From a virus: 41,666 nucleotides of DNA. Made by a program: the position numbers and the translations under genes. This document shows, one piece after another, positions 1 to 41,666 of this stretch. Every line of letters begins with the position of its first letter. Position 1 is the first letter of the stretch. The stretch spans positions 1 through 41,666 of IMG/VR virus record IMGVR_UViG_3300017613_001601; one strand, 5' to 3'. The notes beneath the pieces are model-generated. The model had not been told where the DNA came from. It saw nothing but the letters and a program-made list of their open reading frames with translations, and ran no database searches.

Positions 1-119
1 ATGAGTTTTTTGATGGGCTTGAAGAAAACCAAGGATACGGGATGCCAGATTCAACAGGGCTTAAAATTGCCACAGAATATGAGGTCCCAAATGATGCTCG
101 GTGTATTTATGACTCCTAA
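1..119 (+). CDS. 3' part of a small cassette gene that crosses the window ends
   Basis: The reading frame entered at base 3 encodes 38 acidic residues, beginning EFFDGLEENQ and ending ARCIYDS, with a stop at 117-119. The frame from the ATG at base 1 gives a less convincing Met-rich peptide. The 5' part is probably the ATG at 41637 (MANSRLYIYD) at the other end of the window: both belong to one cassette, because GTTAGGAG at 41621 is the reverse complement of CTCCTAAC at 113-120. Joining the ends directly puts the two halves one base out of frame, so one base is missing or the gene is frameshifted. Function unknown. Confidence 0.6.
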   Translation, partial: EFFDGLEENQGYGMPDSTGLKIATEYEVPNDARCIYDS

Positions 120-200
120 CGACTAACATGACTTTCGGTGCGGTCAACCTCGACTACCGCACCGGACGTTTTCACCGTAAAGTCGATGGACTGGTTGGAT
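113..200 (+). repeat. attC-like inverted-repeat site A
   Basis: The left end is CTCCTAAC (113-120) and the right end GTTGGAT (194-200), matching the integron consensus GTTRRRY. The arms pair imperfectly: CATGACTTTCGGTG on the left against the complement of CACCGTAAAGTCGATG on the right. A 31-codon ORF (128-223, starting MTFGAVNLDY) runs across the site without a Shine-Dalgarno and is probably not a real gene. The cassette starting here ends at AATCCAAC (395-402), an 8/8 complement of its first bases. Confidence 0.8.
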
Positions 201-204
201 TATT

Positions 205-408
205 ATGGAAGAAATCAAAATAGAATTAGAAGTTCTCACCGAAAGGCGGAATGAAAGGCAATGCGAGATTGCAGAGTTCTTTAACTGTCGCTTCCCGACT
301 GATGTTGAATTTTGCAAAATTGGCAAATTGTGTGATGCGATTTTCACGCTTGAGGAGCGCATTGACGTTTGCCAAACGTTGCTGGACACAATCAAATCCA
401 ACAGGTGA
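205..408 (+). CDS. Small charged cassette protein (67 aa), unknown function
   Basis: A 67-residue Glu/Arg-rich, probably helical protein beginning MEEIKIELEV with three cysteines. Its ATG lies 5 bases after the GTTGGAT core of site A and its stop overlaps the closing core and array-end element, so this is an ORF-complete cassette of about 208 bp. No clear Shine-Dalgarno precedes the start. The last residues, KSNR, are encoded by the terminal element. No family recognised. Confidence 0.7.
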   Translation: MEEIKIELEVLTERRNERQCEIAEFFNCRFPTDVEFCKIGKLCDAIFTLEERIDVCQTLLDTIKSNR

Positions 409-453
409 TATAAATATAAAAAGTCCATCTACGCAGATATTAAAGAGGAAAAG
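395..453 (+). repeat. Array-end element (full copy 1) and leader of the VRR-NUC gene
   Basis: It begins with the closing core AATCCAAC, followed by AGGTGATATAAATATAAAA and AGTCCATCTACGCAGATATT, then a GAGGAAAAG ribosome binding site and ATG. Near-identical copies lie at 6970-7027 and 37058-37118. ATCTACGCAGAT can form a 4-bp hairpin. All three copies end a run of cassettes and precede an ordinary gene, so it may mark the fixed array end or act as a regulatory leader; this role is inferred. Confidence 0.7.
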
Positions 454-894
454 ATGACTGCACCAAGAATAAACCTGTCAGATTCGGTGATTGAGCGAAT
501 GACCACCGATCAAAGAAAATCCCTTAAAGTTAAAACCAGAAGTGAAATTAACGCAAAACTCGAAGAAAAAGCTGAAAAGGTAATCCAAAACGAAGTAGAG
601 AGCTGGCTTCGGCACAACGGGTTTTGGCCCCGATCGCCCGCTTTCTTGGACGGGAAGGTGCCACCTCGGGGGTGGTACACGCACACAAACAAAGCCAAGG
701 GAAACCCCCTCACGCTCGATCTGACGGCATGGACGCTTGAGGGGGGCAATGTACTGGAATTAGAGCTGAAGACGCTTCACGGGACGCTCAGGCCCCATCA
801 GCGGGTTATTCTGGACACAACGCCGTGTGCAAAGCTGGCGAGGAGCACTGAAGAGGCTATTGAGATTATTAGAGAGTGGTTTAACATCCCTTGA
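454..894 (+). CDS. VRR-NUC-type nuclease
   Basis: A 146-residue protein. The C-terminal two thirds read like the small phage VRR-NUC branch of the PD-(D/E)XK nucleases: a candidate acidic residue D89, an ELELK core (E102, E104, K106) and the downstream Q116 in LRPHQ, then the family's C-terminal helix (STEEAIEIIREWF). The N-terminal 45 residues are basic and helical. Such proteins are thought to process branched DNA; the role here is inferred. A GAGGAAAAG ribosome binding site sits directly before the start in the array-end leader. A promoter overlaps the stop codon. Confidence 0.8.
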   Translation: MTAPRINLSDSVIERMTTDQRKSLKVKTRSEINAKLEEKAEKVIQNEVESWLRHNGFWPRSPAFLDGKVPPRGWYTHTNKAKGNPLTLDLTAWTLEGGNVLELELKTLHGTLRPHQRVILDTTPCAKLARSTEEAIEIIREWFNIP

Positions 895-918
895 CAATGA
901 ATGAAGAGAGTGTATCAT
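891..918 (+). promoter_or_regulatory. Sigma70-like promoter before the replication genes
   Basis: TTGACA (891-896) and TATCAT (913-918) are separated by 16 bases. The -35 overlaps the stop of the VRR-NUC gene, and the region leads into the 948, 1126 and 1740 genes. Confidence 0.55.
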
Positions 919-947
919 GGATAGCTTATTAAGCGGAAGGCAATGAA

Positions 948-1163
948 ATGGACGATAAGGTACTGAACGAAGAACTGAAATCAAGTGCAAGGCGGCATTC
1001 CAAGCGGCTCATCGACAAGATGAAAGAAATCGGTGACGTTCCTGCCGTGGTGCAGGATTCAATCCGCACAGAAATGGAATACGCCACAAAAGACGGCTAC
1101 CGCATCACCGCCAGACATTTCCGAAATGGAGAATTCTGTGACGAAGACACCGGCAACCGCTAA
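948..1163 (+). CDS. Small charged protein (71 aa) ahead of the replication genes
   Basis: A 71-residue charged protein starting MDDKVLNEEL and rich in Lys, Arg and Glu. It follows a sigma70-like promoter and a short AAGGCAATGAA leader. Its end overlaps the next gene by 38 bases in another frame, typical of tightly packed phage operons. It is not part of a recognisable cassette. No family recognised; a regulatory or replication accessory role is only a guess from position. Confidence 0.65.
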   Translation: MDDKVLNEELKSSARRHSKRLIDKMKEIGDVPAVVQDSIRTEMEYATKDGYRITARHFRNGEFCDEDTGNR

Positions 1164-1743
1164 AAAATCCTTCATCCTGTACGTCGATCTGCACGATGTT
1201 GTCTCAGAAATGTCTGAGGATGAAGCTGGGCATCTCTTCAAAGCCATCCTCCATTACCAGAAATTCGGGGAGCGTCCGGACGTTCCTAAATCTGTTAAAT
1301 TTACGTTCCTTCACCTCGTTTCGCAGTTCAAAAGGGATAATGCTAAGTGGGATGATATTCGCGTAAAGCGTTCTGATGCAGGTAAAAAGGGAGCCAAGCA
1401 AAAGCTAGCACTTGCTGGCAAAAGAAAGCAAAAGTCAGCAAAACAAGCTGTTAATGTAAGTGTTAATGTAAATGTAAGTGATATATTAAATACAATGGGG
1501 AAGGCTAGAAGGGAAAGTTTTCAGCGGTGGATGCGGTACAAGTCAGAGAAGGGCCAGACGTACAAGCCAACCGGCTTCAAAGCCCTTGTCTCAAAATGGG
1601 AGAAGGTTTCGGATGAACGGCTTAACGCCGCTGTAACGCACTCCTCTTCCAATAATTATTCAGGGCTTTTTGAGCAAAACACGCCTGTTCCCACCCCCAA
1701 CGCCATAGAGACCGGACTAACCGACGAGGACTACAAGCTATGA
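1126..1743 (+). CDS. DUF6291-like phage replication-associated protein
   Basis: A 205-residue protein. The longer ORF starts at 1033, but the ATG at 1126 (MENSVTKTPA) begins coherent protein sequence and overlaps the upstream gene less. The N-terminal stretch FILYVDLHDVVSEMSEDEAG, about residues 16-35, followed by LFKAILHYQ, is the hallmark of phage DUF6291 proteins, often encoded just before a DnaC-like loader. A Lys/Asn/Val-rich linker leads to a basic C-terminus with RWMRYKSEKG. The stop overlaps the loader start by 4 bases, consistent with translational coupling. A replication-initiation role is inferred. Confidence 0.75.
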   Translation: MENSVTKTPATAKKSFILYVDLHDVVSEMSEDEAGHLFKAILHYQKFGERPDVPKSVKFTFLHLVSQFKRDNAKWDDIRVKRSDAGKKGAKQKLALAGKRKQKSAKQAVNVSVNVNVSDILNTMGKARRESFQRWMRYKSEKGQTYKPTGFKALVSKWEKVSDERLNAAVTHSSSNNYSGLFEQNTPVPTPNAIETGLTDEDYKL

Positions 1744-2390
1744 AAATCCCCACATCCATGCTGAAGCCCCCGGACACGAGGCCGGAACCAGAGGCCAATC
1801 TCATTGACCCCCTGATCGAAAAGGTGGGAATGAGCTTTGATAAACTGAGGCTGAAACGAACCCCGCTTATTGAGGCCGTCATGCCGGTTTTTGGGCGCAT
1901 CTGGTTTGACGTGAAGGATACCGATTTGTTTCAGCATGAATTTTCACAGGAGCGCGTTGTCGATACGGGGTATGCAATAGCAAAGCAGGGCGTACTGCTT
2001 GCCGGAGACGTGGGGGTTGGGAAAACAACCATTCTTCGCAGTATGGCATCCAGAATATGCGGTGAATATCTGAGTGTTCCTGAGCTGGCAATTACCTTCT
2101 CCCGTTTTGGCGCGGAGGGTTTTTGGGAACTGCTTGAAAGGGCGAGAAGCTGGGATTTATTTTTAGACGACCTCGGAGCAGAGGAAACGGTAAAAAGCTA
2201 CACCAACCCGCTTCCGATTCCAGACTTGCTTTATCGCCGGTATGATTTATGGCAGAGCAGGGGTATCCGAACCCACATCGCCAGCAACCTGTCTGCCAAA
2301 GGAATTGAGGATCGTTACGGGTTGCGGGTGAGAGACAGGTTTCGGGAAATGATGCATGTCATTCCGTGTACAGGGAAGAGTTTGAGGTGA
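1740..2390 (+). CDS. DnaC/IstB-like AAA+ helicase loader
   Basis: A 216-residue AAA+ ATPase. Walker A is GDVGVGKTT (residues 89-97), Walker B LFLDDLG (about 140-146), a sensor-1-like segment RTHIASNLS lies near 177-185, and arginines at 197-200 could supply the Arg finger. The divergent N-terminus presumably contacts the helicase. Proteins of this type load the replicative helicase. With no phage helicase or polymerase visible, this one probably recruits the host replisome; that is inference. It overlaps the DUF6291-like gene by 4 bases. Confidence 0.85.
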   Translation: MKIPTSMLKPPDTRPEPEANLIDPLIEKVGMSFDKLRLKRTPLIEAVMPVFGRIWFDVKDTDLFQHEFSQERVVDTGYAIAKQGVLLAGDVGVGKTTILRSMASRICGEYLSVPELAITFSRFGAEGFWELLERARSWDLFLDDLGAEETVKSYTNPLPIPDLLYRRYDLWQSRGIRTHIASNLSAKGIEDRYGLRVRDRFREMMHVIPCTGKSLR

Positions 2391-2432
2391 TGGAGAAATC
2401 AGTTTTGCGAAACAGAAATAACGGAGGACATC

Positions 2433-2705
2433 ATGTGTACTGAAAATGAAAATATTGCGGACGGCGTTGAGCATAAATCTGAATTGACTGGTTCGGTTTC
2501 TGCGTGTGACATCATCAAAACGTGGCTCAAAGAAAACGGCTACGACGGTTTGTGCGACAACGATGAATGTGGTTGCGGATTGGACGATCTTGCACCGTGC
2601 GATTACATTGGGCTCTATCACTGCGTTGCCGCGCACAAACAAGACAATGGATTATTTTATGAGGGGAAGAAATCGAGCGACGGTGTGAGCCTCGCAGGGA
2701 AATAG
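2433..2705 (+). CDS. Small acidic Cys-rich protein with constant-type N-terminus
   Basis: A 90-residue protein starting MCTENENIAD with a cysteine cluster (CDNDECGCGL) that could bind metal. CTGGTTCGG at about 2488-2496 resembles the cassette entry core, as in the 6705 and 41309 genes, so only the residues after TGSV would be cassette-specific. The ribosome binding site ACGGAGG lies just before the start. The matching left arm is degenerate. Function unknown. Confidence 0.6.
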   Translation: MCTENENIADGVEHKSELTGSVSACDIIKTWLKENGYDGLCDNDECGCGLDDLAPCDYIGLYHCVAAHKQDNGLFYEGKKSSDGVSLAGK

Positions 2706-2715
2706 GAGAGTGATT

Positions 2716-3015
2716 ATGCGTATGAAAACAAATTTCAAAATCTGGTGCGGGGTATTGCGTAGGTTCCACGTATCGGTTCGATTCTTCGAGGTTGCAGCAA
2801 TCCTTGGGTTTCTCGATAAAGACACATGGAGAACGTTGTTTCCTCCATTCAAAGGTTGGGACATTGGATGCTACTACTGCGACCTGCATGACCGCTCGGT
2901 TGAGCGTGGCGTGTGTGGCTATGGAGAAAGGCGTGGTTGGAAAAAGTGTGGTCGCGTTATAGGAGAAACGAACGATAAGATGAGGCTGAAGAGCCGAAGG
3001 AGAAACGATGACTGA
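2716..3015 (+). CDS. Small basic Cys-containing protein (99 aa)
   Basis: The ATG at 2716 is chosen because AGGAG (2704-2708) is at proper distance; the GTG at 2710 is too close. The protein starts MRMKTNFKIW and contains CYYCDLHD, then a very basic tail whose last residues are encoded by the next site's left arm. It appears to share one cassette with the preceding gene: GTTCGGTTTC (2491) against GAAACGAAC (2965) is complementary apart from one extra base. Function unknown. Confidence 0.6.
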   Translation: MRMKTNFKIWCGVLRRFHVSVRFFEVAAILGFLDKDTWRTLFPPFKGWDIGCYYCDLHDRSVERGVCGYGERRGWKKCGRVIGETNDKMRLKSRRRNDD

Positions 3016-3062
3016 TACAAAAAAGCGTGACGGCCTTGATAGCCTCGATGAACTGGCTGGCC
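2965..3062 (+). repeat. attC-like site C
   Basis: The left end is GAAACGAAC followed by GATAAGATGAGGCTGAAGAG; the right end is AACTGGCTGGCC (core GCTGGCC). The left GAGGCT pairs with AGCCTC on the right. The site carries the GGAGAAAC ribosome binding site and the ATG of the 3008 gene. The cassette starting here ends with GCAGGCCAAC (3205-3214), matching its start GCTGGCCTGC at 9 of 10 bases. Confidence 0.75.
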
Positions 3063-3226
3063 TGCTGGAAGAAGCTTATCGCGCTGGCTACTCACAAGGC
3101 TATGAAGGGGGTTCTGTTGACGCTGGATTGCCCCCAACGCATAACGACCATGTTTGCCCGTGGGATGGCGACTACGCGAAGGCTAGGGCGACCACCTTTC
3201 TGAAGCAGGCCAACGTACTTGCGTGA
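3008..3226 (+). CDS. Cassette protein with MTDTKKRDGLDSLDEL tag
   Basis: 72 residues. The first 17 (MTDTKKRDGLDSLDELA) come from the recombination site and recur in the 5334 and 36234 genes, whose remaining sequences are unrelated. The cassette-specific part contains a Tyr/Gly-rich stretch (YSQGYEGG) and CPWDGDY. The stop lies just after the closing core GGCCAAC. Function unknown; the N-terminus looks like a constant tag, not a domain. Confidence 0.65.
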   Translation: MTDTKKRDGLDSLDELAGLLEEAYRAGYSQGYEGGSVDAGLPPTHNDHVCPWDGDYAKARATTFLKQANVLA

Positions 3227-3240
3227 CCGTGAGCGCAAAC

Positions 3241-3351
3241 CCTCCTAACGACAACCATGAGGCTGAACGGATTAACCAAAGGAGTAAAGCATGAGTGAAG
3301 AAGTTAAGAAAAACGCAGGGGGCAGTGATAGCCTCAATGAACTGGTTGGAT
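3241..3351 (+). repeat. attC-like site D
   Basis: The left end is TCCTAACGACAACCATGAGG; the right end is GAACTGGTTGGAT. CATGAGGCT pairs with AGCCTCAATG with one bulged base. The core GTTGGAT (3345-3351) fits GTTRRRY. The cassette that follows ends in CCATCCAAC (3504-3512), a 9/9 complement of its GTTGGATGG start. Upstream (3205-3240), ACTTGCGTGACCGTGAGCGC resembles a decayed neighbouring site without a GTT core. Confidence 0.8.
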
Positions 3352-3545
3352 GGCAAAAGGTTGGGTCTTTCAAGACGGTTGGAGAATTGAGACATCTGCT
3401 TCATCAATACGACAAAGAGTGCTCGATTGGGTTCATCAACCAACCAAAACAGGATCTATTCCTGCGAATTGAAGATGGGCGAGGAATGTTAGGATTCCAA
3501 AGGCCATCCAACGACCCGAATCAGACTGAAGGAGCAACCAAATGA
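3291..3545 (+). CDS. Cassette protein with DSLNELVG tag (84 aa)
   Basis: 84 residues starting MSEEVKKNAGGSDSLNELVG; the part before VG lies in site D. The cassette-specific region, residues 20-84, reads as a small folded domain (KTVGELRHLLHQYDKECSIG, then FLRIEDGRGMLGF), resembling small phage proteins of unknown function. The start has GGAG at 3281-3284. It overlaps the next start by 4 bases (ATGA). Confidence 0.65.
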   Translation: MSEEVKKNAGGSDSLNELVGWQKVGSFKTVGELRHLLHQYDKECSIGFINQPKQDLFLRIEDGRGMLGFQRPSNDPNQTEGATK

Positions 3546-3602
3546 CAATGATCGAACCAAAAACGCCCGATGCGAGTGATAGTCTGAATTTGCTGGTTAG
3601 CC
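3504..3602 (+). repeat. attC-like site E with covarying arms
   Basis: The left end is CCATCCAAC (3504-3512), the right end GTTAGCC (3596-3602). Where sites C, D and Q have GAGGCT in the left arm and AGCCTC in the right, this one has CAGACT and AGTCTG: both arms changed together, evidence for selection on pairing. Its cassette ends with TGGCTAAC (3738-3745), an 8/8 complement of GTTAGCCA. Confidence 0.85.
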
Positions 3603-3793
3603 AAATGAATCAGGAAATCGCTAATGCGATGGCAGTTGACATTCCAAAAATCATTATGCGAAACGGAACGATTGAATATCAACAATCTCAAACCGTGCGA
3701 GAGGCCATTCACATGCGTGACTCTGCTTTAAACACGATGGCTAACAGAAGTATAAATGGGAAAAGTCCATCTACGCATACATCACAGGAATAA
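3542..3793 (+). CDS. Cassette protein with DSLNLLVS tag (83 aa)
   Basis: 83 residues starting MTMIEPKTPDASDSLNLLVS, the tag being encoded by site E. The specific part contains an amphipathic helix (QMNQEIANAMAVDIPKI). The C-terminal 15 residues, beginning NRSINGK, come from an array-end element and recur as NRSINGK in the 7604 gene and NRNINGK in the 37255 gene. The ribosome binding site is GGAG at 3531-3534. Function unknown. Confidence 0.65.
   Translation: MTMIEPKTPDASDSLNLLVSQMNQEIANAMAVDIPKIIMRNGTIEYQQSQTVREAIHMRDSALNTMANRSINGKSPSTHTSQE
3738..3790 (+). repeat. Array-end element (short variant)
   Basis: TGGCTAAC followed by AGAAGTATAAATGGGAAAAG and TCCATCTACGCATACATC. It shares AACAGR...ATAAAT and CCATCTACGCA with the full copies at 395, 6970 and 37058. 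It ends the run of cassettes C-E, and a promoter-like region follows. Confidence 0.65.
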
Positions 3794-3812
3794 AAAAACC
3801 TGAACTTTATGC

Positions 3813-3841
3813 TTGCACTTCCAAGTGCATATGCAATGCTA
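3813..3841 (+). promoter_or_regulatory. Possible promoter with overlapping dyad
   Basis: TTGCAC (3813-3818) with ATGCTA 17 bases downstream is a weak promoter match. TTGCACTT is also the -35 region of the 38611 promoter. The dyad TGCACTT-CC-AAGTGCA (7-bp arms) overlaps it and could be an operator. It follows an array end, where a new promoter would make sense. Confidence 0.3.
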
Positions 3842-3843
3842 AA

Positions 3844-3942
3844 GGAACGATCAGGTTGAGCCTGAAGGAGCAAGCAGATGACTACAGATAAAACACAAAA
3901 CGCGGGCGTTGCGACTGATAGCGCTCTAACCTCTGGCTCGGC
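3844..3942 (+). repeat. Degenerate attC-like site before the 3878 gene
   Basis: The left GGAACGATCAGGTTGAGC is complementary with bulges to the right GCGCTCTAACCTCTGGCTC. The core is GCTCGGC instead of GTT. No complementary closing core is found for this cassette, so the site is probably decayed. Confidence 0.45.
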
Positions 3943-4117
3943 AATGATTATGTCGTTTGTTACCGGACAAGATGCCTCTCTTTTTGGTGGGTGTGGGCGG
4001 TGCGACGCAACCGGATTGATTCACATCGAAGAAGGGAACTACTCGACTGATTGCCCTGACTGTCAAAGGAAAATAAATGAGAAAAGGAGAATAAATGAGA
4101 ACTGGAAAAAATCATAA
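3878..4117 (+). CDS. Small zinc-ribbon-like protein (79 aa)
   Basis: 79 residues. Two CxxC pairs (CGRCDATG and CPDCQRKI) spaced about 20 residues apart fit a DnaJ-type or rubredoxin-like zinc knuckle. The N-terminal VATDSALTSG corresponds to the tag of other cassette genes but from a degenerate site. The ribosome binding site is AAGGAG at 3866-3871. The basic C-terminus overlaps the next start. Confidence 0.65.
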   Translation: MTTDKTQNAGVATDSALTSGSAMIMSFVTGQDASLFGGCGRCDATGLIHIEEGNYSTDCPDCQRKINEKRRINENWKKS

Positions 4118-4250
4118 TGTTTATCTCAACCCGGTAGATTGGGATGAGCTAAAAGAAATCGGAGTGAAACATCGCCTCGAACTGGAGAAACCCTCGAATT
4201 CTACAGGGGTGAGAGCGCTTCTTCGGTTCTGGAGAAAACATAAAAAATGA
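4095..4250 (+). CDS. Small ribbon-helix-helix-like protein (51 aa)
   Basis: The ATG at 4095 is preceded by AAAGGAGA (4083-4090). The 51-residue product contains NVYLNPVDWDELKEIG followed by STGVRALLRFWRKHKK, the order of a short beta strand, helix and basic helix seen in ribbon-helix-helix DNA-binding proteins. That assignment is tentative. It overlaps the 3878 gene in another frame by 23 bases and the next tiny ORF by 4. Confidence 0.6.
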   Translation: MRTGKNHNVYLNPVDWDELKEIGVKHRLELEKPSNSTGVRALLRFWRKHKK

Positions 4251-4309
4251 AGTCATCAGACATAAAGTTAGAAAATATCGAAGGCGACGGAGTAAAACAG
4301 GAGAAATAA
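4247..4309 (+). CDS. 20-residue peptide ORF coupled to the SSB-like gene
   Basis: ATGA overlap with the upstream stop, 20 codons (MKSSDIKLEN...), stop one base before the next ATG, with AGGAG for that gene inside its end. It could be a translational-coupling leader. It also contains GTTAGAA (4267), complementary to TTCTAAC (4947) after the SSB-like gene, so it may be the 5' edge of a cassette, though the left arm is not clear. Confidence 0.4.
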   Translation: MKSSDIKLENIEGDGVKQEK

Positions 4310-4310
4310 G

Positions 4311-4952
4311 ATGAAATGGAAAAACGACACAACAGGCATGGCTCTCGACGGAGGTGTTTACGATGCCGTCTGTTGTAGCATTATTGACATCGGCACCCAG
4401 CACGGTGAATGGCAGGGGAAAGAGAAAATTAAACGTCAGTGCATCATCGGGTGGGAGCTGCTTGACGAAACCTATGAAAAAGACGGAGAAACAAAGCGGT
4501 GTCATGCCAGCGAGTTTTACACGCAAAGCCTTGATCCCAGAGCAACACTTCGCAAACACCTGAAGGGCTGGCGCGGACGAGACTTCACGCCGGAAGAACT
4601 GGCTGGGTTTGAACCTAAAAACATTCTCGGAAAGCCCTGCTCGCTTATGCTGGAACTAACTGACAAAGGGAAGAACCGCGTTGAAGCCATTAGTAAATAT
4701 AAAGGTACAGATCAGCCCTCCCCGGAGGGTGACATTCGTTATTTTATGATGACGGATGATGACGGGAATATCACCTTTAACGGCTATTTTCCCGAATGGA
4801 TGAGCGACGGCATTAAAAAACTGATTGAAAAGTCAGATGAGTACCGAATTATCACAGGCGATTTAGTGCCTGTGACGGAGCCTCCCGAGTCCAGCGATTA
4901 TGTCGGCGATGCTGTTCCTCCAGAAAATGAGGATGATAAAATCCCGTTCTAA
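4311..4952 (+). CDS. Phage single-stranded DNA-binding-like protein
   Basis: 213 residues. The N-terminal part resembles phage OB-fold DNA-binding proteins near replication genes: YDAVCCSIIDIGTQ, a strand-rich segment with RQCIIGWELLDE, and YTQSLDPRATLRKHLKGWRG. The extreme C-terminus is acidic and ends DDKIPF (208-213), very like the DDIPF tip by which SSBs recruit partners. Predicted role: coating ssDNA in replication or recombination. AGGAGA precedes the start. The stop lies in TTCTAAC, the left edge of site G. Confidence 0.7.
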   Translation: MKWKNDTTGMALDGGVYDAVCCSIIDIGTQHGEWQGKEKIKRQCIIGWELLDETYEKDGETKRCHASEFYTQSLDPRATLRKHLKGWRGRDFTPEELAGFEPKNILGKPCSLMLELTDKGKNRVEAISKYKGTDQPSPEGDIRYFMMTDDDGNITFNGYFPEWMSDGIKKLIEKSDEYRIITGDLVPVTEPPESSDYVGDAVPPENEDDKIPF

Positions 4953-5048
4953 CGAAAAAGATCAGGGGCTGGATGCTCCAAAGGAGACTACAGATGAGCG
5001 ATAAAAACGCGGCGGGGCAAGACGTACCTTCCATTGACTGGTTAGCTG
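4946..5048 (+). repeat. attC-like site G
   Basis: The left core is GTTCTAAC (4946-4953), the right GTTAGCTG (5041-5048). It shares the segment from CCAAAGGAGAC to GACTGGTT with site J and diverges from it right after GGTT. The left arm is less complementary than in J. The cassette that follows is the main exception to the end-complementarity rule: it starts GTTAGCTG but ends GGCATCCAAC, as expected from a deletion joining two cassettes. Confidence 0.7.
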
Positions 5049-5188
5049 TATCGTTGAATGACTTGAAAGCACGAAGAGGGTGCGGATCGGCATACGACCA
5101 ACTGATAAACGAGCGGAAAATATCCGACTTATTGGAAATGGCATCCAACGACAACCATGAGGCTGAAGAGCCGAAGGAGAAACAATGA
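4994..5188 (+). CDS. Cassette protein with MSDKNAAGQDVPSIDWL tag (64 aa)
   Basis: The ATG at 4994 follows AAGGAG at 4981-4986. Residues 1-17 (MSDKNAAGQDVPSIDWL) are nucleotide-identical to the 5971 gene; the following residues differ completely. The specific part is a helical segment with NDLKARRGCGSAYDQLINER. The last 13 residues (beginning SNDNHEAEEP) are encoded by the next site. Ends ATGA-overlapping the next gene. Confidence 0.65.
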   Translation: MSDKNAAGQDVPSIDWLAVSLNDLKARRGCGSAYDQLINERKISDLLEMASNDNHEAEEPKEKQ

Positions 5189-5215
5189 CAGAGTCCGCAG
5201 GATACGACGTTGATT
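5142..5215 (+). repeat. attC-like site H (weak right half)
   Basis: The left CATCCAAC plus GACAACCATGAGGCTGAAGA is the same arm as in sites C and D and carries a ribosome binding site and ATG. A GTTGATT core at 5209-5215 pairs only partly. No closing core for the cassette is found, because the left half of the next site has lost its AAC. Confidence 0.5.
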
Positions 5216-5337
5216 GCACCCATGTCTCCAACTGCTGTGGGGCAGACCTTCGGATTGAAGGAAGGACTACGCAATACTATGTGTGCGAAAATTGCGGATA
5301 CCCTTGTGATATTCGAGAGCCGAAGGAGAAACGATGA
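5185..5337 (+). CDS. Small zinc-ribbon protein (50 aa)
   Basis: 50 residues, MTESAGYDVD at the N-terminus, CTHVSNCCGA then YVCENCGYPC: paired cysteines spaced like a treble-clef or zinc ribbon. The C-terminal REPKEKR is read from the arm of the next site. Start and stop both overlap neighbours as ATGA. Probably a metal-binding accessory protein. Confidence 0.6.
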   Translation: MTESAGYDVDCTHVSNCCGADLRIEGRTTQYYVCENCGYPCDIREPKEKR

Positions 5338-5399
5338 CTGACACAAAAAAGCGTGACGGCCTTGATAGCCTCGATTCGCTGGTTCGCCCAACAATCTTA
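5310..5399 (+). repeat. attC-like site I (left core lost)
   Basis: The left arm is truncated to ATTCGAGAGCCGAAGG; the right arm is CCTCGATTCGCTGGTTCGCC. The left CGAG still pairs with the right CTCG. The right core GTTCGCCC (5392-5399) is complementary, 8/8, to GGGCGAAC (5601-5608) at the cassette end. Confidence 0.65.
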
Positions 5400-5600
5400 C
5401 TGGACATTCAAATGTACGTCGAGTGTCCGCACTGCGGAGAAGAACACGATCTTGCGCGATCAGAGTTCAACGCAGAGGGTGAGCACCTTTCTGCCCTATT
5501 CACGGGGGACAGTTACGACTGGCGAAAAAACTTGGACGGATCAGAGTTTGAATGTCCAGAGTGCAACAAAACATTTGAGCTAGGCGAGATCGAATGGTGA
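5334..5600 (+). CDS. Zinc-ribbon cassette protein with MTDTKKRDGL tag
   Basis: 88 residues. Residues 1-17 are the shared tag (MTDTKKRDGLDSLDSLV). The specific part has CPHCGEEH near residue 31 and CPECNKTFEL near 74, a standard zinc-ribbon pairing, with an acidic segment between. The cassette end GGGCGAAC follows the stop immediately, so the ORF fills the cassette. Preceded by GGAGAAAC. Confidence 0.7.
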   Translation: MTDTKKRDGLDSLDSLVRPTILLDIQMYVECPHCGEEHDLARSEFNAEGEHLSALFTGDSYDWRKNLDGSEFECPECNKTFELGEIEW

Positions 5601-5713
5601 GGGCGAACGCCACCGATGAGGCTTTGCCAAAACAACAAAAGGAGAATGACCAATGAAGAAAATTAAAACATTACTGTGCGGGTTAGCAATAGCCTCGATT
5701 GGCTTGTTGTCTG
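5601..5713 (+). repeat. attC-like site containing a lipoprotein signal peptide
   Basis: The left GGGCGAACGCCACCGATGAG pairs with the right AGCCTCGATTGGCTTGTTGT with a few bulges, GAGGCT against AGCCTC in the middle. The core is GTTGTCTG (5706-5713). The right arm encodes the hydrophobic core of the lipoprotein signal. The cassette ends with CAGACAAC (5933-5940), an 8/8 complement. Confidence 0.75.
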
Positions 5714-5922
5714 GCTGTGATGAGCATCAAAAAACAGCCCCCGCTTATCCCCACGACAGAAACATGAAAACAGTAAACAACGATGTCAGCCGAAACGGAT
5801 CTCGCTATCAGGGAGGGTTCCAAAAAACAGAGTGGGACGGGCACCTTTGGGTTATGCGCGTTCACGGAAACATGGTTGATGCGCTTGCGCATCACCCTGA
5901 CTGTGCGTGCAACAACAGATGA
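5653..5922 (+). CDS. Small lipoprotein
   Basis: 89 residues: MKKIKT n-region, hydrophobic LLCGLAIASIGL, and lipobox LLSGC with the lipidated Cys at position 22. The mature part is short and polar and ends HHPDCACNNR. AAAGGAG precedes the start. Predicted export and anchoring in the host envelope; in phages such proteins act in superinfection exclusion or as Rz1-type spanins, but there is no evidence for either here. The signal sequence lies inside a recombination site, so a cassette swap would produce other lipoproteins. Confidence 0.75.
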   Translation: MKKIKTLLCGLAIASIGLLSGCDEHQKTAPAYPHDRNMKTVNNDVSRNGSRYQGGFQKTEWDGHLWVMRVHGNMVDALAHHPDCACNNR

Positions 5923-5932
5923 CAGACAACGA

Positions 5933-6027
5933 AAACAATGAGGGGCGGATTGCCCCAAAGGAGACTACAGATGAGCGATAAAAACGCGGCGGGGCAAGAC
6001 GTACCTTCCATTGACTGGTTGGAAGTA
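5933..6027 (+). repeat. attC-like site J
   Basis: The left CAGACAAC plus GAAAACAATGAGGGGCGGAT pairs with the right arm up to GACTGGTTGG; the complement of the right arm, with CAATGGAAGG and TTGCCCC, matches the left with few mismatches. The core GTTGGAAGTA (6018-6027) is complementary to TACTTCCAAC (6144-6153), 10/10. Confidence 0.85.
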
Positions 6028-6183
6028 GATATTCTTTCTGTTGATTTTGAAACAAACGAAATGGTTCTGATTCTACCAAAAGAAGTGGTGGCGCGTGGAT
6101 TTCACGCCGGAAAAGTTAAGGTTGATCTTTCGGGCGTACAACGTACTTCCAACGACAAGGTGAACCGTGAGCGTAGCGAATAG
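5971..6183 (+). CDS. Cassette protein with MSDKNAAGQDVPSIDWL tag (70 aa)
   Basis: 70 residues. The tag is identical to that of the 4994 gene; the specific part, EVDILSVDFETNEMVLILPKE onward in short strands, reads as a small beta domain. GGAG precedes the ATG at 5971. The last residues (NDKVNRERSE) are encoded within site K. Function unknown. Confidence 0.65.
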   Translation: MSDKNAAGQDVPSIDWLEVDILSVDFETNEMVLILPKEVVARGFHAGKVKVDLSGVQRTSNDKVNRERSE

Positions 6184-6204
6184 GCTCCACTTTCTGGTTA
6201 GGCG
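6144..6204 (+). repeat. attC-like site K, short and without a start codon
   Basis: About 60 bp: TACTTCCAAC on the left and GTTAGGCG on the right (6197-6204), a perfect GTTRRRY match. Arms: CAACGACAAGGTGAACC on the left against GGCTCCACTTTCTGGTT on the right. It has neither start codon nor downstream ribosome binding site, like a textbook attC. GTTAGGCG is complementary to CGCCTAAC (6446-6453), 8/8. Confidence 0.85.
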
Positions 6205-6233
6205 AACACTAAACACAAACAAAGGAGACGACA

Positions 6234-6452
6234 ATGAAAGACCAAGTACTGAAAATTGTAAAAAACGCACTCGCAGGAACCGAAGACAACCTTTACCGCG
6301 CAAACATGCAGTTTGGGCGAATGACTCCAGAACAATTAAAAGGCGAATACGGGCAGTCCGGCGAAACGTGCGGAAAGATTATGCAGGGCTACAGAGACGA
6401 AAACGAAAAACTGAAACAGTGCGTGGCATGGGTCGAGGACTGCCCCGCCTAA
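6234..6452 (+). CDS. Small helical cassette protein (72 aa)
   Basis: An ORF-complete cassette with its own AAAGGAG (6222-6228). 72 residues, starting MKDQVLKIVK, highly charged, with a likely coiled-coil (TPEQLKGEYGQSGETCGKIM, then DENEKLKQCV) and a C-terminal WVEDCPA. The stop lies in the closing core CGCCTAAC. No family recognised. Confidence 0.65.
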   Translation: MKDQVLKIVKNALAGTEDNLYRANMQFGRMTPEQLKGEYGQSGETCGKIMQGYRDENEKLKQCVAWVEDCPA

Positions 6453-6549
6453 CGACAAGATAACCAGCGGGAAAACCGCGAAGGGGTCAAGATGAAGGAT
6501 AAAATTTCGGGCGGTTTTCACCGTATGGTTCATTTTCTGGTTAGCTTCC
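6446..6549 (+). repeat. attC-like site L (96 bp identical to site P)
   Basis: Bases 6449-6544, from CTAACGACAAG to CTGGTTAG, are identical to 35939-36034 and both flanks diverge at once. Arms: AACCAGCGGGAAAACCGC on the left pairs with GCGGTTTTCACCGTATGGTT on the right with a few bulges. The core GTTAGCTTCC (6540-6549) is complementary to GGAAGCTAAC (6660-6669), 10/10. Confidence 0.9.
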
Positions 6550-6668
6550 GCGCTGGAAGATTGAACGACATCAACATCTTTGAGGTGATATTGCTTTCGG
6601 CAATCGTTGGATCATTGCTTGGGGCTATCATTTACATGGGATTCCTTGAGTTAATCAAGGGAAGCTAA
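6492..6668 (+). CDS. Small single-pass membrane protein
   Basis: 58 residues. Residues 1-18 (MKDKISGGFHRMVHFLVS) come from site L and are identical to the 35982 gene. The cassette part has a strong transmembrane helix, FEVILLSAIVGSLLGAIIYM, then a short tail ending ELIKGS. Translation probably begins after AAGGGG at 6481-6486. Possibly an envelope-acting accessory protein. Confidence 0.7.
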   Translation: MKDKISGGFHRMVHFLVSFRAGRLNDINIFEVILLSAIVGSLLGAIIYMGFLELIKGS

Positions 6669-6800
6669 CGACAAAGTGAGTCTCCGAGGCTCGAAAGGAC
6701 ACAAATGAAAAAAGCATCTGAAATTTTTGAAGACCAAAGAGGTTCGGCGTTTGCTGAATGCGTTGCGGAGCCGAAGGTAGATTCTATGGCTGGTTCGATT
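6660..6800 (+). repeat. attC-like site M
   Basis: The left GGAAGCTAAC with AAGTGAGTCTCCGAGGCTC pairs over 25-30 bases with the right GGAGCCGAAGGTAGATTCTA and GGCTGGTTCG. The spacer is long because the site contains the first 32 codons of the 6705 gene. The core GTTCGATT (6793-6800) is complementary to AATCGAAC (6970-6977), 8/8. Confidence 0.75.
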
Positions 6801-7031
6801 CCAGTATTTACGGAAAAAAACTTAAGGGAGTGCTCTTTTTTGGCAGAGGGAACGGTGTTTGTTTCCGAGCATAACGACCCGCTCAAATACTGGGTAGAAA
6901 TCGCGTTCTGTCGAAGCGTTGGGGTTTTCTTCCAAAAGAAAGACGCTGTCGAGTACGCAGAATTTATCAAATCGAACAGAGGTATAGATATAAAAAGTAC
7001 ATCTACGCAGATATTAAAGAGGAAAAGATGA
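6705..7031 (+). CDS. Cassette protein ending in an array-end tag (108 aa)
   Basis: 108 residues. About the first 30 are encoded by site M. The specific part (VFTEKNLRECSFLAEGTVFV, then FFQKKDAVEYAEFIKSNR) reads as a small alpha/beta fold. The last 18 residues (GIDIKSTSTQILKRKR) are the translated array-end element and presumably carry no function. The stop overlaps the hydrolase start (ATGA). Confidence 0.65.
   Translation: MKKASEIFEDQRGSAFAECVAEPKVDSMAGSIPVFTEKNLRECSFLAEGTVFVSEHNDPLKYWVEIAFCRSVGVFFQKKDAVEYAEFIKSNRGIDIKSTSTQILKRKR
6970..7027 (+). repeat. Array-end element (full copy 2) before the hydrolase
   Basis: AATCGAAC followed by AGAGGTATAGATATAAAAAG and TACATCTACGCAGATATT, then GAGGAAAAG and ATG. 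It matches the copies at 395 and 37058 at most positions. The preceding cassette's first 8 bases (6793) are complementary to its AATCGAAC. Confidence 0.7.
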
Positions 7032-7405
7032 CTACTGGACTATTACTTGCATTAACTATCTGGCTAGAAGCGCGGGACGAACCCTTTGAGGGAAAACTTG
7101 CCGTGGCTCAGGTTGTCATGGAGCGGGTGGCGGACAGCCGCTGGCCTGATACTGTCAGAGAAGTAATCCTGCAACCGAAGCAGTTCACCTGCTGGAACGG
7201 GCGGACACCATCGACAGCGCAGGTTCCGGCACAGCCTGATGAGGCATGGACGGCCTGCTGCGCCGCCGCAAGAGCGGTGCTTATGGACTCTGTGTTTCCG
7301 GACGGCTTCAATCATTATTATAATCCGAAGCGTTGCTCCCCGCTGTGGGCAAAAAGGGCCAAACGCACCATAAAAATCAACAACCACTTATTTTTAGAAT
7401 TATGA
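7028..7405 (+). CDS. SleB/CwlJ-type cell wall hydrolase
   Basis: 125 residues matching the Hydrolase_2 (SleB/CwlJ) family: LALTIWLEARDEP at residues 7-19 with the conserved catalytic Glu (E14), GKLAVAQVVMERV at 22-34, the conserved QFTCW near 52-56 and a C-terminal FNHYYNPKRCSP. Such enzymes cleave peptidoglycan and in phages act in lysis. There is no export signal, so it would need a holin or a signal-anchor partner; the small membrane protein at 7454 directly follows. Starts ATGA-coupled. Confidence 0.85.
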   Translation: MTTGLLLALTIWLEARDEPFEGKLAVAQVVMERVADSRWPDTVREVILQPKQFTCWNGRTPSTAQVPAQPDEAWTACCAAARAVLMDSVFPDGFNHYYNPKRCSPLWAKRAKRTIKINNHLFLEL

Positions 7406-7453
7406 CCGCCCCTTTTTTAAACACACTTAATCACAGACGGAGATTGAGACAAA

Positions 7454-7573
7454 ATGAAAAACAAGACTACGAAAAGTCGGAGGGTTAGCTTGATTGATGT
7501 TATTGGGCTATCAATTTTGATTGCCGGAATAATCGCCGTTGTGGAGATTCTGCGGATTATTTACACAAGCTAA
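7454..7573 (+). CDS. Very small membrane protein (39 aa), holin-like candidate
   Basis: 39 residues: basic N-terminus (MKNKTTKSRR) and one hydrophobic helix (DVIGLSILIAGIIAVVEI). Directly follows the hydrolase, so a holin role is possible. Only the bases after GTTAGC are cassette-specific. Start preceded by GACGGAGATTGAG at modest distance. Confidence 0.55.
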   Translation: MKNKTTKSRRVSLIDVIGLSILIAGIIAVVEILRIIYTS

Positions 7574-7574
7574 C
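7484..7574 (+). repeat. Small cassette, GTTAGCTTG to CAAGCTAAC
   Basis: The cassette begins GTTAGCTTG (7484-7492) and ends CAAGCTAAC (7566-7574), a 9/9 complement. It is only 91 bp and holds the C-terminal part of the 7454 gene. The left arm of its own site is not clear. The mature cassette encodes just a transmembrane helix. Confidence 0.75.
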
Positions 7575-7656
7575 GTTAATCATCAGTTTCGAGGAGAAAG
7601 ACTATGACCGAAGAAAACAAACGTTGTACTCGTAAAATGAATGATCTGGTTAGATG
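7566..7656 (+). repeat. attC-like site O
   Basis: The left CAAGCTAACGTTAATCATCA, then GTTTCGAGGAG, pairs with the right ACTCGTAAAATGAATGATCT over about 20 bases. The core GTTAGATG (7649-7656) is a perfect GTTRRRY match and complementary to CATCTAAC (7818-7825), 8/8. The site contains the ribosome binding site and start of the 7604 gene. Confidence 0.85.
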
Positions 7657-7846
7657 TCCTTTTTGCAAGACGGAAGGTGAATATCTGACAACGGTTATTG
7701 ATGACAACAAAGCGTGGGTAAGTTGCTTTGAATGCGGTTGCAAGGGGCCATTTGCTATTGACTCAAGTTATGGGGATAGCGCGTCAAAGTTTGCACGAAT
7801 ACTATGGAACAACTCAGCATCTAACAGAAGTATAAATGGAAAATGA
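7604..7846 (+). CDS. Lar-like zinc-binding protein
   Basis: 80 residues. From residue 17: CPFCKTEGEYLTT, then VSCFECGCKGPF and KFARILWNN; CPFC, CxxCG and the closing WN pattern are characteristic of the Lar family of small phage zinc proteins, known from Rac as restriction-alleviation protein. Function here is inferred from family resemblance only. Residues 1-16 come from site O, the last 7 (NRSINGK) from an array-end element. Strong GAGGAGA at 7591. Confidence 0.7.
   Translation: MTEENKRCTRKMNDLVRCPFCKTEGEYLTTVIDDNKAWVSCFECGCKGPFAIDSSYGDSASKFARILWNNSASNRSINGK
7818..7842 (+). repeat. Array-end element (short variant)
   Basis: CATCTAAC followed by AGAAGTATAAATGGAAA, as at 3738. It ends the left-hand array; normal non-cassette genes follow. 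Confidence 0.6.
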
Positions 7847-8082
7847 CGGCGCGATTAGCAGGGCGGATTGATTCCAGATTCTGTCCCGAGTGCCGAGAGT
7901 GGTATGAGGTGGAGGTTGGTCTGGCTACCAACGCTCAGGTTTACTGCACAACCGAATGCCGGATTGATGCTCGAAACCGGCGGCGGAGAAGGCGGGCCAG
8001 AGCAGCCAGCGCAATTCCGGTTGCCGAACAGGTTCGCCGGTGGGATTTACGTAAAGACCTAAAAAGAAAGGATGCGATATGA
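7843..8082 (+). CDS. Small basic zinc-finger-like protein
   Basis: 79 residues: FCPECREWYEVEVG with a second pair in VYCTTECRID, about 20 residues apart, then the very basic RNRRRRRRARAASAIPV. Such Cys-pair plus Arg-rich proteins bind nucleic acid; no closer assignment. ATGA overlap on both sides puts it in the operon between the Lar-like gene and the last plus-strand gene. Confidence 0.65.
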   Translation: MTARLAGRIDSRFCPECREWYEVEVGLATNAQVYCTTECRIDARNRRRRRRARAASAIPVAEQVRRWDLRKDLKRKDAI

Positions 8083-8219
8083 AAAGCGACAAAATGTCTT
8101 TTACCCAATATTTAAAGTTTTGGCTCAAGATCCACTTTGAGGACATTCGCCAGCCAGCAGATCAGGATCGTTATGCAGATGCACAGGGTTTTCATTCAAT
8201 CTCCCGCGTGGCCGGTTAG
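8079..8219 (+). CDS. Last plus-strand gene, 46 aa, unknown
   Basis: 46 residues (MKSDKMSFTQYLKFW...), starting in ATGA overlap with the upstream stop and ending 24 bases inside the opposing 8196 gene. Aromatic/basic N-terminus, polar C-terminus. Unknown. The two transcription units converge here without an obvious hairpin terminator. Confidence 0.55.
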   Translation: MKSDKMSFTQYLKFWLKIHFEDIRQPADQDRYADAQGFHSISRVAG

Positions 8220-8495
8220 TTTGAGCACCATGAAAACAAGTCCGAGTATCGAGCCGAGCAGAGTTACCGCGCCGGGCCAGTTGAGCGCGTGGCGGGGTTT
8301 GGTGGCGGGGCAAGAGGCCATGCGAGCGCGGCATTCACGACTGCTGACAAATTCAGCATGGAACTGAATCCGGTTGGCGCGGATGAGGTAGCGGATGGCA
8401 TCGCTCATGGTACCGGGGTCGCCGCGGTTTCCATTGCTGAGATCATTCTCCAGGCGCTCCCCCTCTAAAATCAGCTCCTTCTGTTCCGGTGTCAT
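8196..8495 (-). CDS. Small membrane protein with C-terminal TM helix, holin-like candidate
   Basis: 99 residues. The N-terminal 70 are charged and soluble (MTPEQKELILEGERLENDLS), with a conserved-looking RANRIQFHAEFVSSRECRAR, followed by the transmembrane segment AVTLLGSILGLVFMVLKLTG near residues 75-94. Position at the end of the late operon beside a lipoprotein suggests lysis, perhaps a Rz-like or holin-type protein, but neither is shown. Ends face the 8079 gene. Confidence 0.6.
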   Translation of the reverse strand: MTPEQKELILEGERLENDLSNGNRGDPGTMSDAIRYLIRANRIQFHAEFVSSRECRARMASCPATKPRHALNWPGAVTLLGSILGLVFMVLKLTGHAGD

Positions 8496-8534
8496 AGTCT
8501 TCGTCCTTTTGCTCCCGGCCTTTGAACTTTATTG

Positions 8535-8744
8535 TTATTGCACCGGAATGGTGGTTTCGGGGGCAACGGCTCCGCCGCCTTCCATGTCTCTCACCGCTTC
8601 CGAATTGTTGTCGCTGCCGTCTGTATTCTGCGCCGCCGAGCGGCTGGTCAGGGCCTGACTGTTCGCGTTCACCGAATCAATCCGTCCGGCCACGATGCAC
8701 CCGCTCAGGAGTGCCGCTATTGTTAATAGTACTAGTATTTTCAT
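8535..8744 (-). CDS. Small lipoprotein, Rz1-like candidate
   Basis: 69 residues: MKILVLLTIAALLSGC with a clear lipobox (LLSGC, Cys16), then a Ser/Asn/Ala-rich mature part. It stands next to the small membrane gene and would fit an outer-membrane spanin subunit, though it lacks the proline richness typical of Rz1. The end of the gene (ATTCCGGTGCAA then a stop) recurs in the gap just upstream of it (8757-8771), a small duplication. Confidence 0.6.
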   Translation of the reverse strand: MKILVLLTIAALLSGCIVAGRIDSVNANSQALTSRSAAQNTDGSDNNSEAVRDMEGGGAVAPETTIPVQ

Positions 8745-8774
8745 CGCTTATCCTCTATTGCACCGGAATGTAGT

Positions 8775-9929
8775 TTATTCTCCGGTTAATTGTGTCTTAA
8801 ACGCGGCAAAATCGGTAATTCCAGAAATCCCCACAGACTTTCCTTCTGTCATAGACTCCAAAATGTCGGCCATCAATGTTGGAGAGACAGTTAAATTTTT
8901 GTGTGTAGTTGAATCAGGCAATATCCACTTCGACCAACAAGATTTATAAACGGTTTCACCCTGACCGGGAATTTGATAGGGGTTGTTGCCGAAGAGCCGA
9001 TTCGTTTCATTCACCAGCCCCACAGGGCAAAGGATTGCCACGCCGCCACTGTTTTTGGTTGGCCTGATGTGTGCAGCATTATCAAAATCTAAATAGAATG
9101 TATCTGTATCATTTACCCACGTATCGAAACGCGGGATGTAATCTCTGGCTTCAACTTTACCGTTCTCGTAAATTTTGAGCAGACATATGCTCATGCCATC
9201 CTCAGCAGTCGTTCCCCAAAGAGGAATGTTGGGTTTAACCATGTGGACAATTGACTCATAATGGGCTGATACACGATTATAATGGGAGTGATTATGTCCC
9301 ATTACCGTCATTTTAATATTGGGGTGTTTTGCAATTACGCGGGAGCGAAACCCTTCCATATCCGCATCCACAGTTTGTCCGTCAACCAGAAAATAAGAGT
9401 GCGTTACAATTATACCAACCGCATTAGGGTTTGCAGTAAGAAGGGTGTTCGCCCACGTCTCAACCTCTGTTCTCGGATTCATCTCCACACAAATAAACAG
9501 ATAATCCCTGCCTTGGACAGCCAGCTTGTAAGCAACATTATTAATGTCCCCCTCTTTATACGCCCCTGCAAAATAAGATTTATTTTCATAGCGGGAAGAT
9601 GGGAATTCTTCATGCAAATAGGTGACACGACTGTTTGGCAGTTCAGCTTCCCCTCCAACCATATCGTGATTGCCCGTAGCAATTAAAAATGGAACCTCCG
9701 CTTCCTCTATCGGCAAAAGAATATTCTTAGCCGCCGCGTTTACAATGCGGTGGAAAGATGCCGGACTGTTGTATTGCGCATTTGACACGTCCCCCACGTG
9801 AACTACGAGTTGAATATTCTCAGCAACAATGTTATCCGCAACCCACTCTGCCATGAGCCGTTCGGTTTCCGCATCGGAGCCGTGACTGTAGTGCGTGTCG
9901 GGGATCAGAGCCAGTGTCCAATATTCCAT
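8775..9929 (-). CDS. Calcineurin-like metallophosphoesterase, tail-associated
   Basis: 384 residues. Metal-binding motifs in order: DTH (11-13), GDV with D47, GNHD (86-89), THSYF near 174, and GHNHSH near 205-210. This is the complete calcineurin-like pattern (D-x-H, GD, GNH[DE], H, GHxH). Start overlaps the stop of the LamG fiber gene, so it is probably made with it. It may be a receptor-degrading enzyme or process a host-surface phosphoester; substrate unknown. The last 100 residues look like an added C-terminal domain. Confidence 0.85.
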   Translation of the reverse strand: MEYWTLALIPDTHYSHGSDAETERLMAEWVADNIVAENIQLVVHVGDVSNAQYNSPASFHRIVNAAAKNILLPIEEAEVPFLIATGNHDMVGGEAELPNSRVTYLHEEFPSSRYENKSYFAGAYKEGDINNVAYKLAVQGRDYLFICVEMNPRTEVETWANTLLTANPNAVGIIVTHSYFLVDGQTVDADMEGFRSRVIAKHPNIKMTVMGHNHSHYNRVSAHYESIVHMVKPNIPLWGTTAEDGMSICLLKIYENGKVEARDYIPRFDTWVNDTDTFYLDFDNAAHIRPTKNSGGVAILCPVGLVNETNRLFGNNPYQIPGQGETVYKSCWSKWILPDSTTHKNLTVSPTLMADILESMTEGKSVGISGITDFAAFKTQLTGE

Positions 9930-11086
9930 TACTCAGCCCCGGCTAAAATTGCAGGCTCATCGATGTATCCATGATAAAACTGCCCAACTGATACATCATC
10001 TGGGTTAGCACCCATCCCCACTTGATCAGGAGTAAAAAAAGATGTTGAATCAGTGACGTTGGAAGCAACCAATTCCAGATTATTCCACTCTGTCCCCACC
10101 CAGAGTTGCTGGTTGTCAACGGCAAGGAAGCGTCCCTCTACGCAATACCACGTTCCATCATTATATTGTTCGGCAGAAGTTGCGTGTCTCTCTGCCGTAT
10201 TCCGCATTATCGTGCGAAGTTTTCCATTAGATGTTCCGATATAGAACTGTTTATCGTTTTCTGCCTTGTCGATCAGCGAAATAATTGTTCCGATTGTCGT
10301 ATTTGTAAATGCCGCCCGTGATCTTATCCGGAACGGATAGCCGGTAATATCATCAATATCACATTGTGCATAATCATCTGCTCCGTCAAAGGACCAGCAC
10401 TCTTTACCCGCATATGTTGTAGCGGTTGGCTGATAGCCCATTCCCGTCTGTGTCATATCGTTTTCTTTAATGGAAAAATCATGCCAAACGGCATTCGTTG
10501 TCTCGGAATCAATAACGGGATATTTTCCACTTAGCAACAATACAGAATCTATGCAGTCGGGATGAAAGGCCGCTAAATGAGCCAACGTCCCGTAAAGATT
10601 ATCCGCCGCAATACGCGCCGTCTCTTCATCGGCCAGCGGGCCGGAATGAAACTCAACTGTAACGTCTGATAATACTCCATTAGAATACCAGCCATCATAC
10701 GGGGGGAGGTAAGCCGCCGTATTATTAGTATAATCTTGGCCATCGACATCCAGAAGCCAATATGTATTCCATGCAAGGCCCGAGTAATATGGATGTTCCT
10801 CATACATATCTTGAAACGAATAAACTCCGTTACTTAGCGTTCCACTCACGACCACATACGAGTTCGTGAGCCATCCCCCAACCGTCTTCGCCAGATCAAG
10901 CGTGTTGGTTGTATTGGCCGCATCCCCCGCAATCCGGGCCGTCGTCTCGGTGGCAAGGCCAGAGGCCGTTGCCGGAGTCGGAGATATGATGATCTCTTTC
11001 AGCACCGTTTCACCAACGACTTCGGTCGTAAACGTCCCCCCATAAACGCATCCCGCCAGCAATGTAAGTATCAGTATCTTCTTCAT
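9929..11086 (-). CDS. Lipoprotein-like tail fiber with LamG/concanavalin domain
   Basis: 385 residues. The N-terminus has a signal with lipobox LLAGC (Cys13). The C-terminal half is a concanavalin/LamG jellyroll: SLIDKAENDKQFYIGTSNG, RTIMRNTAERHATSAEQ and GYIDEPAILAG, the usual sequence of such domains in fibers. The middle is Asn/Thr-rich. A host-binding appendage is likely. A lipobox on a virion fiber is odd and could instead mean a host envelope protein. Ribosome binding site AAAAGGAG upstream. Confidence 0.7.
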   Translation of the reverse strand: MKKILILTLLAGCVYGGTFTTEVVGETVLKEIIISPTPATASGLATETTARIAGDAANTTNTLDLAKTVGGWLTNSYVVVSGTLSNGVYSFQDMYEEHPYYSGLAWNTYWLLDVDGQDYTNNTAAYLPPYDGWYSNGVLSDVTVEFHSGPLADEETARIAADNLYGTLAHLAAFHPDCIDSVLLLSGKYPVIDSETTNAVWHDFSIKENDMTQTGMGYQPTATTYAGKECWSFDGADDYAQCDIDDITGYPFRIRSRAAFTNTTIGTIISLIDKAENDKQFYIGTSNGKLRTIMRNTAERHATSAEQYNDGTWYCVEGRFLAVDNQQLWVGTEWNNLELVASNVTDSTSFFTPDQVGMGANPDDVSVGQFYHGYIDEPAILAGAE

Positions 11087-11099
11087 CTTGGTTCTCCTT

Positions 11100-12167
11100 T
11101 TAGTTGTCTACAAGTACAATATCAAATCCCGCAGATACTGAAGCTCCCGTGCCGCCATTCGCAGTCATAGTTACCCGCATCTCAATATCCGTCTTCTCCG
11201 AAAACACTTCAGGATCAATATAGTCGTGGACATAAGCCGATGTTCCTGTATCTGAAACTGCGCTTTTGTGTTTCAGCTGAAACACCTGCCCAAACGGTCG
11301 GGCAAACAGCTGCACGATGTAGCTGGAGCCTCTACCCGCTCCGGCGGTTGCCGCATACCAACTTCGCAGGTATCCGGTCTTACCGGCAGGGATAGTGTAT
11401 ATTGCCATTAATGTCTGGTTATTACCGTTATCCACCTGCGCTCTAACATCTTCTGAAGCAGTGACCACTCCGGAACTTGTCGGAGAGTTGGTGATGTAGC
11501 AGGAAACCTGTCCTACAAAATCAGAAGAGCCGACATTCTTTAAACGAAACACCCGAATCAGAGGGATTGGAATTTCCGCTCGCGTCTGCCCCGTCAGGGT
11601 AACAGTCTGCACAACCTGGGTATATCCGCTGTTCAATCCCTGAATTTCAATGTCTCCCGTATCACTGCCGGACGTGCTGATAATACTGTCAATGTTTGCA
11701 GAATCAGAATAAGTATACGACATCTCATCAAGACCGCCGTCATTTGCACCGTCCCAGATAGATACACCTCCATCACCTGTGTCAAAATCGGGCGCATTGC
11801 CGAATTTATGAATATAAGAGACTCCGGTTACGTTGCCTTGTGCGATACTCAGCCCGCTGGAATTGTCTGAAATGGCAAGGTTTCCGTCCTGCGTAACGGC
11901 CACGTTATGGAAGGTATTGTCCTCATCCATGCCGGACAGAGTTGCTTTAACAAGCATCTCAAAATTGCCGCTGTAAACGTTAGATGAAATAGTAGCTTGG
12001 TTCCCAAGCGAATCTTGAATCACCGCGCCTACGACACCGGAAACGGTCTGGGTTGTGCCGGAGGCAGGGGTCGTGATAACGCTCTTCACAGGATTAACTA
12101 CAAACACCTCGCTTGGTTCAGCAAGGCAAATAAACGGAATTAGAAGTATAACAAGACGGCGCATCAC
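11100..12167 (-). CDS. Exported beta-rich protein in the fiber region
   Basis: 355 residues. Signal peptide MMRRLVILLIPFICLA followed by EPSE. The mature part is Ser/Thr/Gly-rich, strand-rich (VTLTGQTRAEIPIPLIRVFR, SCYITNSP), the composition of phage fiber or baseplate proteins. Followed 13 bases later by the LamG fiber gene. Likely a surface-exposed virion or envelope protein; no family recognised. Confidence 0.6.
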   Translation of the reverse strand: MMRRLVILLIPFICLAEPSEVFVVNPVKSVITTPASGTTQTVSGVVGAVIQDSLGNQATISSNVYSGNFEMLVKATLSGMDEDNTFHNVAVTQDGNLAISDNSSGLSIAQGNVTGVSYIHKFGNAPDFDTGDGGVSIWDGANDGGLDEMSYTYSDSANIDSIISTSGSDTGDIEIQGLNSGYTQVVQTVTLTGQTRAEIPIPLIRVFRLKNVGSSDFVGQVSCYITNSPTSSGVVTASEDVRAQVDNGNNQTLMAIYTIPAGKTGYLRSWYAATAGAGRGSSYIVQLFARPFGQVFQLKHKSAVSDTGTSAYVHDYIDPEVFSEKTDIEMRVTMTANGGTGASVSAGFDIVLVDN

Positions 12168-12172
12168 AGTTC

Positions 12173-12484
12173 CTATTTATAGGTGGCGGCAGCACGGTTT
12201 GTCCACGCTGTTGTCCATAGCGAATTGTCGCCAGCACCGGAGCCATAAGCATGTTTGATGCTAACAATATTTCCACTCGCATCCTCAATCGTGCGAATAA
12301 TTTTCCAAACAGCGGCATTTGTGCTTGGCGTACCTGCGGTATTTTCCGTGGTTCTTGTCATGCCCAAATAATTAGTTGTCCCGACTGTTTCACCAATATA
12401 TGAATAAGCCTTGCCTATATTCTGCGCTATGACTATGAAAGCACAGATCAGGCTCAACATAATTCCAATTATTAACTTTTTCAT
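12173..12484 (-). CDS. Small exported/membrane-anchored fiber-region protein
   Basis: The ORF could start at 12532, but the ATG at 12484 (MKKLIIG) follows AGGAGAT and starts the hydrophobic segment LIIGIMLSLICAFIVIA, so it is chosen. 103 residues. The mature part has VGTTNYLGMTR and a Thr/Ala-rich polar region. Probably belongs to the fiber cluster. No family recognised. Confidence 0.6.
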   Translation of the reverse strand: MKKLIIGIMLSLICAFIVIAQNIGKAYSYIGETVGTTNYLGMTRTTENTAGTPSTNAAVWKIIRTIEDASGNIVSIKHAYGSGAGDNSLWTTAWTNRAAATYK

Positions 12485-12547
12485 TCTGATCTCCTGTGAG
12501 GATTCCTCACCGTTATTTATACTTTGTCTCAATAAGGGTCAAGGATA

Positions 12548-15500
12548 TTACCCCTTTCTTTCCCACGGCGCTTTTTGTTTCTTCTTTTTCTTTCTGCCCA
12601 GCCCGCTAATATACTCGCGCCCTTCTTCAGTACTGTAAACTCCGTAAATCAGAGCTTTAATCGCATCATCATTTTCAATGCTAAAGAGCTTCTTCCCTGC
12701 CACATCCTGTACTTCTCCGCCCTCTGCAACAGCAGAAAGAACATCAATTATGCGGGCATAGCTTGCCCCTCCACCCATTCCAAGAGTTGCCAATCCGTAA
12801 GATGCCGCCCATTTATAAACACGCTTCGGATTTTTATGTTCAGCCAAATCATAAACACCTGCGAACAAATTATCAAAATTGCGTAACAGGTCGGGCCGGG
12901 TTTCTTTATAGTGAGCAAACCGTGTTACAGGCCCGTATTTTCTCAAGAATTTTCCAATCTCTTCATCTGCCTTAAAATGTTCTGCCAGAAAAGCGTTTAT
13001 TTCAGCATCAATAATATCTCCCGCATACGGAACAAAAGTTCCTGCCGTATAATAAGAGCGGCCCGTCAACCACTTCATAAATGCAGAAATAACCGTGGCC
13101 GACATTGCCAGCCATAAAGCCCGCAACATTCTTTCTTTTACACTTAACGGCACCCCCAGCCCCATAATGGTTTTTGCATGATTCATTGCTGTAACAGCAA
13201 AAGTCTGATGGCTTGACAACATTTTTAAAACATCCGAGTTCTGAATAAATCCGCGAGTTTCCCGACGATAATTGGATTGAGTTTCCGCACCAATAATATC
13301 AGCATATAAAGCAGCTCTTTCACCCTTCATTCCCATTTGCTGTGCTTTATAATTCATGCCGATTACAGAAGCCCGCGTTAAATACCGCTCTACAAAAGTT
13401 GCCCCCTTATTCAGCATTTCATTAAATACTTCTATAAATGAAAGACGGGAGCCAGAAACATCTTTAACCTCCGTTGCGCCATATAACGGCCCGTAAATAT
13501 CAGAGCGTTTCATGGTTTCAAACGGGCCGTAATCACCCATATTTTCAGTGGTCGGCTGTGCTGCTAAAAGAAGCCCCCTGAAGAAGTTAATCGGCCCTGA
13601 ACTGCTTATTGAAAGCCCTCCTGAAGTCCATTGTGTACCAAGCATGAACCCTGCATTTCCAACCAGGTGCGCCCGAACTCGCACACCCTGCCATTCCCGC
13701 ATTAGCTTTTGCGCTTGTGAACCAACCTCAATGTTCATTCCAGAATCAAGTTTGCTTATATCACCAACAAGAGCCTCTTCAATATATCGCTTCCAATATC
13801 CGTTATATTTCGGAAACCCTCTTGTTCCATCTTCCCGATAAACTTGACGTAATGCCTGCCGATACAAATTGATTTTGCGAATCGCAGGAGAAATATAGGC
13901 ATGATTTATCAGCTTATGAAGGTGAGCATACATCTGATTAAAATAGTTTTCCTGCTTTGCTCTGGTCTTAAAAGCCTCCGCCCAATACTGCTGATCACTA
14001 CGCATAAGCTCATAGCGTGATTTTACATCTATATTGTGTCGCTCAATCAAATCTTCTATGAAAAGAAGAGATTCTTTAATGAAAACTACATCCTGCTGAT
14101 CTTCTGCGGCAAATTCTTCAATCGGATTTTTCCGCAACATATCCAGCCCGTATTTATCAGATACAGCATAAAGCTGTTCATTTGCAGATTTGCTATACGG
14201 GTTCATGCCGTGTTTACGGTACAAATCAGCCAAAATTCCTTCTTCGGTAAACAGTGCCGTGTTTTTATTGTTTACCGCTTCTACGGTAGGAATCGCCACG
14301 CCCTCTGTAGCCCCGCCAAACCCGTTTTCCACATTATCAAACTTCAACGCCTGCAATCCAACGTGTTCCGTTGAACTGTTGGTATCTTTTTGATTAACAC
14401 GGGCATATAAATCCGTCATTGCAAAAACTTGATTTTCATCCAATTCCTGCAAATTGACCGTAACACCTGATGCATCAGCATCCCGCAATACTTTTTCAGC
14501 CGCCTCGATTTTCTGCTTCGCGTCTTTGAGTTTTGTTTGATCTTCTTCTGACAAAAGCCCGGCAACTCCCTCATACCGCTTAATCAACGTCAGTCCTTCA
14601 GCCAATTCTCCAACATTGATTTTATCAGCCAGCTCTACAATTTTGGCTTTATGTTCAAGACGTGCCAGCCCTTGGAAGTATTGCTTTACAACCGCCAAAG
14701 AATCCGTGTTATACACTTGCGGAGAAACATCCTTTTTACGGGAAACCATACTTCCAAATTTCAGGTCTTCTTTTTGAAGAATCCAATCTGCATCTATTTC
14801 TTCTTCACTCATATATCGGTCAGCTTTACGAAGCGGAAAAAAGTAATCACCCCTGGGATTAAACCGGTCTCCGGTAATTGCTGCCGCATGAACAATTCTG
14901 TCCCGCAAAAGGGGCCGTATCTGATGCCAACGATCATAAAAAGATTTTGCCCGAGAAGACAGATCGACTCCTTCAGTCATTTCCAAAAACTGAATCTGTT
15001 CAGCGGTCAGATCTTCTGTTTTAAGTTGATTAAGCTGATCTCGCAAAGTTTTTTCAAATATGCTTTGAACATCATCGTCTGTCAGTAAAGAAAGAATAGC
15101 CCCAAACTCTGCATTAAAAGCCTGCTCGCCGCGCAAATTCAACTCAGTATTGAGTATTTCTAAATCTTCATCACGGATTCTATCAAACGGAAGGATTCTT
15201 TCTGCGGGATAAGAAATATCCTCAGCGGGTATTGTCGCAATTTCCTGTGTAGGTTTGGCGGGATCGAAATTAACCACCTGCTCATTATAGCGGGCAAGTG
15301 CTGCCGCATCACCACGAATGGCTTTCTTGAAATTTTCCTGCTGTTCACTTGGTTTATACATCAGGTCAGCATCTTCGTCGGAGAGAGTTTCTCCTAGATG
15401 CTTGGCTTCTTGCGGGGTCAGAACCTCGGTGAACGCGTGACGGGTAGCAGGAGCCTCTTGGGAGGTGGGTTTGGCAACTATCGGCATAATATTAGCAGAC

Positions 15501-18500
15501 TCATCGGTGTATTCCTGTATTTGAACCCACTTGTCGCCAACCCTAACCTCGATGTTCTTTGGGGAAACAGCTTGCGTGGAAATGTAATCACCCCCATCGT
15601 TGCTTACATCAGACACCATTGTGTCCGTCTGTTTTGTTCTTAACAGTCGCCCGTTTTTTCTGGTCGCATATGACTCGCCATAAACCTCCGTGTCTGCAAA
15701 ATAGTTTTTATCTCCCGTTAAACCTTCTTCTCTTATTCTTCGGAACGCCCCCTCGCTAGTCCCGTGATAAACCCACGCCACATCCTTCGCCCCCTCTTTA
15801 GCAGGAGCCTCTTGGGAGGTGGGTTTGGCTTCGCGAATAATGTCTTTATCTAAAACAATATACGAATCGCTTTCTGTCTTTCCCTCGTACTCATTTCTGT
15901 AAATAATGGAGTCATAACCCATTTCAAGAAACGTGTCTCTAACGACCTTTGCCGAATCTCCGCTTGATACACGACTTTCAAAAAATGTTTTTTCAGCTTC
16001 GGTCATCCCAGTTTCGTCTGAATATTTTTTCCCGCCATACTCCAGCTTTCCACGAATCGCCAAAAGATACTGGTCTGCAACATTCCAATCGGAAATGTCT
16101 GGCAATCTGAGCGTTTTCTTCGGGGTTATGGTGCGGGAATAAACCCTTCTGCCAAGCCCTTTTTGAACGCCAATTCTGTGAGTTGCGACCTCTTCTGTTC
16201 CAAAGTGTACGCCAATATCGCCCTTTTCAACATCGAACGATGTTATTGACTCGTCTCTTGAGCCGTGGAATACATCAAGCCCCTCTTTAGCAGGAGCTTC
16301 TTGGGGGGTGGGTTTGATTTCTGGCGAGACGTAAGTTTTCGACCCATCGTCATTAACTATCTCTGTCCACCCTTCACTCGTGCGTTGCTTGATAATGTTT
16401 TCAAGAACCTTTTTAAAAACGGGAAGCCCCTTGGCCTCTGGAGACACGGTAAAGGAAATTACATTGTCTAGCAGGTTCTTTCTGGTCGGAAACGGTGCTA
16501 TAAACTCAGCAGACCCTTGCTCTATGTGGTGATCCCACCCAGGAAGGTTTTTGTTTATCCGCAACATCATGTCATTAGGAGCGCGCATCTCAATCAAAAC
16601 GCCAGTGTTTTCTTTCTGTCCAAGAGCCAAATCCTTGTTGTTTGAGAAGAACAGTTCTCCTGCAATTTCACCGCTTGCCCTGTCGTCAATAAACTCTAAA
16701 GATCGCTCGATGTTTGTCTGACGAAATAGCTTATCCGTAAAGGTGCTGGCTGGTTCAAGGAACTCGCTTTTCGATTTTATGACCCCGTTTTCTCCAATCT
16801 TTGGCATCTCCCCCTCTTTAGCAGGAGCCTCTTGGGGGGTGGGTTTGTACTCACCGCTTCGGCTAAACGGGAAGGGAACCATGTCTCCGTTTTCTGTCTC
16901 TAGCATTGTGGGGAAGTCTTTTACATAGTCAAAGCTTTTCGGGTTATCCTGCTCGCCCCATCTTATCGAAGGGCCATCTCCCGTATCAGACTTGACCACA
17001 ACTGGTATGGTTTTTACGCCAAGCTCTTTTAGAGCCATTGCTCTGTGCCTGCCCTCATGCGACATAATGCTTACCGACTCTCCCATGTTTTCAAAACGCA
17101 AATACGGCAAACTTTCAAAACGTGTTTCAGATGAAAGAAGGTCTGATACCGTTTTTTCTTTCGTCTGGTCTTTTACGGGCAGATGTTCTGCCATGTTTAG
17201 AAAATCATCAATTGGCATCCGAACAAGAGTCTCTCTTGATTTTGGATTTTGATTTGATGCTCGCTCGATTTCTGTTTGGTCAAAGTATTTGTCGCCATCT
17301 CCCCCCTCTTTAGCAGGAGCCTCTTGGGTCTCAACCATAGACTCAATTTCATCAGCCAAATGCTCCTCAACAACCTCTTGGGCTGTCTCCTGCGGGCTCT
17401 CCGACTCAACAATGCGCTCTGCATACTCTGGAGACTTCTCACCAAATAACGGTTCTATCTGCTGTGTAATCCGCTTCTTTGCCACCTCTGCATCCACATC
17501 CTGAGCAAATGCTGTGATAGAGGAGCCAAGCGCACCAAGTAATGCCCCGGCCCTCGCATTCGCCCAAAATTCAACAGGTTCAATCTCTTTATTTAAAAGC
17601 TTCTGAAGCAAAACATACTCAAACCCCTCCTGTCCACCCTCGGTAACAGACCCAAGAGCAGCTTGGGTCGCTGTTTTAGCAAGCACCCGTAGCGCAGGAG
17701 ATGATAGCTTGCCGCCAATGCCACGAAGCGGTCTGAATACGCCACCAATCACCAAGTCTGAAAGAACCGCCGTCGGAGCCGCTACAGCCGTATAAATACC
17801 GGCAGCGTCATGAGCATCACCGTCAGAAAGACCGTCATCTTTGGCTTGGGAGAACGCCTCGTTGTAGTACATCCCGATGTTGATTGGCACAGAAGCAGAT
17901 AAGCCGCCGATAAATGAACCGGAAGCCCTTGTTCCGCCAGCCAAAACCGATAACGATCCGCCAAACAAACCAGCTCCCGCGACTACAGGAATAATAGATA
18001 GCAACTGACCGCCGCCGGATGTCCACACCGAGTTCAACGCATCTTCGTGAGCCACCTCATCAAACATCCCCTTTTCGGACATAACGTTGTACAGGTCATT
18101 TCCATATTCAGTCTGATAATCACCCATATTCATAAAGAAGTCATAGGAAGGACTGTTTTCTCCATTCTTGGAGTAGTTTCTCACCAACCCAGCAATCATC
18201 TTGTTTCCACCGGAGGCGGTATGCCAAACGTGCTTTGCGGTATGCCCTGATAAAGCCCTCATATAATCCCCGAAAGTCGCTTTATCATTAATCTCAAGGC
18301 TCATTGGGTGGGCATCGGTCTGTGCTATTTTATAGGTATTGCGAAGGGATCGAACCGCCGAAGTATAGGAAGCATTTTCTCCAAAATCAGCACGAACCCG
18401 ATTGGCTACGGCTTCATCACTCAATTCAGTGCCGTTCTTGTAAGAGTAATAGTTTTTAAGAAGAACGTGAGAATGAGTTTCATCATCAGCTTCAACAATC

Positions 18501-18658
18501 TGTTTTGGAATAGAAAGAATGCTTGCTTCTGCTGTTTGCGGATTAAATGCAGAGGCATTCACCCTGCCGGAGTTAATTAATGTAGAGCGCAATTCTTCTT
18601 GCGTTGTCCCGTCAGGGATATTTTGTACAAGCGTGCCATTTGGAAGCCTAATATCCAT
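12548..18658 (-). CDS. Giant polyvalent internal virion protein (2036 aa)
   Basis: The N-terminus LPNGTLVQNIPDGTTQEEL is found on podovirus ejection proteins, and residues 210-400 are hydrophobic Gly/Ala-rich, suiting membrane passage. From about 440 to 1070 separate modules are linked by near-identical PxxEAPAKEG linkers (about 446, 611, 786, 949, 1066): a ParB-like segment (SHEGRHRAMALKELG); an unassigned alpha/beta module; an ADP-ribosyltransferase-like module (VFHGSRDESI, GYDSIIYRN); a second such module (VYHGTSEGAF, GLTGDKNYFA). The last 970 residues resemble the large podovirus internal proteins. Probably ejected with the DNA to modify host targets, as proposed for polyvalent proteins; this is inference. 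Confidence 0.75.
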   Translation of the reverse strand: MDIRLPNGTLVQNIPDGTTQEELRSTLINSGRVNASAFNPQTAEASILSIPKQIVEADDETHSHVLLKNYYSYKNGTELSDEAVANRVRADFGENASYTSAVRSLRNTYKIAQTDAHPMSLEINDKATFGDYMRALSGHTAKHVWHTASGGNKMIAGLVRNYSKNGENSPSYDFFMNMGDYQTEYGNDLYNVMSEKGMFDEVAHEDALNSVWTSGGGQLLSIIPVVAGAGLFGGSLSVLAGGTRASGSFIGGLSASVPINIGMYYNEAFSQAKDDGLSDGDAHDAAGIYTAVAAPTAVLSDLVIGGVFRPLRGIGGKLSSPALRVLAKTATQAALGSVTEGGQEGFEYVLLQKLLNKEIEPVEFWANARAGALLGALGSSITAFAQDVDAEVAKKRITQQIEPLFGEKSPEYAERIVESESPQETAQEVVEEHLADEIESMVETQEAPAKEGGDGDKYFDQTEIERASNQNPKSRETLVRMPIDDFLNMAEHLPVKDQTKEKTVSDLLSSETRFESLPYLRFENMGESVSIMSHEGRHRAMALKELGVKTIPVVVKSDTGDGPSIRWGEQDNPKSFDYVKDFPTMLETENGDMVPFPFSRSGEYKPTPQEAPAKEGEMPKIGENGVIKSKSEFLEPASTFTDKLFRQTNIERSLEFIDDRASGEIAGELFFSNNKDLALGQKENTGVLIEMRAPNDMMLRINKNLPGWDHHIEQGSAEFIAPFPTRKNLLDNVISFTVSPEAKGLPVFKKVLENIIKQRTSEGWTEIVNDDGSKTYVSPEIKPTPQEAPAKEGLDVFHGSRDESITSFDVEKGDIGVHFGTEEVATHRIGVQKGLGRRVYSRTITPKKTLRLPDISDWNVADQYLLAIRGKLEYGGKKYSDETGMTEAEKTFFESRVSSGDSAKVVRDTFLEMGYDSIIYRNEYEGKTESDSYIVLDKDIIREAKPTSQEAPAKEGAKDVAWVYHGTSEGAFRRIREEGLTGDKNYFADTEVYGESYATRKNGRLLRTKQTDTMVSDVSNDGGDYISTQAVSPKNIEVRVGDKWVQIQEYTDESANIMPIVAKPTSQEAPATRHAFTEVLTPQEAKHLGETLSDEDADLMYKPSEQQENFKKAIRGDAAALARYNEQVVNFDPAKPTQEIATIPAEDISYPAERILPFDRIRDEDLEILNTELNLRGEQAFNAEFGAILSLLTDDDVQSIFEKTLRDQLNQLKTEDLTAEQIQFLEMTEGVDLSSRAKSFYDRWHQIRPLLRDRIVHAAAITGDRFNPRGDYFFPLRKADRYMSEEEIDADWILQKEDLKFGSMVSRKKDVSPQVYNTDSLAVVKQYFQGLARLEHKAKIVELADKINVGELAEGLTLIKRYEGVAGLLSEEDQTKLKDAKQKIEAAEKVLRDADASGVTVNLQELDENQVFAMTDLYARVNQKDTNSSTEHVGLQALKFDNVENGFGGATEGVAIPTVEAVNNKNTALFTEEGILADLYRKHGMNPYSKSANEQLYAVSDKYGLDMLRKNPIEEFAAEDQQDVVFIKESLLFIEDLIERHNIDVKSRYELMRSDQQYWAEAFKTRAKQENYFNQMYAHLHKLINHAYISPAIRKINLYRQALRQVYREDGTRGFPKYNGYWKRYIEEALVGDISKLDSGMNIEVGSQAQKLMREWQGVRVRAHLVGNAGFMLGTQWTSGGLSISSSGPINFFRGLLLAAQPTTENMGDYGPFETMKRSDIYGPLYGATEVKDVSGSRLSFIEVFNEMLNKGATFVERYLTRASVIGMNYKAQQMGMKGERAALYADIIGAETQSNYRRETRGFIQNSDVLKMLSSHQTFAVTAMNHAKTIMGLGVPLSVKERMLRALWLAMSATVISAFMKWLTGRSYYTAGTFVPYAGDIIDAEINAFLAEHFKADEEIGKFLRKYGPVTRFAHYKETRPDLLRNFDNLFAGVYDLAEHKNPKRVYKWAASYGLATLGMGGGASYARIIDVLSAVAEGGEVQDVAGKKLFSIENDDAIKALIYGVYSTEEGREYISGLGRKKKKKQKAPWERKG

Positions 18659-20218
18659 TTACTTCGCTTTTGGTAATGAATTAAAATCAATTACATTTTC
18701 TTGCCGTGGAGCTGTTCCGGGTGCCGTTATCTGCCCAAAAATGCGGAGTTGTCTTCCTGTCATTAACGAGGCATTGCGAAGCTCTGTGCTTTTAGTATCC
18801 GCAAGATTTCCAAGTTCCCCGATACGTGCCTCCAGTGCGGACTGAACTTCTTCGTCAGTACCCGTTTTTCCTTTTTCCACCATGCCCAGCATATCATCAA
18901 TAAATGAAGTCCATATGCCAACTTCTCCAGAAGCCTTTACTGCACTCGTATAAGCATTATAAAGACGATCATATTCTTTTGCGGTAAACTTCCGTTTCTC
19001 TTTGTCCAGAGGAAGACTGGTTTTGCGCTCTGAAACAATATACTCAATAATCGCCGCTTTTTGCTGTTGATTTAAAGCATTTGACGCAGAAACATCTTCA
19101 ATAGTCTGATCAACATCTTCGGGATTTCCCCCAAACCAACGAAGTGATCCTGTCATATTTTTAATACGTTTCGCTAATCCCTGATTAGTCCTTGCAAGAA
19201 CTTTGATTCCCTCATTACGAGCATCTCGAAGTTCAGACTTGTTTTCAAAGCTCCCCGTCTCGGTACGCTCATAAATTTCAGCAATAGGCCCGGTATTTGC
19301 AATGTTTTCAAGCCACGCCGCCGCATCAGGGATGTTGGCTTCAATTTGCCCGCCAATCTGGTCAACAACTCCGGTAACATCTTCGCCCTTCCCGATAGCA
19401 TCAGCAATTTTTCCGATAAGCCCCCACGACTCTGTTATCATTTTGTTTTTAAGGGCGGCAGAAGATTTTTTAACAGCCGCATACTGTGCAGGAGTCAAAT
19501 GAGCCTTGATTTTATCAAGACTTTCTTCAAAATTAACTACTTGCGGAACATTCTGAAGCTCAGATAAAGCTCCTATTGCCGCACTGTAAGTTCCTTCTGT
19601 ACGATACCGCTCAAGCTCTTCAGGAGAAATCAGCCCCTCCATCTGCATCAATACTTCATCAGACTGTTCAGATAAAGCGAGATATTGATCTTCATCTCCG
19701 GCAAGGTAAGCATCTATTGCTTCTTTGCGAATTACGTCAGCCTCACTCTTAATTCCCACCACCGCCTTCTGCATGGCAAAATGATTCCCTTCTTTATGCC
19801 ACGCGGCCTGTTCATAGGCCGATCGCTCTCGATGATAAAGCTGGAAGTCATCAAGAGCCCTCTTAGAGCCGCGCCAGCTTTCAATAAGTCCGCCCTCCCA
19901 GTCCTTCATGCTCTCTTCCATGAAAGCGGCTTTATGCTCCGGTGTTTTATCACTAAATCCAAAATTTCTTTCGTCCGGCGGCTTTGCCATTTCAGCATCA
20001 AATCCAGAAGAAAGAGCATTTGTTTTTTCAAGACGGGCCACTTTAGCTTCAGACAAAAACCCCTGATCCTTAAACTCCCCGATCTTCGCCACCATCTGCC
20101 CAACATTCTGCACCTGCCCGCCTAACTCACCAAGCGCAGAGGCTACAGGGTCAGACCCCTGTAATTTTACCGTTCCGTCAAGCCGGGCCGGTTGCTGTTC
20201 ATAAGTTGGTATTGCCAT
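18659..20218 (-). CDS. Internal virion protein (519 aa)
   Basis: 519 residues, almost entirely helical and charged, starting MAIPTYEQQPARLDG, with long coiled-coil-like segments (KEGNHFAMQKAVVGIKSEAD, then ALSEQSDEVLMQMEGLISPE). It lies between the gp14-like and the giant protein, as T7 gp15 lies between gp14 and gp16, and fits an ejection-tunnel protein. Its stop abuts the giant gene. Homology is inferred from position and composition. Confidence 0.65.
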   Translation of the reverse strand: MAIPTYEQQPARLDGTVKLQGSDPVASALGELGGQVQNVGQMVAKIGEFKDQGFLSEAKVARLEKTNALSSGFDAEMAKPPDERNFGFSDKTPEHKAAFMEESMKDWEGGLIESWRGSKRALDDFQLYHRERSAYEQAAWHKEGNHFAMQKAVVGIKSEADVIRKEAIDAYLAGDEDQYLALSEQSDEVLMQMEGLISPEELERYRTEGTYSAAIGALSELQNVPQVVNFEESLDKIKAHLTPAQYAAVKKSSAALKNKMITESWGLIGKIADAIGKGEDVTGVVDQIGGQIEANIPDAAAWLENIANTGPIAEIYERTETGSFENKSELRDARNEGIKVLARTNQGLAKRIKNMTGSLRWFGGNPEDVDQTIEDVSASNALNQQQKAAIIEYIVSERKTSLPLDKEKRKFTAKEYDRLYNAYTSAVKASGEVGIWTSFIDDMLGMVEKGKTGTDEEVQSALEARIGELGNLADTKSTELRNASLMTGRQLRIFGQITAPGTAPRQENVIDFNSLPKAK

Positions 20219-20227
20219 AATAGTCCC

Positions 20228-20701
20228 TTATGCAAAAAATTCTGAAATACGAGTACCCGAATTTAACAAACTGCCAAATGCCCCGATTCCTCCCGCTATA
20301 CGAGAACGTCCAGCCTGTTGCTTCTGAAACTTTCCCTGTATTCTGGACTGGGCGGCCTGAAACCTCCCTCTAAGCCTCACGTTGATAGCATCCAGTTCAT
20401 AGGCCTCAATAGTGTCTGCCATGACCTCAAGGGGCGTTCCGGACATCCTAACCCCCGCCTTGGCGTAACGAGTGCGCTGCGTGCCTATTAAGGCCCTCCC
20501 CTGTCGTCGTATATACTTAGCCTGCTCATCAGCATTCATTATGCTGATCTGAGCATCTATCCTGCTTTGCCGGGCATTAAAATCACCAAGATCGCCCTGA
20601 AACTGACCTTGCTGATATTGCCCAAAGGCGGAAAAAAGCCCCCCTGTGGCAGTCAGTCCGGAACCCCATTTCTGATAACTTGTTGCATTTTCAAACATCA
20701 A
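20228..20701 (-). CDS. Internal core protein, T7 gp14-like
   Basis: 157 residues. MMFENATSYQKWGSGLTATG, then GLFSAFGQYQQGQFQGD and the helix NADEQAKYIRRQGRALIGTQ leading to TRYAKAGVRMSGTPLEVMAD form the characteristic signature of small podovirus internal virion proteins. The C-terminus is Gly/Ser-rich and amphipathic. Ejected in T7-like phages to help form the periplasmic channel. It starts ATGA-overlapping the tail tubular B gene. Confidence 0.75.
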   Translation of the reverse strand: MMFENATSYQKWGSGLTATGGLFSAFGQYQQGQFQGDLGDFNARQSRIDAQISIMNADEQAKYIRRQGRALIGTQRTRYAKAGVRMSGTPLEVMADTIEAYELDAINVRLRGRFQAAQSRIQGKFQKQQAGRSRIAGGIGAFGSLLNSGTRISEFFA

Positions 20702-23307
20702 TCCATCCCCGTTGCATCTAAATACAGACTGATAGAAAGAAGTTCAAGCGGTACAGGTTTGTCACTAACTATCCAAAATTCCGGCGAACGCGTAGTCGGA
20801 GCAATAGAGTTTAAGTCTTCAAAATAATCTCCATCCAGCCACGGTTCTGTAAGAGTAACCTCCTGAGTCCACAAACTGTTTGTATCGACTCCGTATTTAA
20901 ATGTCCCTGAATTATTTACTTTATAAACTACTTTTTTAAGTGTCTTGGGATAAGAATAAGTAAATGAATCATTTCCGATAACTTCAATGTGCATTGGACT
21001 TACCCGTGCAGTAAACGGCAGTCCGGCAATAACTCTTGAGTTCGTAGTGGAAAGGGTTATTACCCCGTTAGTGGAAACCGTTACATTTGTGTGTACTGTC
21101 CCGTCAGCCAAAACCGACACATCCTGTCCGGATAAATGCGTCAGGTTGGAAAAAGTGGATTTTGCCGCTCCATCATAATCAAGTCCGCTATCTACAAACC
21201 ACGCATCCTCATCATCACTTCCCCAATCTAAGGGAGTAAACCATTCTATGAACCGCCCGTTTATGCGATTCACAACTAAATATACCCGATCTTCCCCTGA
21301 AGAGGGAATTACTGCTGCGCTCTCAAAATCTCCATCTGTAGTATGTCGATGCCATCCGTAAACATTTTGCTCTTTGTTATAGGTCAGCCCCGCTAATATC
21401 CCATCATCGCGAACAAACCAAATAATCGGCTGTGGCTGCTGCTGTTCAGCATATTGTATAATTCCAGACTCAGTAATATGCTCTGCAAGAAGCGTAGTAT
21501 CATTAGACTTATATTTGTCAGCTTCTAAACTAAACTCAAATTCACGAACCTTCCGTCCCTGTCGCTGAACATAAATTACATTTTCAGCAGCAAGTAAAGC
21601 CCCAAGCCCATCCTGAGAACCATAAGAGCTTTGTCGCCGGGCTTTAACTGTTTTGAAATTCAATGGAGTCGCATCGTCCCCTCCGGAAATAATCCATTCA
21701 CTGCCAAGAGTCCCGATATAAAGCTGATCACGTCCGATCATCCATAAAACTACATTGTCGGAATTGATTTCAAACTGTAATCCATCATCATCATTTAAAC
21801 CCAACTCAAAATCATCATAAAGATCAGTTTTTGATCCCCAAATAGTATTTACTTCATACTCAGTATTCCCAAGCATCAATCGGTTTTCGTAAAACTCACA
21901 AGAACGGGGATGTCCCCGCTCGTCAGAAAATGCCGCTTCAGACCATTTTGCTGTTTCATTTGTGGATACAATCCCATGAACAGAGTCTACTGTCCCTGTC
22001 ACAACCGTCGAGGAAGCGAAACCGGTTATTTCCACTAAACCGTTATGCCAAGGCTCATGAACAGTAAAAGTTAAAACACAATAATTATCATGAGATGGAG
22101 TTTCTTCATCAAAACGAACCCGATAAAAAACATCATTTTCCGTTTCCGTTCCTGATCTTTCATAACTTTTATACAAGTCTGAATCTTTATCGTTAAAATA
22201 TTGACGAAGAACCGCCCATGATTCTCCATCATCATCAGATACTTCTAAGTAAGCCACTCCTGTCCATTTTTGTCTGCCGGAAACAACAAACTCCCAATCT
22301 CCTTTTACTGAAATAGAATCACTCGTAAAATCATTTTTACCTTCAATATAAAGCACATTGTTTGTTCTGGGATGAGAAATCTCCCACACAGACCCAATAT
22401 GATCTTCTGTAAAGATTTCTTCAGAAGATGTAATGATTACCCCTCCGGCAAACTCATTCAAAAGTCCGAAAATCACACCATTTGTCTTGGTAGAAAAAGT
22501 TACGCTTGTTCCTGTCCATCCGGTTGCTTCGTCTGGAAAATCCGTATCATCTGTAGAATACTGCAATTCTCCATCTCCGGGCCATTCATAGATTTGCCAT
22601 TTATCATTATTCCACCGAACGCTATATCCAGATTTCTCATAGCGGGGCTTTCCATTCTGCATGTGGTCATATTCATACAATCCATCTGCTCCCGAATCAT
22701 CACAATCGAGTGTAAAATAATATAAAGAACCAAAAGGCGCTACTTGCAAAGTATGATCACTGTCATCATTTTCCTTTAAAAGCGGAGGATAGTCCCACTC
22801 AACCTTCTCCATTATAAATGTGGGATCAGTAGTTTCTCTGGTCAGTTTATAAACAGGATAATCAGGATGGGTAAAATACATTTCATTTGCAAATTGTGCT
22901 GTTTGAAAAGTAAATACATCATTACTTGAATAAGGAGTAACAACCTCAACTGGAACAGAACTGGTTTGAATCTGAACTCCATCCGCATAAAATCTGATAT
23001 ATTCATGGCCGGCCTCAAGAATGTATGACTGATCAACTCCTATACTCATAGAAATCAGCCGTGCCACACCACTGTTCTTTGTTTCGGCTATATATTGCGT
23101 TCCGCTTCGTTTTTGCACCCCTCCATAAGGAAGGCAAATCATATTCTCTAATCGCCTGCACCCGCTTTTATATTTTTTAAAGTCAATGCGGGCATTAATA
23201 TGCGGAGAAAGCTCGCCGCCATTAAATGTATTTAAGACAACAAGCTCGGATTGTGCAACAAACACCCCGAATGCCGCGCCAAGCAAAATGGCAACATAAG
23301 ATTTCAT
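20698..23307 (-). CDS. Tail tubular protein B-like, with N-terminal signal-like segment
   Basis: 869 residues. From residue 26 on, NTFNGGELSPHINARIDF, then KYKSGCRRLENMICLPYGGV and QKRSGTQYI are the hallmark start of phage tail tubular B/stabilisation proteins; the rest is strand-rich. Unusually, a hydrophobic stretch (MKSYVAILLGAAFGVFVAQS) precedes this and looks like a signal peptide. The ATG overlaps the stop of the previous gene (TAATG), so it seems genuine. It should form the tail nozzle. Confidence 0.8.
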   Translation of the reverse strand: MKSYVAILLGAAFGVFVAQSELVVLNTFNGGELSPHINARIDFKKYKSGCRRLENMICLPYGGVQKRSGTQYIAETKNSGVARLISMSIGVDQSYILEAGHEYIRFYADGVQIQTSSVPVEVVTPYSSNDVFTFQTAQFANEMYFTHPDYPVYKLTRETTDPTFIMEKVEWDYPPLLKENDDSDHTLQVAPFGSLYYFTLDCDDSGADGLYEYDHMQNGKPRYEKSGYSVRWNNDKWQIYEWPGDGELQYSTDDTDFPDEATGWTGTSVTFSTKTNGVIFGLLNEFAGGVIITSSEEIFTEDHIGSVWEISHPRTNNVLYIEGKNDFTSDSISVKGDWEFVVSGRQKWTGVAYLEVSDDDGESWAVLRQYFNDKDSDLYKSYERSGTETENDVFYRVRFDEETPSHDNYCVLTFTVHEPWHNGLVEITGFASSTVVTGTVDSVHGIVSTNETAKWSEAAFSDERGHPRSCEFYENRLMLGNTEYEVNTIWGSKTDLYDDFELGLNDDDGLQFEINSDNVVLWMIGRDQLYIGTLGSEWIISGGDDATPLNFKTVKARRQSSYGSQDGLGALLAAENVIYVQRQGRKVREFEFSLEADKYKSNDTTLLAEHITESGIIQYAEQQQPQPIIWFVRDDGILAGLTYNKEQNVYGWHRHTTDGDFESAAVIPSSGEDRVYLVVNRINGRFIEWFTPLDWGSDDEDAWFVDSGLDYDGAAKSTFSNLTHLSGQDVSVLADGTVHTNVTVSTNGVITLSTTNSRVIAGLPFTARVSPMHIEVIGNDSFTYSYPKTLKKVVYKVNNSGTFKYGVDTNSLWTQEVTLTEPWLDGDYFEDLNSIAPTTRSPEFWIVSDKPVPLELLSISLYLDATGMD

Positions 23308-23645
23308 TACAGATAGCGTTCAATTAAATGCTTAATCCTATCATATTCTTCCGGAATCTCATTTTTATGTAATTTTACCATTCTCAAAAAATTACGGTCT
23401 TTATCGCCAATCAATCCGCGAGCATCACGAAGCTCTTTGACAGAAACCTTTTTGACAGAAACCTTTTTAACTTCCTTCGGTTTTGTTTGTTTAGATTTTG
23501 TCTCAATAACCGGATCAGAAACCGACAACCCCAATTCTACCACCTGTACATCTGTAAGAATGTCCATATGATGGTCGTTTCCTGTTTTGTCTGCAATTTC
23601 CCGCCACGGAATATCAAGTAATTTCGATGCTTCATGTATTCTCAT
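23307..23645 (-). CDS. Small protein with IF2-N-like domain
   Basis: 112 residues. RIHEASKLLDIPWREIADK at 2-20 resembles the N-terminal domain of translation factor IF2 (recognition helix and short loop). A Lys/Val-rich linker with two copies of KKVSVK follows and then a helical C-terminus (RNFLRMVKLHKNEIPEEYDR). Packed between tail tubular A and B genes. Role unknown. Confidence 0.6.
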   Translation of the reverse strand: MRIHEASKLLDIPWREIADKTGNDHHMDILTDVQVVELGLSVSDPVIETKSKQTKPKEVKKVSVKKVSVKELRDARGLIGDKDRNFLRMVKLHKNEIPEEYDRIKHLIERYL

Positions 23646-23646
23646 T

Positions 23647-24264
23647 CTATCCTCCTACCCCTGAACGGGCGTTTTCCCATTGGTTGTTTTCTACAAAGCC
23701 TTCTTTGTCTTCCATCGTATCCTGCTGTTTGGCATTTGGAAGAATATATTCAATATAGCTCTTAAAGAGGATATTATAAAGCTCAAGGTCTTTCTTAATG
23801 GCAGTAGATAGATTGATCGCCAGCCGATATGAAATCAGATCAGAAAGTAAAATATCAAATTCGCTGTAATCAGTTGGCAAAGCAATATATTCAAGAAAAA
23901 TGTCTTCTGCATCAGTATGAAGCTTGCCGTTAATAATTTTCCAGCGATCAGCGGGAATGTAATAACCCGAATCATTCCGAAGACGGATTACTTTTATATA
24001 ATCATCAGGAAGAGTCAGCGCATAAGTAAAATGTAAATCAGATGAAGCCCCGTCGCCATCATCATAATCATGAAGTTTTGTTGCGCAATTCCAGTCATGA
24101 TCACGCAGAACAATTTTTGCAGCAGGTTCAATCAGTTCGAGAGCCGCAACCGCATTAGGAGTAGATCCTGCATCAAGTTGTGCCTGTGTTACGGTTTGAG
24201 TTCCGGCAAGAGCAAGCGCACGGTTAATAGTTTGAAGTTTAGTTAGTCCGTTTGTTAATGCCAT
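23647..24264 (-). CDS. Tail tubular protein A (T7 gp11-like)
   Basis: 205 residues. NRALALAGTQTVTQ near residues 14-27 and the central ALELIEPAAKIVLRDHDWNC, then AIKKDLELYNIL reproduce the pattern of T7-like gp11 adaptor proteins joining the portal to the nozzle. It starts a new operon section after the hairpin terminator at 24288-24313, with AGGGGCGGG near the start. Gene order capsid, TTPA, TTPB is as in T7-like phages. Confidence 0.8.
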   Translation of the reverse strand: MALTNGLTKLQTINRALALAGTQTVTQAQLDAGSTPNAVAALELIEPAAKIVLRDHDWNCATKLHDYDDGDGASSDLHFTYALTLPDDYIKVIRLRNDSGYYIPADRWKIINGKLHTDAEDIFLEYIALPTDYSEFDILLSDLISYRLAINLSTAIKKDLELYNILFKSYIEYILPNAKQQDTMEDKEGFVENNQWENARSGVGG

Positions 24265-24280
24265 AGCCCCGCCCTCTTAA

Positions 24281-24313
24281 AAATGAAGGGGCGGGAGACA
24301 ATCTCCTCGCCCC
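24281..24313 (-). terminator. Intrinsic terminator downstream of the capsid genes
   Basis: On the minus strand GGGGCGAGGAGA, a short loop and TCTCCCGCCCC form a strong hairpin followed by TTCATTTTT. It separates the capsid/secreted-protein genes from the tail genes and could lower tail gene expression relative to capsid. Confidence 0.7.
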
Positions 24314-24323
24314 GCAGTTCGAG

Positions 24324-24860
24324 CTATTTAATGTACATAACCCATCCGCTAATAACCTTGGCGGCTACCCATACAGGATCGCCGGCCGCAGCAGAAACAG
24401 CAAGATACACCTTTTTATCAAAAGAGGCATATGTTGCATTGGCTTCGCCGATACCACCTGCGGCTCCACCGGTATCCCAACCTGAATCATTCGGATTGGC
24501 TACACCGTCAAGAAACAGGTCTATATCATCAGCGGTAGAATCCGCGTCATTAATATAGCCGTTACCATCAGCTCCGATCAATCCAAGATCAAGAACCTCT
24601 GAACCACCCATATCCGTAGATTTAATTGCTCCGCCAATAATCCTCACACTAGCAGGGATTTCAACAAGAGCAACTGTACCATTGGTCAGGGCCGTAGTAG
24701 TATGTGTGAAATATTTCACAACCACTTTACCCGCCTCAGTCTGAGCGATGCTGTCGCCAGCGCGAAGCAAGTCGAGTTGGTCTGAATAATCAGAAGGCGT
24801 TACAGCAGAAGCCATAAACACCATTCCAAACACAGCCAGTAATGTAATCCATTTCTTCAT
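24324..24860 (-). CDS. Secreted-type head-region protein, decoration candidate
   Basis: 178 residues beginning with a clear signal peptide (MKKWITLLAVFGMVFMASA, then VTPSD). The mature part is Ala/Gly/Asp-rich with strands (KVVVKYFTHTTTALTNGTVA, then VRIIGGAIKSTDMGGSEVLD), similar in character to small capsid decoration proteins and located where podoviruses often encode one. The signal peptide is unexpected for a cytoplasmically assembled capsid protein. AAGAAATGG precedes the start. Confidence 0.6.
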   Translation of the reverse strand: MKKWITLLAVFGMVFMASAVTPSDYSDQLDLLRAGDSIAQTEAGKVVVKYFTHTTTALTNGTVALVEIPASVRIIGGAIKSTDMGGSEVLDLGLIGADGNGYINDADSTADDIDLFLDGVANPNDSGWDTGGAAGGIGEANATYASFDKKVYLAVSAAAGDPVWVAAKVISGWVMYIK

Positions 24861-24891
24861 AATTTTTCTCCAGTTATTGAATTCAAGTTAA

Positions 24892-25866
24892 TTACGGAGT
24901 CTGATCAGAAAGAATACCGATCACGCCGCCCTGTGCAATCATGCGAGTTACACCAATCTGAATCCGACTGTAAACATGCGGATCGTAATGATTCTTCTGC
25001 AACTCATCCGAACGGACAAACGGCGATTCCCACTGTGCATAAGCCATTCCGCTTTTAACAAGCATTGCACACATGCGAATATCGTTAGCTCCGGCATCGT
25101 CTGCTGCAAACCCCTCTTTCGACCATGATTCATTGATCCCGGTCGCGGCATCATTGGCATACGGACAGGCTTCATCGACAACGATCTGCTTGATACCAAG
25201 GAGTCCCTTCGGCATATCAAGTCCTGCAAGAGCCGCGCTGGTCTGATAATCCAGACTGGTCAGCTTTTCCTGCAACTTCATGTCTGCTTCCACTTTCGGT
25301 GAAACAACAAGAGTCAGCTCGTTGCGCGGATCATTCGGATCAATTCCACGGCTTTTTGCCAACCGGATTGCTTCCACAATCTTATTGATATTCATACCGG
25401 TAGAACCAGAGCCGCCAAAAGCCGCCGCAACCACATCGGTTGAAGCCGCATTAAAGGACTCGCTTGTGCCACCGGCCTTTCCAGTGTAGGCCGTACCAAA
25501 CGCGGCGGCCATAACCTGCTGGGCACACTTGCGCCCAAGCGCATACTGAATCTGCATAGACAGATCAGAACGCGGATCAACCAATGATTCAACAGCATCT
25601 TTACTATCAAGTTGAGTAGCAAGATAGTGGAACTGCGGAACAACACGCCGACGAGAAAACTCGCCGTAATCAATATCATGCTCACCATAGCGAACACGAC
25701 CGGTATTTGCGGTCATTGCCTGAATCTGATTAAAATACGCTTCTTCACCCTTTTTCTGTCCTTTATTGGTCAGATAAGGAAGGAGCGTCATTTTTGATTG
25801 AGGCAGCTCTTGAAGAGTCGCCTCAAATGCCTTTGTAGGCATTACTTCATAAAAGGTATTACCCAT
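24892..25866 (-). CDS. Major capsid protein
   Basis: 324 residues with the pattern of HK97-fold capsid proteins of this group: N-terminal MGNTFYEVMPTKAFEATLQE, RRRVVPQFHYLATQLDSKDA near 75-95, AASTDVVAAAFGGSGSTGMN near 140-160, and a central hydrophobic region (NELTLVVSPKVEADMKLQEK). Follows a scaffold-like gene and a strong promoter (26035), both expected for a highly expressed capsid gene. Ribosome binding site TGGAGAAAAAC. Confidence 0.85.
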   Translation of the reverse strand: MGNTFYEVMPTKAFEATLQELPQSKMTLLPYLTNKGQKKGEEAYFNQIQAMTANTGRVRYGEHDIDYGEFSRRRVVPQFHYLATQLDSKDAVESLVDPRSDLSMQIQYALGRKCAQQVMAAAFGTAYTGKAGGTSESFNAASTDVVAAAFGGSGSTGMNINKIVEAIRLAKSRGIDPNDPRNELTLVVSPKVEADMKLQEKLTSLDYQTSAALAGLDMPKGLLGIKQIVVDEACPYANDAATGINESWSKEGFAADDAGANDIRMCAMLVKSGMAYAQWESPFVRSDELQKNHYDPHVYSRIQIGVTRMIAQGGVIGILSDQTP

Positions 25867-25889
25867 TGTTTTTCTCCAGTTAAGTTTTA

Positions 25890-26040
25890 CTTACCATTCG
25901 GTAAGATTGTCCCTCAACCGGAGGGGTCCTGCCTGCATTTTAAGTCTGCTTGACCGACCCTTCAAACAAGGCTCTTACGAGTTATCTTAATTGAACGAAA
26001 TCTAAATAAAGAAATACCCAAAACCGTTTGCAAATGTCAA
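25890..26040 (-). promoter_or_regulatory. Minus-strand capsid promoter with hairpin-rich leader
   Basis: On the minus strand TTGACA (26035-26040), an 18-base spacer and TATTTC (26011-26016) form a good promoter upstream of the capsid gene. The 145-base leader contains two hairpins: CCCTC-N5-GAGGG (25911-25925) and CTTACC-ATTC-GGTAAG (25890-25905), close to the ribosome binding site. They may stabilise the capsid mRNA or tune translation; this is inference. Confidence 0.6.
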
Positions 26041-26867
26041 GCGTTTTTTTGCTCAAGCTCAAATTGCTGCTTCAAAAGTCTCGTCATTTTTTGAACAGCA
26101 AGTGCATGTTTCGGGCCATCCTGACGAAACTCATCAGTGGCGCGAAGCTCATCAATCTGCACCTGCAAGCCCTGCGTGCTGTTCAAACGAGACTCTTTTA
26201 GAGTAGTTGAATCGCTTGTTACTTCCGCAAGTTTATGAAGAACCTCCATTGCAGTCGTAGTTTCATCCCATCCGAATTTCCCCATAACCTCTTTTTGAGT
26301 CGCTACAAGTTTTTCAGGGGCAAGACCGACTTTAGCAGCAACCTCTTTCAGTGCCTGCTCCTGCGCAGCCTGCGCCTCTGTTGCATTTTCAAGCTGACGA
26401 ATGATGTCAGCTTCGGCAAAACGATCAAACGCTCTATCATAAGCACCCACAATATCATTCGGAGTTTTGGAAAGTTCTTCTCTGAATAACGTCAAAGACG
26501 ATTCACGAAAACCGTTAAATTCCTCCATAGATGCTTTGGCGTGATCTCCAAGCCGTTCTGTTAGCTCGGGAGAAAATTCAACTCCGCTTTTATCGGGGTC
26601 TCCACCAATTACTTTTTCAAGATATGCGGCCTTCTGCTCATCTGAGGCATCTGCGGCGGGAATATCACCCTTTTTGCCCGTCATTTCCACCATAGAAAAA
26701 ATGGAGTTGGCAAGCCCTTTATCATCAGTAAATGTGTTAAGCCATTTCTGTTTATCTTCAGGAGCCCCGTTTTTTAACGAATCCAGCATAGACGGACTCG
26801 ATGCGGCTTCCTGCGTGGTGTCACTTTCGGACGCGGGACTTTCTTTCGTTACAGCTTCTTCATTCAT
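26037..26867 (-). CDS. Capsid scaffolding protein
   Basis: 276 residues, acidic and helical with coiled-coil segments (KMTRLLKQQFELEQKNA at the C-terminus, DELRATDEFRQDGPKHA before), Gln/Glu/Ala-rich. Position between portal and capsid genes matches the scaffold in T7-like phages. It should co-assemble with the capsid protein and leave the head. The capsid promoter overlaps its 3' end. Confidence 0.75.
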   Translation of the reverse strand: MNEEAVTKESPASESDTTQEAASSPSMLDSLKNGAPEDKQKWLNTFTDDKGLANSIFSMVEMTGKKGDIPAADASDEQKAAYLEKVIGGDPDKSGVEFSPELTERLGDHAKASMEEFNGFRESSLTLFREELSKTPNDIVGAYDRAFDRFAEADIIRQLENATEAQAAQEQALKEVAAKVGLAPEKLVATQKEVMGKFGWDETTTAMEVLHKLAEVTSDSTTLKESRLNSTQGLQVQIDELRATDEFRQDGPKHALAVQKMTRLLKQQFELEQKNA

Positions 26868-27174
26868 TATCCTCTCCTTCTTTTAGTTCTGCTTCTGTTG
26901 CCTTTACTAAATTTCTTAGCATTTGAGAGTACGCCCTCGCACCCTCTTTAGCAGCAATCCATTCCTTTGCATTAGCCTGATAAATCATGGAAACGCTCTC
27001 TTTACCCACCATAGTATTAGTACGTAAATCTGAAAAAATAGATGTGTGAAGTTCAAACCACGCATCTACATCATCAAGCGTTTTTAGAGCATCCTCATTA
27101 TCAAGAAAGCGGGTATAGCGAGAAAGCCGTTCGCCAAGTCCGGCTTTTATTTCTTCAGGAGTTGTTTCTTTCAT
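26860..27174 (-). CDS. Small helical protein between portal and scaffold
   Basis: 104 residues, helical and charged (MKETTPEEIKAGLGERLSRY, then NLVKATEAELKEGEDNE). Start overlaps the portal stop by 4 bases and its end overlaps the scaffold start by 8, typical of a coupled morphogenesis gene. Role unknown. Confidence 0.6.
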   Translation of the reverse strand: MKETTPEEIKAGLGERLSRYTRFLDNEDALKTLDDVDAWFELHTSIFSDLRTNTMVGKESVSMIYQANAKEWIAAKEGARAYSQMLRNLVKATEAELKEGEDNE

Positions 27175-28844
27175 AATTGTCCATCAAGGGCGCGCTGGGT
27201 TAAAGAACCTTGGCCGGGCGTACCGCCACCCTTACTTGCGGCATCTGCCAACCTGACTGCATTTTCCATCTCAGCCTGCCGCGCCGCCGATGCTTTATAG
27301 TCATTTACAATCTTCTTCACATCAGTCCTCTTGCGAAGCATTTCCATTGGCGCGTTTGTTCCTTCAAAAATTTCTTTCGGCAATTTTATCGTATCAATAG
27401 AAGCCATTAACTCTACCTGCATTTCAGGAGCAGGCAATCCCTGTGAAAACTCTACCAGGAATCCAAGAGCCTCGCGTTCCGCCAAAAGCCGAATACGTTT
27501 CTGTGCATTGGATAAACGGGATTTATACCGTATTTTCAACCGTCCGCCAAATTGTTCAAGAAGCTCGTCCTTAGAACCGAAATCTTCGAATTTCCCAGCT
27601 TCCGCCAACTGATAGAACCGCATTTGAAGAAGTTTATTCAGAAGGTCGTTTTCAAGAGGGGTTACAATCTGTGAAACCATCTGATGTGATTTCTGCACCC
27701 GCTCCCTCATTTCCGAAGCTGTCATATTCCGGCGATCTTGAAGCGGATTAAAATAGTCGAGGAAGAAAAGCTGGCGCATGGTATCAGACAGATATTTTAT
27801 CCACGACTCTCCATCTTCCACTTTGGCCTGAGAAATAATCTGATGAGGAGGATGCCCGGAAATCCCCACATCTTTATAAAGCAGGATTCGGAAATACGCA
27901 TCTTTTTCATCAATTATTTTATAAGCGTTTTGTCCCTGCGATGCAGGAACCCCAAGGAAGGGAACGGTATTAATCGTTACCGCCCTGCGAATGGCTTTCA
28001 TGCCCTCTTCAATCTCGGCCATTGTGCAAACAGCATCAATACACGGCCCGCGCCCCAACGACTCGGTACGGCTTCGACGAACAGCGTAAACAGCAAATTT
28101 CTGGTAATCAGAACCTCCCTTCTCAAGCAGGTGGGCTTCATCGCCCATTTCATAGGTCAACACCACATACTTTTTATTATCAATATCCTTTTTAAGGGCA
28201 TCCCGTTCTTCACGTTTGGCGCAATAACAGATAATATCAATATCTTGATCGGGATTCTCTTCAAATTTATTTTTGCAGTTTTCGGAGACATTCTTCAGTC
28301 CAAACCGCTCAACTAACGCACCTGCCGTGGTAGTCTTTTTAATCCAGACCGTATCTGCTTCTCCGTAATAGTCCCTCGCAAACCAAAAATTACCAAAGGG
28401 AACCGCGCTGTCTCTGATTTTCTCTTCACCTGTATAACGCTCGGAATACTGACATACCGTTCCGTCCTCACAGGAAGAGGCCACCGCCAAAGCAAATTCA
28501 CTCACAAAATTGGAATGATTGATGGAGTCCATCGTAAGTTCAGTCAGTTTACCGAGAATATCATACTCATCTTGCGTGGCATCATTGACATAATATTCAA
28601 ACCACTGATCACCGGATGTAATCATTTCCGAGACAATACCTGCCGTATAATCGTTTTTAAAAAGCGTTCCAATATCAGCTATACGTCTCTTATGAAGCTT
28701 TGCGCCTTTTTGCGCCTGTATTCTCAACGTCGCGGCATCAGGATTAAAAAGTTCACGTACACTCTGAATTAAGGTCGTGAAAGTCTGCCACTCGTCAGAT
28801 GTGTCTATCTTTACCCTGCGTTTTTCAATCGCTTGTACATCCAT
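27171..28844 (-). CDS. Portal (head-tail connector) protein
   Basis: 557 residues. MDVQAIEKRRVKIDTSDEWQ at the N-terminus, GDQWFEYYVNDATQDEYD near 75-92, and a C-terminal MELMASIDT-type helical region give the pattern of T7-like connectors. Position between the Gly/Ala-rich gene and scaffold fits. It should form the dodecameric DNA entry ring. Starts after GGATAATATC. Confidence 0.8.
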   Translation of the reverse strand: MDVQAIEKRRVKIDTSDEWQTFTTLIQSVRELFNPDAATLRIQAQKGAKLHKRRIADIGTLFKNDYTAGIVSEMITSGDQWFEYYVNDATQDEYDILGKLTELTMDSINHSNFVSEFALAVASSCEDGTVCQYSERYTGEEKIRDSAVPFGNFWFARDYYGEADTVWIKKTTTAGALVERFGLKNVSENCKNKFEENPDQDIDIICYCAKREERDALKKDIDNKKYVVLTYEMGDEAHLLEKGGSDYQKFAVYAVRRSRTESLGRGPCIDAVCTMAEIEEGMKAIRRAVTINTVPFLGVPASQGQNAYKIIDEKDAYFRILLYKDVGISGHPPHQIISQAKVEDGESWIKYLSDTMRQLFFLDYFNPLQDRRNMTASEMRERVQKSHQMVSQIVTPLENDLLNKLLQMRFYQLAEAGKFEDFGSKDELLEQFGGRLKIRYKSRLSNAQKRIRLLAEREALGFLVEFSQGLPAPEMQVELMASIDTIKLPKEIFEGTNAPMEMLRKRTDVKKIVNDYKASAARQAEMENAVRLADAASKGGGTPGQGSLTQRALDGQL

Positions 28845-28848
28845 GATA

Positions 28849-29472
28849 TTATCCTAGAGTTTGTCTGCCGCCGCCAAGAGCACCGACCCCGCGCTTTCCA
28901 AGAGCTTTATGCCGCCGCGTCTTCCCGCGAGATAATGCACCCGCCCTGATTCCCTCGGCCCCTTTTGAAACCATAGCGGGCGTTGCAAGCTTTGGCATTT
29001 TGGCTTTTGGAGTAAGTGCTTTTGATGCTCCCGCTAAAGCAGCAGAGGTCGCTGCTTTAGCGAGACCTTTTTTAGCAGCGGTTTTTACCCCCGCTTTCAG
29101 CGCGGCTTTTGGAAGAGTTTTTGCAATCGCCTGTTTAGCAGCGGCTTTCCCAACCCCCTTGGTCGTGGCAACCGCTCCTTTTTCAAGCATGGCAGAGGCT
29201 CCCATTTCTTTTAGCCCTCCCGCAGCAGACTGCGCCAATGATCCGGACCCGGCTTTTACTCCCTCAAAAGCAGCGCCCGCTGTCGCCTGCAATGCACCTG
29301 CGCCAACCTGAGCCAGCCCCGATCCAATCGTTCCTATACTGCCGGACGCAATCCCGCTTCCAATCGTACCGACTCCCGCACCCATCGTTCCTACACCGGC
29401 AGCCATTGTAGAACCTATTGTTGCCATAGTACTCCATGCCGCACCCAAAACCGCACTTGTTATAGCCGCCAT
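28849..29472 (-). CDS. Gly/Ala-rich virion protein
   Basis: 207 residues, strikingly Gly/Ala/Thr-rich and hydrophobic at the N-terminus (GSTMAAGVGTMGAGVGTIGS), then Lys/Ala helical repeats (KAAAKQAIAKTLPKAALKAG) and a basic tail. Such membrane-active, histone-like mixed composition fits a DNA-associated or ejected internal protein. No family recognised. Confidence 0.6.
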   Translation of the reverse strand: MAAITSAVLGAAWSTMATIGSTMAAGVGTMGAGVGTIGSGIASGSIGTIGSGLAQVGAGALQATAGAAFEGVKAGSGSLAQSAAGGLKEMGASAMLEKGAVATTKGVGKAAAKQAIAKTLPKAALKAGVKTAAKKGLAKAATSAALAGASKALTPKAKMPKLATPAMVSKGAEGIRAGALSRGKTRRHKALGKRGVGALGGGRQTLG

Positions 29473-29474
29473 AA

Positions 29475-29855
29475 TTATTCTCCAAGAATTAACGTTGCTT
29501 CCCGAATTTCATCGCCCAAAATAAATCCATTGTGTTCGTAAATCTTCGGCAGTCCAGAACCATAAACATTGCCCTGCAATGCAAGTATATCGTACTGTTC
29601 AGCCATTTTTATCAGTTCTTTTAAAACCATGTCCACTGCTTTATAACTTTCAACCGGCGAGTTTTCAGGATTCGCTACCACCCACTCAATCATTCCATAC
29701 GGCACGCCAACAGCCCTGTACAAAAATCCCGCCGCCCTGCCTTCTACTGTCACACCTTCGGGAAGCGCAGGCAGCGGAACAGGACTCCAGCCATGTTTCC
29801 GCCACCAGACACAGAGCATTTCATAATCAACCGGCAGAAAGGGGCGACAGTTCAT
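29475..29855 (-). CDS. GNAT-like acetyltransferase
   Basis: 126 residues. Preserved features of a short GNAT fold: R4PFLPVDYEM start, AGFLYRAVGVPYGMIEWVVA central strands, and a C-terminal KIYEHNGFILGDEIREATLI, where a conserved [NH]GF motif typically closes the acetyl-CoA site. Small GNAT-like proteins are often encoded between terminase and portal in T7-like phages. Substrate unknown. Confidence 0.65.
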   Translation of the reverse strand: MNCRPFLPVDYEMLCVWWRKHGWSPVPLPALPEGVTVEGRAAGFLYRAVGVPYGMIEWVVANPENSPVESYKAVDMVLKELIKMAEQYDILALQGNVYGSGLPKIYEHNGFILGDEIREATLILGE

Positions 29856-29862
29856 AGGTGCT

Positions 29863-29891
29863 TATTTATACTCCATCTAAATAACAGTCAA
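29863..29891 (-). promoter_or_regulatory. Minus-strand promoter before the GNAT-portal genes
   Basis: TTGACT (29886-29891), a 17-base spacer and TAAATA (29863-29868), read on the minus strand, just after the terminase stop. It supplies the 29855-26037 genes in addition to read-through. Confidence 0.55.
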
Positions 29892-29914
29892 GCGATTTAT
29901 TTTTTTCAAGCTCC

Positions 29915-31354
29915 CTAAAAGAACCCATCCATGCTCGGCATTTCCAGCCACTCAAAGCTATCATTCATATTCTTCGGGGCAACCATTCCTTTATCAAGGG
30001 CCTCACACATAGTCCTGAACGCATCAGCATTATTACTTGAGGCATCATGTTCATCTACACCCATTCCCACGCCCTCCCGATTCACTTTTTCATGATAAGA
30101 AGCCAGCGTATCCACCGCATCGGCGCACTCCGCCGCAAAATGGGCATACTGCCATGCCCGGCGACAGATTTCTATAGACTGCATAATGTGGTGTCCACGT
30201 CTCGGCACGGAGGTAAACTCGATTCCTGATTCTCTTGCCCATTGCAGATTATTACCCTCAACCCCCGCAATCCCCTTATTTATATCCCACGGCGCATAGT
30301 GATTGCCGTACATATAACCCCTTGAGTTAAGAAGCCGGGCGTGTTCTGCCCATGTCTGCCCCCGACTCTCTTCATAGCCAATCAAATTGATTCTCTTAGG
30401 CTTCGGTAAATCCTCATCTGGAAACTGCACAAACCATACCGCCATCGCATCGGTACACTTCTGTGCGGTGCCCTTTCCCAAATCCCAGAAGGTATAGACC
30501 GGAAGACGAGGCTCATACTTTGCATCGTTTAACCGCCCGCCATCCTTCGCTCTGGCGTATTCGTGGGCGTAATATCCGCTCTCGTTATTAAGAACCGCCT
30601 CGTTCAAAAATTCCTGACGAGCCAGCGCATAACTGATTTCCCCTGAATCAACAAGCTTTTGAATGTTAGTATATTCCCGGCCGGTTTCCGGATTGATAGT
30701 TCCCGCTAATTCAGGATTGATATTCAATCCGTCGCCTACCCAATAGTACTGCTTCGTAATCTCAGGTACCAACCACTGCGTAAACCAGTCTTCCGCCCCG
30801 AAATTCTTCTCGAAATTCTTATAAAGGTGGTTCTGCTTGCCCCGCAATGTCCCCTGAAGTATCATCATTGCGTTGGCCTCTTCCAAAATCGGAGAAATAT
30901 AGCTGGTTACGTCAGATCGGTGCAGTGAATACTCCGAAATCCCGAATGCAGCACCCCCCTGACCCACAAAATCAAGATTATCCGTACCCGAAAACTGCAT
31001 TACCGACCCGTTCGGATACGTTATTTTTAAATCTTTCTCGTGCTTTGTGACGGGAAGCCCTTCCGGAATCAAGATGTCTATAAGCTTCCCCTTCCTTTCC
31101 CGTCCGCCCACTATGATTTCCTGCGTGTTGTTCCAAATCGCCCGCTCAGCCCACGCCCTCGTCGGAAAAAGATACCAATAATTACCCACTCGACGCATAG
31201 CCTCCATCTGCATCAGATTAAACATGCTGACATCTTTTCCGTGACGACGAGGCCAAGTATAAAGAAGTCGCCTAATCCCCCGCCAATAGGCTTTAAACAA
31301 CGGAATCTGATACCACCTAGGCGGCAAGGCAGGCAGATAAAGGGGCTTATTCAT
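29915..31354 (-). CDS. Terminase large subunit
   Basis: 479 residues. The N-terminal ATPase has a Walker A variant WPRRHGKD at residues 34-41 and the acidic AAFGISEYSLH near 136-145 with the predicted catalytic Glu (E141). The C-terminal nuclease region is marked by TFWDLGKGTAQKCTDAMAVW near residue 280 and aspartates around VDEHDASSNNAD. This is the TerL type found in T7-like phages with terminal DNA packaging. Pairs with the 32715 small-terminase candidate. Confidence 0.9.
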   Translation of the reverse strand: MNKPLYLPALPPRWYQIPLFKAYWRGIRRLLYTWPRRHGKDVSMFNLMQMEAMRRVGNYWYLFPTRAWAERAIWNNTQEIIVGGRERKGKLIDILIPEGLPVTKHEKDLKITYPNGSVMQFSGTDNLDFVGQGGAAFGISEYSLHRSDVTSYISPILEEANAMMILQGTLRGKQNHLYKNFEKNFGAEDWFTQWLVPEITKQYYWVGDGLNINPELAGTINPETGREYTNIQKLVDSGEISYALARQEFLNEAVLNNESGYYAHEYARAKDGGRLNDAKYEPRLPVYTFWDLGKGTAQKCTDAMAVWFVQFPDEDLPKPKRINLIGYEESRGQTWAEHARLLNSRGYMYGNHYAPWDINKGIAGVEGNNLQWARESGIEFTSVPRRGHHIMQSIEICRRAWQYAHFAAECADAVDTLASYHEKVNREGVGMGVDEHDASSNNADAFRTMCEALDKGMVAPKNMNDSFEWLEMPSMDGFF

Positions 31355-31360
31355 AATTCT

Positions 31361-31510
31361 TTAATCTCTTCTTCCCCATATCCGCTCCCATCCCCGCTCA
31401 TACTTCGCTGTCGGCGGCGGACTTTGTATTCTGCGCTCCCTCGGAAGATCAGGCCGTGTCCATATCTTAGACCCCCCGACCCTCCGTCCGGTATAAATCC
31501 CCGCCTTCAT
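31361..31510 (-). CDS. 49-residue basic protein overlapping the end of the 31467 gene
   Basis: Minus strand, 49 residues (starting MKAGIYTGRR, with KIWTRPDLPRERR and KYERGWERIWGRRD), 44 bases overlapping the 3' end of the next gene. A strong ribosome binding site (AAAGGGGGAG, 5 bases before ATG) supports translation. Basic and Trp/Arg-rich, ending just before the terminase start. No family known. Confidence 0.65.
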   Translation of the reverse strand: MKAGIYTGRRVGGSKIWTRPDLPRERRIQSPPPTAKYERGWERIWGRRD

Positions 31511-31808
31511 CTGTTCTCCCCCTTTCTATGGGTTTAAGTGAAATGCCTTCCTTTAAAGATGCCGCTTCTATGCTTTCGAGAAAAGAGATTGGATCAAAGC
31601 TTTCTATTGCCTCTTTTTTCAGCCAAAAAGTCAGGTGGGCAAGTTTGCCGCTCTTCTTAACCACTCCTATAAAAGATGCTTCAAAAACCCATTCCGAACC
31701 CCACTCAAACCTAAACTTTACAAAATCCATAAAATACTTACTGCAAAGGGTTTTTTCAATTTCCCCCTCTAATATCTTTTGCAGGTATGGCTGCTTTTTC
31801 ATTCTCAT
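31467..31808 (-). CDS. Small conserved-looking protein (113 aa)
   Basis: 113 residues. Starts MRMKKQPYLQKILEGEIEKT, contains FRFEWGSEWVFEASFIGVVK and a helical end. Aromatic strands suggest a small folded domain. It lies between the accessory genes and terminase. The last 14 codons overlap the 49-residue gene. Function unknown. Confidence 0.6.
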   Translation of the reverse strand: MRMKKQPYLQKILEGEIEKTLCSKYFMDFVKFRFEWGSEWVFEASFIGVVKKSGKLAHLTFWLKKEAIESFDPISFLESIEAASLKEGISLKPIERGRTDEGGDLYRTEGRGV

Positions 31809-31819
31809 CTCTCCTCAAA

Positions 31820-32257
31820 CTATTTCCTTAGATGGCTTTTAACAAACTTCCCGCATGCATCATATTCATGCCGGGAGTTCCGCTCCGCATCCGTATACCG
31901 CTCCGCATGCCAATTCGGATAATCAGGCACCAGCAGCATATACCGCTCCGCATCACCGCGACTCTTTATCTCCCGCCCGTCCAGCGGGCCGCCCAGCAGT
32001 TTCAATACTCTCCCGCACCCCTCCTCTTGGCATCGCCTCACCACATCATCAACCAACATCGGCTCGTAAACAGACACAATACTTTCCACCGTAATGGGGG
32101 TGTCCCCTCCGTTTATCTGGTAATACTTGACCAATTCAATGATTTCATCAGCTCCAACACCACAAAATCTCACCCCTTGTTTAATAAACGCATCCATAAA
32201 GTCGGCATAATCAACCGACACAGACTCTCCCAACACATTTTTGATAATAATTTCCAT
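31820..32257 (-). CDS. Small late-operon protein (145 aa)
   Basis: The ORF could start two codons earlier, but GAGGGGAG sits at proper distance for the third codon (ATG at 32257, MEIIIKN), so that start is taken. It overlaps the stop of the upstream gene as TGATG, implying coupling. Contains two Cys (RFCGVG and QEEGCG) and a GGPLDGREI segment like a conserved small phage domain. Function unknown. Confidence 0.6.
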   Translation of the reverse strand: MEIIIKNVLGESVSVDYADFMDAFIKQGVRFCGVGADEIIELVKYYQINGGDTPITVESIVSVYEPMLVDDVVRRCQEEGCGRVLKLLGGPLDGREIKSRGDAERYMLLVPDYPNWHAERYTDAERNSRHEYDACGKFVKSHLRK

Positions 32258-32526
32258 CACCATCTCCCCTCTTCTTGACTCTCATCAGGCTCGTAATGCA
32301 TCCCATCATCATCAGCCAGGTTCTCCCCCACGATCTTCATAACAGGATTCTTCATACTCCCGCCAGACAGCAACCGCTTCGCCATCACCCACCTCACAAG
32401 CCCCCAGCACGTGTCAAACGTACCCTTCTTCTGCTCCATACGCACCACATCAGCACTACAGCAGGCCGCCCCGGCTACACCAACACGGTCAAATTCGTAC
32501 TTCTCCGTCTTCATGAAAAACACCAT
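32257..32526 (-). CDS. Small late-operon protein (89 aa)
   Basis: 89 residues from the first ATG; the ATG four codons later (MKTEKYEFDRVG) is an equally good start since neither has a clear Shine-Dalgarno. Contains a Cys pair (AACC) and an acidic C-terminus (DDDGMHYEPDESQEEG). Preceded by a 16-base direct repeat (32529 and 32562). Function unknown. Confidence 0.5.
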   Translation of the reverse strand: MVFFMKTEKYEFDRVGVAGAACCSADVVRMEQKKGTFDTCWGLVRWVMAKRLLSGGSMKNPVMKIVGENLADDDGMHYEPDESQEEGRW

Positions 32527-32528
32527 GT

Positions 32529-32577
32529 GAAATTTTTTTCAGGTGGTCAACCCTTTTACCCGAAATTTTTTTCAGGT
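32529..32577. repeat. 16-bp direct repeat before the 32526 gene
   Basis: GAAATTTTTTTCAGGT occurs at 32529-32544 and again at 32562-32577, period 33. On the minus strand they are ACCTGAAAAAAATTTC copies just upstream of the gene start, as expected for an operator or duplicated regulatory segment. Confidence 0.55.
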
Positions 32578-32692
32578 AGCCGCTCTTTTGGGGCCTCCGC
32601 TCCGCTATTTCTCAGGCGGGGATGGGGGATTAATCACTTAATATACCACACCCCAAACCACCCTCCGACACCCGCCGGGGAATGCATGCTCA

Positions 32693-32705
32693 CCCCCTGA
32701 GGGGG
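32693..32705. repeat. Small GC dyad in the gap after the small terminase gene
   Basis: CCCCCTGAGGGGG is a perfect dyad with 5-bp arms. No U-tract follows on the minus strand, so it is not a convincing intrinsic terminator. The rest of 32578-32714 shows nothing recognisable. Confidence 0.35.
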
Positions 32706-32714
32706 TAGGGGGGG

Positions 32715-33086
32715 CTATGGCCGCTTGGAAGCCTGATAGGCATCAGGGGCATCCGAATAATCAATGATAGCCAGGGTAATGTCCTGATCAGCCTTGGCAT
32801 ACCCCTCAAGATCAGCGTACAGCTTGGCCGCCTGTGCATTACCGGCCTTGACGGTCTGGGAAAGGTAGGACATTAGCTCCACGCGTGAGGTAATAGCAGC
32901 CGGTAGCGAGGGGGGGAGATTAATCCCCCCATCTTTTTTGGGGTTTTTTGGGGTTTTGGGGGTATTATCTGATATAAGCGGGCGCATGGCATTATAGAGT
33001 GCTTGGTGGATCTCTACTGTCTCTGACAGTCCCTTGATGGCCTTAACTTGCTTACCTGTGATTGCCCATAGAGTTTTATTATCCAT
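32715..33086 (-). CDS. Terminase small subunit candidate
   Basis: 123 residues, first gene of the late operon, behind AGGAGG and an operator-overlapped promoter. The C-terminal half (NAQAAKLYADLEGYAKADQD) with its helical, acidic composition resembles TerS proteins, and an N-terminal basic region (KQVKAIKGLSETVE) could bind DNA. It lies before terminase as in many phages. About 190 bases (32527-32714) downstream hold only the direct repeat and the CCCCCTGAGGGGG dyad at 32693-32705. Confidence 0.65.
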   Translation of the reverse strand: MDNKTLWAITGKQVKAIKGLSETVEIHQALYNAMRPLISDNTPKTPKNPKKDGGINLPPSLPAAITSRVELMSYLSQTVKAGNAQAAKLYADLEGYAKADQDITLAIIDYSDAPDAYQASKRP

Positions 33087-33101
33087 TGATGTCCTCCTTA
33101 A

Positions 33102-33116
33102 TTAGATTGGGTCTAA
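33102..33116. promoter_or_regulatory. Operator palindrome 1 over the late promoter
   Basis: TTAGATTGGGTCTAA: inverted TTAGA and TCTAA arms. It overlaps the TATTTA box of the late promoter, so a bound repressor would block it. The same dyad, with different centre, is at 33207. The regulator is not identified; the winged-helix protein at 37796 is one candidate. Confidence 0.55.
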
Positions 33117-33142
33117 ATACCACGGGGGTGGGACAGAGTCAA
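33114..33142 (-). promoter_or_regulatory. Late (minus-strand) promoter
   Basis: TTGACT (33137-33142), 17-base spacer and TATTTA (33114-33119) on the minus strand, leading to AGGAGG and the small terminase gene. The -10 box lies within the palindrome at 33102. Confidence 0.6.
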
Positions 33143-33206
33143 TAGTGATCTGATCTTATAGGGGTATTGTCTTGATTGTCGTGCGCATTATTATAGGGGC
33201 TGTTAA

Positions 33207-33221
33207 TTAGATTAAATCTAA
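33207..33221. promoter_or_regulatory. Operator palindrome 2 in the divergent region
   Basis: TTAGATTAAATCTAA, perfect dyad with the same half-sites as at 33102, 105 bp away. Its position between the two divergent promoters suggests looping or shared repression of both. Confidence 0.55.
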
Positions 33222-33236
33222 GTTGACGTTGTAAAG

Positions 33237-33251
33237 CGTTGCATTGCAACG
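33237..33251. promoter_or_regulatory. Third dyad CGTTGCATTGCAACG
   Basis: CGTTGCA-T-TGCAACG is a perfect 15-bp dyad about 40 bp upstream of the early promoter. Unlike the TTAGA-type operators it is GC-rich. It could be an operator or origin element. Confidence 0.45.
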
Positions 33252-33288
33252 GGTTAAGTATTTAATTGGAAATAATTGGAGATAATAG

Positions 33289-33317
33289 TTGACCTCACAC
33301 GGCCAAGAGGTTAGAGT
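33289..33317 (+). promoter_or_regulatory. Early promoter 1
   Basis: TTGACC, 17-base spacer and TAGAGT (33312-33317), preceded by GGAGATAATAG. A near-identical copy lies at 34740-34768, so both likely share a dedicated sigma interaction. It starts the plus-strand unit. Confidence 0.65.
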
Positions 33318-33368
33318 ATGCTTGATGGTTGGGACAGGCCCGGCCGCAAACCGAAACGGAGAAAACAA

Positions 33369-33557
33369 ATGAAATATTGTAATATCAAAACCGCACTAGG
33401 CACATGGACCCTCACCTCTGATCACACTCGCCGCATCGTTAAGCGCTACCGCGTTATTCGACCGGCCTGCTCGCCGGAATACGCCTCTGCCGGGTATATT
33501 GTGGGGGTCAATGGCATGGAAAAATTTATTTGCGCGTCCGATATACGCCCGGCCTGA
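33369..33557 (+). CDS. First early protein (62 aa)
   Basis: Start at 33369 (MKYCNIKTAL) rather than 33318, which lies at the expected transcription start, 1 base after the -10 box. CGGAGAAAAC precedes it. Contains TLTSDHTRRIVKRYRVIRPA, a basic segment. Unknown. The region after the stop holds a GCCGCCCC-GCAG-GGGGCGGC hairpin (33569-33588) without a U-tract, perhaps reducing read-through. Confidence 0.6.
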   Translation: MKYCNIKTALGTWTLTSDHTRRIVKRYRVIRPACSPEYASAGYIVGVNGMEKFICASDIRPA

Positions 33558-33568
33558 CCGTTCAATTC

Positions 33569-33588
33569 GCCGCCCCGCAGGGGGCGGC
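33569..33588 (+). terminator. Strong hairpin without U-tract
   Basis: GCCGCCCC GCAG GGGGCGGC, 8-bp stem, 10 bases after the first early gene's stop. Lacks a U-run, so a processing or attenuating hairpin is as likely as a terminator. Confidence 0.45.
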
Positions 33589-33647
33589 TTAAAGCCGTTA
33601 AACTTACAAAGACCAAGACAGAACCAAAACCGAAATGGAGACAGAAA

Positions 33648-34166
33648 ATGAAAGAAAATAACGAAGGAAAATACTACATCACCGTGACCGCCGAAGCATA
33701 CGGCACCACCGGACAACTCTGCTTAGATGGACATAGCACCTCTGATCTGTGCTTCGAGGGGGCGGATGTGGAGTTTGACACGTTTGAAGAGGCTAAGGCC
33801 GCCGCTGAAAAGATCGACTTGAATAATTTCGTCGATTGGGTGCTCGAGGAAATGAAATTTGAAACCGTTGACACCCCCGCCGGAGGTCATGTTACCGCCG
33901 AAGTTATGGAGGGCGACGGCGGCCTGGTCGGGTATAAATATGAACATACCGACGGCGGATTTATCGAAATTAAATCAATCCGCGTCGGTTTCGAATCAGC
34001 ACAGGCCGGGATCGATGTGACGTCCAGCACCTCCGCCGACCTTTGCGCGGATTGCCCTGAATGCGGACTGATAGACGCTTATGTATCCAGCGGCGAACAC
34101 GCCGAAAACGGCGGCGACTTCGTCCAATGTTCTGGCTGTGGCAATTGGTTCTACATTCATTGGTAA
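33648..34166 (+). CDS. Early zinc-ribbon protein (172 aa)
   Basis: 172 residues: N-terminal 110 are strand-rich and acidic (EEAKAAAEKIDLNNFVDWVL), and the C-terminus has CADCPECGLIDAYVSS then FVQCSGCGNWFYIHW, four CxxC-type cysteines of a zinc ribbon. Preceded by TGGAGACAG. Possibly modulates a host protein or binds nucleic acid; unrecognised. Confidence 0.65.
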   Translation: MKENNEGKYYITVTAEAYGTTGQLCLDGHSTSDLCFEGADVEFDTFEEAKAAAEKIDLNNFVDWVLEEMKFETVDTPAGGHVTAEVMEGDGGLVGYKYEHTDGGFIEIKSIRVGFESAQAGIDVTSSTSADLCADCPECGLIDAYVSSGEHAENGGDFVQCSGCGNWFYIHW

Positions 34167-34240
34167 CAAAACCCCGCGCCGCTCGGGAAATAGCGGCAAC
34201 AATTTTAGAACTGAAACACTAACCGAAACGGAGACAGGAA

Positions 34241-34525
34241 ATGAAAACAGGAAATGAAAACAAAAACACGCAAACAGAATATTTAATCCAGGGGTTAGAA
34301 GACGGCATTGTTAAAGACTGCCTAACGGCTTACGGATTTGAAAGCATGGAACAGAAAGCAAGCGGCAACTGGTCAACGTGGTTTGAAGAAGTCGCTATTT
34401 ATGACATAACAAACCCCGCAAGCCCCGTATTCATACAGAAACGCAAAGCGGGTAACGAATGTCCCGTCTGGGGCGAACCCTTCTCTTTGAGAGAGGCCAT
34501 GACGGAAAGCGAGCGGCCTTTTTAA
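34241..34525 (+). CDS. Early acidic protein (94 aa)
   Basis: 94 residues (MKTGNENKNTQTEYLIQGLE), acidic, with FEEVAIYDITNPASPVFIQK and a C-terminal SERPF. Ribosome binding site CGGAGACAGG. Unknown. Short leader segments of the early genes share GAAACGGAGACAGGAA. Confidence 0.6.
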   Translation: MKTGNENKNTQTEYLIQGLEDGIVKDCLTAYGFESMEQKASGNWSTWFEEVAIYDITNPASPVFIQKRKAGNECPVWGEPFSLREAMTESERPF

Positions 34526-34559
34526 CCGCCAACCAAAAACCGAAAGTGAGAAAGACGAA

Positions 34560-34721
34560 ATGAAGAAAAACATAACACTCGACGGCGAACCCGCAGTGGT
34601 CGCACAAAAAGAAGATGGTTTTTTTGTTGTAAAGCGGTTGGACGGGCGCGGCGGGGATGTAGAATTTTCGCAAACCGCAGTAACGCGCATACTCTCAAAA
34701 GATGCCAACTTTATAAGCTAA
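34560..34721 (+). CDS. Small early protein (53 aa)
   Basis: 53 residues beginning MKKNITLDGEPAVVAQKEDG and ending LSKDANFIS. Start preceded by AAAGTGAGAAAGACG, a rather poor ribosome binding site. Function unknown. Confidence 0.6.
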   Translation: MKKNITLDGEPAVVAQKEDGFFVVKRLDGRGGDVEFSQTAVTRILSKDANFIS

Positions 34722-34739
34722 ATTTGTTGGAGATAATAG

Positions 34740-34768
34740 TTGACCTTATACGGCTAAGGGATTAGAGT
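34740..34768 (+). promoter_or_regulatory. Early promoter 2
   Basis: TTGACC (34740-34745), 17-base spacer, TAGAGT (34763-34768). Spacer and flanks closely match promoter 1 (33289), including GGAGATAATAG upstream. Transcribes the leader with the Met-Arg-Arg ORF. Confidence 0.65.
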
Positions 34769-34816
34769 TTAGATGCTTAATGGATAATGAATATCTAAAT
34801 CAAACGGAGAAAAATT

Positions 34817-34828
34817 ATGCGCCGCTAA
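34817..34828 (+). CDS. Three-codon leader ORF, Met-Arg-Arg
   Basis: ATG CGC CGC TAA after CGGAGAAAAATT, a good ribosome binding site at normal distance. The next bases can form either of two exclusive hairpins (34828-34898). Translation of two consecutive Arg codons could sense ribosome progress or arginine/tRNA supply and decide between them. Tiny size makes the ORF's reality uncertain. Confidence 0.4.
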   Translation: MRR

Positions 34829-34898
34829 TAAAACTGCACTGAGGCAATGAGCTCAGAAAAACTCTAACTGCCCTCCTTTTTAGCGGGGGCAGTTTTAT
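34828..34898 (+). promoter_or_regulatory. Possible attenuator with exclusive hairpins
   Basis: Structure 1 pairs ATAAAACTGC (34828-34837) with GCAGTTTTAT (34889-34898), 10/10. Structure 2 pairs AACTGCCC (34866-34873) with GGGCAGTT (34887-34894), followed by TTAT, like a terminator. Both use the same 3' bases, so only one can form. Between them CTGAG and CTCAG can make a small stem. Confidence 0.45.
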
Positions 34899-34923
34899 CA
34901 GCAAACCGAAATGGAGACAGGAA

Positions 34924-35172
34924 ATGAAAATCAAACACAGCTACAGAATCGCAATCCAAACGAAATACATCGGCCCGACCAATTACAGATGGTCACGGGT
35001 AAAAGCATTCGGCCCTGACGGTCAAACACTTACCCTTGATTGGGATGATGCATTGAACATGGAAGAAAATCACGCTGAAGCAGTAAAAGCCCTTTGTAAG
35101 AAATTCGAGTGGGGCGGAACGTGGACGCTTGGCGGAACTAAAATCGGCTATTGCGCAGTACAAACGAACTAA
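34924..35172 (+). CDS. Early basic protein (82 aa)
   Basis: 82 residues, MKIKHSYRIAIQTKYIGPTN, with conserved-looking KAFGPDGQTLTLDWDDALNM and a C-terminal GGTKIGYCAVQTN. Preceded by TGGAGACAGG. Followed by a small hairpin terminator (35177). Downstream of the attenuator-like leader, so the likely regulated target. Confidence 0.6.
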   Translation: MKIKHSYRIAIQTKYIGPTNYRWSRVKAFGPDGQTLTLDWDDALNMEENHAEAVKALCKKFEWGGTWTLGGTKIGYCAVQTN

Positions 35173-35176
35173 AAAA

Positions 35177-35196
35177 CCCCGCTTCGGCGGGTTGTA
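35177..35196 (+). terminator. Short hairpin terminator CCCGC-TTCG-GCGGG
   Basis: 5-bp stem closed by a stable TTCG tetraloop, followed by TTGT only. Directly after the 34924 stop. Weak terminator. Confidence 0.5.
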
Positions 35197-35225
35197 AGAA
35201 CCAAACCGAAAAGGAGAAAGAGGAA

Positions 35226-35498
35226 ATGAAAGTTGAAATCGCAGCAACCTACACTACTAAAAAAATTGAAATCACCGACGAGCTCTCAGAAAGTAGCTAC
35301 GGAATCCCAGTATGTGTGATTGATAACGTCGCTTACGGCCCTGCTGATAATGCTCCTCTGTACACTCGCCTAGACAATCCCGATGATTTTATAGGAGATA
35401 AATATCCCTCTCTCGGCCGGGCTGTCCAGCATCTGGTTTGTGATGCTCAATTAAGTGACGAGGATTATGCATTCTGTCAAAAATTTTACCACCGGTGA
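35226..35498 (+). CDS. Early protein (90 aa)
   Basis: Start at 35226 chosen after AAGGAGAAAGAGG; an in-frame ATG at 35151 would overlap the upstream gene and the hairpin. 90 residues with SSYGIPVCVIDNVAYGPADN and DEDYAFCQKFYHR. Unknown. The following 77 bases (35499-35575) show no gene. Confidence 0.6.
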   Translation: MKVEIAATYTTKKIEITDELSESSYGIPVCVIDNVAYGPADNAPLYTRLDNPDDFIGDKYPSLGRAVQHLVCDAQLSDEDYAFCQKFYHR

Positions 35499-35575
35499 AA
35501 TAAGCCTCTGACGCCGAACCACGGTCATGCTAACACGTCATATTAAATGGTCAATTCGGGCCAAAGTAGGAAAAG

Positions 35576-35713
35576 ATGAACAATAAAACACTGATTAAGC
35601 TTGCCGGAAACGGCGCAGGCGTGATCCCTGCTCATGAGTACCAGCAGGCAAAGAACGACTGGCCTGCGAGTGCGATTGCCGACCTGCTCCGGCTAATCGA
35701 AAAAACAGAATGA
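35576..35713 (+). CDS. Small early protein (45 aa)
   Basis: 45 residues: MNNKTLIKLAGNGAGVIPAH, then EYQQAKNDWPASAIADLLRL. Start 12 bases after AGTAGGAA. Its end overlaps the next mini-ORF as ATGA. The last gene before the right-hand cassette array. No family recognised. Confidence 0.6.
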   Translation: MNNKTLIKLAGNGAGVIPAHEYQQAKNDWPASAIADLLRLIEKTE

Positions 35714-35775
35714 GCGATAAAATGAATTCGATGGTTAGTCTAAAGTTGAACAATCAACGAAGGAGAGAAACGTGA
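35710..35775 (+). CDS. Mini-ORF (21 aa) at the first right-hand cassette site
   Basis: 21 residues (MSDKMNSMVSLKLNNQRRRE), ATGA-coupled to the upstream gene. Its Met-Val-Ser is encoded by GATGGTTAGTC, the site core. Probably only a by-product of the site, with the real gene (35772) in the cassette behind it. Confidence 0.35.
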   Translation: MSDKMNSMVSLKLNNQRRRET

Positions 35776-35943
35776 AAGCAGAACACGACGGAATAAAACT
35801 CACACTAACAAAACCAGAAAGCCTCTTGCTCAAAGAGTTGGCTGGGAAAATAACAGGGCAAATGATAACAGAGCAAATGAAGCTTACAGGCGAACATGGT
35901 GCCTTCTGCGATAATCTTTACGATTTGCTTTGTGAAGACTAAC
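35734..35943 (+). repeat. Cassette GTTAGTCT to AGACTAAC
   Basis: GTTAGTCT (35734-35741) and AGACTAAC (35936-35943) are 8/8 complementary. The cassette holds one ORF-complete gene (35772). The left arm of its site is only weakly visible. Confidence 0.75.
35772..35942 (+). CDS. Small cassette protein with GTG start (56 aa)
   Basis: GTG start with AAGGAGAGAAAC before it; 56 residues (VKAEHDGIKLTLTKPESLLL, ending NLYDLLCED), helical with an acidic C-terminus. It has its own ribosome binding site, as in ORF-complete cassettes. Stop within the closing core AGACTAAC. Unknown. Confidence 0.65.
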   Translation: MKAEHDGIKLTLTKPESLLLKELAGKITGQMITEQMKLTGEHGAFCDNLYDLLCED

Positions 35944-36037
35944 GACAAGATAACCAGCGGGAAAACCGCGAAGGGGTCAAGATGAAGGATAAAATTTCGG
36001 GCGGTTTTCACCGTATGGTTCATTTTCTGGTTAGTTT
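35936..36037 (+). repeat. attC-like site P (96 bp identical to site L)
   Basis: 35939-36034 is base-for-base identical to 6449-6544. The preceding cassette closes with AGACTAAC and the following opens with GTTAGTTT (36030-36037), complementary to AAACTAAC (36191-36198), 8/8. Identity of these sites in different arrays indicates recent recombination or duplication. Confidence 0.9.
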
Positions 36038-36197
36038 TTTTACTCTGCGATACGAGATTCAAGAGCGTTTAATGGGAGGACAAAACTACTGGATGATTGA
36101 CAGAATCTACATGGGAGAAAGAGTGTTTTTTGAACGGTGGAACACGCCTGAGTCAGCCCAAAAACGTTTGGATGAACTTAACGGATTCATAAACTAA
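35982..36197 (+). CDS. Cassette protein with site-L-type N-terminus (71 aa)
   Basis: 71 residues. Residues 1-18 (MKDKISGGFHRMVHFLVS) are identical to the 6492 protein; after VS the two differ completely. Specific part: an aromatic/basic segment (LMGGQNYWMIDRIYMGERVF) and a helical end (ESAQKRLDELNGFIN), perhaps a small DNA-binding or MTH-like domain. Function unknown. Confidence 0.65.
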   Translation: MKDKISGGFHRMVHFLVSFFTLRYEIQERLMGGQNYWMIDRIYMGERVFFERWNTPESAQKRLDELNGFIN

Positions 36198-36288
36198 CGA
36201 CAACCATGAGGCTGAAGAGCCGAAGAAGAAACAATGACTGAAACAAAAAAGCGTGACGGCCTTGATAGCCTCGATGAACTGATTAGCC
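36191..36288 (+). repeat. attC-like site Q with mutated core
   Basis: Arms as in sites C and D (CATGAGGCT against AGCCTCGATG). The core is ATTAGC instead of GTTAGC, and the cassette's end is GCTAAT instead of GCTAAC (36487-36492): both ends changed together, as expected if the pairing must be kept. Confidence 0.8.
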
Positions 36289-36491
36289 TACTGAAAGAGC
36301 GTCCCGGTCGGACTTGTACTGAGATCGGAGAATCTCTGTGGGGCGGAACAATGACCGCCAAAGCGAGAGACCGCCAGCACTACGCAAGACCGGCCGGCAA
36401 GCTGGTCAAACGAGCAATGGCACTTGGGCTTGTGCGGGAACGCCGCATCTTTGGGAAAAGACATATGCGCCGTGAATTCTTAGCACGCTAA
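36234..36491 (+). CDS. Winged-helix-like cassette protein
   Basis: 85 residues. After the shared MTETKKRDGLDSLDELI, the specific part ERPGRTCTEIGESLWGGTMT, then GKLVKRAMALGLVRERRIFG reads as a winged-helix DNA-binding domain (helix-turn-helix plus basic wing). Likely a small regulator or accessory factor. Ends in the closing core GCTAAT. Confidence 0.6.
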   Translation: MTETKKRDGLDSLDELISLLKERPGRTCTEIGESLWGGTMTAKARDRQHYARPAGKLVKRAMALGLVRERRIFGKRHMRREFLAR

Positions 36492-36530
36492 TGCATGAAT
36501 GAAACTGAAGAAACGATGCGATCTGGCACG
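36487..36530 (+). repeat. Degenerate site with half-lost arm
   Basis: Left GCTAATGCATGAATGAAACTG resembles the usual left arm, but the right arm is missing. The next cassette seems to open at TCTGGCACG (36522-36530), matching CGTGCCAAC (36563-36571) at 7 of 9 bases. A deletion within a site is the likely history. Confidence 0.45.
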
Positions 36531-36616
36531 ACTACAAGGACAAGGTGCGTCCGATCATTGAGCGTGCCAACGCAAATGGTGACTCTTCACCGGAAACCAC
36601 GAAGGAGATTACATGA
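36495..36616 (+). pseudogene. Frameshifted tiny cassette gene
   Basis: The ATG at 36495 starts MNETEETMRS, but a good coding frame (DAIWHDYKDKVRPIIERANA) is one base out and ends with TGA at 36614-36616, overlapping the next ATG. A one-base loss around 36515 would restore a single protein starting MNETEE. Either a pseudogene or a chimera left by the degenerate site. Confidence 0.5.
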
Positions 36617-36676
36617 GCAACAAAACAAAAAAGCAACCGGACGGGTCGGTGATAGAGTCCAACAAATTGTTGGATG
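36563..36676 (+). repeat. attC-like site S
   Basis: Left CCAACGCAAATGGTGACTCT with TCACCGG pairs with the right GGTGATAGAGTCCAACAAAT over about 25 bases with few mismatches; arm bases are unrelated to the other sites, yet still pair. Core GTTGGATG (36669-36676), complementary to CATCCAAC (36791-36798), 8/8. Confidence 0.85.
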
Positions 36677-36828
36677 ATTTGGTCAAATTGGTCAAGGCGG
36701 TCGAGACGGAAACATACGGCGGAATCTACGTCTGCGATGTTGACGAAACGAACTGGTTTGACATGAGGGATGAAGTGTTGGTTAGAGCAACATCCAACGC
36801 CTGCTGTCAGCCTGAGAGAGCGGAGTGA
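36613..36828 (+). CDS. Cassette protein (71 aa) with conserved arm codons
   Basis: 71 residues starting MSNKTKKQPDGSVIESNKLL; the first 20 belong to site S. Specific part: DDLVKLVKAVETETYGGIYV, DVDETNWFDM and a Cys-containing end. GAAGGAGATT before the ATG. Unknown. Confidence 0.6.
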   Translation: MSNKTKKQPDGSVIESNKLLDDLVKLVKAVETETYGGIYVCDVDETNWFDMRDEVLVRATSNACCQPERAE

Positions 36829-36858
36829 ACGATAGGATGAACGCGCTTGTTGAATTTC
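36791..36858 (+). repeat. attC-like site T
   Basis: Left CATCCAACGCCTGCTGTCAG pairs with right CTATCG..AGGATGAACGCGCTTGTTG with bulges. Core GTTGAATTTC (36849-36858) fits GTTRRRY and is complementary to GAAATTCAAC (37058-37067), 10/10. Confidence 0.75.
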
Positions 36859-36890
36859 AATTTGAACAGAGGAAAGAAAATGGATGTTGA
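36837..36890 (+). CDS. 17-residue ORF in site T
   Basis: 17 residues (MNALVEFQFEQRKENGC), reading out of site T into the cassette and overlapping the real gene start. Likely unimportant or a coupling leader. Confidence 0.3.
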   Translation: MNALVEFQFEQRKENGC

Positions 36891-37059
36891 AAACTATAAA
36901 TTTAAGAAGGGTCAAAAATTCCACCTTGATTCCATCTACTCAGTCCAAGGGTTGGGTGGGGGTGATTGGTGGGAACACGAAGACGATTGTGAATATTCCG
37001 ACAACGTTATAATCACAAAAACCATTGAAATAAAAATCAATGTTAAAATCACGGATTGA
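36880..37059 (+). CDS. Small cassette protein (59 aa)
   Basis: 59 residues: MDVENYKFKKGQKFHLDSIY, then GGGDWWEHEDDCEY and a strand-like tail KTIEIKINVKITD. GAGGAAAG upstream of the ATG, so the cassette is ORF-complete. Closing core overlaps the stop region. Unknown. Confidence 0.65.
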   Translation: MDVENYKFKKGQKFHLDSIYSVQGLGGGDWWEHEDDCEYSDNVIITKTIEIKINVKITD

Positions 37060-37118
37060 AATTCAACAGGTGATATAAATATAAAAAGTCCATCTACGAA
37101 GATATTAAAGGAGAAAAG
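37058..37118 (+). repeat. Array-end element (full copy 3)
   Basis: GAAATTCAAC followed by AGGTGATATAAATATAAAAA and GTCCATCTACGAAGATATT, then AAAGGAGAAAAG and ATG, very like 395-453. It ends the right-hand array and leads into non-cassette genes. Confidence 0.7.
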
Positions 37119-37274
37119 ATGAACTATACATTGCCAAATTCCGGAAATTACCCTCCGGGAATGACCGATGCCGACTACCGCCACGTTAACGGTGAGGAAG
37201 AGGAATTCGATGAAGGGGCCGATCCGAGGGATGATGCGCATGATGGGAAAGATTATGACAAAAGAAGAAAATAG
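37119..37274 (+). CDS. Small acidic protein (51 aa) after the array
   Basis: 51 residues: [20 protein letters not shown], then the very acidic [20 protein letters not shown] and a basic KRRK tail. AAGGAG upstream. Overlaps the next gene by 20 bases. Highly acidic small phage proteins can mimic DNA or inhibit host proteins; that is only a suggestion. Confidence 0.6.
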
Positions 37275-37803
37275 AATCAGATGTCTTGATTACAGAAATC
37301 GCAACAGGGAAAAGATGCGTGAGTACGAACGGAAACGGTCACAAACAAGAACAGCTAGAGCACCTGAAAGAGAATGTTTGCTTTGCGGGTGTATATTCAA
37401 ATCATACCGGAAAGATCAAAAATATTGCTCTAAATCATGTCAAGCAAAACACGCCAACACGGGGCGCGTACAACCACGAAGTGCTGTTGAGGCCAATAAG
37501 ATTGCGCGAGAAAACCACCCCAACACAGGACGGTTTGAAACAAACAAGCATGCAAAACATTGGCGTATTACTGATCCTCATGGATGTAACTATGAATTTG
37601 ATAACCTTGAGCATTTTGTTAGGAATAATTCTGAATTGTTTGAAGGTGGGGATGTGGAAAGCGACCCCAGCCTTGCCGCGCACCAGCTTCGGCGGCTTCG
37701 ACCCGACAGAAAGCACAGGATAAATTCATGGAAGGGCTGGGCTTGGAATTTCAATACTGCCAACAGAAACATAAATGGAAAAAGGAAAACACAATATGAG
37801 TGA
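37255..37803 (+). CDS. Homing-endonuclease-like zinc protein (182 aa)
   Basis: 182 residues. ATG at 37255 ([15 protein letters not shown]) is preferred over the 37168 start, which reads through the upstream gene. Residues 41-62, [19 protein letters not shown] plus SKSC, form a zinc knuckle (C41, C44, C58, C62). The C-terminal [20 protein letters not shown] and KGW motif are typical of the DNA-binding module of phage homing-like enzymes. No clear HNH or GIY-YIG catalytic motif is seen. The last residues (NRNINGK) come from an array-end element. Confidence 0.65.
37759..37795 (+). repeat. Array-end element (short variant)
   Basis: GCCAAC followed by AGAAACATAAATGGAAAAAG, as at 3738 and 7818. 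No matching GTT core is found upstream, so this may be the remnant of a lost cassette. Confidence 0.5.
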
Positions 37804-38074
37804 TGATCTGTTTGATATTTGCGAGCGAAAACACGGCGGAAATCCAAATTCCGTCGCCGCCAATGAGCGCATAGTTCCATCGAAAGATGCGGTCAGAGCG
37901 AGGGTGCTTGAGGTTGTCCGGCTCCACTCGCAGATAACGCTTGCAGAACTAGCTGAGATGTGGGGCGTTGAAAAGAACACCATTTCCGGCAGGTTCAGCG
38001 AGCTGAAAACCCGTGGACTAATCGAACAGCGAGGCCGCCGCGACGGGTGCGGCATTTGGCGGCTGTGCAGATGA
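37796..38074 (+). CDS. Winged-helix DNA-binding regulator
   Basis: 92 residues from ATG 37796 ([10 protein letters not shown]), chosen over the 37775 start since AAAGGA precedes it. Residues 33-90 ([40 protein letters not shown] and TRGLIEQRG) form a MarR/ArsR-like winged helix. Likely a phage transcription regulator; the TTAGA-type operators may be its sites, but that is a guess. Confidence 0.75.
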
Positions 38075-38247
38075 GAAAGAATATGACAGATTCAGATTAT
38101 TTACAGGATGCGCTAGACGCTCAGGACAAGGAATTGCGACGAGAAAAAACAGCTCGCTTGAGAAAAAGATTTCGAAACAGAAATAAATTTCTACCAAAAC
38201 TAAAACGGGCAATTAGAAATTTCCACCTAAACCGAGGCATAGATTAA
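38071..38247 (+). CDS. Small basic protein (58 aa)
   Basis: 58 residues, [20 protein letters not shown] then a basic end (RKRFRNRNKFLPKLKRAIRN), ATGA-coupled to the regulator. Probably binds nucleic acid. Not obviously in a cassette. Confidence 0.6.
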   Translation: MRKNMTDSDYLQDALDAQDKELRREKTARLRKRFRNRNKFLPKLKRAIRNFHLNRGID

Positions 38248-38265
38248 AAAACAAGGAGAAATAAC

Positions 38266-38442
38266 ATGAGTGATAACCGGACATTTGAAAGCGAGATTGA
38301 CCAAATAAGAAGGACGATAACAAATCCCAATATGTCTCCGGAAGACGAAACGGAAACATTAAGGCTTATTCTGAAAATTATTTTCCATCAGGGGGGCATT
38401 GAGGCCATGAACCAGTGTAGAAAGGAAATGAAGGAAATATAA
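38266..38442 (+). CDS. Small helical protein (58 aa)
   Basis: 58 residues: MSDNRTFESEIDQIRRTITN with a second helix (DETETLRLILKIIFHQ). ACAAGGAG before the ATG. Helical-dimer-like; no family recognised. Confidence 0.6.
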   Translation: MSDNRTFESEIDQIRRTITNPNMSPEDETETLRLILKIIFHQGGIEAMNQCRKEMKEI

Positions 38443-38443
38443 T

Positions 38444-38608
38444 ATGAAAACCACTACCCAAGATGGCCACACTCTTCCGATACCGCTTGAACACTTCGGA
38501 AGTCCGGCAGAAAAAAGTGAATTGCAAAAATCCGTGGGCGCTTTATTGAAACGCAAGAACTGGTTTCGCGGCGAAGCTCACCAGCCAACAGGAAAACCCA
38601 AACCTTAG
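38444..38608 (+). CDS. Small polar protein (54 aa)
   Basis: 54 residues: MKTTTQDGHTLPIPLEHFGS then a Lys-rich stretch and a proline-rich end (HQPTGKPKP). Preceded by GAAGGAAATAT. Stop overlaps nothing and a promoter follows at once. Unknown. Confidence 0.6.
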   Translation: MKTTTQDGHTLPIPLEHFGSPAEKSELQKSVGALLKRKNWFRGEAHQPTGKPKP

Positions 38609-38610
38609 CC

Positions 38611-38639
38611 TTGCACTTATAAGGGTATAGGTGTAGAGT
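38611..38639 (+). promoter_or_regulatory. Promoter before the nuclease operon
   Basis: TTGCAC (38611-38616), 17-base spacer and TAGAGT (38634-38639). The -10 matches the early promoters exactly. Drives the YopX-like, 39063 and nuclease genes. Confidence 0.55.
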
Positions 38640-38673
38640 GCCGTTCAGTTAAACGAAAGAAGGAGAAATCGAA

Positions 38674-39066
38674 ATGATGCGCACAATAATTTTTCGCGGA
38701 AAACGGATTTACAGAGATAACGGAACCGATTTTGTTTATGGGTTCTATGTTTACAATAAAATTCTGAAACAACACCGGATAAACACACCATCGGGTGGGT
38801 CTGCGGAAGTCTCCCCCGCCACAGTCGGGCAGTTTACGGGGCTTCTTGATAAGGAAGGCAAGGACATTTACGAAGGGGATATTGTCGAATATGATTCGGC
38901 AAAAAATGAGTATGGCGGCAAATTATTTGTCAACATGGTTTGCTGGGATTATGCGCGAAGCCAATGGGCCCTATCACCTTATTCCCGCCCTTATTATCTT
39001 GGCGAGGAAATGAGAGTCATCGGCAACGTAACAGATCACTCCGAACTGTTGGAGAAATCGAAATGA
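38674..39066 (+). CDS. YopX-family protein
   Basis: 130 residues. IIFRGKRIYRDNGTDFVYGF at 4-23, then VSPATVGQFTGLLDKEGKDI at 46-65 and YEGDIVEYD are textbook YopX (PF09643) motifs. Known only as a widespread phage family of unclear function. AAGGAG upstream. Stop overlaps the next start (ATGA). Confidence 0.85.
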   Translation: MMRTIIFRGKRIYRDNGTDFVYGFYVYNKILKQHRINTPSGGSAEVSPATVGQFTGLLDKEGKDIYEGDIVEYDSAKNEYGGKLFVNMVCWDYARSQWALSPYSRPYYLGEEMRVIGNVTDHSELLEKSK

Positions 39067-39404
39067 AACTAATTCCATCACTTAATGACACCGGCGAATG
39101 CTACACGTTTAGAGATGCGGACAATGGAAACTTTATTGTTGGGCATGAAAGCCGTCATGACGCGCTTGGCTTGGCTCGGCACATTCTCCTGCTGGATCAA
39201 GATCGAAACTCGTCAGAAAAACTGGCAACTGCAGAAAAGAATTTTGCACTTACAGCAAATACTTTTGCTGACAGAATCCTTAACGGGGAAAGCGCGGAAG
39301 ACCTAAAAAAGGAACTCACAGAGAGGACGTTCCAGCTTACGGAAATAATTATAAACGGACAGGAAGCCGGGCTTGATGAATATCGGGCTAAAAGGAGTGA
39401 CTGA
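39063..39404 (+). CDS. Helical protein upstream of the nuclease (113 aa)
   Basis: Start at 39063 (MKLIPSLNDTGECYTFRDAD), ATGA-coupled to YopX. 113 residues with a helical middle (SSEKLATAEKNFALTANTFA) and acidic stretches; stop touches the nuclease start. Perhaps its partner or inhibitor; unknown. Confidence 0.6.
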   Translation: MKLIPSLNDTGECYTFRDADNGNFIVGHESRHDALGLARHILLLDQDRNSSEKLATAEKNFALTANTFADRILNGESAEDLKKELTERTFQLTEIIINGQEAGLDEYRAKRSD

Positions 39405-40456
39405 TGCAAGTAAACTTAACGGGAATCCAAGCGGAAGCAAAAAAGAACTTTGAGACATTTCAAACCCTTCGACCTGTAGGAGCGGTAACCCTTGTCCACG
39501 ACAAAGAAAACGAATACGACTCTTTTTGCATTCAGGTTTTTTACGGGGATATTTGCCTGGGCTATATCCCCGCCCTTAAAAAAGGGGGGGAATACATTGG
39601 AAGCGAACTCCAGAAACACATCATTGATAACAATATCACGACCGCTTTAATTAACTCATACCAGTATTTGGACGAAAAATTCACACGAGGCAAAGGCGAT
39701 TTTGAATATGTTGATGAACACCTAGGGTGGAACGATCAACACAAAGGCCACCTTCAATCTGTTACCCTTGAAATTGACATTCCTGAAAATGATTCCGGCA
39801 GGGCCATTGGCGGAAAATATCTAAGAGTCACCACTTTCATTTCCTACTTTGCCCCCTATGGAGGGAGTGACGGACTAATTAAATGGGCATTTAATCAGGC
39901 AGATACCTATGATGGCTACAGGAAGCGCCTTGACAGGCTATCTGAGGACGGAACGGCTATGCATGCATCCATCGAAGCCTATTTAAACAGAACACGCTCT
40001 GCGGGCGAGCTGGAGGCTCTGCCGGACGGATGGCTTAATTTTGTCAATAAGTACGAAATTGACGTTATCGAGACGGAAAAGCGGTTCTACGACAACACGC
40101 TGGGCGTGACCGGCCAGCCCGACCTGCTTTGTTTTCTCCGAAAGCGTGGTAGTGAGGATGAATTTAAATTAACCGTAGTGGATTGGAAATCCAAAAAGAA
40201 GCCGTCTATGAAAGAACAGCTACAGCTATCCATCTACTCGAAAAATAAAAGCTTTGAAGACCAACCGGTTGAGCAGGCCATAGTTGTTTGTTTCGGTGCA
40301 GAAAATGCACAGGGCTTTACTACGGCAACCTATAAGCGGGATAAAATTGAAGCCACCTATCAGGCAATGATATTGCTTCGGAAGGTCATGGAGGGGTGCG
40401 GTGTGTGGGTTCACGAAAGTAAATACTGGGGAATCCCGCGAAAGGAGATCAAATGA
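39404..40456 (+). CDS. HIRAN plus PD-(D/E)XK nuclease fusion
   Basis: 350 residues. Residues 5-60 fit a HIRAN domain (GAVTLVHDKENEYDS, then GDICLGYIPALK). The C-terminal part is a RecB/Cas4-type nuclease: GTAMH near 183-187, D240 in TGQPDLLCFL, VVDWKSKKKP with D260 and K262, and the QxxxY motif Q274-Y278 (QLSIY). Likely processes DNA ends in recombination or host-genome degradation. The end of the gene doubles as left arm of the next site (40408). Confidence 0.8.
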   Translation: MQVNLTGIQAEAKKNFETFQTLRPVGAVTLVHDKENEYDSFCIQVFYGDICLGYIPALKKGGEYIGSELQKHIIDNNITTALINSYQYLDEKFTRGKGDFEYVDEHLGWNDQHKGHLQSVTLEIDIPENDSGRAIGGKYLRVTTFISYFAPYGGSDGLIKWAFNQADTYDGYRKRLDRLSEDGTAMHASIEAYLNRTRSAGELEALPDGWLNFVNKYEIDVIETEKRFYDNTLGVTGQPDLLCFLRKRGSEDEFKLTVVDWKSKKKPSMKEQLQLSIYSKNKSFEDQPVEQAIVVCFGAENAQGFTTATYKRDKIEATYQAMILLRKVMEGCGVWVHESKYWGIPRKEIK

Positions 40457-40505
40457 AAACAAAACGCTGGCGGGTTCCCTGTATGGTTCAACTTCTGGTT
40501 GGGTT
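40408..40505 (+). repeat. attC-like site W inside the nuclease 3' end
   Basis: Left GGTTCACGAAAGTAAATACT with GGGGAATCCCGCG pairs with the right GCGGGTTCCCTGTATGGTTC over 20 bases. Core GTTGGGTT (40498-40505), complementary to AACCCAAC (40644-40651), 8/8. The left end has TTCACG instead of AACGAC. Confidence 0.75.
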
Positions 40506-40644
40506 GTTTAAGAAAGACACCAATCTGTGCCTTAAATGTAAATACCTTTCAGAGGATGGTATCTGCTACGAACTCTCAAACCGCGTGTGCTGTGCTTGTC
40601 GCCCAGATCACCGGAACAAATGCAAGGACTTCAAAAAGAAGTAA
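40453..40644 (+). CDS. Cys-rich zinc cassette protein (63 aa)
   Basis: 63 residues. MKTKRWRVPCMVQLLVG comes from site W; the specific part CLKCKYLSEDGICYELSNRV then CCACRPDHRNKCKDFKKK has seven cysteines, likely two zinc sites. Unknown function. AAAGGAG upstream. Confidence 0.65.
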   Translation: MKTKRWRVPCMVQLLVGLFKKDTNLCLKCKYLSEDGICYELSNRVCCACRPDHRNKCKDFKKK

Positions 40645-40704
40645 ACCCAACGTTGAGATAACTTGCGAGTGCTTTTCTCGTCAAGTTAATTGACGTGTTA
40701 TGCT
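40644..40704 (+). repeat. attC-like site X, ORF-free and compact
   Basis: 61 bp: AACCCAAC on the left, GTTATGCT on the right (40697-40704). GATAACTTGCGAG pairs with CTCGTCAAGTTAATTG with one bulged base; the loop is about 10 bases. No start codon inside. GTTATGCT is complementary to AGCATAAC (41053-41060), 8/8. Together with K the most typical attC form here. Confidence 0.9.
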
Positions 40705-40726
40705 AAAAACTAAAGGAGAAAACAAG

Positions 40727-41053
40727 ATGAATGTAATAATTAATCCAGGCACAGAAGCAGTTGAACAAGCAACAATTGAAAACGCAACAATAAATATGAA
40801 ACAATTAATTGAAGATTCTGGGCAAACTGGCGTTACTTTTGAACGAATAAAAAAACAAGATGCTGAAGGTAGATTTGCTTTCAGATTAAAAAGTGAGAAG
40901 CACAATTTTACAATCGGTGTTGATATGCCTGGTTGTGATTTAGAAAAAGTTCAAGCAAGTAAACCATTTTATTCGCCAAGATTGTATATTGACGGTTCAA
41001 GTTGGCTTTGGGGATATGCACTTGGATTTATAGATTTTGATAGAGACAAATAA
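40727..41053 (+). CDS. AT-rich cassette protein (108 aa)
   Basis: 108 residues (MNVIINPGTEAVEQATIENA, then KQLIEDSGQTGVTFERIKKQ; C-terminal SSWLWGYALGFIDFDRDK). It has its own AAAGGAG and lies entirely between the cassette ends. Codon use is clearly AT-richer than neighbours (AAA, GAA, ATT, TTT), suggesting recent acquisition from another genome. The C-terminal part resembles small phage- or integron-cassette proteins but no family is recognised. Confidence 0.7.
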   Translation: MNVIINPGTEAVEQATIENATINMKQLIEDSGQTGVTFERIKKQDAEGRFAFRLKSEKHNFTIGVDMPGCDLEKVQASKPFYSPRLYIDGSSWLWGYALGFIDFDRDK

Positions 41054-41143
41054 GCATAACGTTTGAAATGAGTTTCCGAACACATAAACATGGAGAAGAA
41101 AAATGGGCGTTATTGAGGTAAATTCAATTTCCTTGTTCGATTC
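41053..41143 (+). repeat. attC-like site Y
   Basis: Left AGCATAACGTTTGAAATGAG and TTTCCGAAC pairs with the right GGTAAATTCAATTTCCTTG over about 20 bases. Core GTTCGATTC (41135-41143). Its cassette ends in GAATCGAC (41274-41281), complementary except for one lost base. Confidence 0.75.
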
Positions 41144-41288
41144 AGCTCTTTGCTGGTGGCAAAGACGAAGACCTTTAATCTGGACTCAGGAGCAACATCT
41201 TGAACATCCAACGATAAACTGTGTTGATTCAGCAGAGCACAGGCTTGCCGAAAATGTCGCACGAATCGTCAAGGAATCGACTGAATGA
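41103..41288 (+). CDS. Small cassette protein (61 aa)
   Basis: 61 residues. MGVIEVNSISLFDS is partly from site Y; specific part LCWWQRRRPLIWTQEQHLEH and a helical end (EHRLAENVARIVKESTE). ATGGAGAAG upstream of the start. Unknown. Confidence 0.6.
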   Translation: MGVIEVNSISLFDSALCWWQRRRPLIWTQEQHLEHPTINCVDSAEHRLAENVARIVKESTE

Positions 41289-41412
41289 GACTGAAGAAGG
41301 GGAATACTATGGATGATGTAAGATGTACAAAATGTGGATGCCAAATCAAACCGACTTATGAGTGTGCGTGTCGCGCCCCTTCTGATAGTTCTCGATTGAC
41401 TGGTTCTGTTTC
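41274..41412 (+). repeat. attC-like site Z (long spacer)
   Basis: Left GAATCGACTGAATGAGACTG pairs weakly with the right CGATTGACTGGTTC. Core GTTCTGTTTC (41403-41412) is complementary to GAAACAGAAC (41539-41548), 10/10, the longest match in the set. The spacer contains 31 codons of the 41309 gene, as in site M. Confidence 0.7.
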
Positions 41413-41581
41413 TCAACGGTTAATCGAAGCTGAAGACATCCTCTCGGATTTATCGACAGGGTTTTGGGTTTCAACGCTAGACGATGCTGATGTGCCAGTG
41501 AATGTTAAGATGGGACAGCGTGTTTTGAATTACTGGAAGAAACAGAACGTCACGCATGAGCCTTGCGGAAAAAGGCTTTAA
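41309..41581 (+). CDS. Zinc-binding cassette protein (90 aa)
   Basis: Start at 41309 (MDDVRCTKCGCQIK) behind GAAGGGGA. 90 residues. N-terminal CTKCGCQIKPTYECACRAPS holds a zinc ribbon; the cassette part after TGSV is a short helix (QRLIEAEDILSDLSTGFWVS) and strand. The last 11 residues (NVTHEPCGKRL) are encoded within the next site. Function unknown. Confidence 0.65.
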   Translation: MDDVRCTKCGCQIKPTYECACRAPSDSSRLTGSVSQRLIEAEDILSDLSTGFWVSTLDDADVPVNVKMGQRVLNYWKKQNVTHEPCGKRL

Positions 41582-41628
41582 ATTAATCCGGCGCGTTGTC
41601 CGCATAGGTTCTATGCGCTGGTTAGGAG
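41539..41628 (+). repeat. attC-like site AA at the window end
   Basis: Left GAAACAGAACGTCACGCATG and AGCCTTGCGG pairs with right TCCGCATAGGTTCTATGCGC then TGGTTAGG over 20 bases. Core GTTAGGAG (41621-41628). The cassette it opens ends at CTCCTAAC (113-120) at the other window end, 8/8, so the window is circularly continuous. Confidence 0.85.
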
Positions 41629-41636
41629 AAAAGGCT

Positions 41637-41666
41637 ATGGCGAATTCAAGATTATATATTTACGAC
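41637..41666 (+). CDS. 5' part of the cassette gene that crosses the window ends
   Basis: ATG at 41637 behind AGGAG at 41624-41628; 10 codons (MANSRLYIYD) to the window end. The likely continuation is the frame from base 3 of the window (1-119), which needs one extra base at the junction to be in frame. Together about 49 residues, acidic, unknown function. Confidence 0.55.
   Translation, partial: MANSRLYIYD

What the first reader, a model, noticed from the sequence alone, without database searches (positions are those of the whole stretch)
35734..41666. Integron-type gene cassette arrays in a phage genome without an integrase
The plus-strand accessory regions (35.7-37.1, 40.4-41.67 and, through the circular junction, 0-7.83 kb) hold about twenty short genes separated by 50-140 bp inverted-repeat sites, all in one orientation. 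Each site has a ...AAC left edge and a GTT... right edge, like the RYYYAAC and GTTRRRY ends of integron attC sites. No tyrosine recombinase gene is visible anywhere in the window. Known integrons are chromosomal or plasmid-borne; this would be an attC-cluster-without-integrase (CALIN-like) system in a tailed phage, presumably mobilised by a host integrase or an unrecognised recombinase.
Basis: partly seen in the sequence, partly recalled or inferred. Interest (0 to 1): 0.95.

Follow-up and report, generated by a model that had tools for sequence, protein, structure and literature searches.

The report
Phage integron cassettes inserted back-to-front
This bacterial virus carries about twenty swappable mini-genes separated by integron-type recombination sites, but each gene points the opposite way from normal integron cassettes and mostly starts inside the recombination site itself; two other unrelated phages show the same layout.

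Summary
The plus-strand accessory regions of this 41.7-kb podovirus-like genome carry about 18-20 integron attC sites and no tyrosine recombinase. A blind scan for canonical attC geometry finds 8 sites in the array region, none in the structural region, and 0.03 per shuffle.

The diagnostic extrahelical bases place the canonical attC top strand on the window's minus strand, while every cassette gene is on the plus strand. The attC therefore sits at the 5' end of its gene. In about 14 of 18 cassettes its loop holds the ribosome-binding site and start codon, and its distal arm encodes the first residues. Five array ends share a conserved block whose edge falls exactly at the predicted crossover (AA^C), which is attI-like.

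The same inverted layout occurs in two unrelated viral contigs (7/7 and 6/6 sites), one carrying a C5 DNA methyltransferase cassette. Plasmid and bacterial arrays checked here, and phage TJE1, are canonical.

Integron parts in phages are already published (Qi et al. 2023). I found no description of inverted cassettes with starts inside attC. Mobilisation by a host IntI is inferred, not shown.

The parts
35937..36036 (-). attC site B (canonical top strand = minus); identical to site V; holds SD and start of ORF 35982-36197
   Evidence: geometry scan 11.3; 100% identity to 6447-6546 from CTAAC to GTTAG, flanks unrelated
36192..36288 (-). attC site C; holds start of ORF 36234-36491
   Evidence: relaxed geometry scan 11.2, window right box degenerate (ATT)
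36565..36675 (-). attC site D; holds start of ORF 36613-36828
   Evidence: strict geometry scan 14.5
36792..36855 (-). weak attC-like site E before ORF 36880-37059
   Evidence: arm pairing at canonical positions L6 5/6, L3 2/3; not in strict scan
37065..37121 (+). attI-like array-end block before fixed ORF 37119
   Evidence: alignment of 5 array ends, conserved from AAC rightward, variable to the left
40645..40703 (-). attC site F (59 bp) before ORF starting at 40727
   Evidence: strict geometry scan 12.7
41054..41141 (-). attC site G; holds start of ORF 41103-41288
   Evidence: strict geometry scan 11.9; folding energy not below shuffles
41542..41627 (-). attC site H before the junction-spanning ORF 41637 to 126
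   Evidence: strict geometry scan 14.2; ORF
114..200 (-). attC site I; leader peptide from 131, cassette ORF 205-408
   Evidence: strict geometry scan 15.2, same arm layout as aadA1 attC
400..456 (+). attI-like array-end block before fixed ORF 454-894 (Holliday-junction-resolvase-like)
2967..3062 (-). degenerate attC site L; holds start of ORF 3008-3226
   Evidence: arms and tag shared with C and R
3243..3351 (-). attC site M; holds start of ORF 3291-3545
   Evidence: strict geometry scan 12.2
3506..3602 (-). attC site N; holds start of ORF 3542-3793
   Evidence: geometry scan 11.2
3743..3775 (+). attI-like array-end block (diverged copy)
3842..3942 (-). degenerate attC site P; holds start of ORF 3878-4117
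   Evidence: arm complementarity with extrahelical bases on the right arm; not in strict scan
4947..5047 (-). degenerate attC site Q; holds start of ORF 4994-5188
   Evidence: right half identical to site T; weak arm pairing
5143..5388 (-). attC site R with an extra ORF (5185-5337) inside its loop; holds start of ORF 5334-5600 (zinc-ribbon-like)
5602..5712 (-). attC site S; encodes the lipoprotein-type signal of ORF 5653-5922
   Evidence: strict geometry scan 13.2; signal type read from sequence
5924..6024 (-). attC site T; holds start of ORF 5971-6183
   Evidence: geometry scan 11.2
6147..6203 (-). short weak attC site U before ORF 6234-6452
   Evidence: boxes and spacer conserved, weak stem
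6447..6546 (-). attC site V; holds start of ORF 6492-6668
   Evidence: geometry scan 11.0; identical to B
6663..6799 (-). weak attC site W; holds start of ORF 6705-7031
6975..7030 (+). attI-like array-end block before cell-wall hydrolase 7028-7405
7568..7655 (-). attC site Y; holds start of Lar-like restriction alleviation ORF 7604-7846
   Evidence: strict geometry scan 13.8; PF14354 4e-6 just below cut-off, phrog_599 6e-6
7823..7843 (+). attI-like array-end block (short copy) before ORF 7843-8082
29915..31354 (-). terminase large subunit (fixed phage gene)
   Evidence: phrog_2 9e-15
27171..28844 (-). head-tail adaptor/portal (fixed phage gene)
   Evidence: phrog_332 4e-48
24892..25866 (-). 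major head protein (fixed phage gene)
   Evidence: phrog_3437 3e-30

Best explanation
The phage carries several arrays of integron gene cassettes without an integrase, built in inverted form. In ordinary cassettes attC follows the gene. Here attC precedes it: in window coordinates a cassette runs from one AA^C crossover, through attC (hairpin arm, loop with Shine-Dalgarno and start codon, second arm encoding the N-terminus), through the gene body, to the next RYYYAA. The strand an integron integrase folds and cuts is the plus strand, which is also the coding strand. Cassettes are predicted to move when a host-encoded IntI acts on plus-strand single-stranded phage DNA, joining attC to another attC or to the conserved attI-like blocks that sit directly upstream of core genes. 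Expression comes from phage promoters upstream of each array. Because the start signals are in the attC loop, each captured gene brings its own translation start and is inserted sense-wise into a phage operon. Shown: attC identity, inverted orientation, start codons inside attC, array-end blocks, absence of a tyrosine recombinase gene, recurrence in two other phages. Inferred: IntI in trans, attI function, transcription source, current mobility.
For: attC identity: geometry scan 8/0/0/0 against 0.03 in shuffles; the same scan recovers the class 1 sites tested (R751 array, L007, two each in L010 and L011) and the two TJE1 sites, all in gene orientation and never reversed. Layout equals aadA1 attC base for base (8 nt, extrahelical C, 6 bp, extrahelical A; 6 bp, 3 bp, 6 nt). 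Orientation: unpaired extra bases are 61 left / 11 right in 20 canonical attC and 4 left / 37 right in window sites; canonical-position pairs are 142/252 in minus-strand orientation (swapped arms mean 91, maximum 126, 0 of 50,000) against 98 in plus orientation, and the 3-bp L segment is 34/54 against 8/54. Extrahelical bases define the recombining strand (Bouvier et al. 2009, PMC2727003). Crossover: 5 array ends are conserved from AAC rightward and variable immediately left. B and V are 100% identical exactly from box to box with unrelated flanks. Starts: SD plus start inside attC with the ORF running on occurs in 9/13 window, 4/7 P31 and 2/6 P65 sites in gene direction, against 0.15 for random 90-bp stretches and 1/26 in the other direction. 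Recurrence: P31 7/7 and P65 6/6 sites inverted, while bacterial arrays L038 and L041 with similar boxes are canonical.
Against: No close relative exists to show cassette gain or loss. The host and its IntI are unknown. About 7 of the window sites are degenerate. Folding z-scores are mixed. attI function of the end blocks rests on 5 copies in one genome and could be a conserved leader of the downstream genes; P65 arrays show no such shared block. Identical attC fused to different gene bodies at the far box (B/V, C/L/R, Q/T) needs an exchange at the second box too, which the simple cassette model does not predict.
Confidence: 0.78

Rival explanations
1. The hairpins are RNA-level translation control or mRNA-stability elements around the ribosome-binding sites of small phage genes; resemblance to attC is convergence.
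For: Start codons lie in hairpin loops in most sites and the coding strand is the folded strand.
Against: An RNA role does not predict AAC/GTT boxes, two extrahelical bases 6 bp apart on one arm, base-for-base class 1 attC spacing, identity ending exactly at the boxes, or array ends conserved exactly from AAC. Two phages with different attC sequence types repeat it.
Confidence: 0.06
2. Inert remnants: a block of ordinary cassettes was picked up once from a bacterial integron by illegitimate recombination and no longer moves.
For: No integrase; several degenerate sites; Qi et al. suggest illegitimate capture for phage CALINs.
Against: Ordinary bacterial cassettes have genes in attC orientation; a captured block would keep that relation, but the window, P31 and P65 are all inverted. 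Cassettes are spread over several arrays between fixed genes, with a shared end block.
Confidence: 0.1
3. A phage-encoded recombinase of unrecognised type, rather than host IntI, moves the cassettes.
For: Many phage ORFs have no family match.
Against: The sites match IntI substrates in every tested feature; no candidate recombinase was found; P31 and P65 also lack PF00589.
Confidence: 0.06

Closest known systems
Phage-borne CALINs and integrons (Qi et al. 2023, PMC9892861: phages TJE1, PH101, P12002L, Myoviridae ctTUS972, V. anguillarum phages)
   Same: attC arrays in tailed phages without an integrase; methyltransferase cassettes; attC recognised by IntI1 in that study
   Different: TJE1 sites are in canonical gene orientation; the passages read report no inverted cassettes or starts inside attC. 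Here there are 18-20 sites in about six arrays between core genes, with a shared end block. PH101, P12002L and ctTUS972 sites were not recovered by my strict scan, so their orientation is untested.
Class 1 integron attC sites (aadA1, ant(2'')-Ia, aac(6')-Ib, R751 orf)
   Same: Identical geometry of R boxes, unpaired central spacer, extrahelical bases and L stem
   Different: attC lies at the 3' end of the gene there; here it lies at the 5' end and mostly encodes the N-terminus
Bacterial arrays with CTAACCAG..TTGTCGTTAG boxes (Pirellula L041, Desulfobacterales L038, Methylococcales L049)
   Same: Same box sequences and stem layout; L038's genome has two full IntI matches
   Different: L038 and L041 arrays have genes and attC in the same direction
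attI1 with ORF-11 (leader peptide that helps translate the first cassette)
   Same: A recombination site that carries translation start signals
   Different: There it is the platform site, one per integron; here it is the mobile attC of most cassettes. A review also mentions short ORFs within some attC that relieve the hairpin block (PMC8876359).

Membership tests
attC recombination sites | R''/R' boxes RYYYAAC / GTTRRRY flanking an imperfect inverted repeat | tested here: met
   left window box AAC invariant, right box degenerate in C, L, P
attC recombination sites | Unpaired central spacer and two extrahelical bases 6-8 nt apart on the R''-L'' arm | tested here: met
   definition from Bouvier et al. 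2009
attC recombination sites | Bottom strand recombined by an integron integrase | not testable with these tools
   Needs the attC x attI1 assay
Integron gene cassette | One short ORF per attC, cassettes in tandem in one orientation | tested here: met
Integron gene cassette | attC at the 3' end of the gene, gene in attC orientation (usual, not absolute) | tested here: not met
   Opposite orientation at all strict sites
Complete integron | Integron integrase gene intI next to the array | tested here: not met
   No PF00589 match in the 41,666-bp record
Complete integron | attI platform site at the proximal array end | tested here: inconclusive
   Five conserved blocks with edge at AA^C; function untested
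CALIN (attC cluster lacking integrase) | At least two attC close together and no intI | tested here: met

The most novel reading that the evidence does not exclude
A phage-adapted branch of the integron system: attC is also a mobile translation-start module, cassettes are inverted so that they insert sense-wise into phage operons, several attI-like acceptors sit in front of core genes, and phages borrow host integrases to exchange accessory genes, some of them counter-defence genes (Lar-like protein, DNA methyltransferase). Fusion of one attC and N-terminus to different gene bodies exactly at the second box would also bear on how cassettes are made, which to my knowledge is an open question.
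Probability: 0.45. Interest if true: 0.92.

Novelty: new variant of a known kind. Interest (0 to 1): 0.82.

Why it matters
It would show that phages do not merely pick up bacterial cassettes but keep a distinct cassette design suited to phage operons, tying host integrases to phage gene exchange. It makes directly testable whether phages use host IntI to swap anti-defence genes, and how a single sequence serves as recombination hairpin, ribosome-binding site and coding sequence. It also gives a search rule (attC antisense to genes) that a search assuming normal cassette order would not apply.

Tried and rejected
Rfam scan: no match. My first reading, that recombination at the window-right box G^TT fuses a shared N-terminal tag to new bodies in frame, was dropped as the main model once the extrahelical bases showed the crossover is at the left box; it remains a possible second exchange. 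Exact attC patterns in IMG/VR and GTDB contigs: 0 hits; the end-block pattern in IMG/VR: 0. Distant DNA search of phages and plasmids with 4950-7600: none. Relatives by terminase and by tail protein: only 22-30% identity or none, no attC; relatives of P31 at 23-27% have no attC. Known phages PH101, P12002L, ctTUS972: sites not recovered by the strict scan, so orientation undecided. One hit in the 209-kb contig G008 looks real; the other four there are weaker, with about one per strand expected by chance. The strict scan also misses the V. anguillarum VAR sites, which have another geometry, so it is specific rather than exhaustive.
Full report
WHAT IS THERE. The window is a whole IMG/VR record (41,666 bp). 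Structural genes run on the minus strand: terminase, head-tail adaptor, major head protein, tail protein. The closest isolates by tail protein are podovirus-like phages at 32-40% identity over 57-68% of the protein. The plus-strand regions 35.7-41.67 and 0-8.1 kb hold replication genes (exonuclease 39404-40456, DnaC-like 1740-2390) interspersed with arrays of 50-117-aa ORFs. An ORF reads across the ends of the record (41637 to 126), so the array continues through the junction.

THE SITES ARE REAL. Pairs chosen only by box motif have arms that pair with each other and not with arms of other sites (0 of 20,000 permutations; not so in structural genes). For 16 sites assigned by eye the result is the same, but those were chosen partly for complementarity, so and the scan below carry the weight. 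A blind scan for the layout of a class 1 attC (R box, 5 nt, 3 bp, extrahelical base, 6 bp, extrahelical base, stem; 6 nt on the other side) gives 8 sites on the minus strand of the array region and none elsewhere, against 0.03 per shuffle; 11 at a lower threshold against 0.2. The same scan finds one class 1 site in R751 and in L007, two in L010 and in L011, and both TJE1 sites, always in gene orientation. Boxes of the type CTAACGACAA..CTGGTTAG with true attC stems also occur in bacterial genomes (Desulfobacterales, Pirellula, Methylococcales and others), and one of these genomes has two full IntI matches.

THE SITES ARE INVERTED. attC palindromes are asymmetric: unpaired extra bases lie on the R''-L'' arm, and they decide which strand recombines (Bouvier et al. 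2009, PMC2727003). In 20 canonical attC read in gene direction the extra bases are 61 on the left arm and 11 on the right. In window sites they are 4 and 37. Read on the minus strand, site I (AAC, CAGTCCAT, C, GACTTT, A) has the spacing of aadA1 (AAC, AATTCGTT, C, AAGCCG, A). Pairing at canonical positions is 142 of 252 in that orientation and 98 in the other, with 91 expected for swapped arms in the first and 75 in the second. One site (C) was misplaced by 4 nt in that test, which works against the result. So attC precedes its gene, and the predicted crossover is the left window box, AA^C, which keeps AAC in all assigned sites while the right box drifts (ATT, GCT).

STARTS INSIDE attC. By inspection 14 of 18 downstream genes start inside the attC, with a Shine-Dalgarno in the loop. 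By a fixed rule it is 9 of 13 window sites, against 0.15 for random 90-bp stretches of the gene strand. The distal arm is therefore coding: C, L and R encode MTxTKKRDGLDSLD.., Q and T MSDKNAAGQDVPSIDWL.., B and V MKDKISGGFHRMVHFLVS.., followed by unrelated bodies. B and V are identical exactly from CTAAC to GTTAG, with unrelated flanks on both sides. The Lar-like cassette 7604-7846 reads MTEENKRCTRKMNDLVR from the site, then its CPFC motif.

ARRAY ENDS. Five arrays end in a block (AACAG..GTATAAATATAAAAAGTCCATCTACG..) that is conserved from AAC rightward and variable immediately to the left. Three copies run on to the ribosome-binding site and start codon of a core gene (454, 7028, 37119). On the other strand this reads conserved..CTG^TT then variable RRRY, as expected for attI next to a first cassette. 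A conserved leader that merely happens to abut cassettes is not excluded.

IT RECURS. A second pattern scan gave two unrelated contigs. P31 (IMGVR_UViG_3300032164_000047) has a major head protein, internal virion protein and connector and 7 sites, all antisense to its annotatable genes, including a C5 cytosine methyltransferase (PF00145, 2e-57) whose start lies in the site, and a weak Lar match. P65 (IMGVR_UViG_3300043466_002015) has 6 sites in two arrays, all antisense. Neither has PF00589. A 209-kb contig has one such site. Bacterial arrays L038 (4 sites) and L041 (5 sites) are canonical.

HOW IT PROBABLY WORKS. Host IntI in trans acts on plus-strand single-stranded phage DNA; insertion is at the array-end block or between cassettes; expression is from phage promoters through each array; the start codon in the loop would avoid the known inhibitory effect of attC hairpins on ribosome passage (PMC4670013, PMC8876359). 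Apart from that published effect, this paragraph is inference.

KNOWN OR NEW. I found no report of inverted cassette arrays with starts inside attC in the papers searched, a library that omits most subscription journals.

Noticed in passing
window 5143-5388: Site R holds an extra ORF (5185-5337) in its loop between two copies of GAGCCGAAGGAGAAACRATGAC, as if a gene had been inserted inside an attC by short-repeat duplication.
   Followed up: partly
window 35712-35740, 2433-2495, 7455-7490, 40400-40490: The first site of several arrays (after a core gene) has attC-like arms and an in-frame tag but no AAC crossover box; the one at 40400-40490 overlaps the end of the exonuclease gene. Possibly frozen cassettes.
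   Followed up: partly
window 33276-34929: Repeated gene leaders (AAACCGAAAYGGAGACAGRAAATGAAA, several copies) and two copies of a promoter-like TTGGAGATAATAGTTGACC.. repeat outside the arrays.
   Followed up: no
L016 6510-6592 (IMGVR_UViG_3300036944_001289, 209 kb) and L021 (98 kb): A single strong attC with the same boxes, antisense to flanking phage genes, in two related contigs.
   Followed up: partly
L038, L041: Desulfobacterales and Pirellula contigs carry canonical cassette arrays with the same box type as this phage; possible guide to attC type and host range.
   Followed up: partly
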